Positions 1 through 52,214 of a stretch of 52,214 nt of DNA are shown piece by piece; the stretch's first letter is position 1; every line of letters starts with the position of its first letter. Source of the DNA: a virus; IMG/VR virus record IMGVR_UViG_3300031972_002079, positions 1-52,214 of that record; one strand, given 5' to 3'. The position numbers and the translations under genes were made by a program. The notes beneath the pieces are model-generated. The model saw nothing but the letters and a program-made list of their open reading frames with translations, did no database searches and had not been told where the DNA came from.

Positions 1-273
1 AATAAGCGTTGGTTGCACTTCTTTATGTTGTTTGTTCCTGTCATGGGTCTTTGGACATCTTCTATTGGCATCATTGGGCTTGCTTTTAATCTTCGTGCTT
101 ATGATTTTGTAAGTCAGGAGATTCGTGCAGCAGAAGATCCAGAATTTGAGACCTTTTACACCAAGAACATCTTATTGAATGAAGGACTACGTGCATGGTT
201 GGCACCAGTTGATCAACCACATGAGTCATTCGTATTCCCAGAAGAAGTATTGCCTCGTGGTAATGCACTTTGA
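1..273 (+). CDS. psbD: Photosystem II D2 protein, C-terminal part
   Basis: The window opens inside this gene; 90 C-terminal residues remain, read in frame from base 1. The end carries the D2 signature ([13 protein letters not shown], then [12 protein letters not shown]), nearly identical to cyanobacterial PsbD. D2 is a photosystem II reaction-centre subunit in the thylakoid membrane; the visible part holds the last membrane helix and the lumenal tail. Phage copies are thought to replace turned-over host protein and keep photosynthesis running during infection. The stop codon overlaps the start of the next small gene, so the two are probably co-transcribed. The 5' end lies outside the window. 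Confidence 0.97.
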
Positions 274-388
274 ATACGTTTTAGCATGGGTTGCACTTAT
301 CATTCTCTATTTTGTTACTCAGAATCCTGACGATGATGATGATCAAGATGGTGGTATGATGGTCCCATCGTATCAAGGAAAACAATGA
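263..388 (+). CDS. Small membrane protein downstream of psbD
   Basis: 41 aa. One hydrophobic segment (about residues 4-18, [14 protein letters not shown]) is followed by an acidic run (five Asp). I chose the ATG that overlaps the psbD stop by 11 bases, since the upstream ATG would run 84 bases further back into psbD. Its stop overlaps the next ATG (ATGA). Function unknown; position suggests expression with the photosystem gene. Confidence 0.7.
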
Positions 389-594
389 ATAATTTCGAGT
401 TCACACTATACTTCATATGCTTCGCTCTCATTGCTGGTGGTGCCTTCGCTATGATGTGGGCTAACATTCAATCTATTAAAGTAGAGATGAATAAACCCAA
501 ACCACGTCATCCAGAAGCACCACAAGCAGGTGAAGAGTTGATGTATGTAGATCTAACCAGGGAAAAACTGGAAGAAATTTATGATAAAGAATAG
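385..594 (+). CDS. Small single-span membrane protein
   Basis: 69 aa. An N-terminal transmembrane segment (about residues 6-27) precedes a charged tail with a Lys/Pro-rich stretch. The start overlaps the previous stop by 4 bases, implying translational coupling. It is last in the psbD transcript: an intrinsic terminator begins 23 bases after its stop. No recognised domain. Confidence 0.75.
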   Translation: MNNFEFTLYFICFALIAGGAFAMMWANIQSIKVEMNKPKPRHPEAPQAGEELMYVDLTREKLEEIYDKE

Positions 595-617
595 AGGATT
601 CTGAAAAGGTCAATCTT

Positions 618-647
618 AAAACCACCTCTTGACTGGGGTGGTTTTTT
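618..647 (+). terminator. Intrinsic terminator after the psbD operon, with a -35 box in its loop
   Basis: Perfect 9 bp stem AAAACCACC (618-626) / GGTGGTTTT (637-645), loop of 10, followed by a T run. The loop contains TTGACT (629-634), the -35 hexamer of the promoter described next. Confidence 0.9.
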
Positions 648-657
648 AATGTATAAT
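629..657 (+). promoter_or_regulatory. Sigma70-type promoter starting inside the terminator loop
   Basis: TTGACT (629-634), 17 bp spacer, TATAAT (652-657). It would start transcription near 664, just ahead of the carbamoyltransferase ATG at 681. The spacer holds the 3' arm of the terminator stem. Confidence 0.8.
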
Positions 658-680
658 TAAGTATACAAGTGGTTTTGTGT

Positions 681-2204
681 ATGAAATTTATAGGTCTGCG
701 ATTAGATGATCATGACTCAAATATTACATACACTGACGGCACGAAGGTTAAATATACGAACTGTGAAAGAAATTATCAATGCAAACATTATGGTCTTGAT
801 GATTTAAATACATGGACTAGTATTATTAAAAGATGGAAAGTGAATCCATCTGAGGTTGATGCGATTGCAATTATCATCGATAAATCTTTACATGGACATA
901 TACAATACAATGAAGATGATTTATTTTCTATTGTAGAATTAAAAATTTTTAGAGTTCTTGGATTTGAATGTCCTATTTACAGAGTCGATCACCATTATTC
1001 CCATGCGTTAAGCATATGGCCTTTGGGAATAAAACCAACAGTTAGTATTATTTCTGATGCGTTTGGAGATGATAGTACTAACTTCTCCGTTTTTAGGGAT
1101 GATAAAATTATTACTAGATTGAAGAGATCCAATGAAATAAGTTCTTTAGGATATAGATCTTTTGAGAGCATTGCTATGTCATTAACTTTTGTTGGCAATT
1201 TAATAAAAATTGTCGGAGATCCTTTAGATCATGCTGGTAAGATTATGGGGATGAAAGCTTATGATTCTTCAGTCTCTACTAAAAAAGACATTTTCAATTT
1301 AGAAAATATTTCAAGTGTATGGGAATCTTTTGATTGGGATTCGGTTGATATTAATGACATTAAAGATTTTGACAAAATATGTTCTTGGGTATCGAAAGCA
1401 CATACATATTCGGAGAGAGTGTATGCTGATATTTTTGTCAATTATACAGATAAAAATGACATTATATGCTATAGTGGTGGTGTAGCACAGAATACTGTGA
1501 TCAATAGTGAGATTAAAAAAGTTAGGCCCAACTTACATATTCCTCCTCACTGTAATGACTCTGGATTATCTCTAGGTGCTGTAGAGTTTCTTAGAAAATA
1601 TTATGATCAGGAAGAATTTGATACTACTGGATTTCCTTTTTGGCAGGATGATGAAGCACCAAAGACTATTCCTAGTAAAAAAACTATTAAGGATACTGCA
1701 GAAAGGTTGGCAAGAGGAGAGATCGTTGGGTGGTATCAGGGTCATGGTGAAGTTGGCCCCAGAGCATTAGGAAACAGAAGTATTTTAATGAACCCATCCA
1801 TTTCTAATGGTAAAGATTTAATCAATTCTAAAGTAAAAAATAGAGCCTTCTATAGACCCTTTGGTGCATCTGTTCTGGAAGAAAAATCTTCTCAATACTT
1901 TAACTTCTCTCACCCCTCTCCTTATATGCTTTATGTCATGGATATGATTGATACAGAATTATATCCATCAGTTACACATGCTGACGGAACTTGTAGGGCA
2001 CAGACTGTATCTCAAGATCTTGAGGTATACTATTCTCTAATTGAAGAATTTGAAATGCTTACTGGAATTCCGATGTTATTAAATACATCTTTAAATGTTG
2101 GTGGTAAACCTATTGCAGCATATAAAACTAATGCATTGGATATTTGGTGTGGCACAGAACTTGACACATTAGTATTTGGAAACGAAGTATTTTCACATGA
2201 ATGA
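681..2204 (+). CDS. Carbamoyltransferase (NodU/CmcH family)
   Basis: About 507 aa, typical for the family, which transfers a carbamoyl group from carbamoyl phosphate, through a carbamoyl-adenylate, to a hydroxyl of a small molecule or sugar. Visible: the metal-binding DHHYSHA motif (about residue 103), FGDDSTN, the GGVAQN nucleotide-binding stretch, and in the C-terminal half GWYQGHGEVGPRALGNRS and NRAFYRPFGASVL, hallmarks of NodU-type enzymes. A GTG four codons upstream (669) is possible; the ATG at 681 lies closer to a normal 5' leader for the promoter at 629-657. Common in T4-like cyanophages, but the substrate is unknown; cell-surface or virion sugar decoration is a guess. Confidence 0.93.
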   Translation: MKFIGLRLDDHDSNITYTDGTKVKYTNCERNYQCKHYGLDDLNTWTSIIKRWKVNPSEVDAIAIIIDKSLHGHIQYNEDDLFSIVELKIFRVLGFECPIYRVDHHYSHALSIWPLGIKPTVSIISDAFGDDSTNFSVFRDDKIITRLKRSNEISSLGYRSFESIAMSLTFVGNLIKIVGDPLDHAGKIMGMKAYDSSVSTKKDIFNLENISSVWESFDWDSVDINDIKDFDKICSWVSKAHTYSERVYADIFVNYTDKNDIICYSGGVAQNTVINSEIKKVRPNLHIPPHCNDSGLSLGAVEFLRKYYDQEEFDTTGFPFWQDDEAPKTIPSKKTIKDTAERLARGEIVGWYQGHGEVGPRALGNRSILMNPSISNGKDLINSKVKNRAFYRPFGASVLEEKSSQYFNFSHPSPYMLYVMDMIDTELYPSVTHADGTCRAQTVSQDLEVYYSLIEEFEMLTGIPMLLNTSLNVGGKPIAAYKTNALDIWCGTELDTLVFGNEVFSHE

Positions 2205-2223
2205 TTTTAAATAGGTATCTAAA

Positions 2224-2922
2224 ATGAAAGTAATTACAGAAGGAAAAGTCAAAACTGTATACGCAGGTGATGATGCACAGCAAGTCATCATTGAGTATCA
2301 TGACAAGGTAACAGCTGGTAACGGTGAGATGGTTGATCATCCTTTAGGAAAAGGATCCCTCTGCTGTAGTATCTCTGCTCTTATCTTTGAGAAACTTGCC
2401 AAAGAACTTATCCCAACTCATTATATTAATATGGTTGGTGCTAACAAGATGATCTGTAAGAAGGTAGACATTGTTCCACTAGAAGTTATTTGTCGCAATC
2501 GTGCTGCTGGATCTATTGTTCGTGAGACAACTCTTCAAGAAGGTTACTCACTACCCCATCCTATTGTTGAATTCTTTTTGAAGGATGATAGCAAGCATGA
2601 TCCTTTATTGACACCAGATCGTGTGCGTCTGATGGGATATGACCCTGAACCTTTTATTGAGATGACATTGCGAATCAATGATTATCTCCGTCAGATGTTC
2701 TACATCATGGGCATTGATTTGATTGACTTTAAGATTGAGTTTGGATATACTGCTCATGGTGAGTTGCTACTTGCCGATGAGATCAGTCCTGATAGCATGA
2801 GACTCTGGAAGATTGGTGGTGATGAGAGATTTGATAAAGATCTATTCAGAAAAGACGAGGGAGATATCGTTCCTGCCTATCGTTACATCCTTGACCGACT
2901 ACAACCACTTGCTATTCAATGA
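2224..2922 (+). CDS. purC: SAICAR synthetase (phosphoribosylaminoimidazole-succinocarboxamide synthase)
   Basis: 232 aa, normal length. Catalyses the ATP-dependent joining of aspartate to CAIR, giving SAICAR in purine synthesis. Family signatures seen: N-terminal EGKVKTVYAGD, GKGSLCCSISALIFEKL, the CRNRAAGSIVRE motif, and LLADEISPDSMRLW near the C-terminus. Starts 19 bases after the carbamoyltransferase; its stop overlaps the next gene. With purM downstream it supports nucleotide supply for phage DNA replication. Confidence 0.97.
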   Translation: MKVITEGKVKTVYAGDDAQQVIIEYHDKVTAGNGEMVDHPLGKGSLCCSISALIFEKLAKELIPTHYINMVGANKMICKKVDIVPLEVICRNRAAGSIVRETTLQEGYSLPHPIVEFFLKDDSKHDPLLTPDRVRLMGYDPEPFIEMTLRINDYLRQMFYIMGIDLIDFKIEFGYTAHGELLLADEISPDSMRLWKIGGDERFDKDLFRKDEGDIVPAYRYILDRLQPLAIQ

Positions 2923-3173
2923 TCATGCAAAACTTTTATCAAGCATTAGAAAACTATAAAAATGCTTATGCAATGATGGAACTAAAAGAACAATTGAAAA
3001 GAGAAATGCCTCCTAGTGGTAGTTCTTTCTATAGATATTTTTCCGATCCTAATAGTAATCCACCATCACATCATACTCTTGAAGAACGCATTGATAATAT
3101 GTCACTTGTAAAGTGTAAAGGATATGCTGTGTTTAATTATTACTATTCACAAGCTGCGTTTGCAATCCAATGA
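2919..3173 (+). CDS. Small protein of unknown function
   Basis: 84 aa, overlapping the purC stop (ATGA); a second ATG two codons on is equally possible. Soluble, with a helical N-terminus rich in Tyr, Ala and Lys. No recognised motif. The next gene overlaps its stop by 4 bases, so it belongs to the pur run. Confidence 0.65.
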   Translation: MIMQNFYQALENYKNAYAMMELKEQLKREMPPSGSSFYRYFSDPNSNPPSHHTLEERIDNMSLVKCKGYAVFNYYYSQAAFAIQ

Positions 3174-3400
3174 AACTAATTAAGTTCACCCGTGATTCTG
3201 ATTATGGACAGGATTTATATGTCCAAGTATTATTCAACAAACGATGGGCACTCTTGCAAACATCAGTACATTGGTTTGAGTGTCCTGTTTGGCCTTTTCT
3301 TCAAATTCAATCTGGTATGGGTAATCTAATTTCTATTTTGTTTAGTGTCTATAAGTTTGGATTTAATATTGGATTACTAGAACGCACTTGGAGATTTTGA
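3170..3400 (+). CDS. Small protein of unknown function
   Basis: 76 aa, with an ATGA overlap to the previous gene. Aromatic-rich with a hydrophobic C-terminal half; possibly membrane-associated. No family recognised. Confidence 0.6.
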   Translation: MKLIKFTRDSDYGQDLYVQVLFNKRWALLQTSVHWFECPVWPFLQIQSGMGNLISILFSVYKFGFNIGLLERTWRF

Positions 3401-3402
3401 TA

Positions 3403-3675
3403 ATGAAACACCACGTCCCTGATGAGATTAGAAAACTTGGTTTCGATTGCTTTAGAAGTTTGAACCAAGCAGAGCGAGCTGTTGTTATGTTTGGTGAGGA
3501 TGAGTATCGTAAATCATTAGACCTTGAGAATGATGATGCTCCCTGTTGGAAGATACCAAGTGGAGAATCAACTACCTTTGTTGGTTGGAATCCCATGTGT
3601 ATCCCAACAATGGATTACATAGTATGGAAACTAAAACGTCGTGAACAAATTGCAAAAGGAGAAATCATTGGATAA
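3403..3675 (+). CDS. Small protein of unknown function
   Basis: 90 aa from the ATG at 3403, two bases after the previous stop; a start 15 bases upstream is in frame but overlaps that gene. Soluble, mixed composition, basic C-terminus. Conserved position between purC and purM, function unknown. Confidence 0.65.
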   Translation: MKHHVPDEIRKLGFDCFRSLNQAERAVVMFGEDEYRKSLDLENDDAPCWKIPSGESTTFVGWNPMCIPTMDYIVWKLKRREQIAKGEIIG

Positions 3676-3838
3676 GTTATCTAAAGACGAGATGAGAACT
3701 AAGATTAAAGAGTTCTCTGCTATTCTTAAAAGTCAAAGAGAGCACTGGGATAAGGAAGACCAAATTGGATTCACATATTCTTGTGATCTAATCTCACAAT
3801 CACTCATTACATTATACATTCGTTTAGGAAGAGACTAA
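3668..3838 (+). CDS. Small helical protein, TTG start
   Basis: 56 aa. The TTG at 3668 is preferred: AAGGAG lies about 6 bases upstream and the overlap with the previous gene is only 8 bases; the GTG at 3641 lacks such a site. Charged and helical. Its stop shares a base with the purM ATG. Confidence 0.6.
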   Translation: MDKLSKDEMRTKIKEFSAILKSQREHWDKEDQIGFTYSCDLISQSLITLYIRLGRD

Positions 3839-4770
3839 TGGACTACAAAACTTCTGGCGTTGATATTCAAAAAGGCCGATCCTTTGTAGAATATCTTAAG
3901 GTAATGGCACCTAGTATTGGTGGGTTCAATGGAATGATGGAAGTCCCATCAGGATATGAGAAACCTGTTCTAGTAACTGGTGCTGATGGTGTTGGAACTA
4001 AAATTAATATTTGTAGGATTGCCCGTGATTACTCCACTATTGGTCAGGATCTCGTTGCTATGTGCGTCAATGACGTTATATGTTCTGGCGCTAAACCATT
4101 ATATTTTCTAGACTATATCTCTACCAAATCCCTTGACGGTAATGTGAGTGATATTGTGTATGGAGTTGTCAAGGCATGTGAGCTAACTGGAATGGATCTT
4201 CTAGGTGGAGAAACGGCAGAACATTTCAGACAAACTGATTATGACCTTGCTGGTTTCTGTACTGGTGTTGTAGAGAAGAATGATATTGTTGATGGTCAGA
4301 ATATTAGACCTGGTGATGTAGTCATTGGTATTGAGAGTAGTGGACTCCATAGTAATGGATACACACTCATCAATGATATGCTGTGGAGGCATAAGATCCG
4401 CTATAAGGACATGCCTGAGTTGCTAACACCAACTACCATCTATTCTGGTTTGATCCAACACCTGTTGGACGAAGTTCCCATCCTAGGCATGGCACACATC
4501 ACGGGAGGAGGACTGCCTGAGAACCTCCCACGATGCCTTCCAAGGGGTCTCACAGTTGACGTTGACTATTCTGCTTGGGAGAGACCAGAACTCTTTAACA
4601 AGATCCAGCAGGCAGGAGACGTTTCTGAAGAAGAGATGCGTAATGTATTCAATCTTGGTATTGGATTCTGTTTGGTTGTGCCACAAGAAGTAGCAACACT
4701 AACTCAAACTCTGATTGCTGACACACCATTTGGCATGAGATCGTGGGTTATTGGAGAAGTTAAATGCTAA
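3838..4770 (+). CDS. purM: Phosphoribosylformylglycinamidine cyclo-ligase (AIR synthetase)
   Basis: 310 aa, slightly shorter than the roughly 345 aa bacterial enzyme. Closes the imidazole ring, FGAM plus ATP to AIR, step five of purine synthesis. Signatures: SGVDIQKG at the N-terminus, VTGADGVGTKI, DLVAMCVND, the GAKPLYFLDY motif, LLGGETAE and the glycine-rich THITGGGLPENLPR-type loop near residue 220. The start overlaps the preceding stop (TAATG) and the end overlaps the next ORF by 7 bases. Confidence 0.97.
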   Translation: MDYKTSGVDIQKGRSFVEYLKVMAPSIGGFNGMMEVPSGYEKPVLVTGADGVGTKINICRIARDYSTIGQDLVAMCVNDVICSGAKPLYFLDYISTKSLDGNVSDIVYGVVKACELTGMDLLGGETAEHFRQTDYDLAGFCTGVVEKNDIVDGQNIRPGDVVIGIESSGLHSNGYTLINDMLWRHKIRYKDMPELLTPTTIYSGLIQHLLDEVPILGMAHITGGGLPENLPRCLPRGLTVDVDYSAWERPELFNKIQQAGDVSEEEMRNVFNLGIGFCLVVPQEVATLTQTLIADTPFGMRSWVIGEVKC

Positions 4771-4967
4771 CTGTCACTAACCATTTAGCCGCTTTTTGGA
4801 CTGTTGTGGTGATGAATTGTATTCATCCAGTTAATTGGCAATCATGTCTTCCAGTTCATGAATGGTTGATTCCAGATGTAGGTCAGGGATTGCAAATATA
4901 TTTTGATAAAAAGTTGGATTTTTTGTATAGAAATGAGCGAGATTACCTAGATAGTGCAGTCAAGTAA
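4764..4967 (+). CDS. Small protein of unknown function
   Basis: 67 aa, overlapping the purM 3' end. The N-terminus is weakly hydrophobic (AAFWTVVVM), suggesting membrane association. Ends 5 bases before petE. Confidence 0.6.
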   Translation: MLTVTNHLAAFWTVVVMNCIHPVNWQSCLPVHEWLIPDVGQGLQIYFDKKLDFLYRNERDYLDSAVK

Positions 4968-4972
4968 AACAT

Positions 4973-5317
4973 ATGAAAAGTTTTATTCGGTTCACTATTC
5001 TGGCATTTATTGCTGCAATGATTTTTTTCATACCCAAGACAGCATATGCATTGGATGTGCAAATGGGATCGAATGGAAATCTAGTATTTGATCCTGCAGA
5101 AGTCACTATTCAAGCTGGTGAATCTGTCCATTTTATCAACAATATGCTCCCTCCTCACAATGTAATTGTTGAGGATCATCCTGAGTTGGGTCATGATGCC
5201 CTGGCAATGTTGCCAGGTGAAGACTTTGAGGTTGCATTCCCTGAGGCAGGTGACTATACTTACTGGTGTGGTCCCCACAAAGGAGCAGGTATGATCGGAA
5301 CGGTGCATGTGGAATGA
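4973..5317 (+). CDS. petE: Plastocyanin
   Basis: 114 aa. Soluble lumenal copper protein that carries electrons from cytochrome b6f to photosystem I. Residues 1-26 form a signal peptide ending AYA, giving a mature protein of about 88 aa. All four type-1 copper ligands are visible: His62 in PPHNV, Cys99 and His102 in YWCGPHKGAGM, and Met107. Probably maintains electron flow in infected cells together with psbD. Confidence 0.97.
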   Translation: MKSFIRFTILAFIAAMIFFIPKTAYALDVQMGSNGNLVFDPAEVTIQAGESVHFINNMLPPHNVIVEDHPELGHDALAMLPGEDFEVAFPEAGDYTYWCGPHKGAGMIGTVHVE

Positions 5318-5409
5318 GTGCATTATTTGTCTTTGGATTTATTGCATTACTAACATTTGGAATGCATATAACATGGCCACTGCCATATAGAGGAGGAGGA
5401 ACAAAATGA
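5314..5409 (+). CDS. 31-aa membrane microprotein
   Basis: A short ORF with an ATGA overlap to the petE stop and a 4-base overlap to the next ATG. It is mostly one hydrophobic helix (ALFVFGFIALLTFGM). GAGGAGGA near its end serves as the ribosome-binding site of the gnd-like gene. The chained overlaps on both sides argue that it is translated. Confidence 0.6.
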   Translation: MSALFVFGFIALLTFGMHITWPLPYRGGGTK

Positions 5410-5876
5410 AAGTTGGAATTATTGGGTTGGGACGTACTGGTGAAGGTATGTCTCGCCGTATGATTGAAAAGGGAATCGAAGTTTGGGGTTACAGTAGCAC
5501 CAACTATGAAAGTGCCTGTGGACAATATGAAGCAGGATATATTAGTGGATGTGTAACCTCACTAGAGTATCTTGTCCAAGCAGTTAAATCTGACAGCAAG
5601 AAATATACTAGTGCAGGAAAAGTTCCTGGTATCTTTCAGATTACACTTCCAGAAAAAAAGGTAGAAGACACACTTGATGAGTTATTACCTTTACTTGAGG
5701 AGGGTGATATCATTATCGACTATAGTAGTAATGATGTTTCAAAATGCCAGGAACTAGAAAAGTATTGCTCTAAGTTGGGCATCTCATACATTTTCTCTGG
5801 TGTATATGGAGCACCTTATGCTATTGATTCTTGTTCTAAGATTTTTCAAGCCCTATCTCCTGGTAATGTGATCTGA
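5406..5876 (+). CDS. gnd: 6-phosphogluconate dehydrogenase-like protein, NAD(P)-binding domain only
   Basis: 156 aa. N-terminal Rossmann fold with GLGRTG (residues 7-12) as in Gnd (GLGRMG), and GDIIIDYSSND where Gnd has a DGGNS-type motif. Full-length enzymes run to about 300-480 aa and need the helical C-terminal domain, including the catalytic Lys of the GxKGTG region; that part is absent, and no other frame continues it before the next gene. It may be an inactive or regulatory form, or an uncharacterised dehydrogenase. Pentose phosphate context (talC downstream) supports a gnd origin. Confidence 0.75.
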   Translation: MKVGIIGLGRTGEGMSRRMIEKGIEVWGYSSTNYESACGQYEAGYISGCVTSLEYLVQAVKSDSKKYTSAGKVPGIFQITLPEKKVEDTLDELLPLLEEGDIIIDYSSNDVSKCQELEKYCSKLGISYIFSGVYGAPYAIDSCSKIFQALSPGNVI

Positions 5877-6061
5877 TGCCACATGAATTCGACCCATGCG
5901 AAGCACCTGTAGAAGGTAAACTTGATAAGTGGGGGTTTACAATTAAACCTACTATCAGTGATGATGAACTAATTCTTCGATGTTTGAAGAATGCACCTTG
6001 TGGGTCTGATAGAAAACAGGCAATGAAGCTAATTAAAATCTACGAGGAAAAAATTCAATGA
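5876..6061 (+). CDS. Small protein of unknown function
   Basis: 61 aa, start overlapping the gnd-like stop (TGATG). Soluble, two Cys, amphipathic C-terminal helix. No family recognised. Confidence 0.65.
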   Translation: MPHEFDPCEAPVEGKLDKWGFTIKPTISDDELILRCLKNAPCGSDRKQAMKLIKIYEEKIQ

Positions 6062-6189
6062 CCTTAGCGCATGTCCTACTTTTCGGATCACTACCCTTTA
6101 TATGTGCCACCGCATATTTCGGGTACAGAAAAGGTGAAAATGTCTACTATGAAAGTGACAAATATGACGGAAACGGAACAGCGCATTAA
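6058..6189 (+). CDS. 43-aa membrane microprotein
   Basis: ATGA overlap to the previous gene. One N-terminal hydrophobic span (LAHVLLFGSLPFICATAYF) then an acidic, Tyr-rich tail. It shares DNA with a longer ORF in another frame that starts at 6071; the overlap coupling and clear membrane span make this frame the likelier one over 6058-6189. Confidence 0.6.
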   Translation: MTLAHVLLFGSLPFICATAYFGYRKGENVYYESDKYDGNGTAH

Positions 6190-6190
6190 G

Positions 6191-6367
6191 ATGAGACATG
6201 CGTTTGCTATGTCATCATTTGCTAGAATGTTTACTCCAAACAAAATCACATATGATATGAGATCACTCTGTAGAGAGTGGTCTAAGATTGATGAACAACC
6301 ACCCACAGGTGATTTGTATAAAGTTGATCGTTATTTTCTGGAACTTTGGAAAAATAGAAACACATGA
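6191..6367 (+). CDS. Small protein of unknown function
   Basis: 58 aa from the ATG at 6191, one base after the previous stop. The reading frame is open back to 6071, but that extension overlaps the preceding microprotein. Soluble, Met/Arg-rich N-terminus. Start uncertain. Confidence 0.55.
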   Translation: MRHAFAMSSFARMFTPNKITYDMRSLCREWSKIDEQPPTGDLYKVDRYFLELWKNRNT

Positions 6368-6450
6368 ATTTAAGTCAATTAATAGTATTAATAATCCCAT
6401 TAATGTTTGGACTTGTTATATTTTTTGCAGCAGTTCTTACAGATCAATGA
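6364..6450 (+). CDS. 28-aa membrane microprotein
   Basis: Starts on an ATGA overlap, ends in overlap with the next ATG. Almost entirely one hydrophobic helix (LIVLIIPLMFGLVIFFAAV). Size and form recall the small photosystem-associated peptides, but no specific family can be named. Confidence 0.6.
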   Translation: MNLSQLIVLIIPLMFGLVIFFAAVLTDQ

Positions 6451-6608
6451 TGTTACAATTTGCTAGATTTTGTGGTGTTGTACTAAACAACCCATACGGA
6501 TTAGGATTTCTCTCAACCATTTTAGTCTTTGTTCCTATCATAGGAATGTGGGCTGTTCACAAATATAATTGGCAACATTGGGAACCTTTTGCAAAAAAAC
6601 ACCTCTAG
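6447..6608 (+). CDS. Small membrane protein
   Basis: 53 aa from the double ATG at 6447, overlapping the previous stop. One transmembrane segment (GLGFLSTILVFVPIIGMWAV) followed by a Trp/His-rich tail. Unknown function. Confidence 0.65.
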   Translation: MMLQFARFCGVVLNNPYGLGFLSTILVFVPIIGMWAVHKYNWQHWEPFAKKHL

Positions 6609-6613
6609 ATAAT

Positions 6614-6775
6614 ATGAACCTCCTTCTCCGATCACATCAAAACGTAACTGATCCAGTTTGGAGTGTTATTTTTAGTATTATCATTCTCTTAATTGGAGTC
6701 GGTTATTATGTCTATACAATTTTAAATTACGACGATGGAAAAAACAATGCCCAGGAATCAAATCACGAAAATTGA
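6614..6775 (+). CDS. Small membrane protein
   Basis: 53 aa; ATG 5 bases after the previous stop. One membrane span (VIFSIIILLIGVGYYVY) and a polar, acidic tail. Overlaps the next gene in a different frame. Confidence 0.65.
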   Translation: MNLLLRSHQNVTDPVWSVIFSIIILLIGVGYYVYTILNYDDGKNNAQESNHEN

Positions 6776-6911
6776 TATGCTCGCAAGAGTATACAAAGTC
6801 AAAACCTCTCTTTACGATGGGAAACAAATTGATAAGTCAGCTGAATGGCATGATGGTGCTCATAAAGCTTTAAATGATGTGCTTAACATCCTTGACGAAT
6901 TCAGAAACTAA
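6735..6911 (+). CDS. Small helical protein of unknown function
   Basis: 58 aa in an otherwise unexplained stretch ahead of talC. The ATG at 6735 overlaps the previous gene by 41 bases; internal ATGs at 6747 or 6777 would reduce the overlap. Predicted helical and basic, ending DVLNILDEFRN. No recognised family. Confidence 0.55.
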   Translation: MEKTMPRNQITKIDMLARVYKVKTSLYDGKQIDKSAEWHDGAHKALNDVLNILDEFRN

Positions 6912-6948
6912 TGTTAAAGTCCCTGATATGAAATATACTCACAATTAT

Positions 6949-7599
6949 ATGAAGATCTTCCTAGATACCGCTGATACTGATATCATCAACGAATACTTCA
7001 AAACTGGTTTGGTGGATGGTGTGACTACCAATCCAACATTGATCATGAAAAGTGGTCGAGATCCAGAAGATGTGTATCAAGAAATTAAAGATCTTGGTGT
7101 TCGTGACATCAGCATGGAAGTGGTTGGTGATGAGGGTGAAATGTATCGTGAAGGCAAGCGTCTTTATGAAAAATTTGGTGATGTATGCACTGTAAAAGTC
7201 CCTTGCACCCGTGAAGGACTAGCAGTCTGTAAATCACTCTCCGATCAGAACATCAAAGTCAATGTCACATTGATCTTCAGTGCCGCTCAGGCGATCTTGG
7301 CAGCAAAGGCTGGTGCAACATATGTCTCACCCTTCGTGGGACGCCTAGACGACCAATCTGTGGCAGGTCTAGAGGTCGTTCGTTCTATCTCTGAACTCTA
7401 TCGTATTCATGGTGTTCAAACTAAAGTTCTTTCAGCATCGATTCGTAGTGTTCAACGTGCTGTTCGTTCGTGGTACAATGGAGCTGACATCTGCACCATG
7501 CCACCAAAGGTATTTGATCAGATGTATGACCACATTCTTACTGATAAAGGTCTAGAGATCTTTGACAATGATTGGAAAGCGGTTCAAAACCAAAATTAA
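6949..7599 (+). CDS. talC: Transaldolase (TalC/FSA type)
   Basis: 216 aa, the short TalC form characteristic of cyanophages. Moves a dihydroxyacetone unit between sugar phosphates in the non-oxidative pentose phosphate pathway. Seen: N-terminal MKIFLDTADT, DGVTTNPTL, the Schiff-base Lys83 in TVKVPCT, NVTLIFSAAQA, and FVGRLDD. The ATG at 6949 gives the conserved N-terminus; the frame is open further upstream. Likely acts with CP12 and the gnd-like gene to favour pentose phosphate and NADPH production. Confidence 0.96.
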   Translation: MKIFLDTADTDIINEYFKTGLVDGVTTNPTLIMKSGRDPEDVYQEIKDLGVRDISMEVVGDEGEMYREGKRLYEKFGDVCTVKVPCTREGLAVCKSLSDQNIKVNVTLIFSAAQAILAAKAGATYVSPFVGRLDDQSVAGLEVVRSISELYRIHGVQTKVLSASIRSVQRAVRSWYNGADICTMPPKVFDQMYDHILTDKGLEIFDNDWKAVQNQN

Positions 7600-7666
7600 C
7601 TTTTTAATTCCATATATCGGGACAAAAATTTCCCAGGCTTTTTTCGTTCTATAGGATTTTTTAAAA

Positions 7667-7852
7667 ATGGCACAAGGATTTGATGTAGATGGTGTAGAGG
7701 TTGAGATTCCTGTTCAAGACATGAGTCGTCTTATCAAAAGATATAAGAAATTGAAAAAGTATGAGAAGTCAACTCTACATACCATTCAAAAACTGAATGG
7801 TGATAGAACTATCATTGACAAATTGACTGAAGAATCTGAAAATTTTGAATAA
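7667..7852 (+). CDS. Small charged protein of unknown function
   Basis: 61 aa, standing alone after a 67-base gap behind talC. Lys/Glu-rich, helical. Ends two bases before the strong promoter at 7854. Confidence 0.65.
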   Translation: MAQGFDVDGVEVEIPVQDMSRLIKRYKKLKKYEKSTLHTIQKLNGDRTIIDKLTEESENFE

Positions 7853-7853
7853 C

Positions 7854-7882
7854 TTGACTAAATACGGTATGGGGTCTATAAT
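7854..7882 (+). promoter_or_regulatory. Sigma70-type promoter ahead of the structured RNA
   Basis: TTGACT (7854-7859), 17 bp spacer, TATAAT (7877-7882). Expected start near 7889, at the first stem of the riboswitch-like element. Confidence 0.88.
7858..7864 (+). promoter_or_regulatory. Possible late promoter CTAAATA overlapping the -35 box
   Basis: Matches the CTAAATA box found before structural genes in this window, and shares two bases with the early -35. If used, the same leader RNA would be made early and late. Confidence 0.45.
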
Positions 7883-7890
7883 AGACCTGT

Positions 7891-7944
7891 CGTTCATCTC
7901 CTAATCAGGAGACGCAAGTAAGTCGCGGAACGGAGCGTTCATCC
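7891..7944 (+). ncRNA. Riboswitch-like leader (Downstream-peptide / glutamine-II class)
   Basis: Between the promoter and a 66-aa gene lies a compact fold: CGTTC (7891-7895) pairs with GAACG (7928-7932), and inside it TCTCC (7897-7901) pairs with GGAGA (7908-7912), with a conserved-looking ACGCAAGTAAG joining stretch. A second CGTTC (7936-7940) can compete for the same GAACG next to the start codon, giving an on/off switch. Stem layout, joining sequence and location before a short ORF match my recollection of the Downstream-peptide motif of marine cyanobacteria and their phages, related to the glnA glutamine aptamer. Ligand not proven. Confidence 0.7.
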
Positions 7945-7945
7945 C

Positions 7946-8146
7946 ATGAAATTACTTCTACCTTTATTACTTCTAGCTTCTCCCATATATGCTGGCGAGT
8001 ATGTTATGCCTTGTCAACATGTAAAAGAAGTTGCAGAAGTCGTATTGGAGGATCCTTACCTTTCTGAAAGGGACAAAAAGATTATTCTTAAAAACCTTTT
8101 AGGTAGACATGGTATGGGTTGTCTTTCAAGGGACGCAAACGACTAA
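7946..8146 (+). CDS. Small secreted protein under the riboswitch-like leader
   Basis: 66 aa. A clear signal peptide (residues 1-16, KLLLPLLLLASPIYA then G) with an AxA-type cleavage site precedes a charged mature part with two Cys, implying periplasmic or lumenal location. The start lies directly after the switchable stem, consistent with translational control. No family name recognised. Confidence 0.75.
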   Translation: MKLLLPLLLLASPIYAGEYVMPCQHVKEVAEVVLEDPYLSERDKKIILKNLLGRHGMGCLSRDAND

Positions 8147-8186
8147 AGGAACGGGCCTAAAAATCCAACTACTTTAGGAGTTCAAC

Positions 8187-8354
8187 ATGAACACACTTAA
8201 TCTAATCAGAAAGCAGATCAACAAAGCATCTGCTCTTCATGACGCACAGATCACTCACACCGCATATCGTGGTGTCGAGTATTCTACTCGTTGTGTAGAA
8301 TCAAAAGATACTCATGGTACATTCTGCTACCGTGGTCGTCTTTACACCAAGTGA
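8187..8354 (+). CDS. YRG-motif small protein (DUF4278-like)
   Basis: 55 aa, preceded by a good site (AGGAG, 6 bases before ATG). Two copies of an aromatic-Arg-Gly motif, AYRGVEY and CYRGRLY, 21 residues apart match the DUF4278 pattern of cyanobacteria and cyanophages. Function unknown. Followed by a strong terminator. Confidence 0.75.
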   Translation: MNTLNLIRKQINKASALHDAQITHTAYRGVEYSTRCVESKDTHGTFCYRGRLYTK

Positions 8355-8373
8355 TTAACGTAAGTTAAAGAAG

Positions 8374-8399
8374 AGCGGGGTTGCGGCCCCGCTTTTTTT
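8374..8399 (+). terminator. Intrinsic terminator with a -35-like loop
   Basis: AGCGGGG (8374-8380), loop TTGCGG (8381-8386), CCCCGCT (8387-8393), then seven T in a row counting the last stem base. Ends the riboswitch-controlled transcript. Confidence 0.93.
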
Positions 8400-8409
8400 A
8401 TGGTATGAT
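8381..8409 (+). promoter_or_regulatory. Promoter whose -35 box is the terminator loop
   Basis: TTGCGG (exactly the hairpin loop), 17 bp spacer, TATGAT (8404-8409). Fits the same layout as the element at 618-657. Weaker match to consensus. Confidence 0.6.
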
Positions 8410-8431
8410 ACGTGGGAACGTCAGACATGCC

Positions 8432-8653
8432 ATGGACCAAGTTCAGATTTGGAAAGAGAGGTATGATGCTCTCACCCGATGGGTCGAGGAGAATATGCCA
8501 GAGAAAGATCCTAAACTCTGCAAATGTACACCTGGAGCACTAGAATCAGTGCATCTTGGAAGGATTAAATACTTAGAAGCACAGATTGAAAAATACGAAC
8601 AAGAAATTTCAATTCTCAAAATGTACCTAGAGGCCCGTGGCTATGACAACTGA
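8432..8653 (+). CDS. Small coiled-coil protein of unknown function
   Basis: 73 aa from the ATG at 8432. The frame is open back through the terminator, and an ATG at 8405 exists, but it lies inside the -10 box of the promoter at 8381-8409, so the later start is favoured. Contains CKC and a Glu/Lys-rich C-terminal helix likely to form a coiled coil. Overlaps the next gene by 11 bases. Confidence 0.65.
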   Translation: MDQVQIWKERYDALTRWVEENMPEKDPKLCKCTPGALESVHLGRIKYLEAQIEKYEQEISILKMYLEARGYDN

Positions 8654-8825
8654 TCAACTTCGTGACATCCTGATATCAGATGTTGAAGAGTTTTATTGCT
8701 CAAGATCAACTTATCTTATGGATTATGATCTAAGATATCTTGACTGCCTCTTTGAGGAATTTGTTGTAGATGGTGAAGAACCTGATGAATGGTTGTTTAT
8801 GAACGATATGACAAATGTCTCATAA
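8643..8825 (+). CDS. Small acidic protein of unknown function
   Basis: 60 aa; ATG at 8643 (GTG at 8637 also in frame). Strongly acidic, Tyr- and Asp-rich. Overlaps genes on both sides, as expected in a compact phage operon. Confidence 0.65.
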   Translation: MTTDQLRDILISDVEEFYCSRSTYLMDYDLRYLDCLFEEFVVDGEEPDEWLFMNDMTNVS

Positions 8826-9006
8826 ATTTAAAGTAGGAATGTGGGCTTGTTACCGCAAAAATACTGGTGTCATTGATTTTATAGATACTGCGTACATTAG
8901 AATCAAACTACCAGCAGCGCCAAATAGAGGTAACCCACTTCTTTTGGTTTATCCTTGCTATTGGAAGGAAGTTGAAATTTTAGATGATATTAAAAAAGGA
9001 ATTTGA
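8815..9006 (+). CDS. Small protein of unknown function
   Basis: 63 aa. Looks like a small beta-barrel (SH3-like spacing: FKVGMWACYRKNTGVIDFI, then YIRIKL). No family claimed. Starts within the previous gene and ends 1 base before the glutaredoxin ATG. Confidence 0.65.
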   Translation: MSHKFKVGMWACYRKNTGVIDFIDTAYIRIKLPAAPNRGNPLLLVYPCYWKEVEILDDIKKGI

Positions 9007-9007
9007 T

Positions 9008-9244
9008 ATGACCTTTATCGTTTATTCAAAAGAAAACTGTCCACATTGCTCAAAACTCAAGCAAGTTATGGACTTGACAGAACAAAAGCATGTGATCTAT
9101 ACTCTTGGTACAGATTTCACTCCAGAGGAATTTTATGAAAAATTTGGTGAGGGTAAAACCTTTCCGCAAGTAGTTATTGATGGACAAACTATTGGAGGCT
9201 GCAGTGAAACACTCAAATACTTCCGAGAGCAGAGGATCCTCTGA
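9008..9244 (+). CDS. nrdC: Glutaredoxin
   Basis: 78 aa, the length of a minimal glutaredoxin. Active site CPHC (residues 11-14), the cis-Pro stretch KTFPQVVI and the glutathione-binding GGCSE near the C-terminus are all present. Reduces ribonucleotide reductase and other disulfides with glutathione. I chose the ATG at 9008, which gives the classical beta-strand MTFIVYSKENCP start. Confidence 0.93.
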   Translation: MTFIVYSKENCPHCSKLKQVMDLTEQKHVIYTLGTDFTPEEFYEKFGEGKTFPQVVIDGQTIGGCSETLKYFREQRIL

Positions 9245-9395
9245 TCTACCACTAAATAGAGGCGTAGAACTAATCCTCAACGGAGTCAAAAACCCAAAGC
9301 AATTACTTGATCTGAACCTTAACCAAAGATTTAGATTGTTCAAAAGACAAATTTCAATTAGTTTTGCATTTTCTTTTGACATAAAAAAACCATAA
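9204..9395 (+). CDS. Small protein of unknown function, GTG start
   Basis: 63 aa. GTG at 9204 is preceded by GGAGG at 6 bases, inside the 3' end of the glutaredoxin gene, a good internal ribosome-binding site. Polar N-terminus (Ser-rich), then a Leu/Arg/Phe-rich helix. A CTAAATA sequence (9252-9258) falls within it. Confidence 0.65.
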   Translation: MKHSNTSESRGSSDLPLNRGVELILNGVKNPKQLLDLNLNQRFRLFKRQISISFAFSFDIKKP

Positions 9396-9412
9396 AGTCT
9401 AAGAGAGGAATT

Positions 9413-9634
9413 ATGTTAGCAGTCTCACTTGTTTTAGGAACATTCATCTTAATAGGTGCCTTTCTTACAGGATTTATTTTTGGATGGATTATAAGAGAAA
9501 ATGTTATATCATTTAATATTCCTCAGGGTCTACATCCAGAAATGTATGACGAACAAGGTGGCATTCTTCCAGATCAATTAATTGCATTTCGATTTGAAAA
9601 TGGATTTGAAGACGAAGAAGAAGAAATCGACTAA
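9413..9634 (+). CDS. Small membrane protein
   Basis: 73 aa with a good AGAGGA site upstream. One N-terminal transmembrane helix (residues about 3-26) then an acidic tail ending EDEEEEID. Unknown function. Confidence 0.75.
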   Translation: MLAVSLVLGTFILIGAFLTGFIFGWIIRENVISFNIPQGLHPEMYDEQGGILPDQLIAFRFENGFEDEEEEID

Positions 9635-9649
9635 AAATGGAGTTTAATT

Positions 9650-10102
9650 ATGGCTAAAAAATTACCACCAAACCCGCTACAATCTGAAATTTTACAAGCT
9701 GTATCAAGCGCAAAAACTAAAGCAGCAAAAGTGGAACTTCTTAAGGAGTATCGCAACCCTGCCTTAGTTTCTTTGCTTATCTGGAATTTTGATGAATCCA
9801 TCAAGAGTTCTGTTCCAGAAGGTAAAGTACCCTATACCGAAAATGATAAACCTATTGGTGATGGTATTTCTCGTCTTGCCAGTAATCAAAGAATGTTTTA
9901 TAATTTTGTAGAGGGAGGAAATGTAGATCTCACTCGCACTAGACGTGAGGCACTTTTCATTGAATTGCTTGAATCTCTTCACAAAGAAGAAGCAGAGTTA
10001 CTGTGTTTAGTAAAGGATAAAAACATTGGAAGCAAATACAGAGTTACAAGAAACGTTATTGCCGAAGCCTATGAGGACATCCAGTGGGGAAATAGAACCT
10101 AA
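9650..10102 (+). CDS. DUF6433-like phage protein
   Basis: 150 aa. Pattern SEILQAVSSAKTKAAKVELL, PALVSLLIWNFD, PEGKVPY, NFVEGGN and a C-terminal LLESLHKEEAELLCLVKDK match my memory of DUF6433, a family frequent in T4-like phages of marine bacteria. No proven role; spacing among replication genes suggests DNA metabolism or host takeover. Confidence 0.75.
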   Translation: MAKKLPPNPLQSEILQAVSSAKTKAAKVELLKEYRNPALVSLLIWNFDESIKSSVPEGKVPYTENDKPIGDGISRLASNQRMFYNFVEGGNVDLTRTRREALFIELLESLHKEEAELLCLVKDKNIGSKYRVTRNVIAEAYEDIQWGNRT

Positions 10103-10103
10103 T

Positions 10104-10409
10104 ATGTCTTGGACTGATGAAGAAAAGTCTCTAACTAAAAAGAGATATGGATGTACAATTCTACAAACTAATTGTGATCCATCTGCTGCAAACGACAAGA
10201 CCCTTCCTACAGATTCGTTTTTAGTAGAGTTTCGAGTTGATGGTCAATCATACTATGATATCACCAGGACTCAAAAAGAGACTAAACTTTTTGATATGTA
10301 CTATGATAAGTTCGGAAAAGAATTTGTAAAATTTTCTTGGACAAAGGGAACTATCAAGCCAAAACTTTGGGGTTACAAACCTGTCGAGGAAAAGAAGAAA
10401 AAACGCTGA
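10104..10409 (+). CDS. Conserved phage protein of unknown function
   Basis: 101 aa from ATG 10104, one base after the previous stop. Mixed alpha/beta, with a Lys-rich C-terminus (EEKKKKR) that could bind nucleic acid. No domain recognised. Confidence 0.7.
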   Translation: MSWTDEEKSLTKKRYGCTILQTNCDPSAANDKTLPTDSFLVEFRVDGQSYYDITRTQKETKLFDMYYDKFGKEFVKFSWTKGTIKPKLWGYKPVEEKKKKR

Positions 10410-10421
10410 AGATGTGCTAAG

Positions 10422-10601
10422 ATGTATGAGGAACTGAATGACTTTGAGGAAGCCCTCAAACACTTTGGAACAAGAGTTGAGATCATCACTGCTATGGAAA
10501 TGGCAAAGAAACTATCACCTGAAGATGCCTATCAGATGATTAAGGATGAGCTCAAAGAAGTAAAAAAATGTCGTAAACGTTTCAAGAATGAATCATGTTA
10601 A
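10422..10601 (+). CDS. Small helical protein before thyX
   Basis: 59 aa, Glu/Lys-rich and almost fully helical (MYEELNDFEEALKHFG, then KLSPEDAYQMIKDELKEVKK). Its end overlaps the thyX start by 14 bases. Clear coding pattern though short; function unknown. Confidence 0.7.
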   Translation: MYEELNDFEEALKHFGTRVEIITAMEMAKKLSPEDAYQMIKDELKEVKKCRKRFKNESC

Positions 10602-11238
10602 ACTGATCTCTGTTACTCCTGATGCAGAGAAAAATATTGCGTATTGTGCCCGTGTAAGCAACCCCAACAATCAAGAGAACGAAAAGATCGCTGGTCTTCT
10701 CAAATACTGCATCAATCATAAGCACTGGAGTATTTTTGAACAAGCATATATGACCCTTGAGATCAGTACGACCAGGGGACTTGCGGCTCAAATTTTGCGA
10801 CATAGGAGTTTCACATTCCAAGAGTTTTCTCAACGGTATGCTGATAGTTCTATGTTAGCAACTAAGATTCCTCTTCCAGACTTACGTCGTCAGGATAAAA
10901 AGAATCGTCAAAACTCTACTGATGATTTGGATGCGTTCCATAAGCAAGAGTTTGAGATTGCTATTGAGAGACATTTTGCTTCTGCTATGGATCTATATCA
11001 AACTATGCTTGATCATGGCGTGGCAAAGGAATGTGCTCGTTTTGTGCTTCCTTTGGCCGTACCCACAAAAATTTACATGAGTGGCTCAATTCGCTCATGG
11101 ATACATTATATCGATCTGAGATCCGCTAATGGTACTCAGAAAGAACATATGGATATTGCCAAAGAGTGTATGTGTGTTTTTGCAGGAGAATTTCCTGTAA
11201 TATCTGAAGCACTTGGATGGACAAATCATAGTGAATGA
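10588..11238 (+). CDS. thyX: Flavin-dependent thymidylate synthase
   Basis: 216 aa. Makes dTMP from dUMP using methylene-tetrahydrofolate, FAD and NADPH. The ThyX signature RHRxxSxxxxSxR-type motif appears as RHRSFTFQEFSQRY (about residue 70), with the supporting C-terminal SGSIRSWIHYIDLR. Typical of T4-like cyanophages. Start overlaps the preceding small gene. Confidence 0.96.
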   Translation: MNHVKLISVTPDAEKNIAYCARVSNPNNQENEKIAGLLKYCINHKHWSIFEQAYMTLEISTTRGLAAQILRHRSFTFQEFSQRYADSSMLATKIPLPDLRRQDKKNRQNSTDDLDAFHKQEFEIAIERHFASAMDLYQTMLDHGVAKECARFVLPLAVPTKIYMSGSIRSWIHYIDLRSANGTQKEHMDIAKECMCVFAGEFPVISEALGWTNHSE

Positions 11239-11722
11239 GTCCATTTATCTTAAGAATAATTTTTTCAGTGATGATGAGTGTGATTTTCTAATTTCTTACT
11301 ATAAGGACAGAGAATCTTCATCTCATTACTATGAATGTAATCAGACACATACTCTAACGATACTTTCAAGTGATGAGAACAATATTGATGATGCACTGAG
11401 ACCATTTTACGATAAAATTCAGAATATAATCACAAAAATAGAAGGACCAAACCTTTATATTAATGTTTCTGAAATTGTAAAATGGTTATCAGGTTCATCA
11501 GTGATGAAGCCCCATCTTGATAGAAAAGAAGATCTATTTGGAGTCATCATTTATTTGAATGATGACTTTCTTGGTGGAAAAACTTACTTTAAAAATGGCA
11601 TCATGATAAGTCCAAAGAAAGGTAGTATTCTTCTTTTTACTGGAAACAAAATTGAGCATGGTGTGACACCAGCAATAAACGGTGATAGACTTACAATAAC
11701 TTGTTGGATTAGATCCAAATAA
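11231..11722 (+). CDS. 2OG-Fe(II) oxygenase
   Basis: 163 aa from GTG 11231 (a TTG at 11213 is in frame but extends further into thyX). Double-stranded beta-helix with the iron triad: HLD in MKPHLDRKEDL, distal His in KIEHGV, and 2-oxoglutarate-binding Arg in DRLTITCWIRS. Family members hydroxylate proteins, nucleic acids or small molecules; the substrate here is unknown. One of five such genes in the window. Confidence 0.85.
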   Translation: MNESIYLKNNFFSDDECDFLISYYKDRESSSHYYECNQTHTLTILSSDENNIDDALRPFYDKIQNIITKIEGPNLYINVSEIVKWLSGSSVMKPHLDRKEDLFGVIIYLNDDFLGGKTYFKNGIMISPKKGSILLFTGNKIEHGVTPAINGDRLTITCWIRSK

Positions 11723-11725
11723 CGT

Positions 11726-11732
11726 CTAAATA
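11726..11732 (+). promoter_or_regulatory. Late promoter motif CTAAATA
   Basis: Lies 22 bases before the next ATG, in a true intergenic gap. Same box as before gp26-like, fibre and minus-strand structural genes. Confidence 0.65.
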
Positions 11733-11753
11733 ATTGAGTTGGGATTTTAATTT

Positions 11754-12002
11754 ATGGCAACATATCCAGTTGTCCACCTTAAAACAGGTGAGACAAAAGA
11801 AGTGATAATGAGTATACATGAATGGGACCAGTGGAGAACAGATAATCCTGATTGGTCAAGAGATTATTCAGATCCTACCACCTGCCCTGGTGTTGGGGAA
11901 GTTGGTGAGTGGCGCAACAAATTAGTTGCTAAAAAGCCAGGTTGGAATGAAGTGCTTCACAGAGCATCGAAGATGCCTGGTTCAAACGTCAAAAAAATCT
12001 AG
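11754..12002 (+). CDS. FmdB-like small protein lacking the zinc ribbon
   Basis: 82 aa. The pattern TGETKEVIMSIHEWDQWRTDNP, PGVGEVGEW, then W-EVLHRASKMPGS follows the C-terminal part of the phage 'FmdB-type regulatory' proteins, but the usual Cys pairs are not present (a single Cys). Role unknown; may act in late functions given the promoter ahead. Confidence 0.7.
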   Translation: MATYPVVHLKTGETKEVIMSIHEWDQWRTDNPDWSRDYSDPTTCPGVGEVGEWRNKLVAKKPGWNEVLHRASKMPGSNVKKI

Positions 12003-12015
12003 TAAACCTCAACCT

Positions 12016-12777
12016 ATGCCTGCAAAAAAGAGAAAGAACTCAGCTCATCAACCAGTTGGTGCTGGTCTCACTGCCAAGCAGATGAAGCGCAAAAAACCTA
12101 TCAACTCAGACTTGATGGTTGACATTAATCCGCTCACAGATAATCAGAAGAAATTTTTCGATGCCTACAGTGAAGGAAAACAACTAGTTGCATATGGATG
12201 TGCTGGAACTGGTAAAACGTTCATTGCTCTTTACAATGCACTCGCAGATGTTCTAAACGAAGTTACACCATATGAAAAAGTGTATGTTGTTCGTTCTCTA
12301 GTTGCAACCAGAGAGATTGGTTTCTTGCCAGGAGATCATGAAGATAAGTCTTCTCTTTACCAGATTCCTTATAAGAATATGGTAAAATATATGTTCGAGA
12401 TGCCTACAGACACAGATTTTGAAATGCTGTATGGCAATCTCAAAGCTCAGGAAACTGTAAGTTTCTGGAGTACATCTTTTATTCGTGGTACTACTTTTGA
12501 TAATGCAATTCTCATCATTGACGAATTTCAGAATCTAAACTTTCACGAACTGGACTCTATCATTACTCGCGTTGGTGAAAATAGTAAGATTATCTTCTGT
12601 GGCGATGCCACTCAAACTGATCTTACTAAAACTAATGAGAAAAATGGGATCGTTGACTTTATGAGTATTCTCAGAAAGATGCCATCATTTGATCTTGTAG
12701 AATTTGGTGTTGACGATATTGTAAGATCTGGTATCGTCAAAGAATATTTACTTGCTAAACTTGACTCTAATTTGTAA
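12016..12777 (+). CDS. phoH: PhoH-like ATPase
   Basis: 253 aa. Walker A GCAGTGKT (residues 61-68) and Walker B ILIIDEFQN near residue 170 with flanking PhoH features (VRSLVATREIGFLPGD, GDATQTD). PhoH-type NTPases are very common in marine phages; role may be RNA metabolism, and a link to phosphate stress is debated. The basic N-terminus is Lys-rich. The frame is open upstream, but the ATG at 12016 avoids a long overlap. Confidence 0.93.
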   Translation: MPAKKRKNSAHQPVGAGLTAKQMKRKKPINSDLMVDINPLTDNQKKFFDAYSEGKQLVAYGCAGTGKTFIALYNALADVLNEVTPYEKVYVVRSLVATREIGFLPGDHEDKSSLYQIPYKNMVKYMFEMPTDTDFEMLYGNLKAQETVSFWSTSFIRGTTFDNAILIIDEFQNLNFHELDSIITRVGENSKIIFCGDATQTDLTKTNEKNGIVDFMSILRKMPSFDLVEFGVDDIVRSGIVKEYLLAKLDSNL

Positions 12778-13433
12778 TGTTTCATCATATTGATATTCCC
12801 TTTATTAATGAACTAGAAAGAGAAGAAATCGAAGGTGTTAGACACTATGTTGTACCTAACACCCAAGATGTAAAATTTGTCTCGATTACTTCAGTGCTAA
12901 GCTGGATTAACCGAGACAAATTTGCTAAGTGGAGAAAAAAAGTTGGTGACAATGTAGCAAACGAGATTCTTAGAAAATCATCCAGTCGTGGCACTGACAT
13001 GCACACTTTGACTGAACATTATCTAAAAAATGAATCTCTTCCAAAAGTAAATCCACTTCCAGAGATGTTGTTTAAGATTGCAAAACCAGCTTTAAACAAT
13101 ATCGACAACATTCATGGTCTTGAAAAGAGACTATATAGTATGAATCTTAAAGTTGCTGGAACAGTAGATTGTATCGCTGAGTATAATGGTGAGTTAGCGA
13201 TTATCGACTTTAAGACAAGCAAGCAACCAAAACCCAGAAATTGGGTAGATGGATACTTCGTACAATGTGCTGCATATGCTTGCATGTTATACGAGCTTAC
13301 TGGTATAATAGTGAAGAAGTTTGTAATTATCATGTCATGCGAAAATGGGGAATGCGAAGTTTATGAAGAATACGACAAATCCAAATACATCCATATGTTG
13401 GGTGAATATCTACGGAGATACAATGAAAAATGA
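12777..13433 (+). CDS. PD-(D/E)XK exonuclease (RecB/MGME1-like)
   Basis: 218 aa. Nuclease core: SITSVLSWI..KFAKWRKKVG then RGTDMHTLTEHYL (motif I), GTVDCIAEYNGELAIIDFKTSK (catalytic D..D-F-K) and QCAAYACML (QxxxY motif). Likely degrades or trims DNA ends in replication, recombination or host DNA breakdown. Start overlaps the phoH stop by one base (TAATG). Confidence 0.85.
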   Translation: MFHHIDIPFINELEREEIEGVRHYVVPNTQDVKFVSITSVLSWINRDKFAKWRKKVGDNVANEILRKSSSRGTDMHTLTEHYLKNESLPKVNPLPEMLFKIAKPALNNIDNIHGLEKRLYSMNLKVAGTVDCIAEYNGELAIIDFKTSKQPKPRNWVDGYFVQCAAYACMLYELTGIIVKKFVIIMSCENGECEVYEEYDKSKYIHMLGEYLRRYNEK

Positions 13434-13677
13434 ATTAAAAAAAGAGTTAGAAAAAAAATTCATTACTTCTGAAAAATTCTGCCAAGAAATTGAACAGATT
13501 GTTCTTAATCAAAAGATTAATTACATCGATGCAATCGTATTCTTTTGTGAGAAGAATAGTATTGAAGTTGATACAATTTCAAAACTAATTACCAAACCAC
13601 TAAAAGAAAAATTAAAGTGGGATGCTATTAGACTTAATTTTATGAAGAAAACATCGAAGGCTAAATTGCCTATTTAA
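13423..13677 (+). CDS. 33: Late transcription coactivator gp33
   Basis: 84 aa. In T4, gp33 bridges RNA polymerase, the gp55 late sigma and the gp45 clamp. Pattern FCQEIEQIVLNQKINYIDAI, IEVDTISKLITKPLKEKL and a terminal AKLPI fits the cyanophage gp33 (Trans_coact) family. Overlaps the nuclease 3' end by 11 bases. Its presence agrees with the CTAAATA boxes upstream of virion genes. Confidence 0.85.
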   Translation: MKNELKKELEKKFITSEKFCQEIEQIVLNQKINYIDAIVFFCEKNSIEVDTISKLITKPLKEKLKWDAIRLNFMKKTSKAKLPI

Positions 13678-13678
13678 A

Positions 13679-14263
13679 ATGGATTGTAATTTTCAAGATT
13701 TTATTGGGGTATGGGACGATCTTGTTCCACCCCAACTATGTGATGACATTGTGAATCTTGCTGAGAGAATTACTAAACACAATGCACACAATTCAATCAC
13801 TCATGATGGTGGTAGTCAGTTTTCCGTCGAAGGGAAGACTGGTAGATATGATACTCAGATATATTTGACTGACTATGATTCTGAGTTGTGTGATGAAATC
13901 AATGATTATTTGACTACTTGTATATCTGAATATTGTGAGGAATACTCAATATTAAAGCAGATTAATCTAGCCTCATATTTTATCAAATGTCAGATCACAC
14001 CTCCTGGCGGTGGTTATCATGTCTGGCATTATGAAAGCATGTATTATGAGGAAGTATCCCGTGAATTAGTATGGACGGTATATCTAAATGATATGCCAGA
14101 TGGTGAAGCTGAAACAGAATTTCTGTATCAGAAGAGACGTATCAAAGCAAAACAGGGAAGAGTATGTATTTTTCCTGCTGGTATGACTCATGTTCACCGT
14201 GGAAATACCGTATTTAGTAGTAATAAATATATTTTGACAGGTTGGGTCAATAAGGTCAAATAA
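13679..14263 (+). CDS. 2OG-Fe(II) oxygenase
   Basis: 194 aa. Iron site HYE in YHVWHYESM (His-x-Glu in place of the commoner His-x-Asp), strand LVWTVYLNDM, distal His/Arg in THVHRG and ILTGWV. Closely resembles the oxygenase at 42310 in design. ATG is one base after the gp33 stop. Substrate unknown. Confidence 0.85.
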   Translation: MDCNFQDFIGVWDDLVPPQLCDDIVNLAERITKHNAHNSITHDGGSQFSVEGKTGRYDTQIYLTDYDSELCDEINDYLTTCISEYCEEYSILKQINLASYFIKCQITPPGGGYHVWHYESMYYEEVSRELVWTVYLNDMPDGEAETEFLYQKRRIKAKQGRVCIFPAGMTHVHRGNTVFSSNKYILTGWVNKVK

Positions 14264-14267
14264 TAAA

Positions 14268-14597
14268 ATGAGTGATTTTATGAATTCAGAGATTGTTCAA
14301 GATTCCTTGGACAATATTGAACGCCTCCAATCTGAGGTGTTTAGTGGTGTGTTCAATTACACCGATTTTGATGATGATGACAAAAGAGAACACATTGAAA
14401 AAATGGAAGAGTTAATCGAAGCTCAGAAATTAATGTATACTCGTATGTCATTGAGTGATGATCCAGCAGCAATTGAACGCAGAGAGCAAATTGAAAAATT
14501 CGTCGCAGTCATGGGTTTTGAAGGGACGGATGTCTATGCCGTCTTTAGCGAAATGCATCGATACCTAGAACAAGCGAAGAAAGAACTTGACACCTGA
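14268..14597 (+). CDS. DUF1825-like protein
   Basis: 109 aa. FMNSEIVQDSLDNIERLQ, EHIEKMEELIEAQKLMYTR-SLSDDP-A and a helical end follow the DUF1825 pattern of cyanobacteria, indicating host-derived ancestry. Function unknown. The gp32 promoter begins within its last codons. Confidence 0.8.
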   Translation: MSDFMNSEIVQDSLDNIERLQSEVFSGVFNYTDFDDDDKREHIEKMEELIEAQKLMYTRMSLSDDPAAIERREQIEKFVAVMGFEGTDVYAVFSEMHRYLEQAKKELDT

Positions 14598-14615
14598 CTC
14601 AACCCATCCTATAAT
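14587..14615 (+). promoter_or_regulatory. Consensus sigma70-type promoter for gp32
   Basis: TTGACA (14587-14592), 17 bp, TATAAT (14610-14615): both hexamers perfect. Start expected near 14622, 18 bases ahead of the gp32 ATG. Confidence 0.9.
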
Positions 14616-14639
14616 CTAAACGTACACAAGCCAAATCCA

Positions 14640-15563
14640 ATGTCCTTTTCCGATCTAAAGAAAAAATCATCCCTTGGTTCATTGACTTCCAAACTCACCA
14701 AAGAGATTGAGAAGATGAACAAAACTGGTTCTTCAGGAGACGATCGTCTCTGGAAACCACAACTAGACAAAACAGGTAACGGTTATGCCGTTATTCGTTT
14801 CCTTCCTGCTCCCGATGGTGAAGATCTACCATGGGCAAAACTATACACTCACGCATTCCAAGGCACTGGTGGTTGGTTCATTGAGAACTCTCTTACCACT
14901 CTCGGTCAAAAGGATCCAGTATCTGAACACAACTCTCAACTTTGGAATAGTGGTCTAGAGTCTGATAAAGATATTGCTCGTAAGCAAAAGCGTAAACTGT
15001 CATATTATAGTAACATCTATGTTGTCAAGGATCCAGTCAATCCTGATAACGAAGGTAAAGTATTCCTATTCAAGTTTGGTAAAAAGATCTTTGATAAGAT
15101 CACTGCTGCAATGCAACCTGAGTTTGAAGATGAAGAGCCAATCAATCCTTTTGACTTCTGGCAAGGTGCAAACTTTAAACTGAAGATCAAGAAGGTTGCT
15201 GGTTATTGGAACTATGACTCTTCTGAGTTCGCACGTCAAGAACCTCTTCTGGACGATGATGATGCTATGGAAGAACTATGGAAGAAAGAGTATTCATTGA
15301 CTGCCATTGTTGCCCCTGATCAGTTCAAGTCCTATGATGAGCTCAGGACTCGTCTAGATTATGTTCTTGGAATCAAAGGTACTCCTCGTTTCCAAGATCA
15401 AGAGACTGTTGAAGAAGAACAACAATTCCGTAGTGAGAATCGTGCAGAACCAGCACCTTCAGTTCCCCAGTCAATGAAAGAAGAACTGACTGATCTTTCT
15501 TCTAATAATGCTGATGAAGAAGATGATACCCTGAGTTACTTCCAACGACTCGCAGACGGATGA
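14640..15563 (+). CDS. 32: Single-stranded DNA-binding protein gp32
   Basis: 307 aa, similar to T4 gp32 (301 aa). N-terminal basic LAST-like region (FSDLKKKSSLGSLTSKL) for cooperative binding, an OB core (GYAVIRFLPAP, KLYTHAFQGTGGWF, SYYSNIYVVKDP, FKFGKKIFDKI) and a long acidic C-terminal tail that in T4 recruits replication partners. Coats ssDNA during replication and recombination. Its stop directly abuts the stop of gp53 on the other strand. Confidence 0.95.
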   Translation: MSFSDLKKKSSLGSLTSKLTKEIEKMNKTGSSGDDRLWKPQLDKTGNGYAVIRFLPAPDGEDLPWAKLYTHAFQGTGGWFIENSLTTLGQKDPVSEHNSQLWNSGLESDKDIARKQKRKLSYYSNIYVVKDPVNPDNEGKVFLFKFGKKIFDKITAAMQPEFEDEEPINPFDFWQGANFKLKIKKVAGYWNYDSSEFARQEPLLDDDDAMEELWKKEYSLTAIVAPDQFKSYDELRTRLDYVLGIKGTPRFQDQETVEEEQQFRSENRAEPAPSVPQSMKEELTDLSSNNADEEDDTLSYFQRLADG

Positions 15564-16208
15564 TTACTTCAGTCTAATATTATCTGCCTTAATTAGTTTA
15601 TTATTCACTTTCTGGGAGGATCTGTCGTAAAACAGTTCCTCCCTTAAATCTAGGATGGCTTGAGTGACATAAGATGCTCTCAGCAATTGAATAGATCTTT
15701 TATTATTATTCAAACGAATTTCATTTTCGTAATATGTAATTGCTCTTACAGGATTTATTGTTGCATCAACTTGAGTTGGATCATTGATAGTAAAATCAGA
15801 ATCAACTCTGATTCCTTCTGGATAAATTAATCTACCTTCATCATCTTTCACTTCAGTTGTTTCATAATAAGCAAATTGATTTATATTTTCTTCACCATAT
15901 TTGTCAACAACATAATTATATAACTGTGCATCAGATAAAGGCCACTCATTATGAACGTTAGTAATATTATTTGAAACTAGAACCAACCAATCTAATTCTG
16001 CATTTCCATAAAATTCTTCAGCAACAATATCGGGTCTTTCACCATCACTAATTTCATAATTATCAAACGCTTCTAATACTGAACTTAAATCGTCTCTTAA
16101 TTTTACTCTTCTGAAAAGATTTTTAATCGTTACATATTGTCTATCAGAACTTCTTTCTGATAGTGGGGACGGATAACTTACGTTTGGTAACTCAGTAAAA
16201 TATGCCAT
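15564..16208 (-). CDS. 53: Baseplate wedge protein gp53
   Basis: 214 aa. FYGNAELDWLVLVSNNITN with NEWPLSDAQ is the conserved gp53 block. In T4 it links wedges in the baseplate. First of a four-gene minus-strand set; it overlaps gp48 by one base. No gap separates its 3' end from gp32. Confidence 0.9.
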   Translation of the reverse strand: MAYFTELPNVSYPSPLSERSSDRQYVTIKNLFRRVKLRDDLSSVLEAFDNYEISDGERPDIVAEEFYGNAELDWLVLVSNNITNVHNEWPLSDAQLYNYVVDKYGEENINQFAYYETTEVKDDEGRLIYPEGIRVDSDFTINDPTQVDATINPVRAITYYENEIRLNNNKRSIQLLRASYVTQAILDLREELFYDRSSQKVNNKLIKADNIRLK

Positions 16209-17104
16209 TAGAATCCAGCTCCTATTAGTCCTTGATCTGTATCATAATCTTGATCATAAACAGGTGACAACTCTTGGAATGTCATTGTCAGAGTGTATAC
16301 AACTGGTGATCCATCATCATAAGTTGCATATGTACCAGTTCCAGTATAGTTTACACTGCAATTTGTCATTGCCATTGGTTTGAATCTATTTAAGTATGGG
16401 TGCTCTGCAGATCCTTTCTTAAAATTAAGATGAAATACATCGGGAGAACAAAGAAAAGCAGAACTACTTGGAGATCTTTTTGGAGACATACTTTTTTTCA
16501 AGATCCTAAGAATATACTTAATCTGAGCTGCTTCATTAACATCTCTTGGTGTTAATTGATATGAAAAACTGAAAGATCTTAAACCAGGTCCACTAAACAA
16601 CAACTCTAAGTTTGGATTCAAAACTTGACCCGTTGTTCTTGCTAGAGTTTGTCCAAAGGTAACGTTACTTCCAAACGCTTGGAGAATTTTTGCAGTGAAT
16701 CCTGCTTGTGCTGCTTTAATTACATCATCACCTAATCCAACACGCTTTGCTCCATCTGCGATCTGTGAACTAAAGTCACTAAAAGCATTTTTCCCTCCGT
16801 TCATTAATGTAGGAGCAGCTTGCAATACAAGATCTTCTACAACATTCATTGTGGCACCGTTCCATGTAACACCATTTGATGCTGTTATTGATGTTGGAAC
16901 TGGTAAAATTATATTTGCTTTTGTTTTTCCTACTTGATTACTTAAACCTTGACTGAATAATTTTATTGCTTTACTTTCATTTTGAAACTTGTTATTCGGT
17001 TTATATGTACGAATTGACATTGAAAGATAATCCGAATAGTCCTCAAGAACTGTTGTCGGATATCTAAACGGGGCTAGTTTTGACTTTTTGCTTTGAACTG
17101 GCAT
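16208..17104 (-). CDS. 48: Baseplate tail-tube cap gp48
   Basis: 298 aa. NPNLELLFSGPGLRSFSFSY, LTPRDVNEAAQIKYILRILK and a C-terminal VYTLTMTFQELSPVYDQDY are typical of the cyanophage gp48 tube-cap, which sits on the hub and starts the tail tube. A CTAAATA box lies about 20 bases upstream on this strand. Confidence 0.88.
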   Translation of the reverse strand: MPVQSKKSKLAPFRYPTTVLEDYSDYLSMSIRTYKPNNKFQNESKAIKLFSQGLSNQVGKTKANIILPVPTSITASNGVTWNGATMNVVEDLVLQAAPTLMNGGKNAFSDFSSQIADGAKRVGLGDDVIKAAQAGFTAKILQAFGSNVTFGQTLARTTGQVLNPNLELLFSGPGLRSFSFSYQLTPRDVNEAAQIKYILRILKKSMSPKRSPSSSAFLCSPDVFHLNFKKGSAEHPYLNRFKPMAMTNCSVNYTGTGTYATYDDGSPVVYTLTMTFQELSPVYDQDYDTDQGLIGAGF

Positions 17105-17119
17105 TAGACAGACCCTGTT

Positions 17120-17512
17120 TTAAATATTTAGTCGATAATTTTGATATGGTATTGATCTTAGATCTGATACCTCTGAAGAGTTCACTAAGTGAATAGAACC
17201 TATAACCTCTTCATTAGTATAATTTCTATAACTTCCCCAATGATAATTAATTCCACGGAATCCCCAGTTATACTTTGCAACAACTGCAACTAGAGGGTTT
17301 TGATCATATTTAATAAATGGAGTTTTTGGTTGATAAACAAAGGTGCAGAAGTTTCCAACTTCAACTTCTGTCGAATCAACTGTTTCTGGTAGAGCCTCCA
17401 TAATCTCTACCATCAAATCATCTGGATCTTCAACTCCAGTCAATTTATCAATCAGTGGTTGAATTCTACTGGTAGATACTTTTTTTGTTTGTTTGAGTTT
17501 TTTTCTTGGCAT
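17120..17512 (-). CDS. Predicted virion protein, unknown
   Basis: 130 aa. Basic N-terminus (PRKKLKQTKK), then a mixed fold with FVYQPKTPFIKYDQNPLVAVV and WGFRGINYHWG. Sits between gp4 and gp48 in a structural operon; a minor head or tail assembly role is likely but not shown. Its first base overlaps the gp4 stop. Confidence 0.7.
   Translation of the reverse strand: MPRKKLKQTKKVSTSRIQPLIDKLTGVEDPDDLMVEIMEALPETVDSTEVEVGNFCTFVYQPKTPFIKYDQNPLVAVVAKYNWGFRGINYHWGSYRNYTNEEVIGSIHLVNSSEVSDLRSIPYQNYRLNI
17125..17131 (-). promoter_or_regulatory. Late promoter motif CTAAATA (minus strand)
   Basis: Reads CTAAATA on the minus strand, at the 3' end of the upstream gene and 21 bases before the gp48 start. 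Confidence 0.6.
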
Positions 17513-17949
17513 TACTTAATACCTAGATCATCTTCAGTAAGAACTTTAAATTGCCACCTACGATCTGCACAGTAATCTGTTGCAGCCTCCCATTTTGCTT
17601 GATTTTTGGCGTATTCAGTTACTTCATAGATGTACTTTTTAGTTTTTTTGCTTTGAACTTTTGGTTCTTGGCATTGTCTCTTGGGTTTAATTTCAATGAT
17701 ATATCTCTGAACATTTCCATTCGTTTCAAGAACCTTAATATAAAAGTCTGGAAAGTAACGATGCACTCTCGAATCTAATGGTGATCTATATGGAATGATT
17801 ATTTCTTCACTACCCCACTCAAGAATGTTTTCGTTAAGGTCACAATAGACCATGAACTTTCTTTCCCAAAGAGACCTATAAATAATGTTAGTTGGATTCC
17901 CTCTATACTTTTTTGTATTTGTGGGAATAAATTTACCTTTATACGCCAT
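17512..17949 (-). CDS. 4: Head completion protein gp4 (TnsA-like nuclease fold)
   Basis: 145 aa. AYKGKFIPTNTKKYRGNP, SLWERKFMVYCD-N, WGSEEIIIPY, HRYFPDFYI and YIIEIKPKRQ match T4 gp4 closely, including nuclease-like E..D-F..E-x-K residues. Thought to trim or seal packaged DNA before tail joining. Confidence 0.93.
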   Translation of the reverse strand: MAYKGKFIPTNTKKYRGNPTNIIYRSLWERKFMVYCDLNENILEWGSEEIIIPYRSPLDSRVHRYFPDFYIKVLETNGNVQRYIIEIKPKRQCQEPKVQSKKTKKYIYEVTEYAKNQAKWEAATDYCADRRWQFKVLTEDDLGIK

Positions 17950-17970
17950 TTATAAAAACTTCACTATAGG

Positions 17971-17977
17971 TATTTAG
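17971..17977 (-). promoter_or_regulatory. Late promoter motif CTAAATA (minus strand), gp4 operon
   Basis: CTAAATA on the minus strand, 22 bases before gp4. It sits in a 29-base divergent gap; on the plus strand the same gap holds TATAAAAA, a near match to the T4 late box, ahead of the GTG of gp54. Confidence 0.7.
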
Positions 17978-17978
17978 A

Positions 17979-19025
17979 GTGCCAGGACCAAAAAAAATTT
18001 CAGATATCAAAAGTACTTTCAGTGATTTGGCTCAGTCATCTCACTATGAGGTACAATTTCATGATTTCCCATTTGGTATAAAGCAAACTTTTGCTGAGAA
18101 TGGAGTCCTGAAAAGTTTTTATAATAACACTGCTGGACTATTATGTTACAATGCTGTTTTACCTGGATCTAGTTTAGCAACAACAACTATTGAAGGTAAT
18201 TTCACTGGAGTGCAACAACAGTATGCACACACCAAAATATTCAATAACATAAATCTAAGTTTCTATTGTGATAGTCAATATCAAGTTTTGAGATTTTTTG
18301 AATCTTGGATGCAACATATTACTGGTGGTAATAACGTTCCAAATAATAGTGTATCTGCAAATCCAAAGAATCCTGGATACTTTTATAGGATGAGATATCC
18401 AAGAGGCACGAATGGATATAAGTGTGATAGTATGAGAATTTATAAATTTGATAGAAATTATCAGGCAGCAGTTGCATATAGTTTTGTTGGATTATTTCCC
18501 GTTGCAATTACATCTACTCCAATAGGATACGAAAGTCAAAACTCTGTTCTAAGAATTAGTATTGATTTTAACTATGAAAGACATTACATGACAGCGGCTG
18601 CACAAAGTACTAAATCACCATATCCATTTAATTTCAATTCAGAATTCTCAAATCTTGGTGATGCATTTGGTAAAGTAAATGCATATTCATCCGCCACTCA
18701 AACCGATCAAGATCAATACTCTTCAAAATTAGCGAAGTATTTCACTTCAAATAATGGTGAGAATAATGCAAAAATTACCCAACAATTTATTGATGGTCTC
18801 AATTCAATAAAAGGTGCTTGGAATCCTACACTTGGAAAAGGTTCTGATATCATTAATTTTGTTAATGATAATGCAGGTGGAGCTGGTGGTGATCAATCTT
18901 CTGCTGCGAGTGCAGGAGCAGCTGCGATTGGTGGTGCCGCAGCTGCTGGTGCTGGTGGAGCTGGATCGGCAGGTGCTGGTGGAGCTGGATCGGCAGGTGG
19001 TGGCTCTAACGTTATCCGTGGTTGA
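17979..19025 (+). CDS. 54: Baseplate tail-tube initiator gp54-like
   Basis: 348 aa with GTG start two bases into the divergent gap edge. Tail-tube-like fold pattern (SSHYEVQFHDFPF, AVLPGSSLATTTIEGNF, NINLSFYCDSQYQVLRFFESW, LRISIDFNYERHY). In T4, gp54 binds the gp48-capped hub and nucleates the gp19 tube. The C-terminal 60 residues are an unusual Gly/Ala/Ser-rich tail carrying a duplicated GAGGAGSA unit. Assignment to gp54 rather than another tube-fold protein rests on context with gp48 and gp53. Confidence 0.75.
   Translation: MPGPKKISDIKSTFSDLAQSSHYEVQFHDFPFGIKQTFAENGVLKSFYNNTAGLLCYNAVLPGSSLATTTIEGNFTGVQQQYAHTKIFNNINLSFYCDSQYQVLRFFESWMQHITGGNNVPNNSVSANPKNPGYFYRMRYPRGTNGYKCDSMRIYKFDRNYQAAVAYSFVGLFPVAITSTPIGYESQNSVLRISIDFNYERHYMTAAAQSTKSPYPFNFNSEFSNLGDAFGKVNAYSSATQTDQDQYSSKLAKYFTSNNGENNAKITQQFIDGLNSIKGAWNPTLGKGSDIINFVNDNAGGAGGDQSSAASAGAAAIGGAAAAGAGGAGSAGAGGAGSAGGGSNVIRG
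18948..18995 (+). repeat. Two exact 24-bp tandem repeats in the gp54 tail
   Basis: Units 18948-18971 and 18972-18995 are identical, in frame, encoding GAGGAGSA twice. Suggests recent slippage expansion. Confidence 0.9.
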
Positions 19026-19029
19026 CGTA

Positions 19030-19036
19030 CTAAATA
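19030..19036 (+). promoter_or_regulatory. Late promoter motif CTAAATA
   Basis: Immediately after the gp54 stop and 27 bases before the gp26-like ATG. Confidence 0.75.
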
Positions 19037-19063
19037 AAAAAAACATAGATTATTCAATACATT

Positions 19064-19780
19064 ATGCCTTTACCAAAGTCCAATACTCCTGTTTATGAAC
19101 TTGAGTTGCCATCCATTGAGAAAAAAATCAAATATCGTCCATTTTTAGTAAAAGAAGAAAAAGTTCTTATCATGGCTCTAGAGAGTCAAGATATGAAACA
19201 GATTACTACTGCGGTGAAAAATGTTCTTGCTGCATGTATTCTCACTAAAGGTGTGAAGGTAGAAAATCTTTCTACTTTTGATATTGAATATCTATTCTTA
19301 AATGTTCGTGCAAAATCTGTTGGAGAACTTATTGATGTAATTGTCACTTGTCCTGATGACAATCAAACTGAAGTTGAGGTTCAAATTAATATTGATGATA
19401 TCACTATCACTAATCAGGAAGGTCATGACAGAGACATTCAGTTAGATGATCAACTTACATTAAGAATGAAGTATCCATCACTAAATGAATTTGTAAAAAC
19501 AAACTTCAATGGTGAAGATATTAACGTCGATCAAGGATTTGATATTATTGCAAACTGCATTGATCAGATTTATTCTGAAGAAGAATCTTGGAATACTTCA
19601 GATTGTACTAAAAAAGAATTGGATGAATTTATTGGTAATCTAACATCAGCACAATTCTCTAAAGTTGAAAAGTTTTTTGCATCTATGCCAAAATTGACTC
19701 ATACTTTAAAGGTTGAAAATCCAAATACTAAGGTCGAAAGTGAAGTTGTTCTAGAAGGGTTAGCATCTTTTTTCGCATAG
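19064..19780 (+). CDS. 26: Baseplate hub assembly protein gp26-like (T4_baseplate family)
   Basis: 238 aa. N-terminal KIKYRPFLVKEEKVLIMALES and the middle VGELIDVIVTCP block are conserved in T4-like gp26/hub proteins (Pfam T4_baseplate, from memory). Required for hub formation in T4. Near its end the codons TCT TTT TTC form a slippery site, so a minority of ribosomes may shift -1 and read into the following 53-aa ORF. Directly upstream of the tape-measure-like genes, as tail chaperones are in other phages. Confidence 0.85.
   Translation: MPLPKSNTPVYELELPSIEKKIKYRPFLVKEEKVLIMALESQDMKQITTAVKNVLAACILTKGVKVENLSTFDIEYLFLNVRAKSVGELIDVIVTCPDDNQTEVEVQINIDDITITNQEGHDRDIQLDDQLTLRMKYPSLNEFVKTNFNGEDINVDQGFDIIANCIDQIYSEEESWNTSDCTKKELDEFIGNLTSAQFSKVEKFFASMPKLTHTLKVENPNTKVESEVVLEGLASFFA
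19768..19774 (+). promoter_or_regulatory. Candidate -1 ribosomal frameshift site (T TTT TTC)
   Basis: X XXY YYZ heptamer in the gp26-like frame, two codons before the TAG. After a -1 slip the frame is open straight through the ATG at 19801 to the TAG at 19960. GAAGGG (19754-19759) lies 8 bases upstream, like the stimulatory Shine-Dalgarno of dnaX. I see no convincing downstream stem. Confidence 0.55.
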
Positions 19781-19800
19781 CCCTGGCACATACTTCTCTG

Positions 19801-19962
19801 ATGTCTTATTATCAAACTAATTTTGCCTTGGTTCAGCATCATAAATATAGTTTAAGTGAGTTAGAGAATATGATGCCATGGGAAAGAGAAGTGTATGTTT
19901 CACTTCTCTTATCATACCTGGAAGAAGAAGAACTGAAACGTAAGCAAGCAAATGGCATCTAG
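19801..19962 (+). CDS. 53-aa ORF after gp26-like; separate hub protein or frameshift extension
   Basis: Acidic, helical (SLSELENMMPWEREVYVSLL, LEEEELKRKQ). May be translated from its own ATG or as a -1 fusion to the gp26-like protein. The W-E-R-E-x-Y pattern is reminiscent of tail assembly chaperone C-termini. It overlaps the next gene by 11 bases. Confidence 0.7.
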   Translation: MSYYQTNFALVQHHKYSLSELENMMPWEREVYVSLLLSYLEEEELKRKQANGI

Positions 19963-21688
19963 ACTCAACCCATCAAAACTATTACCATCACAAAGCAAAG
20001 TGGTGCGTGAAAGTCTTGTGGAGGTTGAGGAACAGAACAATAAACAACAAATAGAAGTATATACTTTTTTAGGGAAACAATTAACATCTATCAATAGAAA
20101 CGTTGAGGCTATTGGTAGAAATCTTGAAACTCTCACGAAAGCCATAAGTGGTGAGACAAGAGCAGAATTAGCTCAAGCAAATGCATCCAAGTTAGAACGC
20201 TTGCGAGATGCTGAGAAAACTGCTTTTGGAAGATCCGAAAATATTTTAGAGGGCAGACTCACTTCTGCAATAACAAAACCTATTAATGCAATAAAGGGTG
20301 TTGTAAGTAATAAATTATTTGACTTAAAAAAAGCATTACTGTTTCTTTTTGGTGGTTGGTTAACCACTAAATTCCTCAGAATGCTTCAGGCAGACGCAGA
20401 AGGAAATAAAGATGAATTTGAAAAATTAAAAGGTGAACTTGTCACTGCATTAGCAGCGGCTGGCGCAGCATTTTTAGTATTGAATGGTGGATTGCTTGGT
20501 TTAATCACCACTATTGGTGGAATAACTTTAAGAGTTGGAAAATTTTTACTATTAAAACCTTTCCAGTCGTTATTTAATGCACTAAGACCAAAACCACCTG
20601 CTACAAAACCTCCTACTCCAACGCCTGGAGTAAGACCAAAACCTGGTGCTACTACAGTTCCTGGTGCTACACCTAAACCTGGTGCTACTACAGTTCCTGG
20701 TGCTACACCTAAACCTGGCGCGACAAGACCTGGAGTACCTCCTGGTAGATCCCCAGGATCTGGTGGAACAATTCTCGGTCCTAGTGGAAAACCGACTGGT
20801 CCTCAAGTACAGGGGACTACTCCAGGTAGGGCACCTAGTATACCACCACCAAAGACAGCTCCTCCCAAGGTAGTTACTCCTAAAAATCCAATTGCATTCT
20901 TATCAAAATCTAAAAATCTTCTTGGTGGATTAAAATCATTACTAGGTAATGCAAGATTTCTTGGTGCTCTTGGTGGTTTCTTAAAAGGAGCGTTCGTATT
21001 ATCAAAAATAAAAAGTAGATTGGATCAAGGAATGTCACCAACTCAGGCATTTGTGCCTGTAATACCAGAAATTTTATTAACTCTCAAAGGTGCAACTATA
21101 GGTGGTGGTCTTGCAGGTGCTGTCGGTCTTACAACTGGACCAGGAGCATTATTAGTTGGAGCTGCTGGTGCTGTTGGTGGTGGTGCATTGGGTGGATTAA
21201 TAGGTGGGCAGGTTACAAATATGATGGATGGTTTGTATGGTCCACTTGGTATGGATAACCTGTTTGGATTTGCGAATGATCCAATCACAAACTTCCTACA
21301 AGGTCTAGGATTGATGAAGAAACCCGAAGAGGGTGGTTTTACACCAGGTGTTGGTGCTAAAGGTAGAGGAACTGGTGTTGCTACGAAGGTTCCTACACAA
21401 GACGATGTTAAGATACCGTCAGTTGCAGCTCCTCATCTTCATCAGGAAAATGTTAAGGTTCCTAGTACTGATAAACAAATTTCCAATAGATTAATGTCTG
21501 CTGGACCAGACTTTGATAATGAACAAAATAATGAAATGCCACAGGATGTTAGAGATGCTATTCAAAATCTTGAAAATACATACCCACTTACATCAGGAAA
21601 TGAAATTCCATCTACATTAACATATGATATATTAAATCCATATAGAGTTCTGGCACAATCAATTTATAACGTAAATTATCAATCCTAA
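19952..21688 (+). CDS. Tape-measure/hub-like structural protein
   Basis: 578 aa. An N-terminal coiled coil (about residues 20-110), a hydrophobic stretch with [13 protein letters not shown], a Gly/Ala-rich membrane-like region (about 150-190), a Pro/Thr-rich linker with repeats, then more glycine-rich hydrophobic segments ([28 protein letters not shown]). Such Ala/Gly hydrophobic and coiled-coil design is common in tape-measure or hub proteins inserted in the host membrane. Not similar by eye to T4 gp29. Overlaps the next gene by one base. Confidence 0.7.
20639..20710 (+). repeat. Two exact 36-bp in-frame repeats in a Pro-rich linker
   Basis: Units 20639-20674 and 20675-20710 are identical and encode [12 protein letters not shown]; a decayed third unit starts at 20711. 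A flexible linker likely. Confidence 0.9.
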
Positions 21689-23730
21689 TGGCACTTTCAT
21701 CTGCTCTACTAAGAGATACTTTTAAGTCTTCTCCTTTAGATGAAACTATTGTTTCTCTTAGAAGAAGCACCATTTTTACTAGAAAATCTTCTATTAAAGC
21801 AATAAAAGTATTTCAAAAGAAAAAAGTAGTTGGTGATAAAATATTTCAGAAAGAAAGAAGATTAAATCAACTGTTTAGATTTAGAAATGAAAGAAGATCA
21901 AGAGAGGATGTATTAGAGGCAAACAAATCTACTGGTGGTGGAATTGCAGCTCGTGCTCTAGATAAAGGAAAAGGATTCTTAGGCAGAATAATGAATGCAC
22001 TAGGATATCTTCTCCTAGGTTGGTTGACTACACAACTTCCAAAAATATTAGCATTTATTGATACGCTAAAATATCGTATTGGAAATATTATTGATGCTGG
22101 CAAAAGAATGCTTCAGGATGTCAGAAATATTGTTGTTGGAATAAAGGGAGTTGTATCTCAGGCAATTACAAATATTATAAACTTTGATTTCACAGACAGT
22201 GAAGGAAAATTACAAAAGGAGATGGATGATTTAAATAAATCTTTTGAAGATTTGGGTAATGACTTTGATGATGCAGTAGACAATTTTAAAAATATAACGA
22301 CACCAGAACCAAAGCCTGAACCAGAACCAGTTCCAGTCACACCTACACCCACTGAACCAACACCAACTACTCCAACTATACCTACACCTGTACCTACTCC
22401 ATCTATATCAGGAGCTAACTATTCAAGTAGATTGCAACCTATTCATAGAAAGGCGTTAGACAAAATATCTGAATATGAATCAGCAGCTGCTGGAAATTAT
22501 AATGCAATGAATCAAGGTACTGTGAATGATTTTGCAGGAAGAAGACCAAAAAGTGGTGCGTCAAAAGGTATAATTGGGAGAGATCTAACCAAAATGTCCA
22601 TTGCCGATATTTTGAAATCTCAAGATAAGAGATTAGGAAATAATCAAGGGTTTATACATGCTGCAGGAAGATATCAGTTCCTCTCAGGAACTTTGCAGTC
22701 TGTCTTAAGATATGCTGGAATTTCAGATAAGGTAAAATTTAGTCCTGATGTTCAAGATTATTTGGCAGCCGTTTTATTAACTATGCCAGGTGGTGGATTG
22801 AGTCACTGGACAGCAGATAGAAGAACTGGATTGTTGAGAGATAGGGCAGGAATGGACCTTATCAATAAGGCAGCTCGAACTCCATTAAAAAAAGCATCTC
22901 CAGTAGTACAATCCCCACCTCAAGTAGTTGTTCCAGCACCTCCAGCACCACAACAACCTCCTACACCACCAGCTCCACGACCACAAAGACAAAATCAAAT
23001 GCCTGGTTCTAGACCAACAATCAGCACTGGTGGTGTGAACTTAATACCACTGAGACCTGGAGAACGTGGTTTAGTACAAGGTGGATCTGGTAGTAGAAGG
23101 GGACCAGATGGAACAATAGAATCACAGTATGCAACACATTATCATATCGATGGCCCAGCAAACCTATCTAAAAAACAGAGGAGGCAAATTAGAGAGGTTG
23201 CATTCCATGCAATTAAAGCAATGTTTAATAGAGGTTCCCATGTTCATCTTGGAAGTAGTGCTCAAACATTGTATAAGGGAATGAGTGATTCAAAATTAAG
23301 GAATGCGATTTTATATGAACAGCAAAGGCATGACGCTAGATCATCACCAGCTGTTGATATTCAAGAATTAAATTCTAAACTACAAAGAACTTTGCCTGGT
23401 CAACCTGGAGCAAGAACAACCTTCCCATTTGCAGTTGGACAAGTTTATACGGCAGGTGGTTATGGAAGAGAAGCAAAGATTATTGGAACTGATCAAATCT
23501 CTGTCTCACATGGTGCAAAAGGATCAAGTGCAAGTAATGTTAAACCAGTTAATGTAAGTTCTAATATTCCTAGAGGCCGAAGAAGAGGAGGAAGCACTCT
23601 GATTACTTATATTCCTGTTCCTGTTGGAAAACCAAAAACAGTTCCTGTAGGTCAACCGATGAAAAGTGGATCGTCTGAAGGTTTATCGTTAAATAGTATT
23701 GTCACCGACATTTCTACAGCATATACCTGA
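21688..23730 (+). CDS. Tape-measure/hub-like protein with a lysozyme-like domain
   Basis: 680 aa. The N-terminal part resembles the previous protein in design and shares a GWLTT motif (LLLGWLTTQLPKIL). After a Pro/Thr/Glu linker (about 208-240) residues 250-400 look like a peptidoglycan lyase/muramidase: EYESAAAGNYNAMNQG (candidate catalytic Glu264) and AAGRYQF (327-331), as in lambda R-type endolysins. A second linker leads to a C-terminal part with HYH and HVHLG motifs that could bind metal (peptidase-like, uncertain). Probably a virion enzyme that opens the cell wall during DNA injection. Confidence 0.75.
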   Translation: MALSSALLRDTFKSSPLDETIVSLRRSTIFTRKSSIKAIKVFQKKKVVGDKIFQKERRLNQLFRFRNERRSREDVLEANKSTGGGIAARALDKGKGFLGRIMNALGYLLLGWLTTQLPKILAFIDTLKYRIGNIIDAGKRMLQDVRNIVVGIKGVVSQAITNIINFDFTDSEGKLQKEMDDLNKSFEDLGNDFDDAVDNFKNITTPEPKPEPEPVPVTPTPTEPTPTTPTIPTPVPTPSISGANYSSRLQPIHRKALDKISEYESAAAGNYNAMNQGTVNDFAGRRPKSGASKGIIGRDLTKMSIADILKSQDKRLGNNQGFIHAAGRYQFLSGTLQSVLRYAGISDKVKFSPDVQDYLAAVLLTMPGGGLSHWTADRRTGLLRDRAGMDLINKAARTPLKKASPVVQSPPQVVVPAPPAPQQPPTPPAPRPQRQNQMPGSRPTISTGGVNLIPLRPGERGLVQGGSGSRRGPDGTIESQYATHYHIDGPANLSKKQRRQIREVAFHAIKAMFNRGSHVHLGSSAQTLYKGMSDSKLRNAILYEQQRHDARSSPAVDIQELNSKLQRTLPGQPGARTTFPFAVGQVYTAGGYGREAKIIGTDQISVSHGAKGSSASNVKPVNVSSNIPRGRRRGGSTLITYIPVPVGKPKTVPVGQPMKSGSSEGLSLNSIVTDISTAYT

Positions 23731-25022
23731 TGTCAGCAACCGAACTATCTATTATAGAAAAATTTACACTCACCAGTGCTAATGGTGAGAATGAAGTTGA
23801 CATCAGTGCAGGTACTGGTGGAGAATTTTTATATTATGAAGATATTTTTTCACCAGTAGTGACTGCAAAAACTTTTGTAATGGACAGTGGTAGAAATAAT
23901 ATTAATTCTAAAAAATTTAACGATCCATTGATGTCTGGATTACCTGTAGTTGGTGGTGAAAAAGCAGATATTAAGATAACAAATCAACGCAATCAATCTC
24001 TTAATCTTACATCATTAAGGGTCTTCAAACCATCTCAGGTAACGCAGGATAACAATAAAGAATTACTTGAATTTAATTTCATTTCAAATGAATATTTTAT
24101 AGATTCAAACAAAAGAGTCTATAGGAAATTACCAGAGAATGTAACGTCCGAGAATGTTCGTAGCATTTTAGATACTGAGATAAAAACAGATAAAGCATTT
24201 ATTACATCTCCATGTTCATCTAATTTTTCATATCAAGGTAATTCTAGAAAACCATTTACTGTTATTATGAACATGTGCCCGAGAGCTATCGGTGAAGAAT
24301 CTGGAAAATCTGCTGGATTTGTTTTCTTTGAAACTAGAAGAGGTTATAATTTTAAATCAATCGAATCCTTAATTAAACAACCGACTCTTACAGAAGGTGG
24401 TGTAAAGGTAGTTTATACTTACGGTGGAACTGCTGATACTCAATACGAATCAAAAAATCCATATGGAACTTATTTAAATACAAATAAGAGGATACTGAAA
24501 TATTCCCAAACACAAGCAAATGATTTGGTAAGGAAAACACAGGTCGGTGCATTTGGTGCAAAAAGATATAATTTTGATCCTTTTTCTGGGTCTATGGAAA
24601 CTGGTGCAGATAAAATAAACTTTGACTGGGAAAATATCGAGGACACAGATTTCTTAGGTAAAGAAAGATATGAACCACCAGAAGATCTTAATCTTTCCAT
24701 GACTAGAATGTTTTCGGGATTAAATGATAAGCAAAGTCTAACTGATCGAGAAGCTATAAACTTTGCTTTCTCAGAATTTTCAATACAAGCACCCATGACA
24801 TATAATAAAATTTTTACACAGATACTAAATATTACAGTTCCACAAAACCTTAATCTACATGCTGGTGACTGTATAGAAGTCAATATAGCAAAACTTGGCT
24901 GTCAATACGAATTTGACAAAGAATTGAGCGGTAAGTTTCTTATTAAAGAACTCTGCCATCAGTTTACAAATTCAAGATCTTACTCACACTTATTAATCAT
25001 ACGAGATACACTAGGAGCTTAA
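23730..25022 (+). CDS. Baseplate hub protein, gp27-like
   Basis: 430 aa. The C-terminal block SGKFLIKELCHQFTNSRSY..LLIIRDTLG, after LNITVPQNLNLHAGDCIEV, is the pattern of gp27/Mu gp44-type hub proteins, which form the trimeric ring holding the spike. Position between the hub lysozyme-like protein and the gp5-like spike supports this. N-terminal half not recognised. Confidence 0.65.
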   Translation: MSATELSIIEKFTLTSANGENEVDISAGTGGEFLYYEDIFSPVVTAKTFVMDSGRNNINSKKFNDPLMSGLPVVGGEKADIKITNQRNQSLNLTSLRVFKPSQVTQDNNKELLEFNFISNEYFIDSNKRVYRKLPENVTSENVRSILDTEIKTDKAFITSPCSSNFSYQGNSRKPFTVIMNMCPRAIGEESGKSAGFVFFETRRGYNFKSIESLIKQPTLTEGGVKVVYTYGGTADTQYESKNPYGTYLNTNKRILKYSQTQANDLVRKTQVGAFGAKRYNFDPFSGSMETGADKINFDWENIEDTDFLGKERYEPPEDLNLSMTRMFSGLNDKQSLTDREAINFAFSEFSIQAPMTYNKIFTQILNITVPQNLNLHAGDCIEVNIAKLGCQYEFDKELSGKFLIKELCHQFTNSRSYSHLLIIRDTLGA

Positions 25023-25025
25023 CCT

Positions 25026-25253
25026 ATGGAAAACATCGAAACTCACATCGCTAAGGACAAAGAGATCCTTGATAATCCTCTAATTTCCCCCAATCAGCGT
25101 CGTCATATTGAAGGCGAACTGCATGATTTGGAAGAATATGCTGAAAACCACAAAAAAGAAATTGAAGCAGGAGATCATCATGATCCCACTTACTTAGAAC
25201 TCTTCTGTGATCAAAATCCTTCCGAACCAGAATGCCTTGTGTACGAGGATTAA
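25026..25253 (+). CDS. cp12: CP12, Calvin cycle inhibitor
   Basis: 75 aa. The C-terminal CDQNPSEPECLVYED (Cys61, Cys70, acidic end) is the CP12 GAPDH-binding signature; the DLEEYAENH helix binds phosphoribulokinase in host proteins. It lacks the N-terminal Cys pair, as do many phage and Prochlorococcus forms. Expected to lock GAPDH and PRK and shift carbon to the pentose phosphate pathway. Good AGGAG site 10 bases upstream. It sits, oddly, within the baseplate gene block. Confidence 0.95.
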   Translation: MENIETHIAKDKEILDNPLISPNQRRHIEGELHDLEEYAENHKKEIEAGDHHDPTYLELFCDQNPSEPECLVYED

Positions 25254-25256
25254 TTA

Positions 25257-27770
25257 ATGTCAGTTACAGACTCTCTGTTCAATAGTTCTTTTTTTGGCCG
25301 TGATGGTTATCGATATTGGATTGGCAAAGTGCCGTTCAGTAAAACTATCAATGAAGGCTATAACTGGGGAGAGAGAGTACCTGTTAGAATTTTAGGATAT
25401 CATACTGAAGATAGATCAATACTTCCAGACAAAGATTTACCAGTAGCAATAATTAAAAGACCCACCAGCATGGGATCTGGGAATAATGCTTCCAGTGGAA
25501 TTGTTGGTGGTGAACTTGTAACTGGATATTTTGTAGATGCTGATCAAGCACAACAACCAATTATTGATGGTATATTAGGTTGGTTTGATAAAGATGCTCC
25601 AAGCATAACTGGTAATGAGTATCAAGATGTAAATAGTGGAGTTAATCCATTTGAGTCATCATTTCCTTATACCGATAACCTTCCATTCTGGAGAGTGGCA
25701 GCAGAAGGTAAACTTCCAGACATAGGATCAAATACATCTACACAGGGTAAAGAATCTAAACCATCAGGAAATTTTAAAGCTACCGTAGTTTCTGACTCTA
25801 CACCTTATTCATATTTTGTCCCCAGTAATGGAAATACTTGGGAGATGATGAACCTGATGGAGGAATTTAGTGGTCCGAATAATTGTGGAACCGACACTAT
25901 TTCTAGAATTCAAGTTGAGATATCAAAGATTGCAACCATACTAAGCGGGGTAAAAAAATATTACGCACTATATGTTCTTGGCACTGTCAATAAAGTATAT
26001 GACTTTGCTGGACAAATTAATAATATCATTGAAAATATTGCTGCAGTATTAAGAACACTTATACAAAGAGTTAGAAACTGGGTACTCAGACAAGTTAGAC
26101 AATTAATATCTAATGCAATAGATCTGATCTTAGGAGACGTTTCAAAAGATTTAGCAGACTCAATCCTTGCAAAAGTTCTTGATATTTTATTTTGTATCTT
26201 TCAAACCACGATAGATGAACTTCCTGGATTGATTGGTGACTTCCTTGCTGCTCTCCTCAATAAATTAGCATCTGCTCCATTATGTGCTGCTGAAAAGTTT
26301 GTAAATGCTTTAATTAATAATGTTTTGGGCGCATTGCAAGGTGCATTAAATGAAGCTATGGAGGAGATTAGCACATATCTAGATGGTATCTTAGATATTG
26401 GTGGTGCCATCATGGATGTCATTGATCAAATTCTTGGTATCCTTGGTTTCTTATGTTTGACCAAAAACTGTTCTGAAGTTACAAAATTCAATTCTAGTCC
26501 TTGGGGTGGTCCAACAAAACAACAAAAAGATAATTATAATGAGTTCTTGACTAAATTAGAAATACCAGACCCAACGGCGGGAGCTCTTTCATGGTTAGAA
26601 GCATCAGGATTAGGAGATACTTCTGGTCCTAGTGCTTGTGATATTGCAGGTGGTAATGAATGCACTCCACCAACTGTAAGTATTTTTGGTGGCAATCCAA
26701 CAGCAGAGGCATTGGCATCAGCAGTTGTTAGCAGAAAAGGCAATATCATTGGAGTTTTACTTTCTCAAGCAGGATCAGGATATAAGTATCCTCCATTCGT
26801 TGCATTTGATGATCCCTGTAATTATGGTTCTGGAGGAGCTGGTTATGCTGAGATTGACGTTGATGGTGGATTGACAGGTATTGTTATTACAAATCCTGGT
26901 TGGGGATATATTGATGTTCCTGATGGATCTAATAGTAATGACCCTAATGACTTTGCAAAAAGTCCTGTTGGTGGTGGAGAAGATGGAGTTCTAATAGACT
27001 TACCCACTATTATAGATGATACTGAGAATGCAGACGGTGGTGGTGGAACTATTAATCCTGGAGTTCCTATTCCTGGTAGTGGAGATCTACCTGGTATTGA
27101 CATCCCTGATTCTGGTAATCAGATCGATGATGGTGATGGAGATGATACATTAACCCTTGATCCTGGTGACGGCATAGATGATACTATCATCGACATTGGT
27201 CCTGGTGATGGTGGTGAAGATGATACAAATATCATTGTTCCTGTTGTTGGATGTTTAACTGGATTCACCATTATCTCTACTGGATATGGATACGCTCAGG
27301 GTGATACATTTATTGTTACTCCACCTATGCCAGGTCTTATATTGGAAGGAAGATATACAGATTCTGGCCAATTAGTCGAGATTGTCATTAAAGGTGAGCA
27401 ATGTGGATTTGTTGAAATTCCAGATGTAACGATAAATAGTAAGACTGGTAATGGTGTTAGGGTGAAACCTAATATACTCTTCACTGAGGCATCTAAATTT
27501 ACTATAGAAGAACAACGTAGGTATCGTTCTAGTACACTTTCTGTCATACAATGTACTTCAAAACCTAAAGAGTTAGTTGGTTATGTGAATGGTCAACCAT
27601 ACTATGGTCCATACCATATCCATAAAGGAAAGAAAATGGTTGGTGCTGCTCATAATCCTAGGCCACATGCATTCATCTTTGATACAGCAGAAGAAAGTTT
27701 AAATCAACTAGAACCTACTGTAATCAGAAGAAATACAGTATCAAGTACACCCGAGGATATTAACCAATGA
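25257..27770 (+). CDS. Baseplate spike/hub protein with gp5 OB-fold
   Basis: 837 aa. N-terminal 110 residues match the gp5 OB domain: FFGRDGYRYWIGKV, VPVRILGYHTEDRS, LPVAIIKRPTSMGSG, then GELVTGYFVDADQAQQP. A helical middle (about 210-390) follows, then Gly/Asp-rich repeats (IGPGDGGEDD and similar) and beta-repeat units ending in GY (SQAGSGYKYPP, NPGWGY, STGYGY). No gp5-type lysozyme domain is visible. The C-terminal YYGPYHIHKGKKMVG-A is typical of phage spike proteins. 3 bases follow CP12's stop. Confidence 0.75.
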   Translation: MSVTDSLFNSSFFGRDGYRYWIGKVPFSKTINEGYNWGERVPVRILGYHTEDRSILPDKDLPVAIIKRPTSMGSGNNASSGIVGGELVTGYFVDADQAQQPIIDGILGWFDKDAPSITGNEYQDVNSGVNPFESSFPYTDNLPFWRVAAEGKLPDIGSNTSTQGKESKPSGNFKATVVSDSTPYSYFVPSNGNTWEMMNLMEEFSGPNNCGTDTISRIQVEISKIATILSGVKKYYALYVLGTVNKVYDFAGQINNIIENIAAVLRTLIQRVRNWVLRQVRQLISNAIDLILGDVSKDLADSILAKVLDILFCIFQTTIDELPGLIGDFLAALLNKLASAPLCAAEKFVNALINNVLGALQGALNEAMEEISTYLDGILDIGGAIMDVIDQILGILGFLCLTKNCSEVTKFNSSPWGGPTKQQKDNYNEFLTKLEIPDPTAGALSWLEASGLGDTSGPSACDIAGGNECTPPTVSIFGGNPTAEALASAVVSRKGNIIGVLLSQAGSGYKYPPFVAFDDPCNYGSGGAGYAEIDVDGGLTGIVITNPGWGYIDVPDGSNSNDPNDFAKSPVGGGEDGVLIDLPTIIDDTENADGGGGTINPGVPIPGSGDLPGIDIPDSGNQIDDGDGDDTLTLDPGDGIDDTIIDIGPGDGGEDDTNIIVPVVGCLTGFTIISTGYGYAQGDTFIVTPPMPGLILEGRYTDSGQLVEIVIKGEQCGFVEIPDVTINSKTGNGVRVKPNILFTEASKFTIEEQRRYRSSTLSVIQCTSKPKELVGYVNGQPYYGPYHIHKGKKMVGAAHNPRPHAFIFDTAEESLNQLEPTVIRRNTVSSTPEDINQ

Positions 27771-28336
27771 GCCAAAGAACTTACAGGTTACTAGATAACG
27801 AAAATGCTTCCATCATGTGTGGACCAGGAAGACATGATAATACTGGTCGTGAATTAACTACATGGACCAGAGCTGGTAATTCAGATACCCAATGGAATAA
27901 TGGTGCTAGAACTATTGTGACATCTGGTGCATTTAAAGAAGTATGTAATGTAGATCCAGCAGATGTTAAACAAAAAGAACAAGTTGCAAAATCCATATAT
28001 TGCAAGAACGGCGATTTCGTGGTTGTTGCTGATAATATTAAGTTTAAAGCAAAAAATATCTTGTTTGAAACTGAGGGTGCAGGGGGAGATGGTCAGATTG
28101 AGTTAAGAGCAAATGGAATCGTGAGTATCAACTCAAATGAAACTGTTCAAATCTCTGGTGGTGAAGTTCAAATTGTCTCAGAAAAAAATGTAGTTATTGA
28201 TTCTACTGGATTCATCTACTTAATTGGTGATGTTAAAGGTTCTGGAGCTGCCAGTGCAGTAAGCAGTGTAAAAAGTCTTATTACTGGTCAATGGGGAACT
28301 CTGTTATCTGATATTTCTAAAACATTGAGGGTTTAA
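27767..28336 (+). CDS. Spike needle protein (gp5 C-terminal-like beta-helix)
   Basis: 189 aa. Residues about 80-150 are short repeating beta segments (DFVVVADNIKFKAKNILFE, IELRANGIVSINSNETVQI, VQIVSEKNVVI), like the triple-stranded beta-prism of T4 gp5 and VgrG. The start overlaps the previous gene (ATGA), so OB-domain and needle are made as separate chains. Confidence 0.72.
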   Translation: MSQRTYRLLDNENASIMCGPGRHDNTGRELTTWTRAGNSDTQWNNGARTIVTSGAFKEVCNVDPADVKQKEQVAKSIYCKNGDFVVVADNIKFKAKNILFETEGAGGDGQIELRANGIVSINSNETVQISGGEVQIVSEKNVVIDSTGFIYLIGDVKGSGAASAVSSVKSLITGQWGTLLSDISKTLRV

Positions 28337-28339
28337 ATT

Positions 28340-29278
28340 ATGGCAGCATCATTAGAAGCACTATCATCTGGTAAATTCCATGTTGGCACGGTATCAAGTC
28401 AACAGATTATGGGATCTCCCGTAAGTTTTAGTTCTATAATACCAGGTACTCTTACTGCATCTGGACCTGCTTATATTGGTCAATGTGTTGGCGGTGATAT
28501 TGCCAACGCCGCTTTAAGTGTTGGACCGAGACTTGTTCCAACTGGACTTTTAGGTATTGGAGTTCCTACTCCTGGAATTGCATCTTTAATAGTGTATGGA
28601 GCTCCAATGGCAATTCAAGCCAATGGTGGTGTAAACGTTATTGGATTATTTAATGTAAGTGGTATTGCAACGAAAGCGGGTGCAGATGTAAAAGCATCTG
28701 TAAGTACTACGGGAGGTTGTACCGTTGAAGCTTCATCAACTGCAAACGCAAGAAATAATGCTACTGCTGGAGCTATCACATGTTCAAAAATCAAGGCAGG
28801 TTTTGGTGCATTTGCTAGTGTTGCTGCACCATTCAAACAATTTGATATCCCACACCCAACTAAAGGTAAAGGTTGGAGACTTGCACATGCTGCACTAGAA
28901 GGCCCAGAAATGGGTGTATATTATCGTGGAAAGACTAAAGAAAAAATAATTAAATTACCAGAATACTGGACTGAACTTGTCCATGAAGAGTCAATAACTG
29001 TTCAGTTAACACCAATTGGCAAAGCATGTAGTAGTTTACATGTTAAAAAAATTGAAGATAATGTTGTAACTGTTGGTCATCAAGCACAAGATCTAGAATA
29101 CTTTTATATTATTCATGGAGAAAGAAAAGATCTTGGTGATCTAATTGTTGAATATAGAGGAGATAAACCAGAAGACTTTAAGATCTCTAAAGAGAAGATA
29201 AAACGCAATGGTGAAGTTATTATAGATAATGGACATAAAGGTTTAGCACCTCTACCACTCAATCCTTTAGGTAATTAA
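28340..29278 (+). CDS. Virion structural protein, fibre-like
   Basis: 312 aa. Small-residue-rich repetitive N-terminal half (Ala/Gly/Thr), then IPHPTKGKGWRLAHAALEGPE, a motif shared by phage fibre/appendage end domains, and a compact C-terminal domain. Likely a baseplate appendage or spike accessory; exact role unknown. Confidence 0.65.
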   Translation: MAASLEALSSGKFHVGTVSSQQIMGSPVSFSSIIPGTLTASGPAYIGQCVGGDIANAALSVGPRLVPTGLLGIGVPTPGIASLIVYGAPMAIQANGGVNVIGLFNVSGIATKAGADVKASVSTTGGCTVEASSTANARNNATAGAITCSKIKAGFGAFASVAAPFKQFDIPHPTKGKGWRLAHAALEGPEMGVYYRGKTKEKIIKLPEYWTELVHEESITVQLTPIGKACSSLHVKKIEDNVVTVGHQAQDLEYFYIIHGERKDLGDLIVEYRGDKPEDFKISKEKIKRNGEVIIDNGHKGLAPLPLNPLGN

Positions 29279-29280
29279 TC

Positions 29281-30000
29281 ATGGCAAAATCACCACTACA
29301 AAAAACATACGATATAGAACTAGATCAGATTGATAAAGATGTTGCATATCTAGAAACTAGATTTGATGATCATACCGAACAAATCACACAGATTGAAAAT
29401 TTATCAAAAGCAAGTGATGCAGAATATGCACAAACTGTTATTATTGCCAACAGTTATTTGGGTCAAGCGGTAGACTTTGGAGATACTGCTGTTTCTTGTG
29501 GTTGTTCTATACTAGTGACCACAGAAACCGCTTATGAATCTGCCAGGGCTAAAATGACAAATGTTAATAATAATCCTAATTATGGCGGGGACGATCCAAA
29601 TGAAGACGTTGGCACAGTCAGTTTAACAAGTAATGAGGGTCCTAATACAACTTTAAATCCAGTCAATTATGGAAAAGGTTATCAAAATGTGATTGAAGAA
29701 TCGGACACCACAGCAATGTTGAACTATGTCCAGTTATTCCAACCATCACCTGGTATTTGCACTCAAACTTGTTCTGAACTTTATACCGCTCAACAACAAG
29801 CTTTGACTGATCTTAATAATGCAAGATCATCTCCTGATAGAACTCTATACGGTACTCAATCAGCAATCATTAAAGACGAGGCACAAGAATATAGAAACCA
29901 GAGGTGGGCGCTTAGAAAAGGTAAGCAAAATACTGAAGAACGTCGTCAAAGAATCGTGAACTTCTATCCTAATGCAGGTCCAGCTGGCATTGGAACTTGA
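29281..30000 (+). CDS. Virion structural protein, unknown
   Basis: 239 aa, two bases after the previous stop. Helical ends with a polar, Cys-containing middle (VSCGCSILV, CTQTCSELY). Last gene of the baseplate block; its TGA stop is part of the -35 box of the next promoter. Confidence 0.65.
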   Translation: MAKSPLQKTYDIELDQIDKDVAYLETRFDDHTEQITQIENLSKASDAEYAQTVIIANSYLGQAVDFGDTAVSCGCSILVTTETAYESARAKMTNVNNNPNYGGDDPNEDVGTVSLTSNEGPNTTLNPVNYGKGYQNVIEESDTTAMLNYVQLFQPSPGICTQTCSELYTAQQQALTDLNNARSSPDRTLYGTQSAIIKDEAQEYRNQRWALRKGKQNTEERRQRIVNFYPNAGPAGIGT

Positions 30001-30025
30001 CACAGCATCAATAATCCCCTATAAT
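29997..30025 (+). promoter_or_regulatory. Consensus sigma70-type promoter before the tRNA segment
   Basis: TTGACA (29997-30002), 17 bp, TATAAT (30020-30025). Would drive the 61-aa gene and the two tRNAs. Confidence 0.88.
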
Positions 30026-30046
30026 ATCTGAATATTCATAGATACA

Positions 30047-30232
30047 ATGAAATACAATCTACCTGAAAAAAATAAGACGACTAAAGAAAATGTAGATGAG
30101 GCGAACGAAGGGTTGTATTATTGCACAATGAATTTGCCTGAAGCTGCGGCACATTGTGGTATGACTCACAAAGAAATGAAAATGACATTTTTTGAATACC
30201 TTAAGCATCAACCACCTATATGTGATATTTGA
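30047..30232 (+). CDS. Small protein, possible helix-turn-helix
   Basis: 61 aa. The helical stretch NLPEAAAHCGMTHKEMKMTF looks like a helix-turn-helix of the kind seen in small phage regulators, but this is only a visual impression. Lies between a sigma70 promoter and tRNA genes. Confidence 0.6.
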   Translation: MKYNLPEKNKTTKENVDEANEGLYYCTMNLPEAAAHCGMTHKEMKMTFFEYLKHQPPICDI

Positions 30233-30240
30233 TTGCTTAA

Positions 30241-30312
30241 GGGACTGTCGCATATTGGTTAATGCTCTCTGCTTATAACGGGGTAAACTGGGTTCAATTC
30301 CCAGCAGTCCTA
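30241..30312 (+). tRNA. tRNA-Ile (anticodon UAU)
   Basis: Full cloverleaf: acceptor GGGACTG/CAGTCCT (one G-U pair), D stem GCAT/ATGC, anticodon stem CTCTG/CGGGG, loop CTTATAA with anticodon TAT (30274-30276), T arm CTGGG-TTCAATT-CCCAG. No encoded CCA. Decodes AUA. Confidence 0.85.
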
Positions 30313-30315
30313 TTC

Positions 30316-30388
30316 GCTTCCTTAGCAATCTGGTGAATGCAGCAAACTCATAATTTGCCTAAGGAGAGTTCGATCCTCTCAGGAAGCA
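30316..30388 (+). tRNA. tRNA with CAU anticodon (Met or Ile2)
   Basis: Acceptor GCTTCCT/AGGAAGC, anticodon stem GCAAA/TTTGC, loop CTCATAA with CAT (30349-30351), T arm GAGAG-TTCGATC-CTCTC. Starts 3 bases after the previous tRNA. CAU may be elongator Met, or Ile for AUA if modified to lysidine. Confidence 0.85.
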
Positions 30389-30419
30389 TCAGGGCCTCAT
30401 AATAATAATTTAAAAGTCG

Positions 30420-30426
30420 CTAAATA
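30420..30426 (+). promoter_or_regulatory. Late promoter motif CTAAATA
   Basis: 34 bases before the large fibre gene, after the tRNA pair. Confidence 0.75.
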
Positions 30427-30460
30427 AATCATAATGCAAAGTTAGCGAACTTTTATATCC

Positions 30461-33400
30461 ATGCCTCTTAGTAAACTACAGAATTTTATTAAGAACACCG
30501 AAGGTAAGATTCTATATGTGAATCCCAACGACATCGGTGCCACTGATAGTATAGAAAATCAGGGTAATTCACTCTCTCAGCCCTTCAAAACAGTTCAGAG
30601 AGCACTTTTAGAATCGGCAAGATTTTCGTATGTAAGAGGAAACGATAACGATCTGTTTGATAGAACTACGATCCTCCTCTTTCCTGGTGTTCATTTCATC
30701 GATAATAGACCAGGATTTAAGATTAAAGATGATAATGGAATTGCAAAGGCAATCTCTCCTGCTGGTACAGAAACTCTCGCTCAGTCTACACTAACCCTAT
30801 CACTATCTTCAGTATTCGATTTGGGTGTCGAAGATAATATGCTCTATAAGTTTAACGATCACAGAGGTGGCGTTATTCTTCCTAGAGGTACTGCTATTGT
30901 TGGTTTTGACTTAAGAAAAACCAAAATTAAACCATTATATGTTCCAAACCCAACAGATGATGCAGCCCCAGACACTTCTCTAATTCGTCTAACTGGTACG
31001 TGTTACTTTAGAGACTTTACTTTCTTTGATGGAGATTTGAATTCTCAGGTCTATACAGATCCTTCAGATTTCTCCGCGATTAACAAATCAACACCAACAT
31101 TCTCTCACCATAAACTAACTTGTTTTGGTTTTGCTGATGGTGTTAACACTGTTGACGGTACAGGTCTAACTGACCTTGACATGTATTATAGCAAACTATC
31201 TAATGCTTTCAACGAAGCATCTGGTAGAAATATTGACCAGAAGTTCCCAGCTGAACCATTAGGATTCTCTAAGAGTAGAGTTGAATGGGAAATTGTTGGT
31301 GCGTTCCAAGCAGACCCAATTTCAATTAGGACTATTCAAGCTGGTGATGGTGTTACACCATCCACTTTGATCACTGTTGAAACAAACAATCCACATAAAC
31401 TAACAGTTGGTACACCAGTTAAGGTTAGAGGTGTAACTCCTGCGGATTATAATGTTTCGACATTCGTTACTTCAGTTACCGATGCAACTACATTTGGTTA
31501 TCTGCTAGCAGATGCAGAACCTACTCTACTTGCCACTGGTAATGTCTCTGGTGCCACTGTAACGATCGAAACTGATACTGTTACTGGTGCATCACCATAT
31601 GTCTTTAACGTGTCTCTCAGATCCGTTTTCGGCATGAATGGTATGCTTGCTGATGGTGCAACTGCCTCTGGCTTTAAGTCAATGGTTGTGGCACAGTTTA
31701 CGGCCGTATCACTACAAAAAGATGACCGTGCTTTCGTTAAGTATAACCCAGTATCTAGAACATATGATGGTATTTCCATCACTAAGGTAACTGGTTCTCA
31801 ATTAGCAACGGAATCTAGTTCTACAAACTCTAATACTGTTTATCACCTAGACAGTAGAGCTATCTACCGCAAAGGATGGGAGACTTCCCACATTAAGATG
31901 ATAAATGATTCAATCATTCAGGTTGTGTCTGTGTTCGCCATTGGATTTAATGGTCATTTCCTTTGTGAGTCTGGTGGTGATGCTTCTATTACTAACTCTA
32001 ACTCCAACTTTGGCCAGATCGCTCTAATCTCTGATGGATTTAAGGCAGAGGCATTTACAAAAGATGACCAGGGATATGTTACTGGTATTATTGCACCACA
32101 AACGGTTCCACAAAGTGAATCTAATATAGATCTATTCACTCTTGATGTTGATAAAACAAAGCAAGTAGGTATTAATAGTCATCTCTACCTATTTGGATTT
32201 ACAGATCAAGATAACCCACCTGCAATTATTTCTCAAGGTTATCGTATTGGTGCCAGAAAAAATGATAAACTATTTGTCAATCTTACTAGTGGAGCTGGTA
32301 CAACTGCATATTCTGCACCAATTCTAATTACCGACAATATAATCGGTGCAGCAACCACGATTGCAACTGGTCTAGGATCTAAAGAAAGAATTACTAAAAT
32401 TGTTGGACTAGATGCAGAGGGTAGATTTAGTTGTCAGGTCAATCACAACCTAGTAACTGGTGAGAAGGTTCGTATTATAAGTGAAGACGGCGATTTACCA
32501 GAGAATCTAGTTGAAGATAGAATATACTATGCCATCACTGATGGTATTAATCTTGCTCTATTCCGTGTTGCTTCAACTTCCAGTGATGCACTTAGAGGAG
32601 AAGCAATTACAGTTTATGGTGGAACTGGTTTAAGAGTTGAAAGTCGTATATCCGATAAAGCTGCAAACGAAATTGGATGCCCTGTACTATTTGATACAAA
32701 TCAAAATAACTGGTTCATTCATTGTAAGGAAGATAATGATATCTACACAGAGATTGTTGCTAGAGGTGTAACAGGTATTGGTGCTCAAACCAGTGAAACA
32801 TTTATCAAGAGACTTTCTGATAACAGATCCATTGGAGACAAAGTTTATAAACTAAGATATTTTGTACCAAAAGAATCAACGATCGGTAGAGATCCAGTAA
32901 ACGGATTTATTCTACAGGATAGTAATAACACATCCAGTAGAAATGATCAGGACTTCACTATTTCTTCTATTGATACATCTGATTTTGAATTTGATAGAAA
33001 CCCAAGATACATTTCTACTTGTGCCACAAGTGGATCAACAGTTACAGTTAGAGTTGATAAGCCACATGACCTATTTGTTGGTGATATAATTAATATTCTT
33101 GATGTACAAAGTACAACAAACACTGCTGGTATCGCAAAGAGTGGATTTAACGGTAAATTTACAGTTACTGGTATCCTCGATGATCTGACCTTTACACATG
33201 GCACTACTGATATTGATAATATCGGGAGATCCACTGGTGATTTCACGTCTGACATGAACACCAGAACTCAACTCATGGCAAGATACCAGAGAGTTGATAA
33301 CAATAGAAATGTTTCACTATACAGATCTGAAATAATTCAACAGCACAATCCTGGTATTAGTGATGGTATCTACCACTTCAACATTCTTTGTGCTGATAAC

Positions 33401-36331
33401 CAAATCGTTGAAGAATTTGATAATCTAAAGTATCTACCTGATATTGAGAGATATTATCCTCAGTTAGATAGAGACAACGTTCTTGCAAACCCATTAGCAG
33501 CTAAGTCTTTTGCAAAGAGATCACCAATTGGTGATGTTGCAGTTGACGATCCAGAAAATAGTATCACTAGAGAAAGTATTGACAAAGTTTCTAGAGTTAT
33601 TGGATATGGTAGAACAGTTGTTGGTTTTGAAAGAAATGATATTGTCGGTATTGTAACTGTAACTCTAGATCGTCCACATGGTTTCTCTGGTATTGTAACT
33701 TATTCAACACTAACTGGTGGTAGTGGATTCACTGAAGGTGATTACTACAACGTCAAGTTGTTGAATAATGGTACTTCCGACTGGGATGGTGGTACAGCTA
33801 GAGTCACTGTTGGATCAGGTGGTGCTGTAGAGAATGTTCAAATAATTAATCCTGGTTCTGGTTATGGTGCAGAAACTTTAGATCTAGATGGATTTACTGG
33901 TGCTGAAGTCGCATTCACAACTGCTGGAATCTCCACATTCATCAATAATTCAGTTCAACTAACTGGTATTGGTAGCACTGCAACAAATGCTTATCGTGTT
34001 CTTGGAACTCCAGATAAGAATAAAGTTTCCTTTGCTGTAACAGCAGGAGATCCAAATCCTGTTAATGATCAATACTTGGTTGATTGTGGCCGTTCAATTG
34101 GTATTAAGACTATTAGTGCAGTTACTGCCAATGTTCAAACGATTGAAACAAATGAAGCACACGGTTTAGTTTCTGGTGGTAGTTTCAATATCGTTGATAC
34201 TAACAACAATAGTTTCCATGGATTTACTGTCCTAGAAAGAGTTGGTATTCTTACGTTTACTGTTGATGGATCTAATCCTATTACACAAACATCACCATCA
34301 TTCTTACTACCAACAATTTATGATGCAAAAGGTGGGTCAATTGATGCTGATACTGAATCTATTGGTTCTAGGGTAACATCAATCTTCCTACATGATGATG
34401 CAATTCTTGGTAATGATTTAGGAAGTGCAGAAGTAGATAATAAAGTTATTCTACAACTTTCAAACTCTGGTATAGGAACAGCAGAGAGATTCCCAATCGG
34501 ATCTTATATTCAGGTTGGATCTGAGATCATGAGAATCGCAGACTCAACCCTATCTGGATCTTCTAACAATGAACTTACTGTAATCAGAGGATATTTAGCT
34601 TCTCAGACTGCAACTCATCAAGAGGGCTCAAGAGTTAGTAGAATCAATGTTAGAGGAATGGAACTTCGTAGACCTTCAATTCTAAGAGGTTCTGGTCATA
34701 CTTTTGAATATCTAGGTTATGGTCCTGGTAACTACTCAACTGGTCTACCACAGGTTCAAAATATTACATTAACTGGAAGAGAAGAGTTCCTAACACAATC
34801 TCAGAAGAGATCTGGTGGTGTGGTTGTATACACCGCTATGAATAATGATGGTGACTTCTTCATTGGTAACAAGATTATCAACCCATCTACTGGTGAAGAA
34901 ACAACATTTGATGCCCCAATTCCATCAATTAGAGGTGAAGATACTTCAGTTCTATCTGTTATCTTTGATGAAGTTACTGTTAGACAGAGATTACTTGTTG
35001 AGGGTGGCCCATCTAAGACACTATTGTCTCAGTTTGATGGACCTCTAAGAGTTAATAATGTTGTTAATATTTCTGGTAATACTAAGATTGATGCAAACCT
35101 TGAAGTTACTGGAAGATTCAAATCTAGTGGTAGTGCAGATATTCAGGGTGCCCTAAATGTTGCTGGTGTTGGTACATTCTCTGGTAAGATTGAAGGTGAT
35201 GCTGGTATTGATGCTGCTGACATAAGAATTGGTGTTGGAGCATCTACTGCTAGAATTGAGTCACTTGATAGTGAGAATCTGGTTCTCAAGAGTGCTACAA
35301 CCAATGTCATGGTTGAGGACAATCTTAATGTTGATGGAAACATCACATGTGACAGAATTGAGGCTGATAACATCATCCCGATCGGTGGAATCATTCCATG
35401 GTCAGGAACATCATCAAACTATCCAAGCACTGGATGGCTTGTTTGTGATGGATCAGCAGTTAGTCAGACAACATATGCTGGACTATACGACATTCTTACG
35501 GATGGCGGAACTGTATTCCCATACGGAGCAAATCCCGATGGATCAACATTCCTAATTCCAGACTTAAGAGATAGATTCCTTGTAACTGCTGGCACTACAT
35601 ATAATCGTGGTGGTACTGGTGGACAAAAGGATAACAGCGTAATTGATCATACTCATACAGTTACTAATGATCCAGTAGCATCTCACGCTCACAATATTGG
35701 TAATGAAGCTGCTCACACTCACCCATCCAGATCAGTTGATGCTCACGATCACAACATTGATCCGATCGGAGCTCACTCACACACCGTAAACCCAGTAGGT
35801 AGTCACGGTCACCCATCTAGAGGTAATAACGCACCACACTCACACACCGTTAACCCTGGTGGTGGTCATGGACACCCATCTAGATCTGCTAATGCTCCAC
35901 ACTCTCACCAAGTTCGTCGTTTCAATAGAGGTAGGGGCCAATATTTCCAGGGTAGAAGTGATTCCCGAGTTAGTAATCCAGCATTCAACACCTTACCAAC
36001 TACTGGTAATAATGCCCCACACTCACATACCGTAAACCCAGTTGGTAACCACGGTCACCCATCTAGAGGTGCTAATGCTCCTCATAGTCATACTGTTAAT
36101 CCTGGTGGTGGTCACACACACCCATCTAGATCAGCTGGTGGTCACACTCATAATGCTGATCCAGGTGGAGCTCACTCACACACCGTTAATCCTGGTGGTA
36201 GTCACGCACACCCAATCGGAACCAATGGTGGACATACTCACCCTGCCACAGCTGACCCCGCTGGTGTATCTGGAGTCAATAGAAATCTACCTCCTTACTT
36301 TGGTCTTTTCTATATTATCAAGGCCCTATAA
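30461..36331 (+). CDS. Large tail fibre/baseplate protein with collar domain and histidine-rich tip
   Basis: 1956 aa, the largest gene here. The N-terminal ~250 residues (LYVNPNDIGATDSIENQG, SLSQPFKTVQRALLESARF, TILLFPGVHFIDNRPGF) look like a pectate-lyase-type beta-helix found in cyanophage structural proteins. Long beta repeats follow. Near residue 1642 a phage tail collar domain starts (GGIIPWSG, GWLVCDG, IPDLRDRFLV). Residues 1730-1929 hold 17 HxH motifs spaced about 10 residues, interrupted once by a 35-residue insert. In T4 gp37 such motifs bind iron at the receptor-binding tip. Likely the host-recognition fibre. Confidence 0.85.
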   Translation: MPLSKLQNFIKNTEGKILYVNPNDIGATDSIENQGNSLSQPFKTVQRALLESARFSYVRGNDNDLFDRTTILLFPGVHFIDNRPGFKIKDDNGIAKAISPAGTETLAQSTLTLSLSSVFDLGVEDNMLYKFNDHRGGVILPRGTAIVGFDLRKTKIKPLYVPNPTDDAAPDTSLIRLTGTCYFRDFTFFDGDLNSQVYTDPSDFSAINKSTPTFSHHKLTCFGFADGVNTVDGTGLTDLDMYYSKLSNAFNEASGRNIDQKFPAEPLGFSKSRVEWEIVGAFQADPISIRTIQAGDGVTPSTLITVETNNPHKLTVGTPVKVRGVTPADYNVSTFVTSVTDATTFGYLLADAEPTLLATGNVSGATVTIETDTVTGASPYVFNVSLRSVFGMNGMLADGATASGFKSMVVAQFTAVSLQKDDRAFVKYNPVSRTYDGISITKVTGSQLATESSSTNSNTVYHLDSRAIYRKGWETSHIKMINDSIIQVVSVFAIGFNGHFLCESGGDASITNSNSNFGQIALISDGFKAEAFTKDDQGYVTGIIAPQTVPQSESNIDLFTLDVDKTKQVGINSHLYLFGFTDQDNPPAIISQGYRIGARKNDKLFVNLTSGAGTTAYSAPILITDNIIGAATTIATGLGSKERITKIVGLDAEGRFSCQVNHNLVTGEKVRIISEDGDLPENLVEDRIYYAITDGINLALFRVASTSSDALRGEAITVYGGTGLRVESRISDKAANEIGCPVLFDTNQNNWFIHCKEDNDIYTEIVARGVTGIGAQTSETFIKRLSDNRSIGDKVYKLRYFVPKESTIGRDPVNGFILQDSNNTSSRNDQDFTISSIDTSDFEFDRNPRYISTCATSGSTVTVRVDKPHDLFVGDIINILDVQSTTNTAGIAKSGFNGKFTVTGILDDLTFTHGTTDIDNIGRSTGDFTSDMNTRTQLMARYQRVDNNRNVSLYRSEIIQQHNPGISDGIYHFNILCADNQIVEEFDNLKYLPDIERYYPQLDRDNVLANPLAAKSFAKRSPIGDVAVDDPENSITRESIDKVSRVIGYGRTVVGFERNDIVGIVTVTLDRPHGFSGIVTYSTLTGGSGFTEGDYYNVKLLNNGTSDWDGGTARVTVGSGGAVENVQIINPGSGYGAETLDLDGFTGAEVAFTTAGISTFINNSVQLTGIGSTATNAYRVLGTPDKNKVSFAVTAGDPNPVNDQYLVDCGRSIGIKTISAVTANVQTIETNEAHGLVSGGSFNIVDTNNNSFHGFTVLERVGILTFTVDGSNPITQTSPSFLLPTIYDAKGGSIDADTESIGSRVTSIFLHDDAILGNDLGSAEVDNKVILQLSNSGIGTAERFPIGSYIQVGSEIMRIADSTLSGSSNNELTVIRGYLASQTATHQEGSRVSRINVRGMELRRPSILRGSGHTFEYLGYGPGNYSTGLPQVQNITLTGREEFLTQSQKRSGGVVVYTAMNNDGDFFIGNKIINPSTGEETTFDAPIPSIRGEDTSVLSVIFDEVTVRQRLLVEGGPSKTLLSQFDGPLRVNNVVNISGNTKIDANLEVTGRFKSSGSADIQGALNVAGVGTFSGKIEGDAGIDAADIRIGVGASTARIESLDSENLVLKSATTNVMVEDNLNVDGNITCDRIEADNIIPIGGIIPWSGTSSNYPSTGWLVCDGSAVSQTTYAGLYDILTDGGTVFPYGANPDGSTFLIPDLRDRFLVTAGTTYNRGGTGGQKDNSVIDHTHTVTNDPVASHAHNIGNEAAHTHPSRSVDAHDHNIDPIGAHSHTVNPVGSHGHPSRGNNAPHSHTVNPGGGHGHPSRSANAPHSHQVRRFNRGRGQYFQGRSDSRVSNPAFNTLPTTGNNAPHSHTVNPVGNHGHPSRGANAPHSHTVNPGGGHTHPSRSAGGHTHNADPGGAHSHTVNPGGSHAHPIGTNGGHTHPATADPAGVSGVNRNLPPYFGLFYIIKAL
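35648..36241 (+). repeat. HxH repeat region in the fibre tip
   Basis: About 30-bp imperfect units encoding alternating HSHTVNP and HGHPSRG-type segments; 17 HxH motifs in total. An unrelated stretch (Arg/Gly-rich, GRGQYFQGR) splits it. Confidence 0.9.
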
Positions 36332-36338
36332 CTAAATA
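36332..36338 (+). promoter_or_regulatory. Late promoter motif CTAAATA
   Basis: Directly after the fibre stop and 18 bases before the next structural ATG. Confidence 0.75.
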
Positions 36339-36356
36339 CATAAAAACACCATATCG

Positions 36357-38696
36357 ATGGCAAATTTTAAGAAAGTATTTAATTTTAGGGAAGGTGTTCA
36401 AGTTGATGACCAAACATTTGTCGTCAATGGTTCCCTAGTTGGTATCGGAACCTCCATTCCGACAAAATTTTTAGATGTTAGATCAGAATCAGCATTTAGC
36501 GGACTAAGTACGTTTACTGAAGTTCGTGTTACTGCTGGTGCATCTTTTGAAACTGGAGTTGGTAAAAGTGTAGTTGTTGGTAATTTTGAATTCAATCAAG
36601 GTATCGTAACTTCATTTACTGGAGTTGTTACCTATTTTGGTGATGGTTCTCAACTATCAGATCTTCCAACTTCACAGTGGGTAGATGTAGACACTGGTAT
36701 TGGTGTTTCTAGTGTTTACAATGGTGGATTTGTAGGAATTAGTACACTTAATCCACAATATCAGCTACAAGTTGGTGGAAATCCTGAGCAGGGTAGTGAC
36801 GGATTCGCTGTAAATCTTGGAAATGTATATGTTTCTGGTGCAATGACTGCATTCAGATTCGTTGGAGATGGTGCTCTCCTTGTAGATTTAAACGCTAGTG
36901 AGCTCACTTCTGGTATTGTAACTCAAGCAAGAATACCAAGATTAGAACTAGATAAGATACCTCTGATTCCAGACTATAAATTAGAGCAAAATTTACAAAT
37001 TAGTGGAATCTTAACGGCTCAGGGTGGATTCATTGGTAGTGTTACTGGAGATATTGAGGGTGATATTATTTCACCTGGATTCTCAACATTCACTGATGCT
37101 GAGGTAACTGGATCATTAACCGCTGTTGCGTCTACTGCTTTAAGTTTACAGGGAACTCCAGATATTAGAGTTGGTTTCGTATCTGCAAATACTATTGATG
37201 CTGGTATTGCACTTACTGTTACTAGAGCGGATGTAACTGGTGATATTAGTGTTGGTATATTAACAGTTGTCAATGGTAATGTTAAGGTTGGTGCCGAAGG
37301 TATCGAGTTTAATGTAACTGATGGAAAGATTGGTATTGGTACAACAGTAGCAGAAACTTCAGAAGTTGTTATTCTTGGTGCAGAAAATGCAAGACTAGAA
37401 GTTGTAACCGAGAGAGGATATTCTGCACTTAATATTGGTGGAGATCTTGGAATTGGTGTTAGTAGTGTAGAACTGAGATATTTTGATCAAGATCTATCTC
37501 TATCAAATTATGCTGATGGAGATTTCATTTACCACGTTGGTAACGCTTCCACATCTTTTAATGGCAACTTTAGATGGTTGCAAGGTACTTCTGATGCTGA
37601 GATAATGACCCTCACGAAGGGGGGATTCTTGGGTATTGGTGTTAGCAATCCTGGTGCAAATTTACAAGTTACTGGTATAACAACTCTGAATAGCACGTTG
37701 TTTGTTCAACAGGCAGCAGAGTTTGCTGACGATGTTGTAATGTATCAAGGCTTATCATATTACTCAACGTCTGGAATTGCAACAGCATTCGACTTAAATA
37801 TCCTGAATGATATTACAGTTAATGCTAATGCGTTCTTTAATGGGGTAATTTTTCTACCAGAAAACACAGTTATTAATAACACAAGTGGAATCAGTACATT
37901 CAATGATCTGAATATTACTGGAGCATTAATTATAGATAATGATTTTAATTATCTTACACAAAGTGGAATCACCACGGTTAATGATTTCACTGTAAATGGT
38001 ATTTTAAGGGCAGCAGATGCAGATATTACAATCAATATTTCATCTGGAATCAGTACAATAGCTAATCTGAATGTTGCTGGTATATCTACATTTGGTGGTA
38101 TAGCTACATTTTCTGCTGAAACTGAACATTTTGGTGATATTATTTTTAGATTGAATGAGTCAGGTGATTCACCAGCAATTATTGGAACTGGTGCAACAAT
38201 AACAATCAATACTCAGAACATTGACATATCTGATGAGGTAACAATTGCAGGAGCTGTAACACTTGCATCAACTCTTGAAGTTGCTGGGCCTTCTATATTC
38301 AGTGTAGATACCAACTTAAGAACCAATACTGGAGTTAGTACATTCAATGATATCACCGTCACTGGTATAGCATCTGTCAGCAGAATAAATGGACCCGTAT
38401 TTTTCGATGAACCTGACGGTTTTGATGGTGTAGGTCTCAGCACGTTTAATACTGATCTTTGCATTGGCGGTTATCTAACAGTTGGATTAGCTGATACTGC
38501 AAGAAGTGTTCTCGATGCTGGTTCTTCTCCGTCATCGTTTGCCATTCTTCCAAATGTTGATGGAGATACCGTCTCTGGAATTTCAACAATATATACTATT
38601 GATCAACCTTATGCAGGTGCAATGCTTTATAATTCAACACTTAATAAAATGCAATTCTTTAATGGAACTGCATGGGAAACTATCACTAGTTCATAA
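36357..38696 (+). CDS. Tail fibre-like structural protein
   Basis: 779 aa. N-terminus FKKVFNFREGVQVDDQTFVV-NGSLVGIGTS and repeated short beta motifs (GISTF, VTGI, GIGT) give a fibrous fold typical of cyanophage fibres. The C-terminal end (AGAMLYNSTLNKMQFFNGTAWETI) is a common phage fibre ending. Its own CTAAATA box suggests separate late expression. Confidence 0.78.
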   Translation: MANFKKVFNFREGVQVDDQTFVVNGSLVGIGTSIPTKFLDVRSESAFSGLSTFTEVRVTAGASFETGVGKSVVVGNFEFNQGIVTSFTGVVTYFGDGSQLSDLPTSQWVDVDTGIGVSSVYNGGFVGISTLNPQYQLQVGGNPEQGSDGFAVNLGNVYVSGAMTAFRFVGDGALLVDLNASELTSGIVTQARIPRLELDKIPLIPDYKLEQNLQISGILTAQGGFIGSVTGDIEGDIISPGFSTFTDAEVTGSLTAVASTALSLQGTPDIRVGFVSANTIDAGIALTVTRADVTGDISVGILTVVNGNVKVGAEGIEFNVTDGKIGIGTTVAETSEVVILGAENARLEVVTERGYSALNIGGDLGIGVSSVELRYFDQDLSLSNYADGDFIYHVGNASTSFNGNFRWLQGTSDAEIMTLTKGGFLGIGVSNPGANLQVTGITTLNSTLFVQQAAEFADDVVMYQGLSYYSTSGIATAFDLNILNDITVNANAFFNGVIFLPENTVINNTSGISTFNDLNITGALIIDNDFNYLTQSGITTVNDFTVNGILRAADADITINISSGISTIANLNVAGISTFGGIATFSAETEHFGDIIFRLNESGDSPAIIGTGATITINTQNIDISDEVTIAGAVTLASTLEVAGPSIFSVDTNLRTNTGVSTFNDITVTGIASVSRINGPVFFDEPDGFDGVGLSTFNTDLCIGGYLTVGLADTARSVLDAGSSPSSFAILPNVDGDTVSGISTIYTIDQPYAGAMLYNSTLNKMQFFNGTAWETITSS

Positions 38697-38700
38697 GAAC

Positions 38701-38729
38701 TTGACAAGACCTTGAAATATGTGTATAAT
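38701..38729 (+). promoter_or_regulatory. Consensus sigma70-type promoter starting the early region
   Basis: TTGACA (38701-38706), 17 bp, TATAAT (38724-38729), four bases after the fibre stop. Marks the change from late structural to early genes. Confidence 0.9.
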
Positions 38730-38765
38730 CTGGCTTGTCCAGGATGATATGAGTCACTAGGCTTT

Positions 38766-39245
38766 ATGAAGACTATTGAAAGACATTGTTATGATGGAAA
38801 TAAAATAACAGAGACCAGGGTTCTAGAGTTTGAGCCCTGGTCTTTTTATGACATTGAAGAAGTAATGAGTCTTATTCAAAAAGAACTCACTGTAGATCTT
38901 TTGAAGGGAAAGAGATTGATGTATCCTGCTGATAAAGGAGTCAATCGATTCTATGGTCATTGCTATCATTCAACGCAGGCATTATGTTTTCTTATCGATA
39001 GTGATAAGTTAGTATCATATAGTGGTGTAGATTATCGTAATGAAAAACACTGGTGGGTACAATATGGTGAGACTGTATATGATTGTACGGCAGAACAATA
39101 CTGGTCAGTGAAAGAAAATCCACCATATGATGTAGGAAAGAAAACTAAATGGTATGGGTGGAAAGGCAGGCCACAACAGGTATCTCTTGAGTTATGCAAG
39201 AGGGTTCTTGGAGTGAGACTCAAAAAAGATTGGATAAAAGGTTGA
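38766..39245 (+). CDS. Possible papain/transglutaminase-like protein
   Basis: 159 aa. Order GHCYHSTQAL (Cys), RNEKHWWVQYGETVYDCTAEQY (His then Asp) fits a Cys-His-Asp triad of papain-fold enzymes or their peptidase relatives. Family not named with certainty. Driven by a consensus early promoter, so a role in host takeover is possible. Its stop overlaps the next promoter. Confidence 0.65.
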   Translation: MKTIERHCYDGNKITETRVLEFEPWSFYDIEEVMSLIQKELTVDLLKGKRLMYPADKGVNRFYGHCYHSTQALCFLIDSDKLVSYSGVDYRNEKHWWVQYGETVYDCTAEQYWSVKENPPYDVGKKTKWYGWKGRPQQVSLELCKRVLGVRLKKDWIKG

Positions 39246-39270
39246 CAGGTGGGGCGATCTAACCTATATT
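39242..39270 (+). promoter_or_regulatory. Sigma70-type promoter
   Basis: TTGACA (39242-39247) overlapping the preceding TGA stop, 17 bp, TATATT (39265-39270). Drives the 387-aa gene. Confidence 0.82.
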
Positions 39271-39280
39271 AGCCAAGTGA

Positions 39281-39304
39281 TCGGGACAGGAGTTCAACTC
39301 CCGA
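39281..39304 (+). promoter_or_regulatory. Leader hairpin with an alternative fold
   Basis: TCGGGA (39281-39286) pairs with TCCCGA (39299-39304); inside, GGAGTT and AACTCC around one base form a competing stem. Lies in the 5' leader of the next gene. It looks like a T arm but no cloverleaf forms. Confidence 0.45.
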
Positions 39305-39330
39305 GGTCATACGTTCTTTAAATTCATTAA

Positions 39331-40494
39331 ATGAATCCTACTATCAACATCTCTGTAGAAGTTCTTGCCATGTGGCAAAAAGTTCTTCTTACCTGTAACA
39401 ATCCACTCGGTTTAACCGAAGAAATGTTGCAAGAATCTTTAGAGACTGCACCACCTAAAGACTACACTGATGCTCGTTTCATGGGACGTTATATCATCCC
39501 ACGTCAGTTTGTTCGTTATGATGAAGCACAACAGCCTCGTGATAAGAACAATGACTCTGAGCACGTTAATAACCTAACCAACAACTTTAATACTGTTGGT
39601 TATCGTAAGGAATCTCAACCTCCTATTGCTTGCTTTGATTCACAAAGCACCAGTATCTACTCACTAAAAGCACAATCTGGTTATAATCGTGATGGTGCCT
39701 TGAACAATCTAGGTCAAGAGTGTTACATCTTTGACATTTATGAGTATGAAAATGAGTATGCTGAAGTGGTTGCTCGTAATGTAAGCAATCACCACAGCAA
39801 TCCTCAGATGGATCAAAAGATCCCTGATTATGTAAAAGAGGTTGTCAACGCTAAAGAGCGTGGTCTAATTGAGAATGTTCAAGATTCTATTGATGCCTTT
39901 GTTGAAGTTATTGCTGCTGATCGTACTGTAACGCAACGTAGCAAGATTAAGAAGGCTTCCTATAGTGAGTGTGAAGTTTTCAGTAACTTCCGCACTTATA
40001 ATTCTACTGGGCATGGCAAGAACACCTTGAATGGTTTCATTGCTTCTCAAAATCTTTGTAGACAAGGTATTGAAGGTCGCTCTAAAGAGGAGATTCAGGC
40101 ACAGGGTTATATTGTATATTGCTCTGGTTCTGGTAACAACAAGTCTGTATGGGCTCGTGCTATTAGTAACTCTGTCAAGTATGGTGTACCCGTCTATGTG
40201 ATAGGATACTCTCAGAATCGTGTAGACGATCTTGAAGAGTTTCGTGGTAAGTTCATTGCTGATTGGAATGAACAGAAAGAGACTTGGGTGAAGTTTGCCA
40301 TGAGTATCTTTGATGATTGTGGTGAGTTTGATGAATCTCGTATTCAAGTCAAGTTGGCTGGATTCAAGGCGCAGTATATCAAACCCGATCCTAATGATAA
40401 GGGTCGTCCTACTGAACAGAACATCGTCAATATGTACGGTAATTCTATTCAGTTTAGATCCAATGCTGATTGCCTCACTCTGACTCAACCCTGA
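39331..40494 (+). CDS. Conserved phage protein, possible ParB/sulfiredoxin-like fold
   Basis: 387 aa. MGRYIIPRQFVRYDEAQQPR followed by EHVNNLTNNFNTVGY and PPIACFD has the rhythm of ParB-like N-terminal domains (parameter list, helix, 'P-I' strand), but key residues were not verified. The C-terminal half is unrecognised. Followed by a terminator. Soluble, early-expressed. Confidence 0.55.
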   Translation: MNPTINISVEVLAMWQKVLLTCNNPLGLTEEMLQESLETAPPKDYTDARFMGRYIIPRQFVRYDEAQQPRDKNNDSEHVNNLTNNFNTVGYRKESQPPIACFDSQSTSIYSLKAQSGYNRDGALNNLGQECYIFDIYEYENEYAEVVARNVSNHHSNPQMDQKIPDYVKEVVNAKERGLIENVQDSIDAFVEVIAADRTVTQRSKIKKASYSECEVFSNFRTYNSTGHGKNTLNGFIASQNLCRQGIEGRSKEEIQAQGYIVYCSGSGNNKSVWARAISNSVKYGVPVYVIGYSQNRVDDLEEFRGKFIADWNEQKETWVKFAMSIFDDCGEFDESRIQVKLAGFKAQYIKPDPNDKGRPTEQNIVNMYGNSIQFRSNADCLTLTQP

Positions 40495-40521
40495 GTCCAT
40501 GTGACAATCTGCAAACTGGTT

Positions 40522-40557
40522 GGGGGCCCTTCACAGGGGCCCCTTTTCTGCTATAAT
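40522..40557 (+). promoter_or_regulatory. Composite terminator and promoter
   Basis: Hairpin GGGGGCCCT (40522-40530) / AGGGGCCCC (40535-40543) with one mismatch, then TTTT. The loop and closing pair read TTCACA (40530-40535), 16 bp before TATAAT (40552-40557). Ends the upstream transcript and starts the helicase one. Confidence 0.72.
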
Positions 40558-40579
40558 ATCTATATCAACGCAAGAGAGC

Positions 40580-41758
40580 ATGACCACCACCCTTCGCCCA
40601 CACCAGCACAAAGCACTGAATGCGATGCTGGCATATGACAAGGGTCAGGTTATCATCCCCACGGGTGGTGGTAAAACAATGTGCATGATTCACGATATTG
40701 TTGAGAATCAGAAGTATATTGATAATGGTTCTACTATTGTTGTTGTTGCTCCTCGTATTCTTTTGGCAGAGCAACTCTGCAAAGAGTTTCTTGAGGTAAT
40801 TGATACTACTCACACTCATGTGATGCATGTTCATAGTGGTGATATTGAGTATTTCAGTAGCACCAAACCAGAAAAGATTGCACTGTTCAACAACACTGCA
40901 AGAGCTGCTGGTGAGAATGTTATCATCTTCACTACATATCATTCATTACATCGTCTTGTAGAGGCAGACATTGAAGTCAATACGATTTACTTTGATGAAG
41001 CACATAACTCGGTTCAGCGTAACTTTTTCCCTGCTACGGAGCACTTTTCTGCTGATGCTGATCGCTGCTACTTCTTCACTGCTACTCCTAAGCATTCTCT
41101 TACTGTTTTCAAACCAGGAATGAACGATCCTGAAGTTTATGGTCAGGTAATTTGTAATGTTCCTGCACCAAAACTGGTTGAGGAAGGTTACATTCTTCCT
41201 CCTAAGGTTGTTGTTCATCAATTGCCTCAGGGTGATTTCAAACTATCTGACGACAAGAATCTGTTAGATACGATTGATGCAAACTCACTCAACAAAATTC
41301 TGATTGCAGCACGTTCTACCAAACAGATTCTTCGTCTCATCGGTCAATCTGATTTCACGATGCAACTTCAGCAACGTGGCTATAACTGGATGTATATCAC
41401 TAGCAAGACTGGTGCTATCATCAACGGCAAGAAAGTATCCCGTGAGGTATTCTTCAAGACTCTTAATCAGTGGGGAATGGATGACACTCGTTTTATCGTA
41501 ATGCATCACTCTATCCTGTCTGAGGGTATCAATGTCAAGGGACTTGAAGCAGTTCTATTCATGCGTAATATGGACTTTATCGGCATCAGTCAGTCAATCG
41601 GGCGTGTAATACGTCTAGGAGGCGCTGAGAAGACTTTTGGTCTAGTATGTGTGCCAGTGTTTGATAAGGTGGGCCTTAGCACTGCAAGGAGCGTTGAGGC
41701 GGTTGTAAATACAGTATTCAATGAAGGGCAACCCGCTGTTTCTGTGGTGCGCCGCTAA
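40580..41758 (+). CDS. Superfamily 2 DEAH-type helicase
   Basis: 392 aa. Motif I PTGGGKT (about 27-33), Ia VVAPRILLAEQ, motif II FDEAHNS (about 137), motif III FTATP, and motif VI QSIGRVIRLG: a complete SF2 helicase core, small compared with T4 UvsW (about 500 aa). Could act in recombination, branch migration or RNA unwinding. ATG at 40580 lies a short distance from the composite promoter. Confidence 0.92.
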   Translation: MTTTLRPHQHKALNAMLAYDKGQVIIPTGGGKTMCMIHDIVENQKYIDNGSTIVVVAPRILLAEQLCKEFLEVIDTTHTHVMHVHSGDIEYFSSTKPEKIALFNNTARAAGENVIIFTTYHSLHRLVEADIEVNTIYFDEAHNSVQRNFFPATEHFSADADRCYFFTATPKHSLTVFKPGMNDPEVYGQVICNVPAPKLVEEGYILPPKVVVHQLPQGDFKLSDDKNLLDTIDANSLNKILIAARSTKQILRLIGQSDFTMQLQQRGYNWMYITSKTGAIINGKKVSREVFFKTLNQWGMDDTRFIVMHHSILSEGINVKGLEAVLFMRNMDFIGISQSIGRVIRLGGAEKTFGLVCVPVFDKVGLSTARSVEAVVNTVFNEGQPAVSVVRR

Positions 41759-42141
41759 TGCTATCAGATAATATTTACGATCTGGTGATTGAGACCGCTA
41801 AATCTTCATCGTCTAAAAAGCAAGTAGGAGCCATTCTTCTCAACAAAAATAGGGTGCTTTGTACTGCAACTAACCTTGAATCAAAAACACATCCAATACA
41901 AGCCAAGTTTGCCGAACGTGTTGGATTGCATCAGAAAATTTATCTTCATGCTGAGATCGCCGCTTTAATTAAATGTAAAGAGGATGCAGATACAATAGTT
42001 GTGGCAAGGTTGGGTGGTCATAATCATGATGAACTTCGTATGGCAAAACCCTGTCCTATATGTGCATTAGCACTCAAAGAAGCTGGTGTGGGCAACATAC
42101 ATTACACAACTAACAATGGATTCTTTTACGAATATAAATAA
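41758..42141 (+). CDS. Cytidine/deoxycytidylate deaminase-like protein
   Basis: 127 aa. Zinc site LHAEIAALIKC (His and catalytic Glu) and KPCPICALAL (PCxxC) of the deaminase superfamily. Possibly dCMP deaminase feeding thyX with dUMP, or a tRNA/nucleoside deaminase. Start overlaps the helicase stop by one base. Confidence 0.87.
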   Translation: MLSDNIYDLVIETAKSSSSKKQVGAILLNKNRVLCTATNLESKTHPIQAKFAERVGLHQKIYLHAEIAALIKCKEDADTIVVARLGGHNHDELRMAKPCPICALALKEAGVGNIHYTTNNGFFYEYK

Positions 42142-42164
42142 TTTCTGAAATAAGATTTCACCAT

Positions 42165-42299
42165 ATGAAATTCATTAAGTATGTGCCAGTTTTAGTTTTC
42201 TTTGGACTTTTGGGTGCTGGTATTCAACATGGACAAATGCACCTATATAACTCATCAATGCCGCATGTCCATGCAAATGGAGTAGTGCATATTCATTAA
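42165..42299 (+). CDS. 44-aa membrane protein with His-rich tail
   Basis: One hydrophobic span (VPVLVFFGLLGAGI) followed by a tail with seven His (HGQMH, MPHVHANG, HIH) that may bind metal. Fills an otherwise empty 160-base gap. Confidence 0.6.
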   Translation: MKFIKYVPVLVFFGLLGAGIQHGQMHLYNSSMPHVHANGVVHIH

Positions 42300-42309
42300 T
42301 TTTGATTTT

Positions 42310-42912
42310 ATGATACAACATGCTGATGCTCCTAATTATAAGTTTTCTGACTTTATCACTGAGTTTCCGAATGCATTAGACGAAGAATTTTGTAATCATT
42401 GCATTGAAAAATTCAAGACTGATGATAGAAAATATCCTGGAATAGTTGGATCTGGATTAAATGAAAATCTGAAAGTGTCAATGGATCTGGTGATATCCGA
42501 TAATCCAGATTGGGAAGAAGAAGATAATAAATTTTGTGCCAGTGTATCACACTATTTTAAAAAGTATTGTGATATTCATAAATTCATGAGTATGCCCCAA
42601 TATTGCCAAGATTGGGGAGATCAAGGATATCAAATTCAAGAAACAAAACCAGGAGGATTCTATAGTTGGCACCATGATTTTGCGCTTTCTTCTAACGATG
42701 GTAATGGCCATCCAAGATATCTTACATTTATCTGGTATTTGAATGATATCCATGAGGATGGATACACTGAATTTGTTGATGGAACAAAAATACAACCAGA
42801 GACTGGAAAAATGCTGGTATTTCCAGCTATATGGACATATACACATCGCGGATATCCACCAAAGTCAGAGACGAAATATATTTGCACAGGTTGGATTCAT
42901 GGAGTTGAATGA
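42310..42912 (+). CDS. 2OG-Fe(II) oxygenase
   Basis: 200 aa. Iron-binding HHD in FYSWHHDFAL, core strand YLTFIWYLND, distal YTHRG and KYICTGWIHG. Strong likeness in layout to the oxygenase at 13679. First of three consecutive oxygenase genes. Substrate unknown; protein or nucleic acid hydroxylation possible. Confidence 0.87.
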   Translation: MIQHADAPNYKFSDFITEFPNALDEEFCNHCIEKFKTDDRKYPGIVGSGLNENLKVSMDLVISDNPDWEEEDNKFCASVSHYFKKYCDIHKFMSMPQYCQDWGDQGYQIQETKPGGFYSWHHDFALSSNDGNGHPRYLTFIWYLNDIHEDGYTEFVDGTKIQPETGKMLVFPAIWTYTHRGYPPKSETKYICTGWIHGVE

Positions 42913-44129
42913 TGAATAAATTATTACTTGAAAATAACTACTTGCTGATTCCTAATTTTATTGATATTGAATCTGCAAAAGAGTTGTCAGATCAACTCAA
43001 AAATGATCATGAAAAAAACAAGTATGAAGGTGATAGTCAGGCACCAAACTCAGCCTGCGTATATAATCATGAAGGATCACTTAAACTATTACATGAAAAA
43101 GTTAACGATCTTTCTGTAACTGTTGAGACTCAACTTCTACCAACCTATGCATATAGTAGGATCTATTCAAATGCAGAAGAGTTAAAGAAGCATACAGATA
43201 GACCAGCATGTGAGTTAACAGTCTCTGTCAATTTGGATGCAGATGCTGATTGGCCAATCTACATTTGTGATCATAACAATGAACCACAAGAAGTAATAAT
43301 GCAACCAGGCGATGGTGTTGTATTTCTTGGATGTTATTCACCACACTGGAGAGATAAATTTGAGGGTACTTTTTGCTCTCAAGTATTTTTACATTATGTG
43401 AGAGCAGACGGTGCAGCTGCATCTTGTGCTGGAGATACTAACAAGGGTCAAATTGATGAATCATTGATGAGATGTATAGTATCTGAGGAATATGTTAAGA
43501 TGGGCTGGAGACCACCACCACACGTTAAGACAGAAATGGAAAACATTTATACGGGCGAAAAACAATATGCTGATGATTTGATGCATGGTATTGTTTACTA
43601 TAAAAATATCTTTTCACCAGAAGACTGTAAAGAACTGATGAACTATTTCGATGATAATAGTTCGTTATGGAAACCAGCACTAACCACTGGTGATATCTTA
43701 GACAAGAATGAATCATCAGAATCCAGAAAGTGTGATCTAATTGAGATTTCAACTGAAGCAGGGCCTAAAGAAAAGGAATTGGATGATAAACTATTCAAAC
43801 TGTTCAATGCTCAACTAAATGATTATACATCCAGATTCAAGCACTTGACCATTGAAACTGATGCTGGATATACAATGTTAAGGTATCGTGCTGGTGGTGA
43901 ATATATTGAGCATGTTGATCATGGAACACAGACTAATAGAGCTTTAACAGCAATTCTTGGATTAAATGATGCTTATGAAGGAGGGGAATTACATTTTTGG
44001 GGTGGGAGACATAAAATGACAATTGAACCCGGCTCAATGGTAATATTCCCAGCTACATTTCTTTATCCACATAGAGTTTGTCCAGTTGAATCTGGCACTC
44101 GATATTCTATCGTAACTTGGTTTGTATAA
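42909..44129 (+). CDS. Two-domain 2OG-Fe(II) oxygenase
   Basis: 406 aa with two tandem oxygenase-like domains. Domain 1: HTDRPACELTVSVNLD, GDGVVFLGCYSPHWRD. Domain 2: EHVDHGTQTNRALTAILGLN, EGGELHFWG, GSMVIFPATFLYPHRV and RYSIVTWF. Both have HxD and distal His; Arg for 2-oxoglutarate is clear in domain 2, less so in domain 1. Overlaps its neighbours by 4 bases and 1 base, so these genes form one operon. Confidence 0.85.
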   Translation: MMNKLLLENNYLLIPNFIDIESAKELSDQLKNDHEKNKYEGDSQAPNSACVYNHEGSLKLLHEKVNDLSVTVETQLLPTYAYSRIYSNAEELKKHTDRPACELTVSVNLDADADWPIYICDHNNEPQEVIMQPGDGVVFLGCYSPHWRDKFEGTFCSQVFLHYVRADGAAASCAGDTNKGQIDESLMRCIVSEEYVKMGWRPPPHVKTEMENIYTGEKQYADDLMHGIVYYKNIFSPEDCKELMNYFDDNSSLWKPALTTGDILDKNESSESRKCDLIEISTEAGPKEKELDDKLFKLFNAQLNDYTSRFKHLTIETDAGYTMLRYRAGGEYIEHVDHGTQTNRALTAILGLNDAYEGGELHFWGGRHKMTIEPGSMVIFPATFLYPHRVCPVESGTRYSIVTWFV

Positions 44130-44794
44130 TGTCTTATTTTAAGTGTAAAATTCTTACTTCTTCCAGAATCAAAGCAATTTTCAAAGAAATTAAATATGCT
44201 GAATGGCAAGATGGAGTGGAAACATATGACTCCGTAAGGGGAAATTTGCATGGAATAAAGAATAATCTGGAATGTGAAATAGACCCATCTATTGTTCATT
44301 ATGTTCTTGATAAAAATGTGGATTTTTTGAAATATACTTATGCATTCATGAGTTCAGATCCAATTGTAAGTAGGACGCCAAAGGGTGGATATTATAAACC
44401 ACATTTTGATGAACCAAAATGCGGCCATTTTAGTACCACTATATTTTTAAGTGATCCAGATGATTATGATGGTGGGGAACTTGTTCTACTGATAGATGGT
44501 GAGGAGAAAAGTTTTAAACTTAAACCAGGAGAATCCATTACATATGAGACTGGTACTCCTCATCGTGTTAATGAAGTCACTAGAGGTGATAGATATGCAG
44601 TTGTATTTTGGACAACATCAGTCATAACAGACATAGAAGATTTGCGGGCCTGGAGATACTATGATATGATGTCTGAGAAGCACATGGATGATCTTGACCA
44701 TGATGATCTAATCTCTTTCAACAATTCTTTGTATACGCATTTTAGAAACAAATGCAATAAAATCTTCAGAAAATATATTAATGTCACGCCTTAG
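44129..44794 (+). CDS. PKHD-type hydroxylase (2OG-Fe(II))
   Basis: 221 aa. YYKPHFDEPK (HxD), HFSTTIFLSDPDDYDGGEL and the TPHRVNEVTRGDRYAVVFW block match the PKHD-type hydroxylase family (PiuC/YbiX-like), with distal His and Arg present. Start overlaps the preceding stop (TAATG). Family members have iron-related roles in bacteria; substrate here unknown. Confidence 0.9.
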   Translation: MSYFKCKILTSSRIKAIFKEIKYAEWQDGVETYDSVRGNLHGIKNNLECEIDPSIVHYVLDKNVDFLKYTYAFMSSDPIVSRTPKGGYYKPHFDEPKCGHFSTTIFLSDPDDYDGGELVLLIDGEEKSFKLKPGESITYETGTPHRVNEVTRGDRYAVVFWTTSVITDIEDLRAWRYYDMMSEKHMDDLDHDDLISFNNSLYTHFRNKCNKIFRKYINVTP

Positions 44795-45143
44795 TAAAGA
44801 AAAGATTGCAGAACTGTTTCCATATGAAACTTTTCCTATTCGTATGGAATGGGTGGAAGGAAAAATAAACAAGATAGCATGGTTTGAATGCCATGGGCAC
44901 ATGCAAAAACAATATGATAGGGTAAAGAAACCACGTCTAAAAGTTGATGTCCGATATAAAGATCCCTCATTAAAACCACAAGAGAAACCCAAACGCAAGG
45001 TATCGTCTCCAAAAGTAACAAAAACCAAAAAACCCATAGCGAAAAAAGCAGAAGCGATCAAGACTCCCTCTATTGCAAAGAAAACGACAACAAAGGCTAA
45101 AGCACCTGTCAAGAGGGCCCGCCGCAAGAAAACCAATTCGTGA
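44781..45143 (+). CDS. Small basic protein with Lys/Ala-rich tail
   Basis: 120 aa. A compact N-terminal half (about 1-60) and a histone-like tail of Lys, Ala, Pro and Thr (KTKKPIAKKAEAIK, KKTTTKAKAPVKRARRKK). Probably binds nucleic acid, but no family recognised. Overlaps the hydroxylase 3' end. Confidence 0.65.
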   Translation: MSRLSKEKIAELFPYETFPIRMEWVEGKINKIAWFECHGHMQKQYDRVKKPRLKVDVRYKDPSLKPQEKPKRKVSSPKVTKTKKPIAKKAEAIKTPSIAKKTTTKAKAPVKRARRKKTNS

Positions 45144-45158
45144 ACTGGTCTGATCGCT

Positions 45159-45187
45159 TGCCATAGGAACAGATTTGATGTATATTG
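45159..45187 (+). promoter_or_regulatory. Sigma70-type promoter with repeated leader
   Basis: TTGCCA (45159-45164), 17 bp, TATATT (45182-45187). From GATGTATATTGG on, the leader resembles that at 48685-48720 (same TGTTGAGAGG). An AACTGG half-element lies just upstream. Confidence 0.75.
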
Positions 45188-45215
45188 GCTATGTTGAGAG
45201 GGATAACCCCACCAC

Positions 45216-45593
45216 ATGACTGCCACACTAGCACAACACACTGCTCAGATGGACGCTCGGAACACCATTCAACTGAATGTCACTAAGTTTTGCCTGATGC
45301 TCTGTGATGCACTCACACAGACTGCACCAACTGGTAGCAACTATGGGTTCTATCTTGATTCCGTGGGTCGTAAGTATCACAAGATCTTTATGACTATCAA
45401 TGGCAAACGTGATTCAATTCATGCCTTCATTGATAAGAAGACTGGTGAGGTTTACAAACCAGCATCAATCAAAGCACCAGCTAAAGGTGTCCGTTTCAAC
45501 CTCTTGATCATTCAAGAACGTGAGTTTGTGCTGGATAATTGTGAATGGACTGGTGGTTATCTCTACCGTAATGCATACTATCAGGGTGCTTGA
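45216..45593 (+). CDS. Conserved cyanophage protein, unknown
   Basis: 125 aa. HKIFMTINGKRDSIHAFIDKKTGEVYKPAS followed by APAKGVRFNLL is a pattern I recall from several small early cyanophage proteins of unknown function. Soluble, alpha/beta. Confidence 0.72.
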   Translation: MTATLAQHTAQMDARNTIQLNVTKFCLMLCDALTQTAPTGSNYGFYLDSVGRKYHKIFMTINGKRDSIHAFIDKKTGEVYKPASIKAPAKGVRFNLLIIQEREFVLDNCEWTGGYLYRNAYYQGA

Positions 45594-45596
45594 ATC

Positions 45597-45749
45597 ATGA
45601 TCGAATTTAATCAACGTCATTGGAAACTTATTTTTGATGCTGTTCGTAAAGATCAACAGCGTCAAGTTGTTGGTAGTAAATTTTACGAAGAGTACAATGA
45701 TATTTTGAATAGCATTTACTTTCTTGCATATCCCAAAACCAACAAATGA
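45597..45749 (+). CDS. 50-aa protein of unknown function
   Basis: Starts 3 bases after the previous stop and overlaps the next ATG by 4 bases. Helical, aromatic (NQRHWKLIFDAVRKDQQ). Coding assignment rests on the chained start/stop arrangement. Confidence 0.6.
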   Translation: MIEFNQRHWKLIFDAVRKDQQRQVVGSKFYEEYNDILNSIYFLAYPKTNK

Positions 45750-46273
45750 AAGACTGGAGAGTTTATTGCCGCGCTGCTTTCAATGCACTCCGTGCTAACG
45801 CGGAGCTGTGGAATGATCCTGACTATTTTCGTCCGATCACGCGCATTTACTATGATTTAGTTTTTTGTTCTGGATACAATCACACTGGATTGATCAGTGA
45901 AGCAGCACTGAATGACTCAAAAGAGCGTACAAATGATCATTGTTTGTCGCCACAGTTCATCGCCAGGATGATCATGGACAATCCAGATCTGTACCTGTCC
46001 GATTATACTGTATTTGAGAATCTATTCAACCTAGCAAGAACCACAATATGTGTCACCAAGTCTGAAAACAGACAGTTGAGTATGCTGACAGACAATAATG
46101 GTGTGGAATACAAAGTTTATATCCCCACCAATCTAAAGTACCAGCATCTTGGTATCAAATTGTATGAGAAGGTTGGACAACAATTCAAAAATGCTGTAGA
46201 ATATGATGGCAATGTTGGAGATATTGTTCCTCAGGATTTGCTAAATTATGAAAAACAATTCTTAGTCAAATGA
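45746..46273 (+). CDS. Conserved protein of unknown function
   Basis: 175 aa. Helical N-terminus, mixed C-terminal part (VEYKVYIPTNLKYQHLGIKL). No motif recognised. ATGA overlaps on both sides. Confidence 0.65.
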   Translation: MKDWRVYCRAAFNALRANAELWNDPDYFRPITRIYYDLVFCSGYNHTGLISEAALNDSKERTNDHCLSPQFIARMIMDNPDLYLSDYTVFENLFNLARTTICVTKSENRQLSMLTDNNGVEYKVYIPTNLKYQHLGIKLYEKVGQQFKNAVEYDGNVGDIVPQDLLNYEKQFLVK

Positions 46274-46401
46274 AGTATCTATTTGTTGGTCTTGTAGCCA
46301 CTGTTTTGTGGGAGTTTGGCCATCCATTCATCCCTGGTCTTGTCGTAGACCATGAACATACACATCAATCTGATTTGTATGTGCCTTTTTGTAAGCAATG
46401 A
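46270..46401 (+). CDS. 43-aa His-containing membrane protein
   Basis: N-terminal hydrophobic helix (YLFVGLVATVLWEF) then HPF and HEHTH in the tail. Resembles in design the 44-aa protein at 42165. Overlaps both neighbours by 4 bases. Confidence 0.6.
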   Translation: MKYLFVGLVATVLWEFGHPFIPGLVVDHEHTHQSDLYVPFCKQ

Positions 46402-46718
46402 TTTCTACTATGAACAGTCCATACAATAGCGGTTTTGAAAATTCCCAATTCATTCGCTCAAACAAGTCTTTTGAAGAGCAACGTAAAGGTCGCCTAGCTG
46501 AATCTATCGATGAGTATCTCAATGAAGGTAGAGCAAATGGTGACGTAGAAAGTATTGATGTATTCTATCAGGATCTTCGTGATTGTATTCAAGATCTGAT
46601 TGATTATCACGGTAAAAGAAAAGATCATGCCGTTGAGGCACTATCGGCAGTTCTAGGTCACAGGCCAATTCCCGAACTGGGCGAGGAACTCCCCATGCCG
46701 CAAGGCAATCGTCTATAA
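46398..46718 (+). CDS. Small acidic protein of unknown function
   Basis: 106 aa (second Met four codons in). Helical, rich in Asp/Glu, with DLRDCIQDLIDYHGKRKDHA. No family named. A TATAAT without a good -35 overlaps its end. Confidence 0.65.
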   Translation: MISTMNSPYNSGFENSQFIRSNKSFEEQRKGRLAESIDEYLNEGRANGDVESIDVFYQDLRDCIQDLIDYHGKRKDHAVEALSAVLGHRPIPELGEELPMPQGNRL

Positions 46719-46743
46719 TAGCCAAGTAAAGGAAACGGACTCA

Positions 46744-47637
46744 ATGCAGAACAAGCACATCGAACACATTGAAGATTCTATTCTGACGGGTGATCTGTCT
46801 GCTATTGACCTTATTTACAATCCTTCACACATTTCTGTGAAGATGGACGGTTCTCCTGCAATTGTATGGGGAACTGATCCTGCAACTGGTACATTCTTTG
46901 TTGGCACTAAAGCTGTGTTCAACAAGAAGAAACTTCGCGTTGCTCACTCTCACGATGAGATTGATCAATTCTATGATGATGAAGTGGCAGAGATTCTTCA
47001 TGTCTGCTTCAAGTATCTTCCACGCACTGATCAAGTCTATCAGGGTGATTTCATTGGTTTTGGTAATGGCACCAAGTTCGGTCAAAATACTATCACCTAT
47101 GTTTTCAATGAGTTTGTAACTCAAAAGATCATCATTGCTCCTCATACTTTCTACTTTGACATGGATGAGCAAAATGATCTTAGAGAGATGACTGCATTCC
47201 CATTGTTGCAACTCTTTGATGATCATCCTAAGATCAAGTGGGTCCAGCCTTGTGTTGATCGTATCAAACCAGAGGGTATTTCGGCACCCAACATCAACAA
47301 AGATGTTGTCAATTTTCTTGATGAGAAGACTGCAAAGGTCTGCAAACAGATCATCAATGCATTCATCAGGGAAGGCAAAGAGATCAACGATGCATTACTT
47401 ACTGAGATCTTCGGTTGTAAGTATCTTGCCAATCTGTATATGATGGTGATTGAAATGAAGGAAGATCTGATGGATTCTCTGATCATCAGTGATGCTCCAA
47501 GATCATACATCAATGGTCTTGAAATCAAGCAGGAAGGTTTCATTATCTCAGATGATTATGGTGACATGATCAAACTTGTAGACCGTGAGATCTTCAGTGC
47601 TGCAAACTTCAATCAACGCAAGCGGTGGGCAAACTAA
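46744..47637 (+). CDS. Nucleotidyltransferase/ligase-like protein (DUF6267-like)
   Basis: 297 aa. SVKMDGSPAIVWG gives a KxDG-type motif I (Lys as candidate AMP-accepting residue, about 34), QGDFIGFGNG fits motif III, and QEGFIISDDY..MIKLVDRE motifs IV/V of the covalent nucleotidyltransferase fold used by DNA/RNA ligases. I recall similar proteins as DUF6267. No ligase OB domain seen; function may be RNA repair. Confidence 0.75.
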   Translation: MQNKHIEHIEDSILTGDLSAIDLIYNPSHISVKMDGSPAIVWGTDPATGTFFVGTKAVFNKKKLRVAHSHDEIDQFYDDEVAEILHVCFKYLPRTDQVYQGDFIGFGNGTKFGQNTITYVFNEFVTQKIIIAPHTFYFDMDEQNDLREMTAFPLLQLFDDHPKIKWVQPCVDRIKPEGISAPNINKDVVNFLDEKTAKVCKQIINAFIREGKEINDALLTEIFGCKYLANLYMMVIEMKEDLMDSLIISDAPRSYINGLEIKQEGFIISDDYGDMIKLVDREIFSAANFNQRKRWAN

Positions 47638-47639
47638 TA

Positions 47640-47687
47640 AACTAGCCTGGCTGCCATCAGAAGCGCCTATAAGGTGCTATACTAGTT
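47640..47687 (+). promoter_or_regulatory. Structured intergenic hairpin
   Basis: Outer stem AACTAG (47640-47645) / CTAGTT (47682-47687), inner stem AGCGCC (47662-47667) / GGTGCT (47673-47678) with one G-U. No T run follows, so a classic terminator is unlikely. TATACT (47678-47683) may serve as a -10. Confidence 0.4.
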
Positions 47688-47709
47688 CTATTCAACGAAT
47701 CCCTTTGTT

Positions 47710-47862
47710 ATGATCAACACAAACATTCAAGATACCACTGACCCTAAAGATTGGGAAGACTTTTGGAATAGTGATGAAGAATTAATTCTCCAAGAGTTAA
47801 TGCAACCCAATTACAATTTACAGTATGTGAAAAACATACTTGATAGTGAAAAGAATGATTGA
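47710..47862 (+). CDS. 50-aa acidic protein of unknown function
   Basis: Asp/Glu/Trp-rich helical peptide (PKDWEDFWNSDEELILQEL). ATG follows a 72-base leader; end overlaps the next start by 8 bases. Highly acidic small early proteins can mimic DNA or bind host factors, but nothing specific supports that here. Confidence 0.6.
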   Translation: MINTNIQDTTDPKDWEDFWNSDEELILQELMQPNYNLQYVKNILDSEKND

Positions 47863-48145
47863 ACTTCCAATTGATTTCCCACATGAACCACCAACAGGAT
47901 ACCGATATGAAACGGTACAGTTTAAAAGTAATGTTGTTGCAATCTGGACTGTATGTAATCCTGGGTTTAGTTACAATGGTGGTAATGACATTCGTTGTAT
48001 CTGGGGATTCTACAATACAAAGAAGCAACAATACCATTCACCAATCAATTCAAAGAAAGTAGGAAAGATAGTTGATGTTAAAGACACACGGCCATATACA
48101 TCAATGCCAATTCAATATCAAGGATTAGAGGCATTCTTTGTATAA
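47855..48145 (+). CDS. Small protein of unknown function
   Basis: 96 aa from ATG 47855. Beta-rich pattern (YRYETVQFKSNVVAIWTVCN, IRCIWGFYNTKKQQYHSP). Unknown family. Confidence 0.65.
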   Translation: MIELPIDFPHEPPTGYRYETVQFKSNVVAIWTVCNPGFSYNGGNDIRCIWGFYNTKKQQYHSPINSKKVGKIVDVKDTRPYTSMPIQYQGLEAFFV

Positions 48146-48149
48146 ACTG

Positions 48150-48214
48150 TTTTTTCCATATCGGGAACTGTAAGCATGACCAATGAAGCGAAGCAGGCGA
48201 AAATATGGAAAAAA
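48150..48214 (+). repeat. 12-bp inverted repeat in an intergenic leader
   Basis: TTTTTTCCATAT (48150-48161) and its exact complement ATATGGAAAAAA (48203-48214), 41 bases apart. A second inverted pair, GGTGGTA (48232-48238) / TACCACC (48276-48282), follows. Structured, function unknown. Confidence 0.6.
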
Positions 48215-48270
48215 TAGGTCTTTGCTCCTGTGGTGGTAAGGGTTCTCAAGGTAGATCCGCAACAAGGTGA
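48205..48270 (+). CDS. Possible 21-aa micropeptide
   Basis: ATG inside the inverted repeat; product has CSCGGKG and a basic end (GRSATR). No good ribosome-binding site. Reported only because the 228-base gap (48146-48373) has no other gene. Confidence 0.3.
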   Translation: MEKIGLCSCGGKGSQGRSATR

Positions 48271-48294
48271 CAGCATACCACCAATTCAATCAAA

Positions 48295-48310
48295 CCAGTT
48301 GGGGAACTGG
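48295..48310 (+). promoter_or_regulatory. CCAGTT-GGGG-AACTGG hairpin, copy 1
   Basis: Perfect 6-bp stem with GGGG loop, 10 bases upstream of a -35-like TTGTCA (48321-48326; -10 AATACT at 17 bp or TACTAT at 19 bp). A second copy is at 48638-48655. Confidence 0.7.
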
Positions 48311-48373
48311 CTAAAACCCCTTGTCAAGCGTCTCAAAATCTGCAATACTATAAGAGTCAAAGAAACGGATTCA

Positions 48374-48637
48374 ATGCGGGACTTCATCTGTGCATACTTC
48401 GGTAAGGGTTCTGACGGTAAAGACTGGACGATCACCGCAAGAGGTTTTGCCAATAGTCAAGAAGCAGAAAAGCATGGTCTGTTTATGATGCCAACACCAG
48501 GGTGTTTTGGTTTTGCCGTGATTGCCGAGAATGATCTTCAAGAGGGTTGGCAGCTGCGTCTTGAGCGTAGTATGCTCTCACCTCAGAATCGGGTGATTCA
48601 AGATAATCTTAACAATTACAAGATCACCTCTTTCTGA
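48374..48637 (+). CDS. Small protein of unknown function
   Basis: 87 aa from ATG 48374; the frame is open upstream through the promoter region but that is non-coding by context. FICAYFGKGSDGKDWTITARGFANSQEA and GCFGFAVIAEN suggest a compact alpha/beta fold. Unknown family. Confidence 0.68.
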   Translation: MRDFICAYFGKGSDGKDWTITARGFANSQEAEKHGLFMMPTPGCFGFAVIAENDLQEGWQLRLERSMLSPQNRVIQDNLNNYKITSF

Positions 48638-48655
48638 ACCAGTTGGGGAACTGGT
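48638..48655 (+). promoter_or_regulatory. ACCAGTT-GGGG-AACTGGT hairpin, copy 2
   Basis: Seven-bp stem, same loop as copy 1, beginning on the base after the upstream gene's stop and 9 bases ahead of TTGACC. Confidence 0.72.
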
Positions 48656-48664
48656 ACAAACCTC

Positions 48665-48693
48665 TTGACCAGGATCCCAATCCGATGTATATT
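48665..48693 (+). promoter_or_regulatory. Sigma70-type promoter
   Basis: TTGACC (48665-48670), 17 bp, TATATT (48688-48693). Leader similar to that of the promoter at 45159. Confidence 0.8.
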
Positions 48694-48736
48694 GGCCATG
48701 TTGAGAGGAATACCACTCAACTGCGGTGACTCCCTT

Positions 48737-48769
48737 GCTAGTTCAGAGTCAGCGGCGATAGGAACTAGC
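48737..48769 (+). promoter_or_regulatory. 5' leader hairpin
   Basis: Perfect 8-bp stem GCTAGTTC (48737-48744) / GAACTAGC (48762-48769), loop 17, in the ~95-base leader of the next gene. No T run; may stabilise the mRNA or control translation. Confidence 0.55.
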
Positions 48770-48793
48770 AACAAACACATTTTCATTTCTAAA

Positions 48794-49030
48794 ATGCAAC
48801 TCGTTGATTCTGCTGTTCAGGTTGATTATTTTCCAGTCGGAACAGGTAAGCGTTTTGTTCAACGTACAATCTGGCATCCTGGTGTTGAACAGGCAATGAC
48901 TTCATTCCGTACTGTGACTAAATCTGAAGCCATGTATGATGCACAACAACGAATCAATAATGGTTCGACAGTTGTTGATTTCAACCTAGAAGAATATGCT
49001 GGTTCTGATTATACTCCCATGTCTTGCTGA
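48794..49030 (+). CDS. Small protein of unknown function
   Basis: 78 aa from ATG 48794 (upstream frame contains the leader hairpin). Begins MQLVDSAVQVDYFPV; the gene at 51785 starts similarly (MQL, then VVDFYPV), so the two may be distant paralogues. Confidence 0.65.
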   Translation: MQLVDSAVQVDYFPVGTGKRFVQRTIWHPGVEQAMTSFRTVTKSEAMYDAQQRINNGSTVVDFNLEEYAGSDYTPMSC

Positions 49031-49090
49031 TCTCTTAACTTCTAATCAACACACTGCAATGATGGCACGTCAATCAATCATCGAAACATT

Positions 49091-49252
49091 ATGAAAAACT
49101 ATCGTGTTCGTGTTGAAACTTATGATGGATGTGTTACCATCTGGTGGGAGAAATCAAAGGCAAAAACTGCCGACAAATTGATTCTCAATCGTGTCTACAA
49201 TCAACTTTGTGGATTGAATATCAAGGAAGTTTCTGTTACTCCTTCTGTCTGA
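49091..49252 (+). CDS. 53-aa protein of unknown function
   Basis: Basic, beta-then-helix pattern (YRVRVETYDGCVTIWWEKSKAKTADKLI). Preceded by an 11-codon ORF (49059-49094) ending in an ATGA-type overlap, which could be a leader peptide. Confidence 0.62.
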   Translation: MKNYRVRVETYDGCVTIWWEKSKAKTADKLILNRVYNQLCGLNIKEVSVTPSV

Positions 49253-49256
49253 AATC

Positions 49257-49538
49257 ATGAACTACACTCTCAAGCAACTTCAAGAACGAGTCAACAAACT
49301 TGTCGAACAACAGGGTGAAGATGCAGAATGTGCCGCATGGATTTATACCAAAGAAGATATACATGTAAAGGATGAAAATGGTGAGGTTGATTATGATCAT
49401 CAGGTAGAAAATCCTGCACTGATTGCACGTATCTTTGATGATGTAGGAAACATTGATTATATCTACACTGTGATTCAAGAGGCAGTGGATGAGGTCACAG
49501 AGGAGCAATTCATGTCATATCAGCAAGAGTTAGTTTGA
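49257..49538 (+). CDS. Small acidic protein of unknown function
   Basis: 93 aa, 4 bases after the previous stop. Helical N-terminus (LKQLQERVNKLVEQQGEDAE) and strongly acidic middle. Ends in an ATGA overlap. Confidence 0.7.
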   Translation: MNYTLKQLQERVNKLVEQQGEDAECAAWIYTKEDIHVKDENGEVDYDHQVENPALIARIFDDVGNIDYIYTVIQEAVDEVTEEQFMSYQQELV

Positions 49539-49726
49539 TGAAAGTACCATCACATGAAGAATTACTTCATCTTAAAATTCAGGCTGCAATGAGAGAAAAC
49601 TCTTTTCAAGATACTGAATTAAAATATCTTGGTGAACGGCAAGGTCATCATTGGTATTTGATTGATGGTCAGCATAAGGTGTCAACAAGTGAAATAGAAG
49701 GGTTTGAAAATGTCAATGAAGATTGA
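49538..49726 (+). CDS. Small protein of unknown function
   Basis: 62 aa from ATG 49538. Short alpha/beta (KIQAAMRENSF, HHWYLIDGQHKV). Overlaps the next gene by 17 bases in another frame. Confidence 0.62.
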   Translation: MKVPSHEELLHLKIQAAMRENSFQDTELKYLGERQGHHWYLIDGQHKVSTSEIEGFENVNED

Positions 49727-49934
49727 TACGATTGGTAGAATTGTAGGATCATTTCTTGTGGTCACTGCATATTTCATCATCCTACATGTCAATCTCCAAT
49801 TAGGTGTGATTATGCAGTTCATTGGTGATGCAATCTCTGTGCCATTCTTTATTAGAACTAAGTCATGGGATGTAGTCATTATGCTTACATTTCTATTAAT
49901 CATTTCATCTTCTAAACTATTACCATCCATCTAA
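49710..49934 (+). CDS. Two-span membrane protein
   Basis: 74 aa from ATG 49710. Two or three hydrophobic segments (IVGSFLVVTAYFIIL, LGVIMQFIGDAISVPFF, VVIMLTFLLII) in a pattern like half of a SWEET/PQ-loop transporter, though no PQ motif is present. Its stop overlaps the next ATG. Confidence 0.68.
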   Translation: MSMKIDTIGRIVGSFLVVTAYFIILHVNLQLGVIMQFIGDAISVPFFIRTKSWDVVIMLTFLLIISSSKLLPSI

Positions 49935-50065
49935 TGAAGTTTACGACCTATTTCCTCTCTACAACAATTTTCATCATCATTAGTCTCACCACCTATCTGT
50001 TAGTACTGTCACATCAAATGGGTCAGATCAACTACCAAAATCATTCCATTCAAGGAACGTTATAA
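49934..50065 (+). CDS. 43-aa membrane protein
   Basis: Starts on the last base of the previous stop (TAATG). One span (TTIFIIISLTTYLLVL) and a polar tail. Unknown. Confidence 0.6.
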   Translation: MKFTTYFLSTTIFIIISLTTYLLVLSHQMGQINYQNHSIQGTL

Positions 50066-50088
50066 ATCATTATACACATATACATCAA

Positions 50089-50289
50089 ATGAATTATACT
50101 AAACAACAACTCATTGATGCACTCTGTCATGAATGGGATTATATTTGTCATGATGATCCTGATCCTGATGATGATACTCCAGAAGAATACAGACTTAAAC
50201 TTGAATGTTATTCATTAGATGAACTCATTGAAGAAACATCTACTGATGAATATTATACATTAGATGAATTCATGGAGAATCATGGATAA
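50089..50289 (+). CDS. Small acidic protein of unknown function
   Basis: 66 aa, very acidic (DDPDPDDDTPEEY, EETSTDEYY). Helical ends. Overlaps the next start by 8 bases. Confidence 0.65.
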   Translation: MNYTKQQLIDALCHEWDYICHDDPDPDDDTPEEYRLKLECYSLDELIEETSTDEYYTLDEFMENHG

Positions 50290-50551
50290 TAAAGAGAGGT
50301 TAAATCAACATAAAGAAGAACTCAGACTTCTTGGTATACAAATTAGATCTTTCCTTAATACATCTAATGATGTCATACAACAGTTAGATGAAGGTCTATT
50401 CGCAGAGAATACTAGCCAGAAAGAACGTTTATCTATTTGTTTTGAGTGTGATTCATATAATAAACGACGTGATTTATGTAAAGAATGTGGTTGTATTATG
50501 AGAATGAAAACTAAGTTAAATGCTGCTAAATGTCCATTACATAAATGGTAA
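50282..50551 (+). CDS. Zinc-ribbon protein
   Basis: 89 aa. C-terminal CFEC, CKECGC and C-x-x-H form a likely zinc-binding ribbon (about residues 55-87); the N-terminal half is a charged helix. Candidate nucleic-acid or protein binder. ATG 50282 chosen to minimise overlap. Confidence 0.72.
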   Translation: MDNKERLNQHKEELRLLGIQIRSFLNTSNDVIQQLDEGLFAENTSQKERLSICFECDSYNKRRDLCKECGCIMRMKTKLNAAKCPLHKW

Positions 50552-50688
50552 TTAAGAATACTAATCCATGGAACGTAAAACCTTGCAAATACTGTGGTTG
50601 TCTCCCACCTAAACATCATTGGAGACCTTATACGTGGATGTATAAACATCAAGAAAGTTGTAGTAAAAAACCTATTAAAGATAGTTAA
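50545..50688 (+). CDS. 47-aa zinc-finger-like protein
   Basis: ATG inside the previous gene's last codons. CKYCGC, HH and a distal C resemble the zinc ribbon of the upstream neighbour; the two may be related or act together. Basic (HWRPYTWMYKH). Confidence 0.6.
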   Translation: MVIKNTNPWNVKPCKYCGCLPPKHHWRPYTWMYKHQESCSKKPIKDS

Positions 50689-50997
50689 AAAAAGGTTAAT
50701 TAAATATGGCTGGTTAAATTGTTTCTTATTGAGAATTGTTCTCTGGATACTATCCAATAATACCTCTCTAAATGTGTAGATAAACCTTTGAGAATGTGCT
50801 TACTAAGCACGTAGTAATGTGCGGAGTCGTTGTGAGTAAAGCCCGTTCTAACACAGGAAAGAGTCTTTGTCAACCCACAGATTTATCAGAATTTTCTCAG
50901 TAAGGTCTCGACTAGATATGCAACACTTATCATAGATCTCGACTAGATTCGCATATATACTGCTATAATCATTATATACAATCTCGACTAGATTCAC
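50689..50997. other. 309-base non-coding region
   Basis: No convincing gene. Holds a GTGCTT-ACT-AAGCAC hairpin (50797-50811), a weak 28-codon ORF at 50818, three TCTCGACTAGAT repeats, and a TATAAT (50964-50969) that may promote the 48-aa gene, though no good -35 is 17 bp away. Confidence 0.55.
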
Positions 50998-51087
50998 ATG
51001 TACGAAGATTTCGCACTAGACATCACTATCGAATCACACTATAAAGATCTCGACGAGAATGACACATGTGCATATGATCTCGACGAG
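50906..51087 (+). repeat. Dispersed TCTCGACTAGAT repeats
   Basis: Exact copies at 50906-50917, 50937-50948 and 50982-50993; shorter TCTCGACGAG variants at 51048-51057 and 51078-51087 fall in the next gene, where they encode LDE. Spacing 30-66 bases, not even. Confidence 0.8.
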
Positions 51088-51144
51088 GATTACGCACACA
51101 ACACATATGATCTAGTAGAGCTTGCATATAAGCATTATGCATGA
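50998..51144 (+). CDS. 48-aa acidic protein encoded within a repeat zone
   Basis: Asp/Glu/Tyr-rich with repeated YDL/KDL-DE segments (HYKDLDEN, AYDLDEDY, TYDLVEL). The repeats come from the same DNA element as the upstream non-coding copies. Overlaps the next start. Confidence 0.55.
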   Translation: MYEDFALDITIESHYKDLDENDTCAYDLDEDYAHNTYDLVELAYKHYA

Positions 51145-51349
51145 TATACTAGTACGAGATGCGCACCCACCCATGGCACACGTAATGTCTGTTGCACACA
51201 AGCGTCAGGTACAGGTAACACTAGACATGTACGTGTATGATGACCTAGAGCTTCCACGTAATGATGATGAATGGGCAAAGCTATTAGGATTAGAAGGTGA
51301 TGAAGTTTTGTCTTCAAGTGTAATTAATATGCATGAAAATATGTTTTAG
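51137..51349 (+). CDS. Small protein of unknown function
   Basis: 70 aa from ATG 51137, overlapping the previous stop; later ATGs (51173, 51185) are possible. C-terminal part acidic. Unknown family. Confidence 0.55.
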   Translation: MHDILVRDAHPPMAHVMSVAHKRQVQVTLDMYVYDDLELPRNDDEWAKLLGLEGDEVLSSSVINMHENMF

Positions 51350-51369
51350 ATTATTAATAGTACATTTGT

Positions 51370-51413
51370 CAAGGGGCCCTGTGCCAGTTCGTGAAGTGTC
51401 ACAGTATCCCTTG
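51370..51413 (+). promoter_or_regulatory. Two-part leader/3' hairpin
   Basis: CAAGGG (51370-51375) / CCCTTG (51408-51413) and, inside a 3x3 internal loop, CTGTG (51379-51383) / CACAG (51400-51404). The apical loop has CCAGTT, recalling the hairpins at 48295 and 48638. Confidence 0.55.
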
Positions 51414-51419
51414 AATTCT

Positions 51420-51459
51420 AATCCCGTTCTGGTAATGTAGCCATGTTCGGGATTTTTTC
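51420..51459 (+). terminator. Intrinsic terminator
   Basis: AATCCCG (51420-51426) / CGGGATT (51448-51454), loop 21, then further T. Closes the repeat-zone transcript. Confidence 0.75.
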
Positions 51460-51475
51460 TTGAATATTGTTAACA

Positions 51476-51497
51476 ACTCATTCGTCACTAAGTAACA
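51476..51497 (+). repeat. 22-bp direct repeat in a 5' leader, copy 1
   Basis: ACTCATTCGTCACTAAGTAACA, split here as two halves ACTCATTCGTC and ACTAAGTAACA, 4 bases before an ATG. Identical copy at 52052-52073. Confidence 0.9.
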
Positions 51498-51501
51498 ATC
51501 A

Positions 51502-51696
51502 ATGACTGTCACTCAAGAAACATTTAATGCCTACATTCAGATTCTTGATGAGAACACCGAAAGCCAGGTAGATATTCTTAACGTGCTAAATGACATTGTT
51601 CGTGGAGATTGGGACAATTCAGTTAGTTATACTTTAGAGAACAATTCTGATCCAATGGATGACTTCAACTATGCGGGCAGTAAGTATCACTATTGA
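51502..51696 (+). CDS. Small acidic protein of unknown function
   Basis: 64 aa. Helical N-terminus (TQETFNAYIQILDEN), acidic; no domain recognised. Translation start lies just after the 22-bp repeat rather than a Shine-Dalgarno. Confidence 0.65.
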   Translation: MTVTQETFNAYIQILDENTESQVDILNVLNDIVRGDWDNSVSYTLENNSDPMDDFNYAGSKYHY

Positions 51697-51784
51697 GTGT
51701 GACGGTCGGCAAGGTGGCACAAGCCCTCTTGCTTTCTCCCTTCAGATCTGCCATTGTGGCCACATACCAAACAAATCCCTTCAA

Positions 51785-52039
51785 ATGCAACTCACAGCAC
51801 AGCACGCAAACATGGTTGTTGACTTCTATCCCGTCAAGTATGCTGATGGAAGTATCAGCGAGCGCCTGATGTATAAGACTGTGACATTCATGAATGACAT
51901 GCAATCTAAGTCTTACATCAACAAAGAATCATTTGAGAAAGAGGTTGACAATCGTGTTTATGGTTACAACTATGAAGTGACTGATATGCACACAGAACCA
52001 CAACTTTTCAACTCTGCACTGATTCAAACTCGCTGGTGA
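51785..52039 (+). CDS. Small protein of unknown function
   Basis: 84 aa from ATG 51785; an ATG at 51659 is in frame but would overlap the previous gene. MQL followed by VVDFYPV resembles the gene at 48794. Confidence 0.6.
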   Translation: MQLTAQHANMVVDFYPVKYADGSISERLMYKTVTFMNDMQSKSYINKESFEKEVDNRVYGYNYEVTDMHTEPQLFNSALIQTRW

Positions 52040-52051
52040 TTTGTAACCCTT

Positions 52052-52073
52052 ACTCATTCGTCACTAAGTAACA
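52052..52073 (+). repeat. 22-bp direct repeat in a 5' leader, copy 2
   Basis: Exact copy of 51476-51497, 5 bases before the next ATG. Confidence 0.9.
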
Positions 52074-52078
52074 TCATC

Positions 52079-52210
52079 ATGCGTATTGCACTCACTATTG
52101 TGATTCTTTTATTGGGGATCAAGTTGGGCTTAGAATTGGCAGACTCTCCCCTGAGAGACAGGTTAGAAGAAAGAAAGGAAACGATCCAACGCCAGATCGA
52201 TGCCATGTGA
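52079..52210 (+). CDS. 43-aa membrane-anchored protein
   Basis: N-terminal hydrophobic anchor (IALTIVILLLGIKLGLEL) followed by a charged helix (LRDRLEERKETIQRQ) likely to coil. Complete just inside the window end. Confidence 0.65.
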   Translation: MRIALTIVILLLGIKLGLELADSPLRDRLEERKETIQRQIDAM

Positions 52211-52214
52211 CAGT

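Follow-up and report, generated by a model that had tools for sequence, protein, structure and literature searches.

Candidate composite terminator-promoter elements in T4-like cyanophages

Introduction

Can a single short stretch of intergenic DNA close one phage transcript and open the next? The question is raised by three sites in a viral record of 52,214 bases, a T4-like cyanophage fragment that was analysed over its whole length and is called the window below. An initial annotation had described these sites as stop-and-restart elements, in each of which the loop of an intrinsic terminator hairpin doubles as the −35 box of a promoter whose −10 box follows 17, 17 or 16 bp further on. We put the probability at roughly 0.8 that the sites are composite terminator-promoter elements, with the hairpin apex serving as the −35 of the next promoter. 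The composite is supported by sequence, folding, enrichment, a requirement for both promoter boxes and co-occurrence at one locus; that transcripts actually terminate and initiate at these sites we infer from their sequence.

Three sites in the window

All three sites lie on the plus strand, and their positions and spacings (17, 17 and 16 bp) were borne out on the sequence. At site 1, the terminator (622–647) consists of the arms CCACCTC (622–628) and GGGGTGG (635–641) around a loop at 629–634, followed by a T-tract at 642–647. The loop reads TTGACT, which matches TTGACA at five of six positions, and a perfect TATAAT (652–657), immediately preceded by TG, follows at a spacer of 17. Gaps are short here: the hairpin begins less than 30 nt past the stop codon, and 23 nt separate the −10 box from the ATG at 681 of a Nol/NodU-type carbamoyltransferase gene (681–2204, plus strand). 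In relatives of site 1, the apex reads TTCACA (L002) or TTGACA (L004).

The site 2 terminator (8375–8399) has the hairpin GCGGGG(T)..(G)CCCCGC at 8375–8392 and a T-tract at 8393–8399. Its loop hexamer, TTGCGG (8381–8386), matches TTGACA at only three of six positions and is replaced by TTGAGG in the orthologues L693, L699 and L703. The extended −10 TGGTATGAT (8401–8409) contains the box TATGAT (8404–8409) at a spacer of 17, and the ATG of a small plus-strand ORF without assigned function (8432–8653) lies 22 nt past the −10, at 8432. The site 3 terminator (40523–40547) combines the hairpin GGGGCCC(TT)..GGGCCCC (40523–40543) with a short T-tract (40544–40547); its loop hexamer TTCACA (40530–40535) matches at five of six positions, and the extended −10 TGCTATAAT (40549–40557) carries TATAAT (40552–40557) at a spacer of 16. 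The downstream gene (40580–41758, plus strand), with its ATG at 40580 and thus 22 nt past the −10, encodes a DEAD/ResIII-type DNA helicase that is UvsW-like by resemblance.

At each site a GC-rich hairpin leads directly into a T-tract, as in an intrinsic terminator, with folding energies of −15.7, −18.6 and −18.8 kcal/mol (z = −4.4, −4.4 and −2.6) for sites 1, 2 and 3. Sites 1 and 3 fit the sigma-70 layout (−35, 16–18 bp, −10) with 11 of 12 box positions each; site 2 fits it only if its extended −10 is taken into account, and a TGn precedes the −10 at both sites 2 and 3. The arms of the three hairpins are unrelated in sequence, and an Rfam search returned no family at sites 1–3, with tRNA as the only match elsewhere. 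Two neighbouring tRNA genes, for Ile (anticodon tat) and Met (cat), were seen at 30241–30388. The annotation had singled out site 2 as the case in which loop and hexamer coincide exactly; this is so if only Watson-Crick pairs are counted, but if one G-T pair is allowed, it is also so at site 1. The site 3 loop comprises TTCACAG at most.

A purpose-built finder (hairpin plus T-tract, with the reversed sequence as decoy) returned six candidates on the plus strand of the window, four of them credible and intergenic (622, 8375, 38813 and 40523), and reversed-sequence decoys were far fewer than real terminator candidates. A −10 box with at least five of six matches lies 6–12 nt past the hairpin in three of these four terminators, and at a background rate of 0.0077 per nt the three instances are unlikely to have arisen by chance (P about 6 × 10−4, or 0.0026 with all six candidates counted), as the annotation had supposed. 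The remaining credible candidate, a strong hairpin with T-tract at 38813–38847, was seen inside a mechanically listed ORF (38766–39245); the gene of this ORF probably starts at the ATG at 38865, which would make the hairpin intergenic. It lies about 90 nt past a 12/12 promoter near 38701–38729. Near-perfect promoters of the form TTGACN-17-TATAAT, all lacking a hairpin, were seen at 7854–7882, 14587–14615 and 38701–38729, so this phage has two or more promoter layouts, the composite among them.

The proposed element

In the proposed composite, the GC-rich hairpin and T-tract would end the upstream transcript, and the next gene would be read from a sigma-70 promoter of host type on the same DNA. 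Its −35 would be the apex, ideally TTGACN; its 16–18 bp spacer would be made up of the 3′ arm, the T-tract and TGn; and TATAAT would come next, about 22 nt before the start codon. The element sequences fit sigma-70. A minimal terminator can hold an apex −35 at no cost in length, because a 7-nt arm, 6–8 T and 3–4 nt amount to 17 bp. Host polymerase would stop in the T-tract, and free holoenzyme would take that duplex as promoter. In a tightly packed genome that is read mostly one way, each element would, we infer, insulate its gene from upstream read-through and would also give that gene a start of its own.

Promoter position and the packing of the genome

Simple compaction, a reading that we hold at about even odds, would explain the same arrangement by packing: stop and start overlap without any functional link, and the −35 falls in the loop for no other reason than that a terminator constrains its loop bases least. 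The short gaps at site 1 favour it. Compaction also predicts promoters just past the T-tract, and the position of promoters was followed in 455 terminators from related loci and six named cyanophages. Promoters with both boxes number about 6.7 per nt at offsets 6–12 and 0–0.6 beyond 13, and promoters lying wholly past the terminator gave no peak at offsets 29–53 in the same set. Where a promoter in these genomes comes close after a terminator, the two thus overlap, which speaks against packing as stated, although this rival concerns purpose rather than anatomy. The start codon also keeps a near-constant distance from the −10, with a median of 22 nt to the ATG in 59 viral composites.

Comparison of the same locus across phages bears on this reading as well. 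The site 2 locus was followed as the gap after a conserved 55-residue gene (phrog_545) in 80 viral contigs and the window, and a terminator-like hairpin is found in 75 of the 81 gaps. In some of these gaps the terminator stands by itself, lacking a −10 and with loops that include TTAAC, TTTAT and GAAA, as compaction would allow; others have an apex of TTGACA, TTGACT or TTGACG together with a −10, mostly at 17 bp. When the gaps were grouped into 30 clusters, the apex matched at five or more positions in 10 of 14 clusters with a −10 versus 1 of 16 without (p = 4 × 10−4, phylogeny ignored). At the helicase locus of site 3, the −10 is kept in 49 of 53 non-redundant contigs and an extended −10, mostly TGCTATAAT, in 37, but a −35 with at least four of six matches occurs in only 9 of the 53, and the hairpins have many unrelated sequences. 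The conserved part of this locus is the extended −10 (TGnTATAAT), not the loop hexamer. Hairpins thus turn over at fixed positions, and at the helicase locus, where the −10 stays constant, this turnover is again what compaction would lead one to expect.

A reversed order was also seen. Before the carbamoyltransferase gene in L006–L013, L015, L016 and L018–L020, and after the 55-residue gene in L687, L701, L717 and others, the −10 comes first and the hairpin with T-tract second. In that order the hairpin falls at about the site of initiation and immediately ahead of the start codon, so a terminator-like hairpin would form the 5′ end of the new RNA.

Possible polymerase retention at the release point

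A functional link, which we consider possible but on the unlikely side, is that polymerase stays on the DNA after release in the T-tract, rebinds sigma and restarts at the overlapping promoter, or briefly occludes it. After intrinsic termination, bacterial RNA polymerase mostly remains bound to the DNA and can reinitiate nearby (PMC6978380), and coupling of post-termination polymerase to nearby sense promoters has been suggested (PMC6978322); such single-molecule work on retention and nearby reinitiation favours a relay, as does the fact that the elements put the following promoter where the RNA would be released. Reinitiation is, however, a minority event in the published system (type 1 traces, 0.09; PMC6978380). 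This recycling offers a biochemical path by which polymerase leaving a terminator could reach a promoter close by; it is a general behaviour of the enzyme, unlike the composites, which are a sequence element. If polymerase does restart nearby after intrinsic termination, the composites would be efficient relays. An extension of the idea, which we hold to be rather more doubtful still, is a transcription relay across Kyanoviridae, in which terminating polymerase is retained and handed to the overlapping promoter, so that the output of one gene would set initiation at the next and host polymerase would be spread along the genome. The elements offer natural templates for asking whether polymerase recycling, known mainly in vitro so far, serves a living system.

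Loop hexamer, extended −10 and the need for both boxes

Does the loop hexamer matter, or does the extended −10 suffice and the −35 match in the loop arise incidentally? As a general account the latter strikes us as unlikely, and it can be weighed against the composite in a non-redundant set of 324 terminators drawn from 3.3 Mb of related loci. The −10 peaks 8–12 nt past the hairpin, and a TGn-extended −10 follows 45 of the 324 terminators compared with 4.6 ± 2.0 in shuffles, an excess that favours the extended −10 acting by itself. The apex adds to this. Among the 95 terminators with a −10, the hexamer at spacer 17 matches TTGACA at four or more positions in 37% and at five or more in 26%, whereas hexamers with at least four matches make up 0–2% at spacers 10–15 and 18–20 and 7% at 16. 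A second, weak rise of TTGACA-like hexamers, up to 17%, occurs further upstream, at spacers 30–31. In terminators without a −10, the apex figures fall to 8% (at least four matches) and 5% (at least five). Both the confinement of the match to spacer 17, with little at 16, and its far weaker form in terminators without a −10 argue against an incidental loop sequence. In contigs fetched whole or nearly whole, joint cases numbered 15 versus 6.0 after permuting the downstream sequences, and none of 2000 permutations reached 15. The annotation had made its case depend on enrichment over shuffled sequence, and in the cyanomyovirus terminators this enrichment is present against both shuffled and permuted controls.

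Enrichment was not uniform among genomes. Cases with an apex −35 were absent from Syn9, T4, Syn5 and several contigs, RB49 had one only, and RB49, T4, Aeh1 and the T7-like Syn5 gave no clear enrichment of the composite. An exact pattern of long T-tract plus extended −10 was so strict that it told little about single genomes, and it was dropped. Pairing counts at a fixed shift over pattern matches yielded no clean covariation, because loop size varies.

The need for both boxes was assessed with the pattern TTGACN-N7-TTTTTT-N4-TATAAT, which was scanned in 2.9 million viral contigs and gave at least 120 matches; across the whole collection, a scrambled −35 gave 27 matches and a scrambled −10 gave 60. 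The constancy of TTGAC and TATAAT is set by the pattern itself and was left out as evidence. Among the matches listed, a GC-rich hairpin is present in 53 of 107 non-redundant viral cases with both boxes, compared with 1 of 20 when the −35 is scrambled (p = 1 × 10−4) and none of 35 when the −10 is scrambled (p = 6 × 10−9). Hairpins are thus all but lost once either box is scrambled, which speaks against an extended −10 acting alone. In bacterial genomes the hairpin occurs in 3 of 119 among the matches listed, mostly Clostridia, and in none of 15 pattern matches from 292 genomes of the phylum Cyanobacteria. The nearest references of 54–55 of the 61 hairpin-bearing viral contigs, among the matches listed, are Kyanoviridae. 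The cyanomyovirus S-CAM4 also carries the element, with a match at 183481–183509. The viral composites listed precede 20 gene families, although 27 of 59 precede a single family and the count therefore overstates the independence of the cases. In L261, L273, L310 and L348, a composite precedes a small gene whose product resembles, by eye, a high-light-inducible, photosynthesis-related protein; the small gene of L348 had no Pfam match.

Taken site by site, an extended −10 without need of the loop hexamer likely describes site 3, where TGCTATAAT is conserved at the helicase locus without a −35, and perhaps site 2, but not site 1. The stop-and-restart composite came through the genome-wide, scrambled-pattern and same-locus tests as a class; as to the loop as −35, site 1 (5/6) upholds the annotation, and site 2 (3/6, a weak match) and site 3 (a hexamer that is not conserved at its locus) do not. 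Site 1 is the only clear case, and the extended −10 seems to count for more than the loop hexamer at the other two. We accordingly distinguish two grades of composite, one with the −35 in the loop (site 1) and one with an extended −10 and a freely varying loop hexamer (site 3, and probably site 2).

A chance overlap of motifs common in AT-rich DNA is very improbable: a generic promoter scan of positions 1–18000 of the window found no excess (61 versus 66.4 in shuffles), as chance would have it, but every enrichment test run contradicts this reading for the class, if not for any single site. The generic scan had missed the plus-strand terminator of site 2, because its T-tract pairs with upstream A's.

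Relation to known elements

The composite concept is already known. PeSLs (promoter-early stem-loops) have been published for T4-like phages as conserved composite motifs that combine promoter and terminator (Arbiol 2010, 10.1093/gbe/evq006; Comeau 2014, 10.1093/gbe/evu129), and a paper on the cyanophage S-PM2 considers PeSLs and judges them sparse there. The annotation knew of no description in cyanophages; that remark has to be qualified in view of the published concept and its discussion for S-PM2, and a hexamer centred on the loop between unrelated arms is what sets the cyanophage elements apart. As in PeSLs, terminator stem-loop and promoter share one short intergenic element in a T4-like myovirus, the group in which the window is placed by its matches to cyanomyoviruses of three types, S-CAM, S-T4 and ACG-2014. 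The PeSL trait of many near-identical copies per genome, at which recombination could take place, was not found in these phages, which have few cases per genome and unrelated arms.

KVP40 carries the repeats GGGTTGAC[TACG]GTCAACCC-tttcttg-TATTAT and GGGTTGC[TTCG]GCAACCC-tttttgcg-TATTAT, in both of which a −35-like hexamer (TTGACT or TTGCTT) spans the 5′ arm and the loop and TATTAT follows at a spacer of 17–18. The KVP40 repeats are presumably the published PeSLs. Their copies share one sequence and the arm tends to supply the −35, whereas each cyanophage element has arms of its own and a hexamer that centres on the loop; a hexamer across arm and loop with TATTAT 17–18 bp on nevertheless indicates a design principle common to both. 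Near-identical copies of GGGTTGAC[NNNN]GTCARCCC-tttcttg-TATTAT were seen in KVP40 AY283928.2 (for example L485:5855, L486:190 and L487:1373).

In Kayvirus, another large myovirus, the early promoter p98 lies directly past the terminator t97, with RNA-seq support (PMC7698491); the relevant part of that paper reports the two as adjacent, describes no −35 in the loop and has late transcripts reading through. Predicted sigma-70 promoters and TransTermHP terminators flank genes in 16 cyanophages (Sullivan 2010, PMC3037559), and the portion of that study bearing on them does not describe overlap or a loop −35. The composites amount to a countable sequence element, found in T4-like phages that infect marine cyanobacteria, whose bases would serve termination and initiation alike. 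Prediction of promoters and terminators in these genomes should change, since separate predictors miss or split such composites.

A dyad-like box upstream of the hairpins

A dyad-like box, roughly TGCCARTT-N4-AACTGKCACA, was seen immediately 5′ of many of these hairpins. Its core CTGNCM occurs at 20 of 86 terminators with a −10 versus 4 of 237 without. The motif ACTG[TG]CAC at 36–40 nt before a −10 (often TGCTATAAT) was found in 86 non-redundant cases from 58 sources, among them the cyanomyovirus loci L210:14971 (minus strand), L088:7401 (plus) and L107:4200 (plus), and in 12 of 12 cyanophage-type genomes scanned; at this spacing it was absent from RB49, T4, KVP40 and Aeh1, which were scanned likewise. 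Because the box also occurs without hairpins, it counts as an independent promoter element, perhaps a candidate activator site for a promoter class without a −35. The 2016 Syn9 transcriptome study by Doron reportedly describes a novel element controlling early genes, and we presume that the dyad-like box may be the same element. In the window, a degenerate copy of the box lies near 40505–40521.
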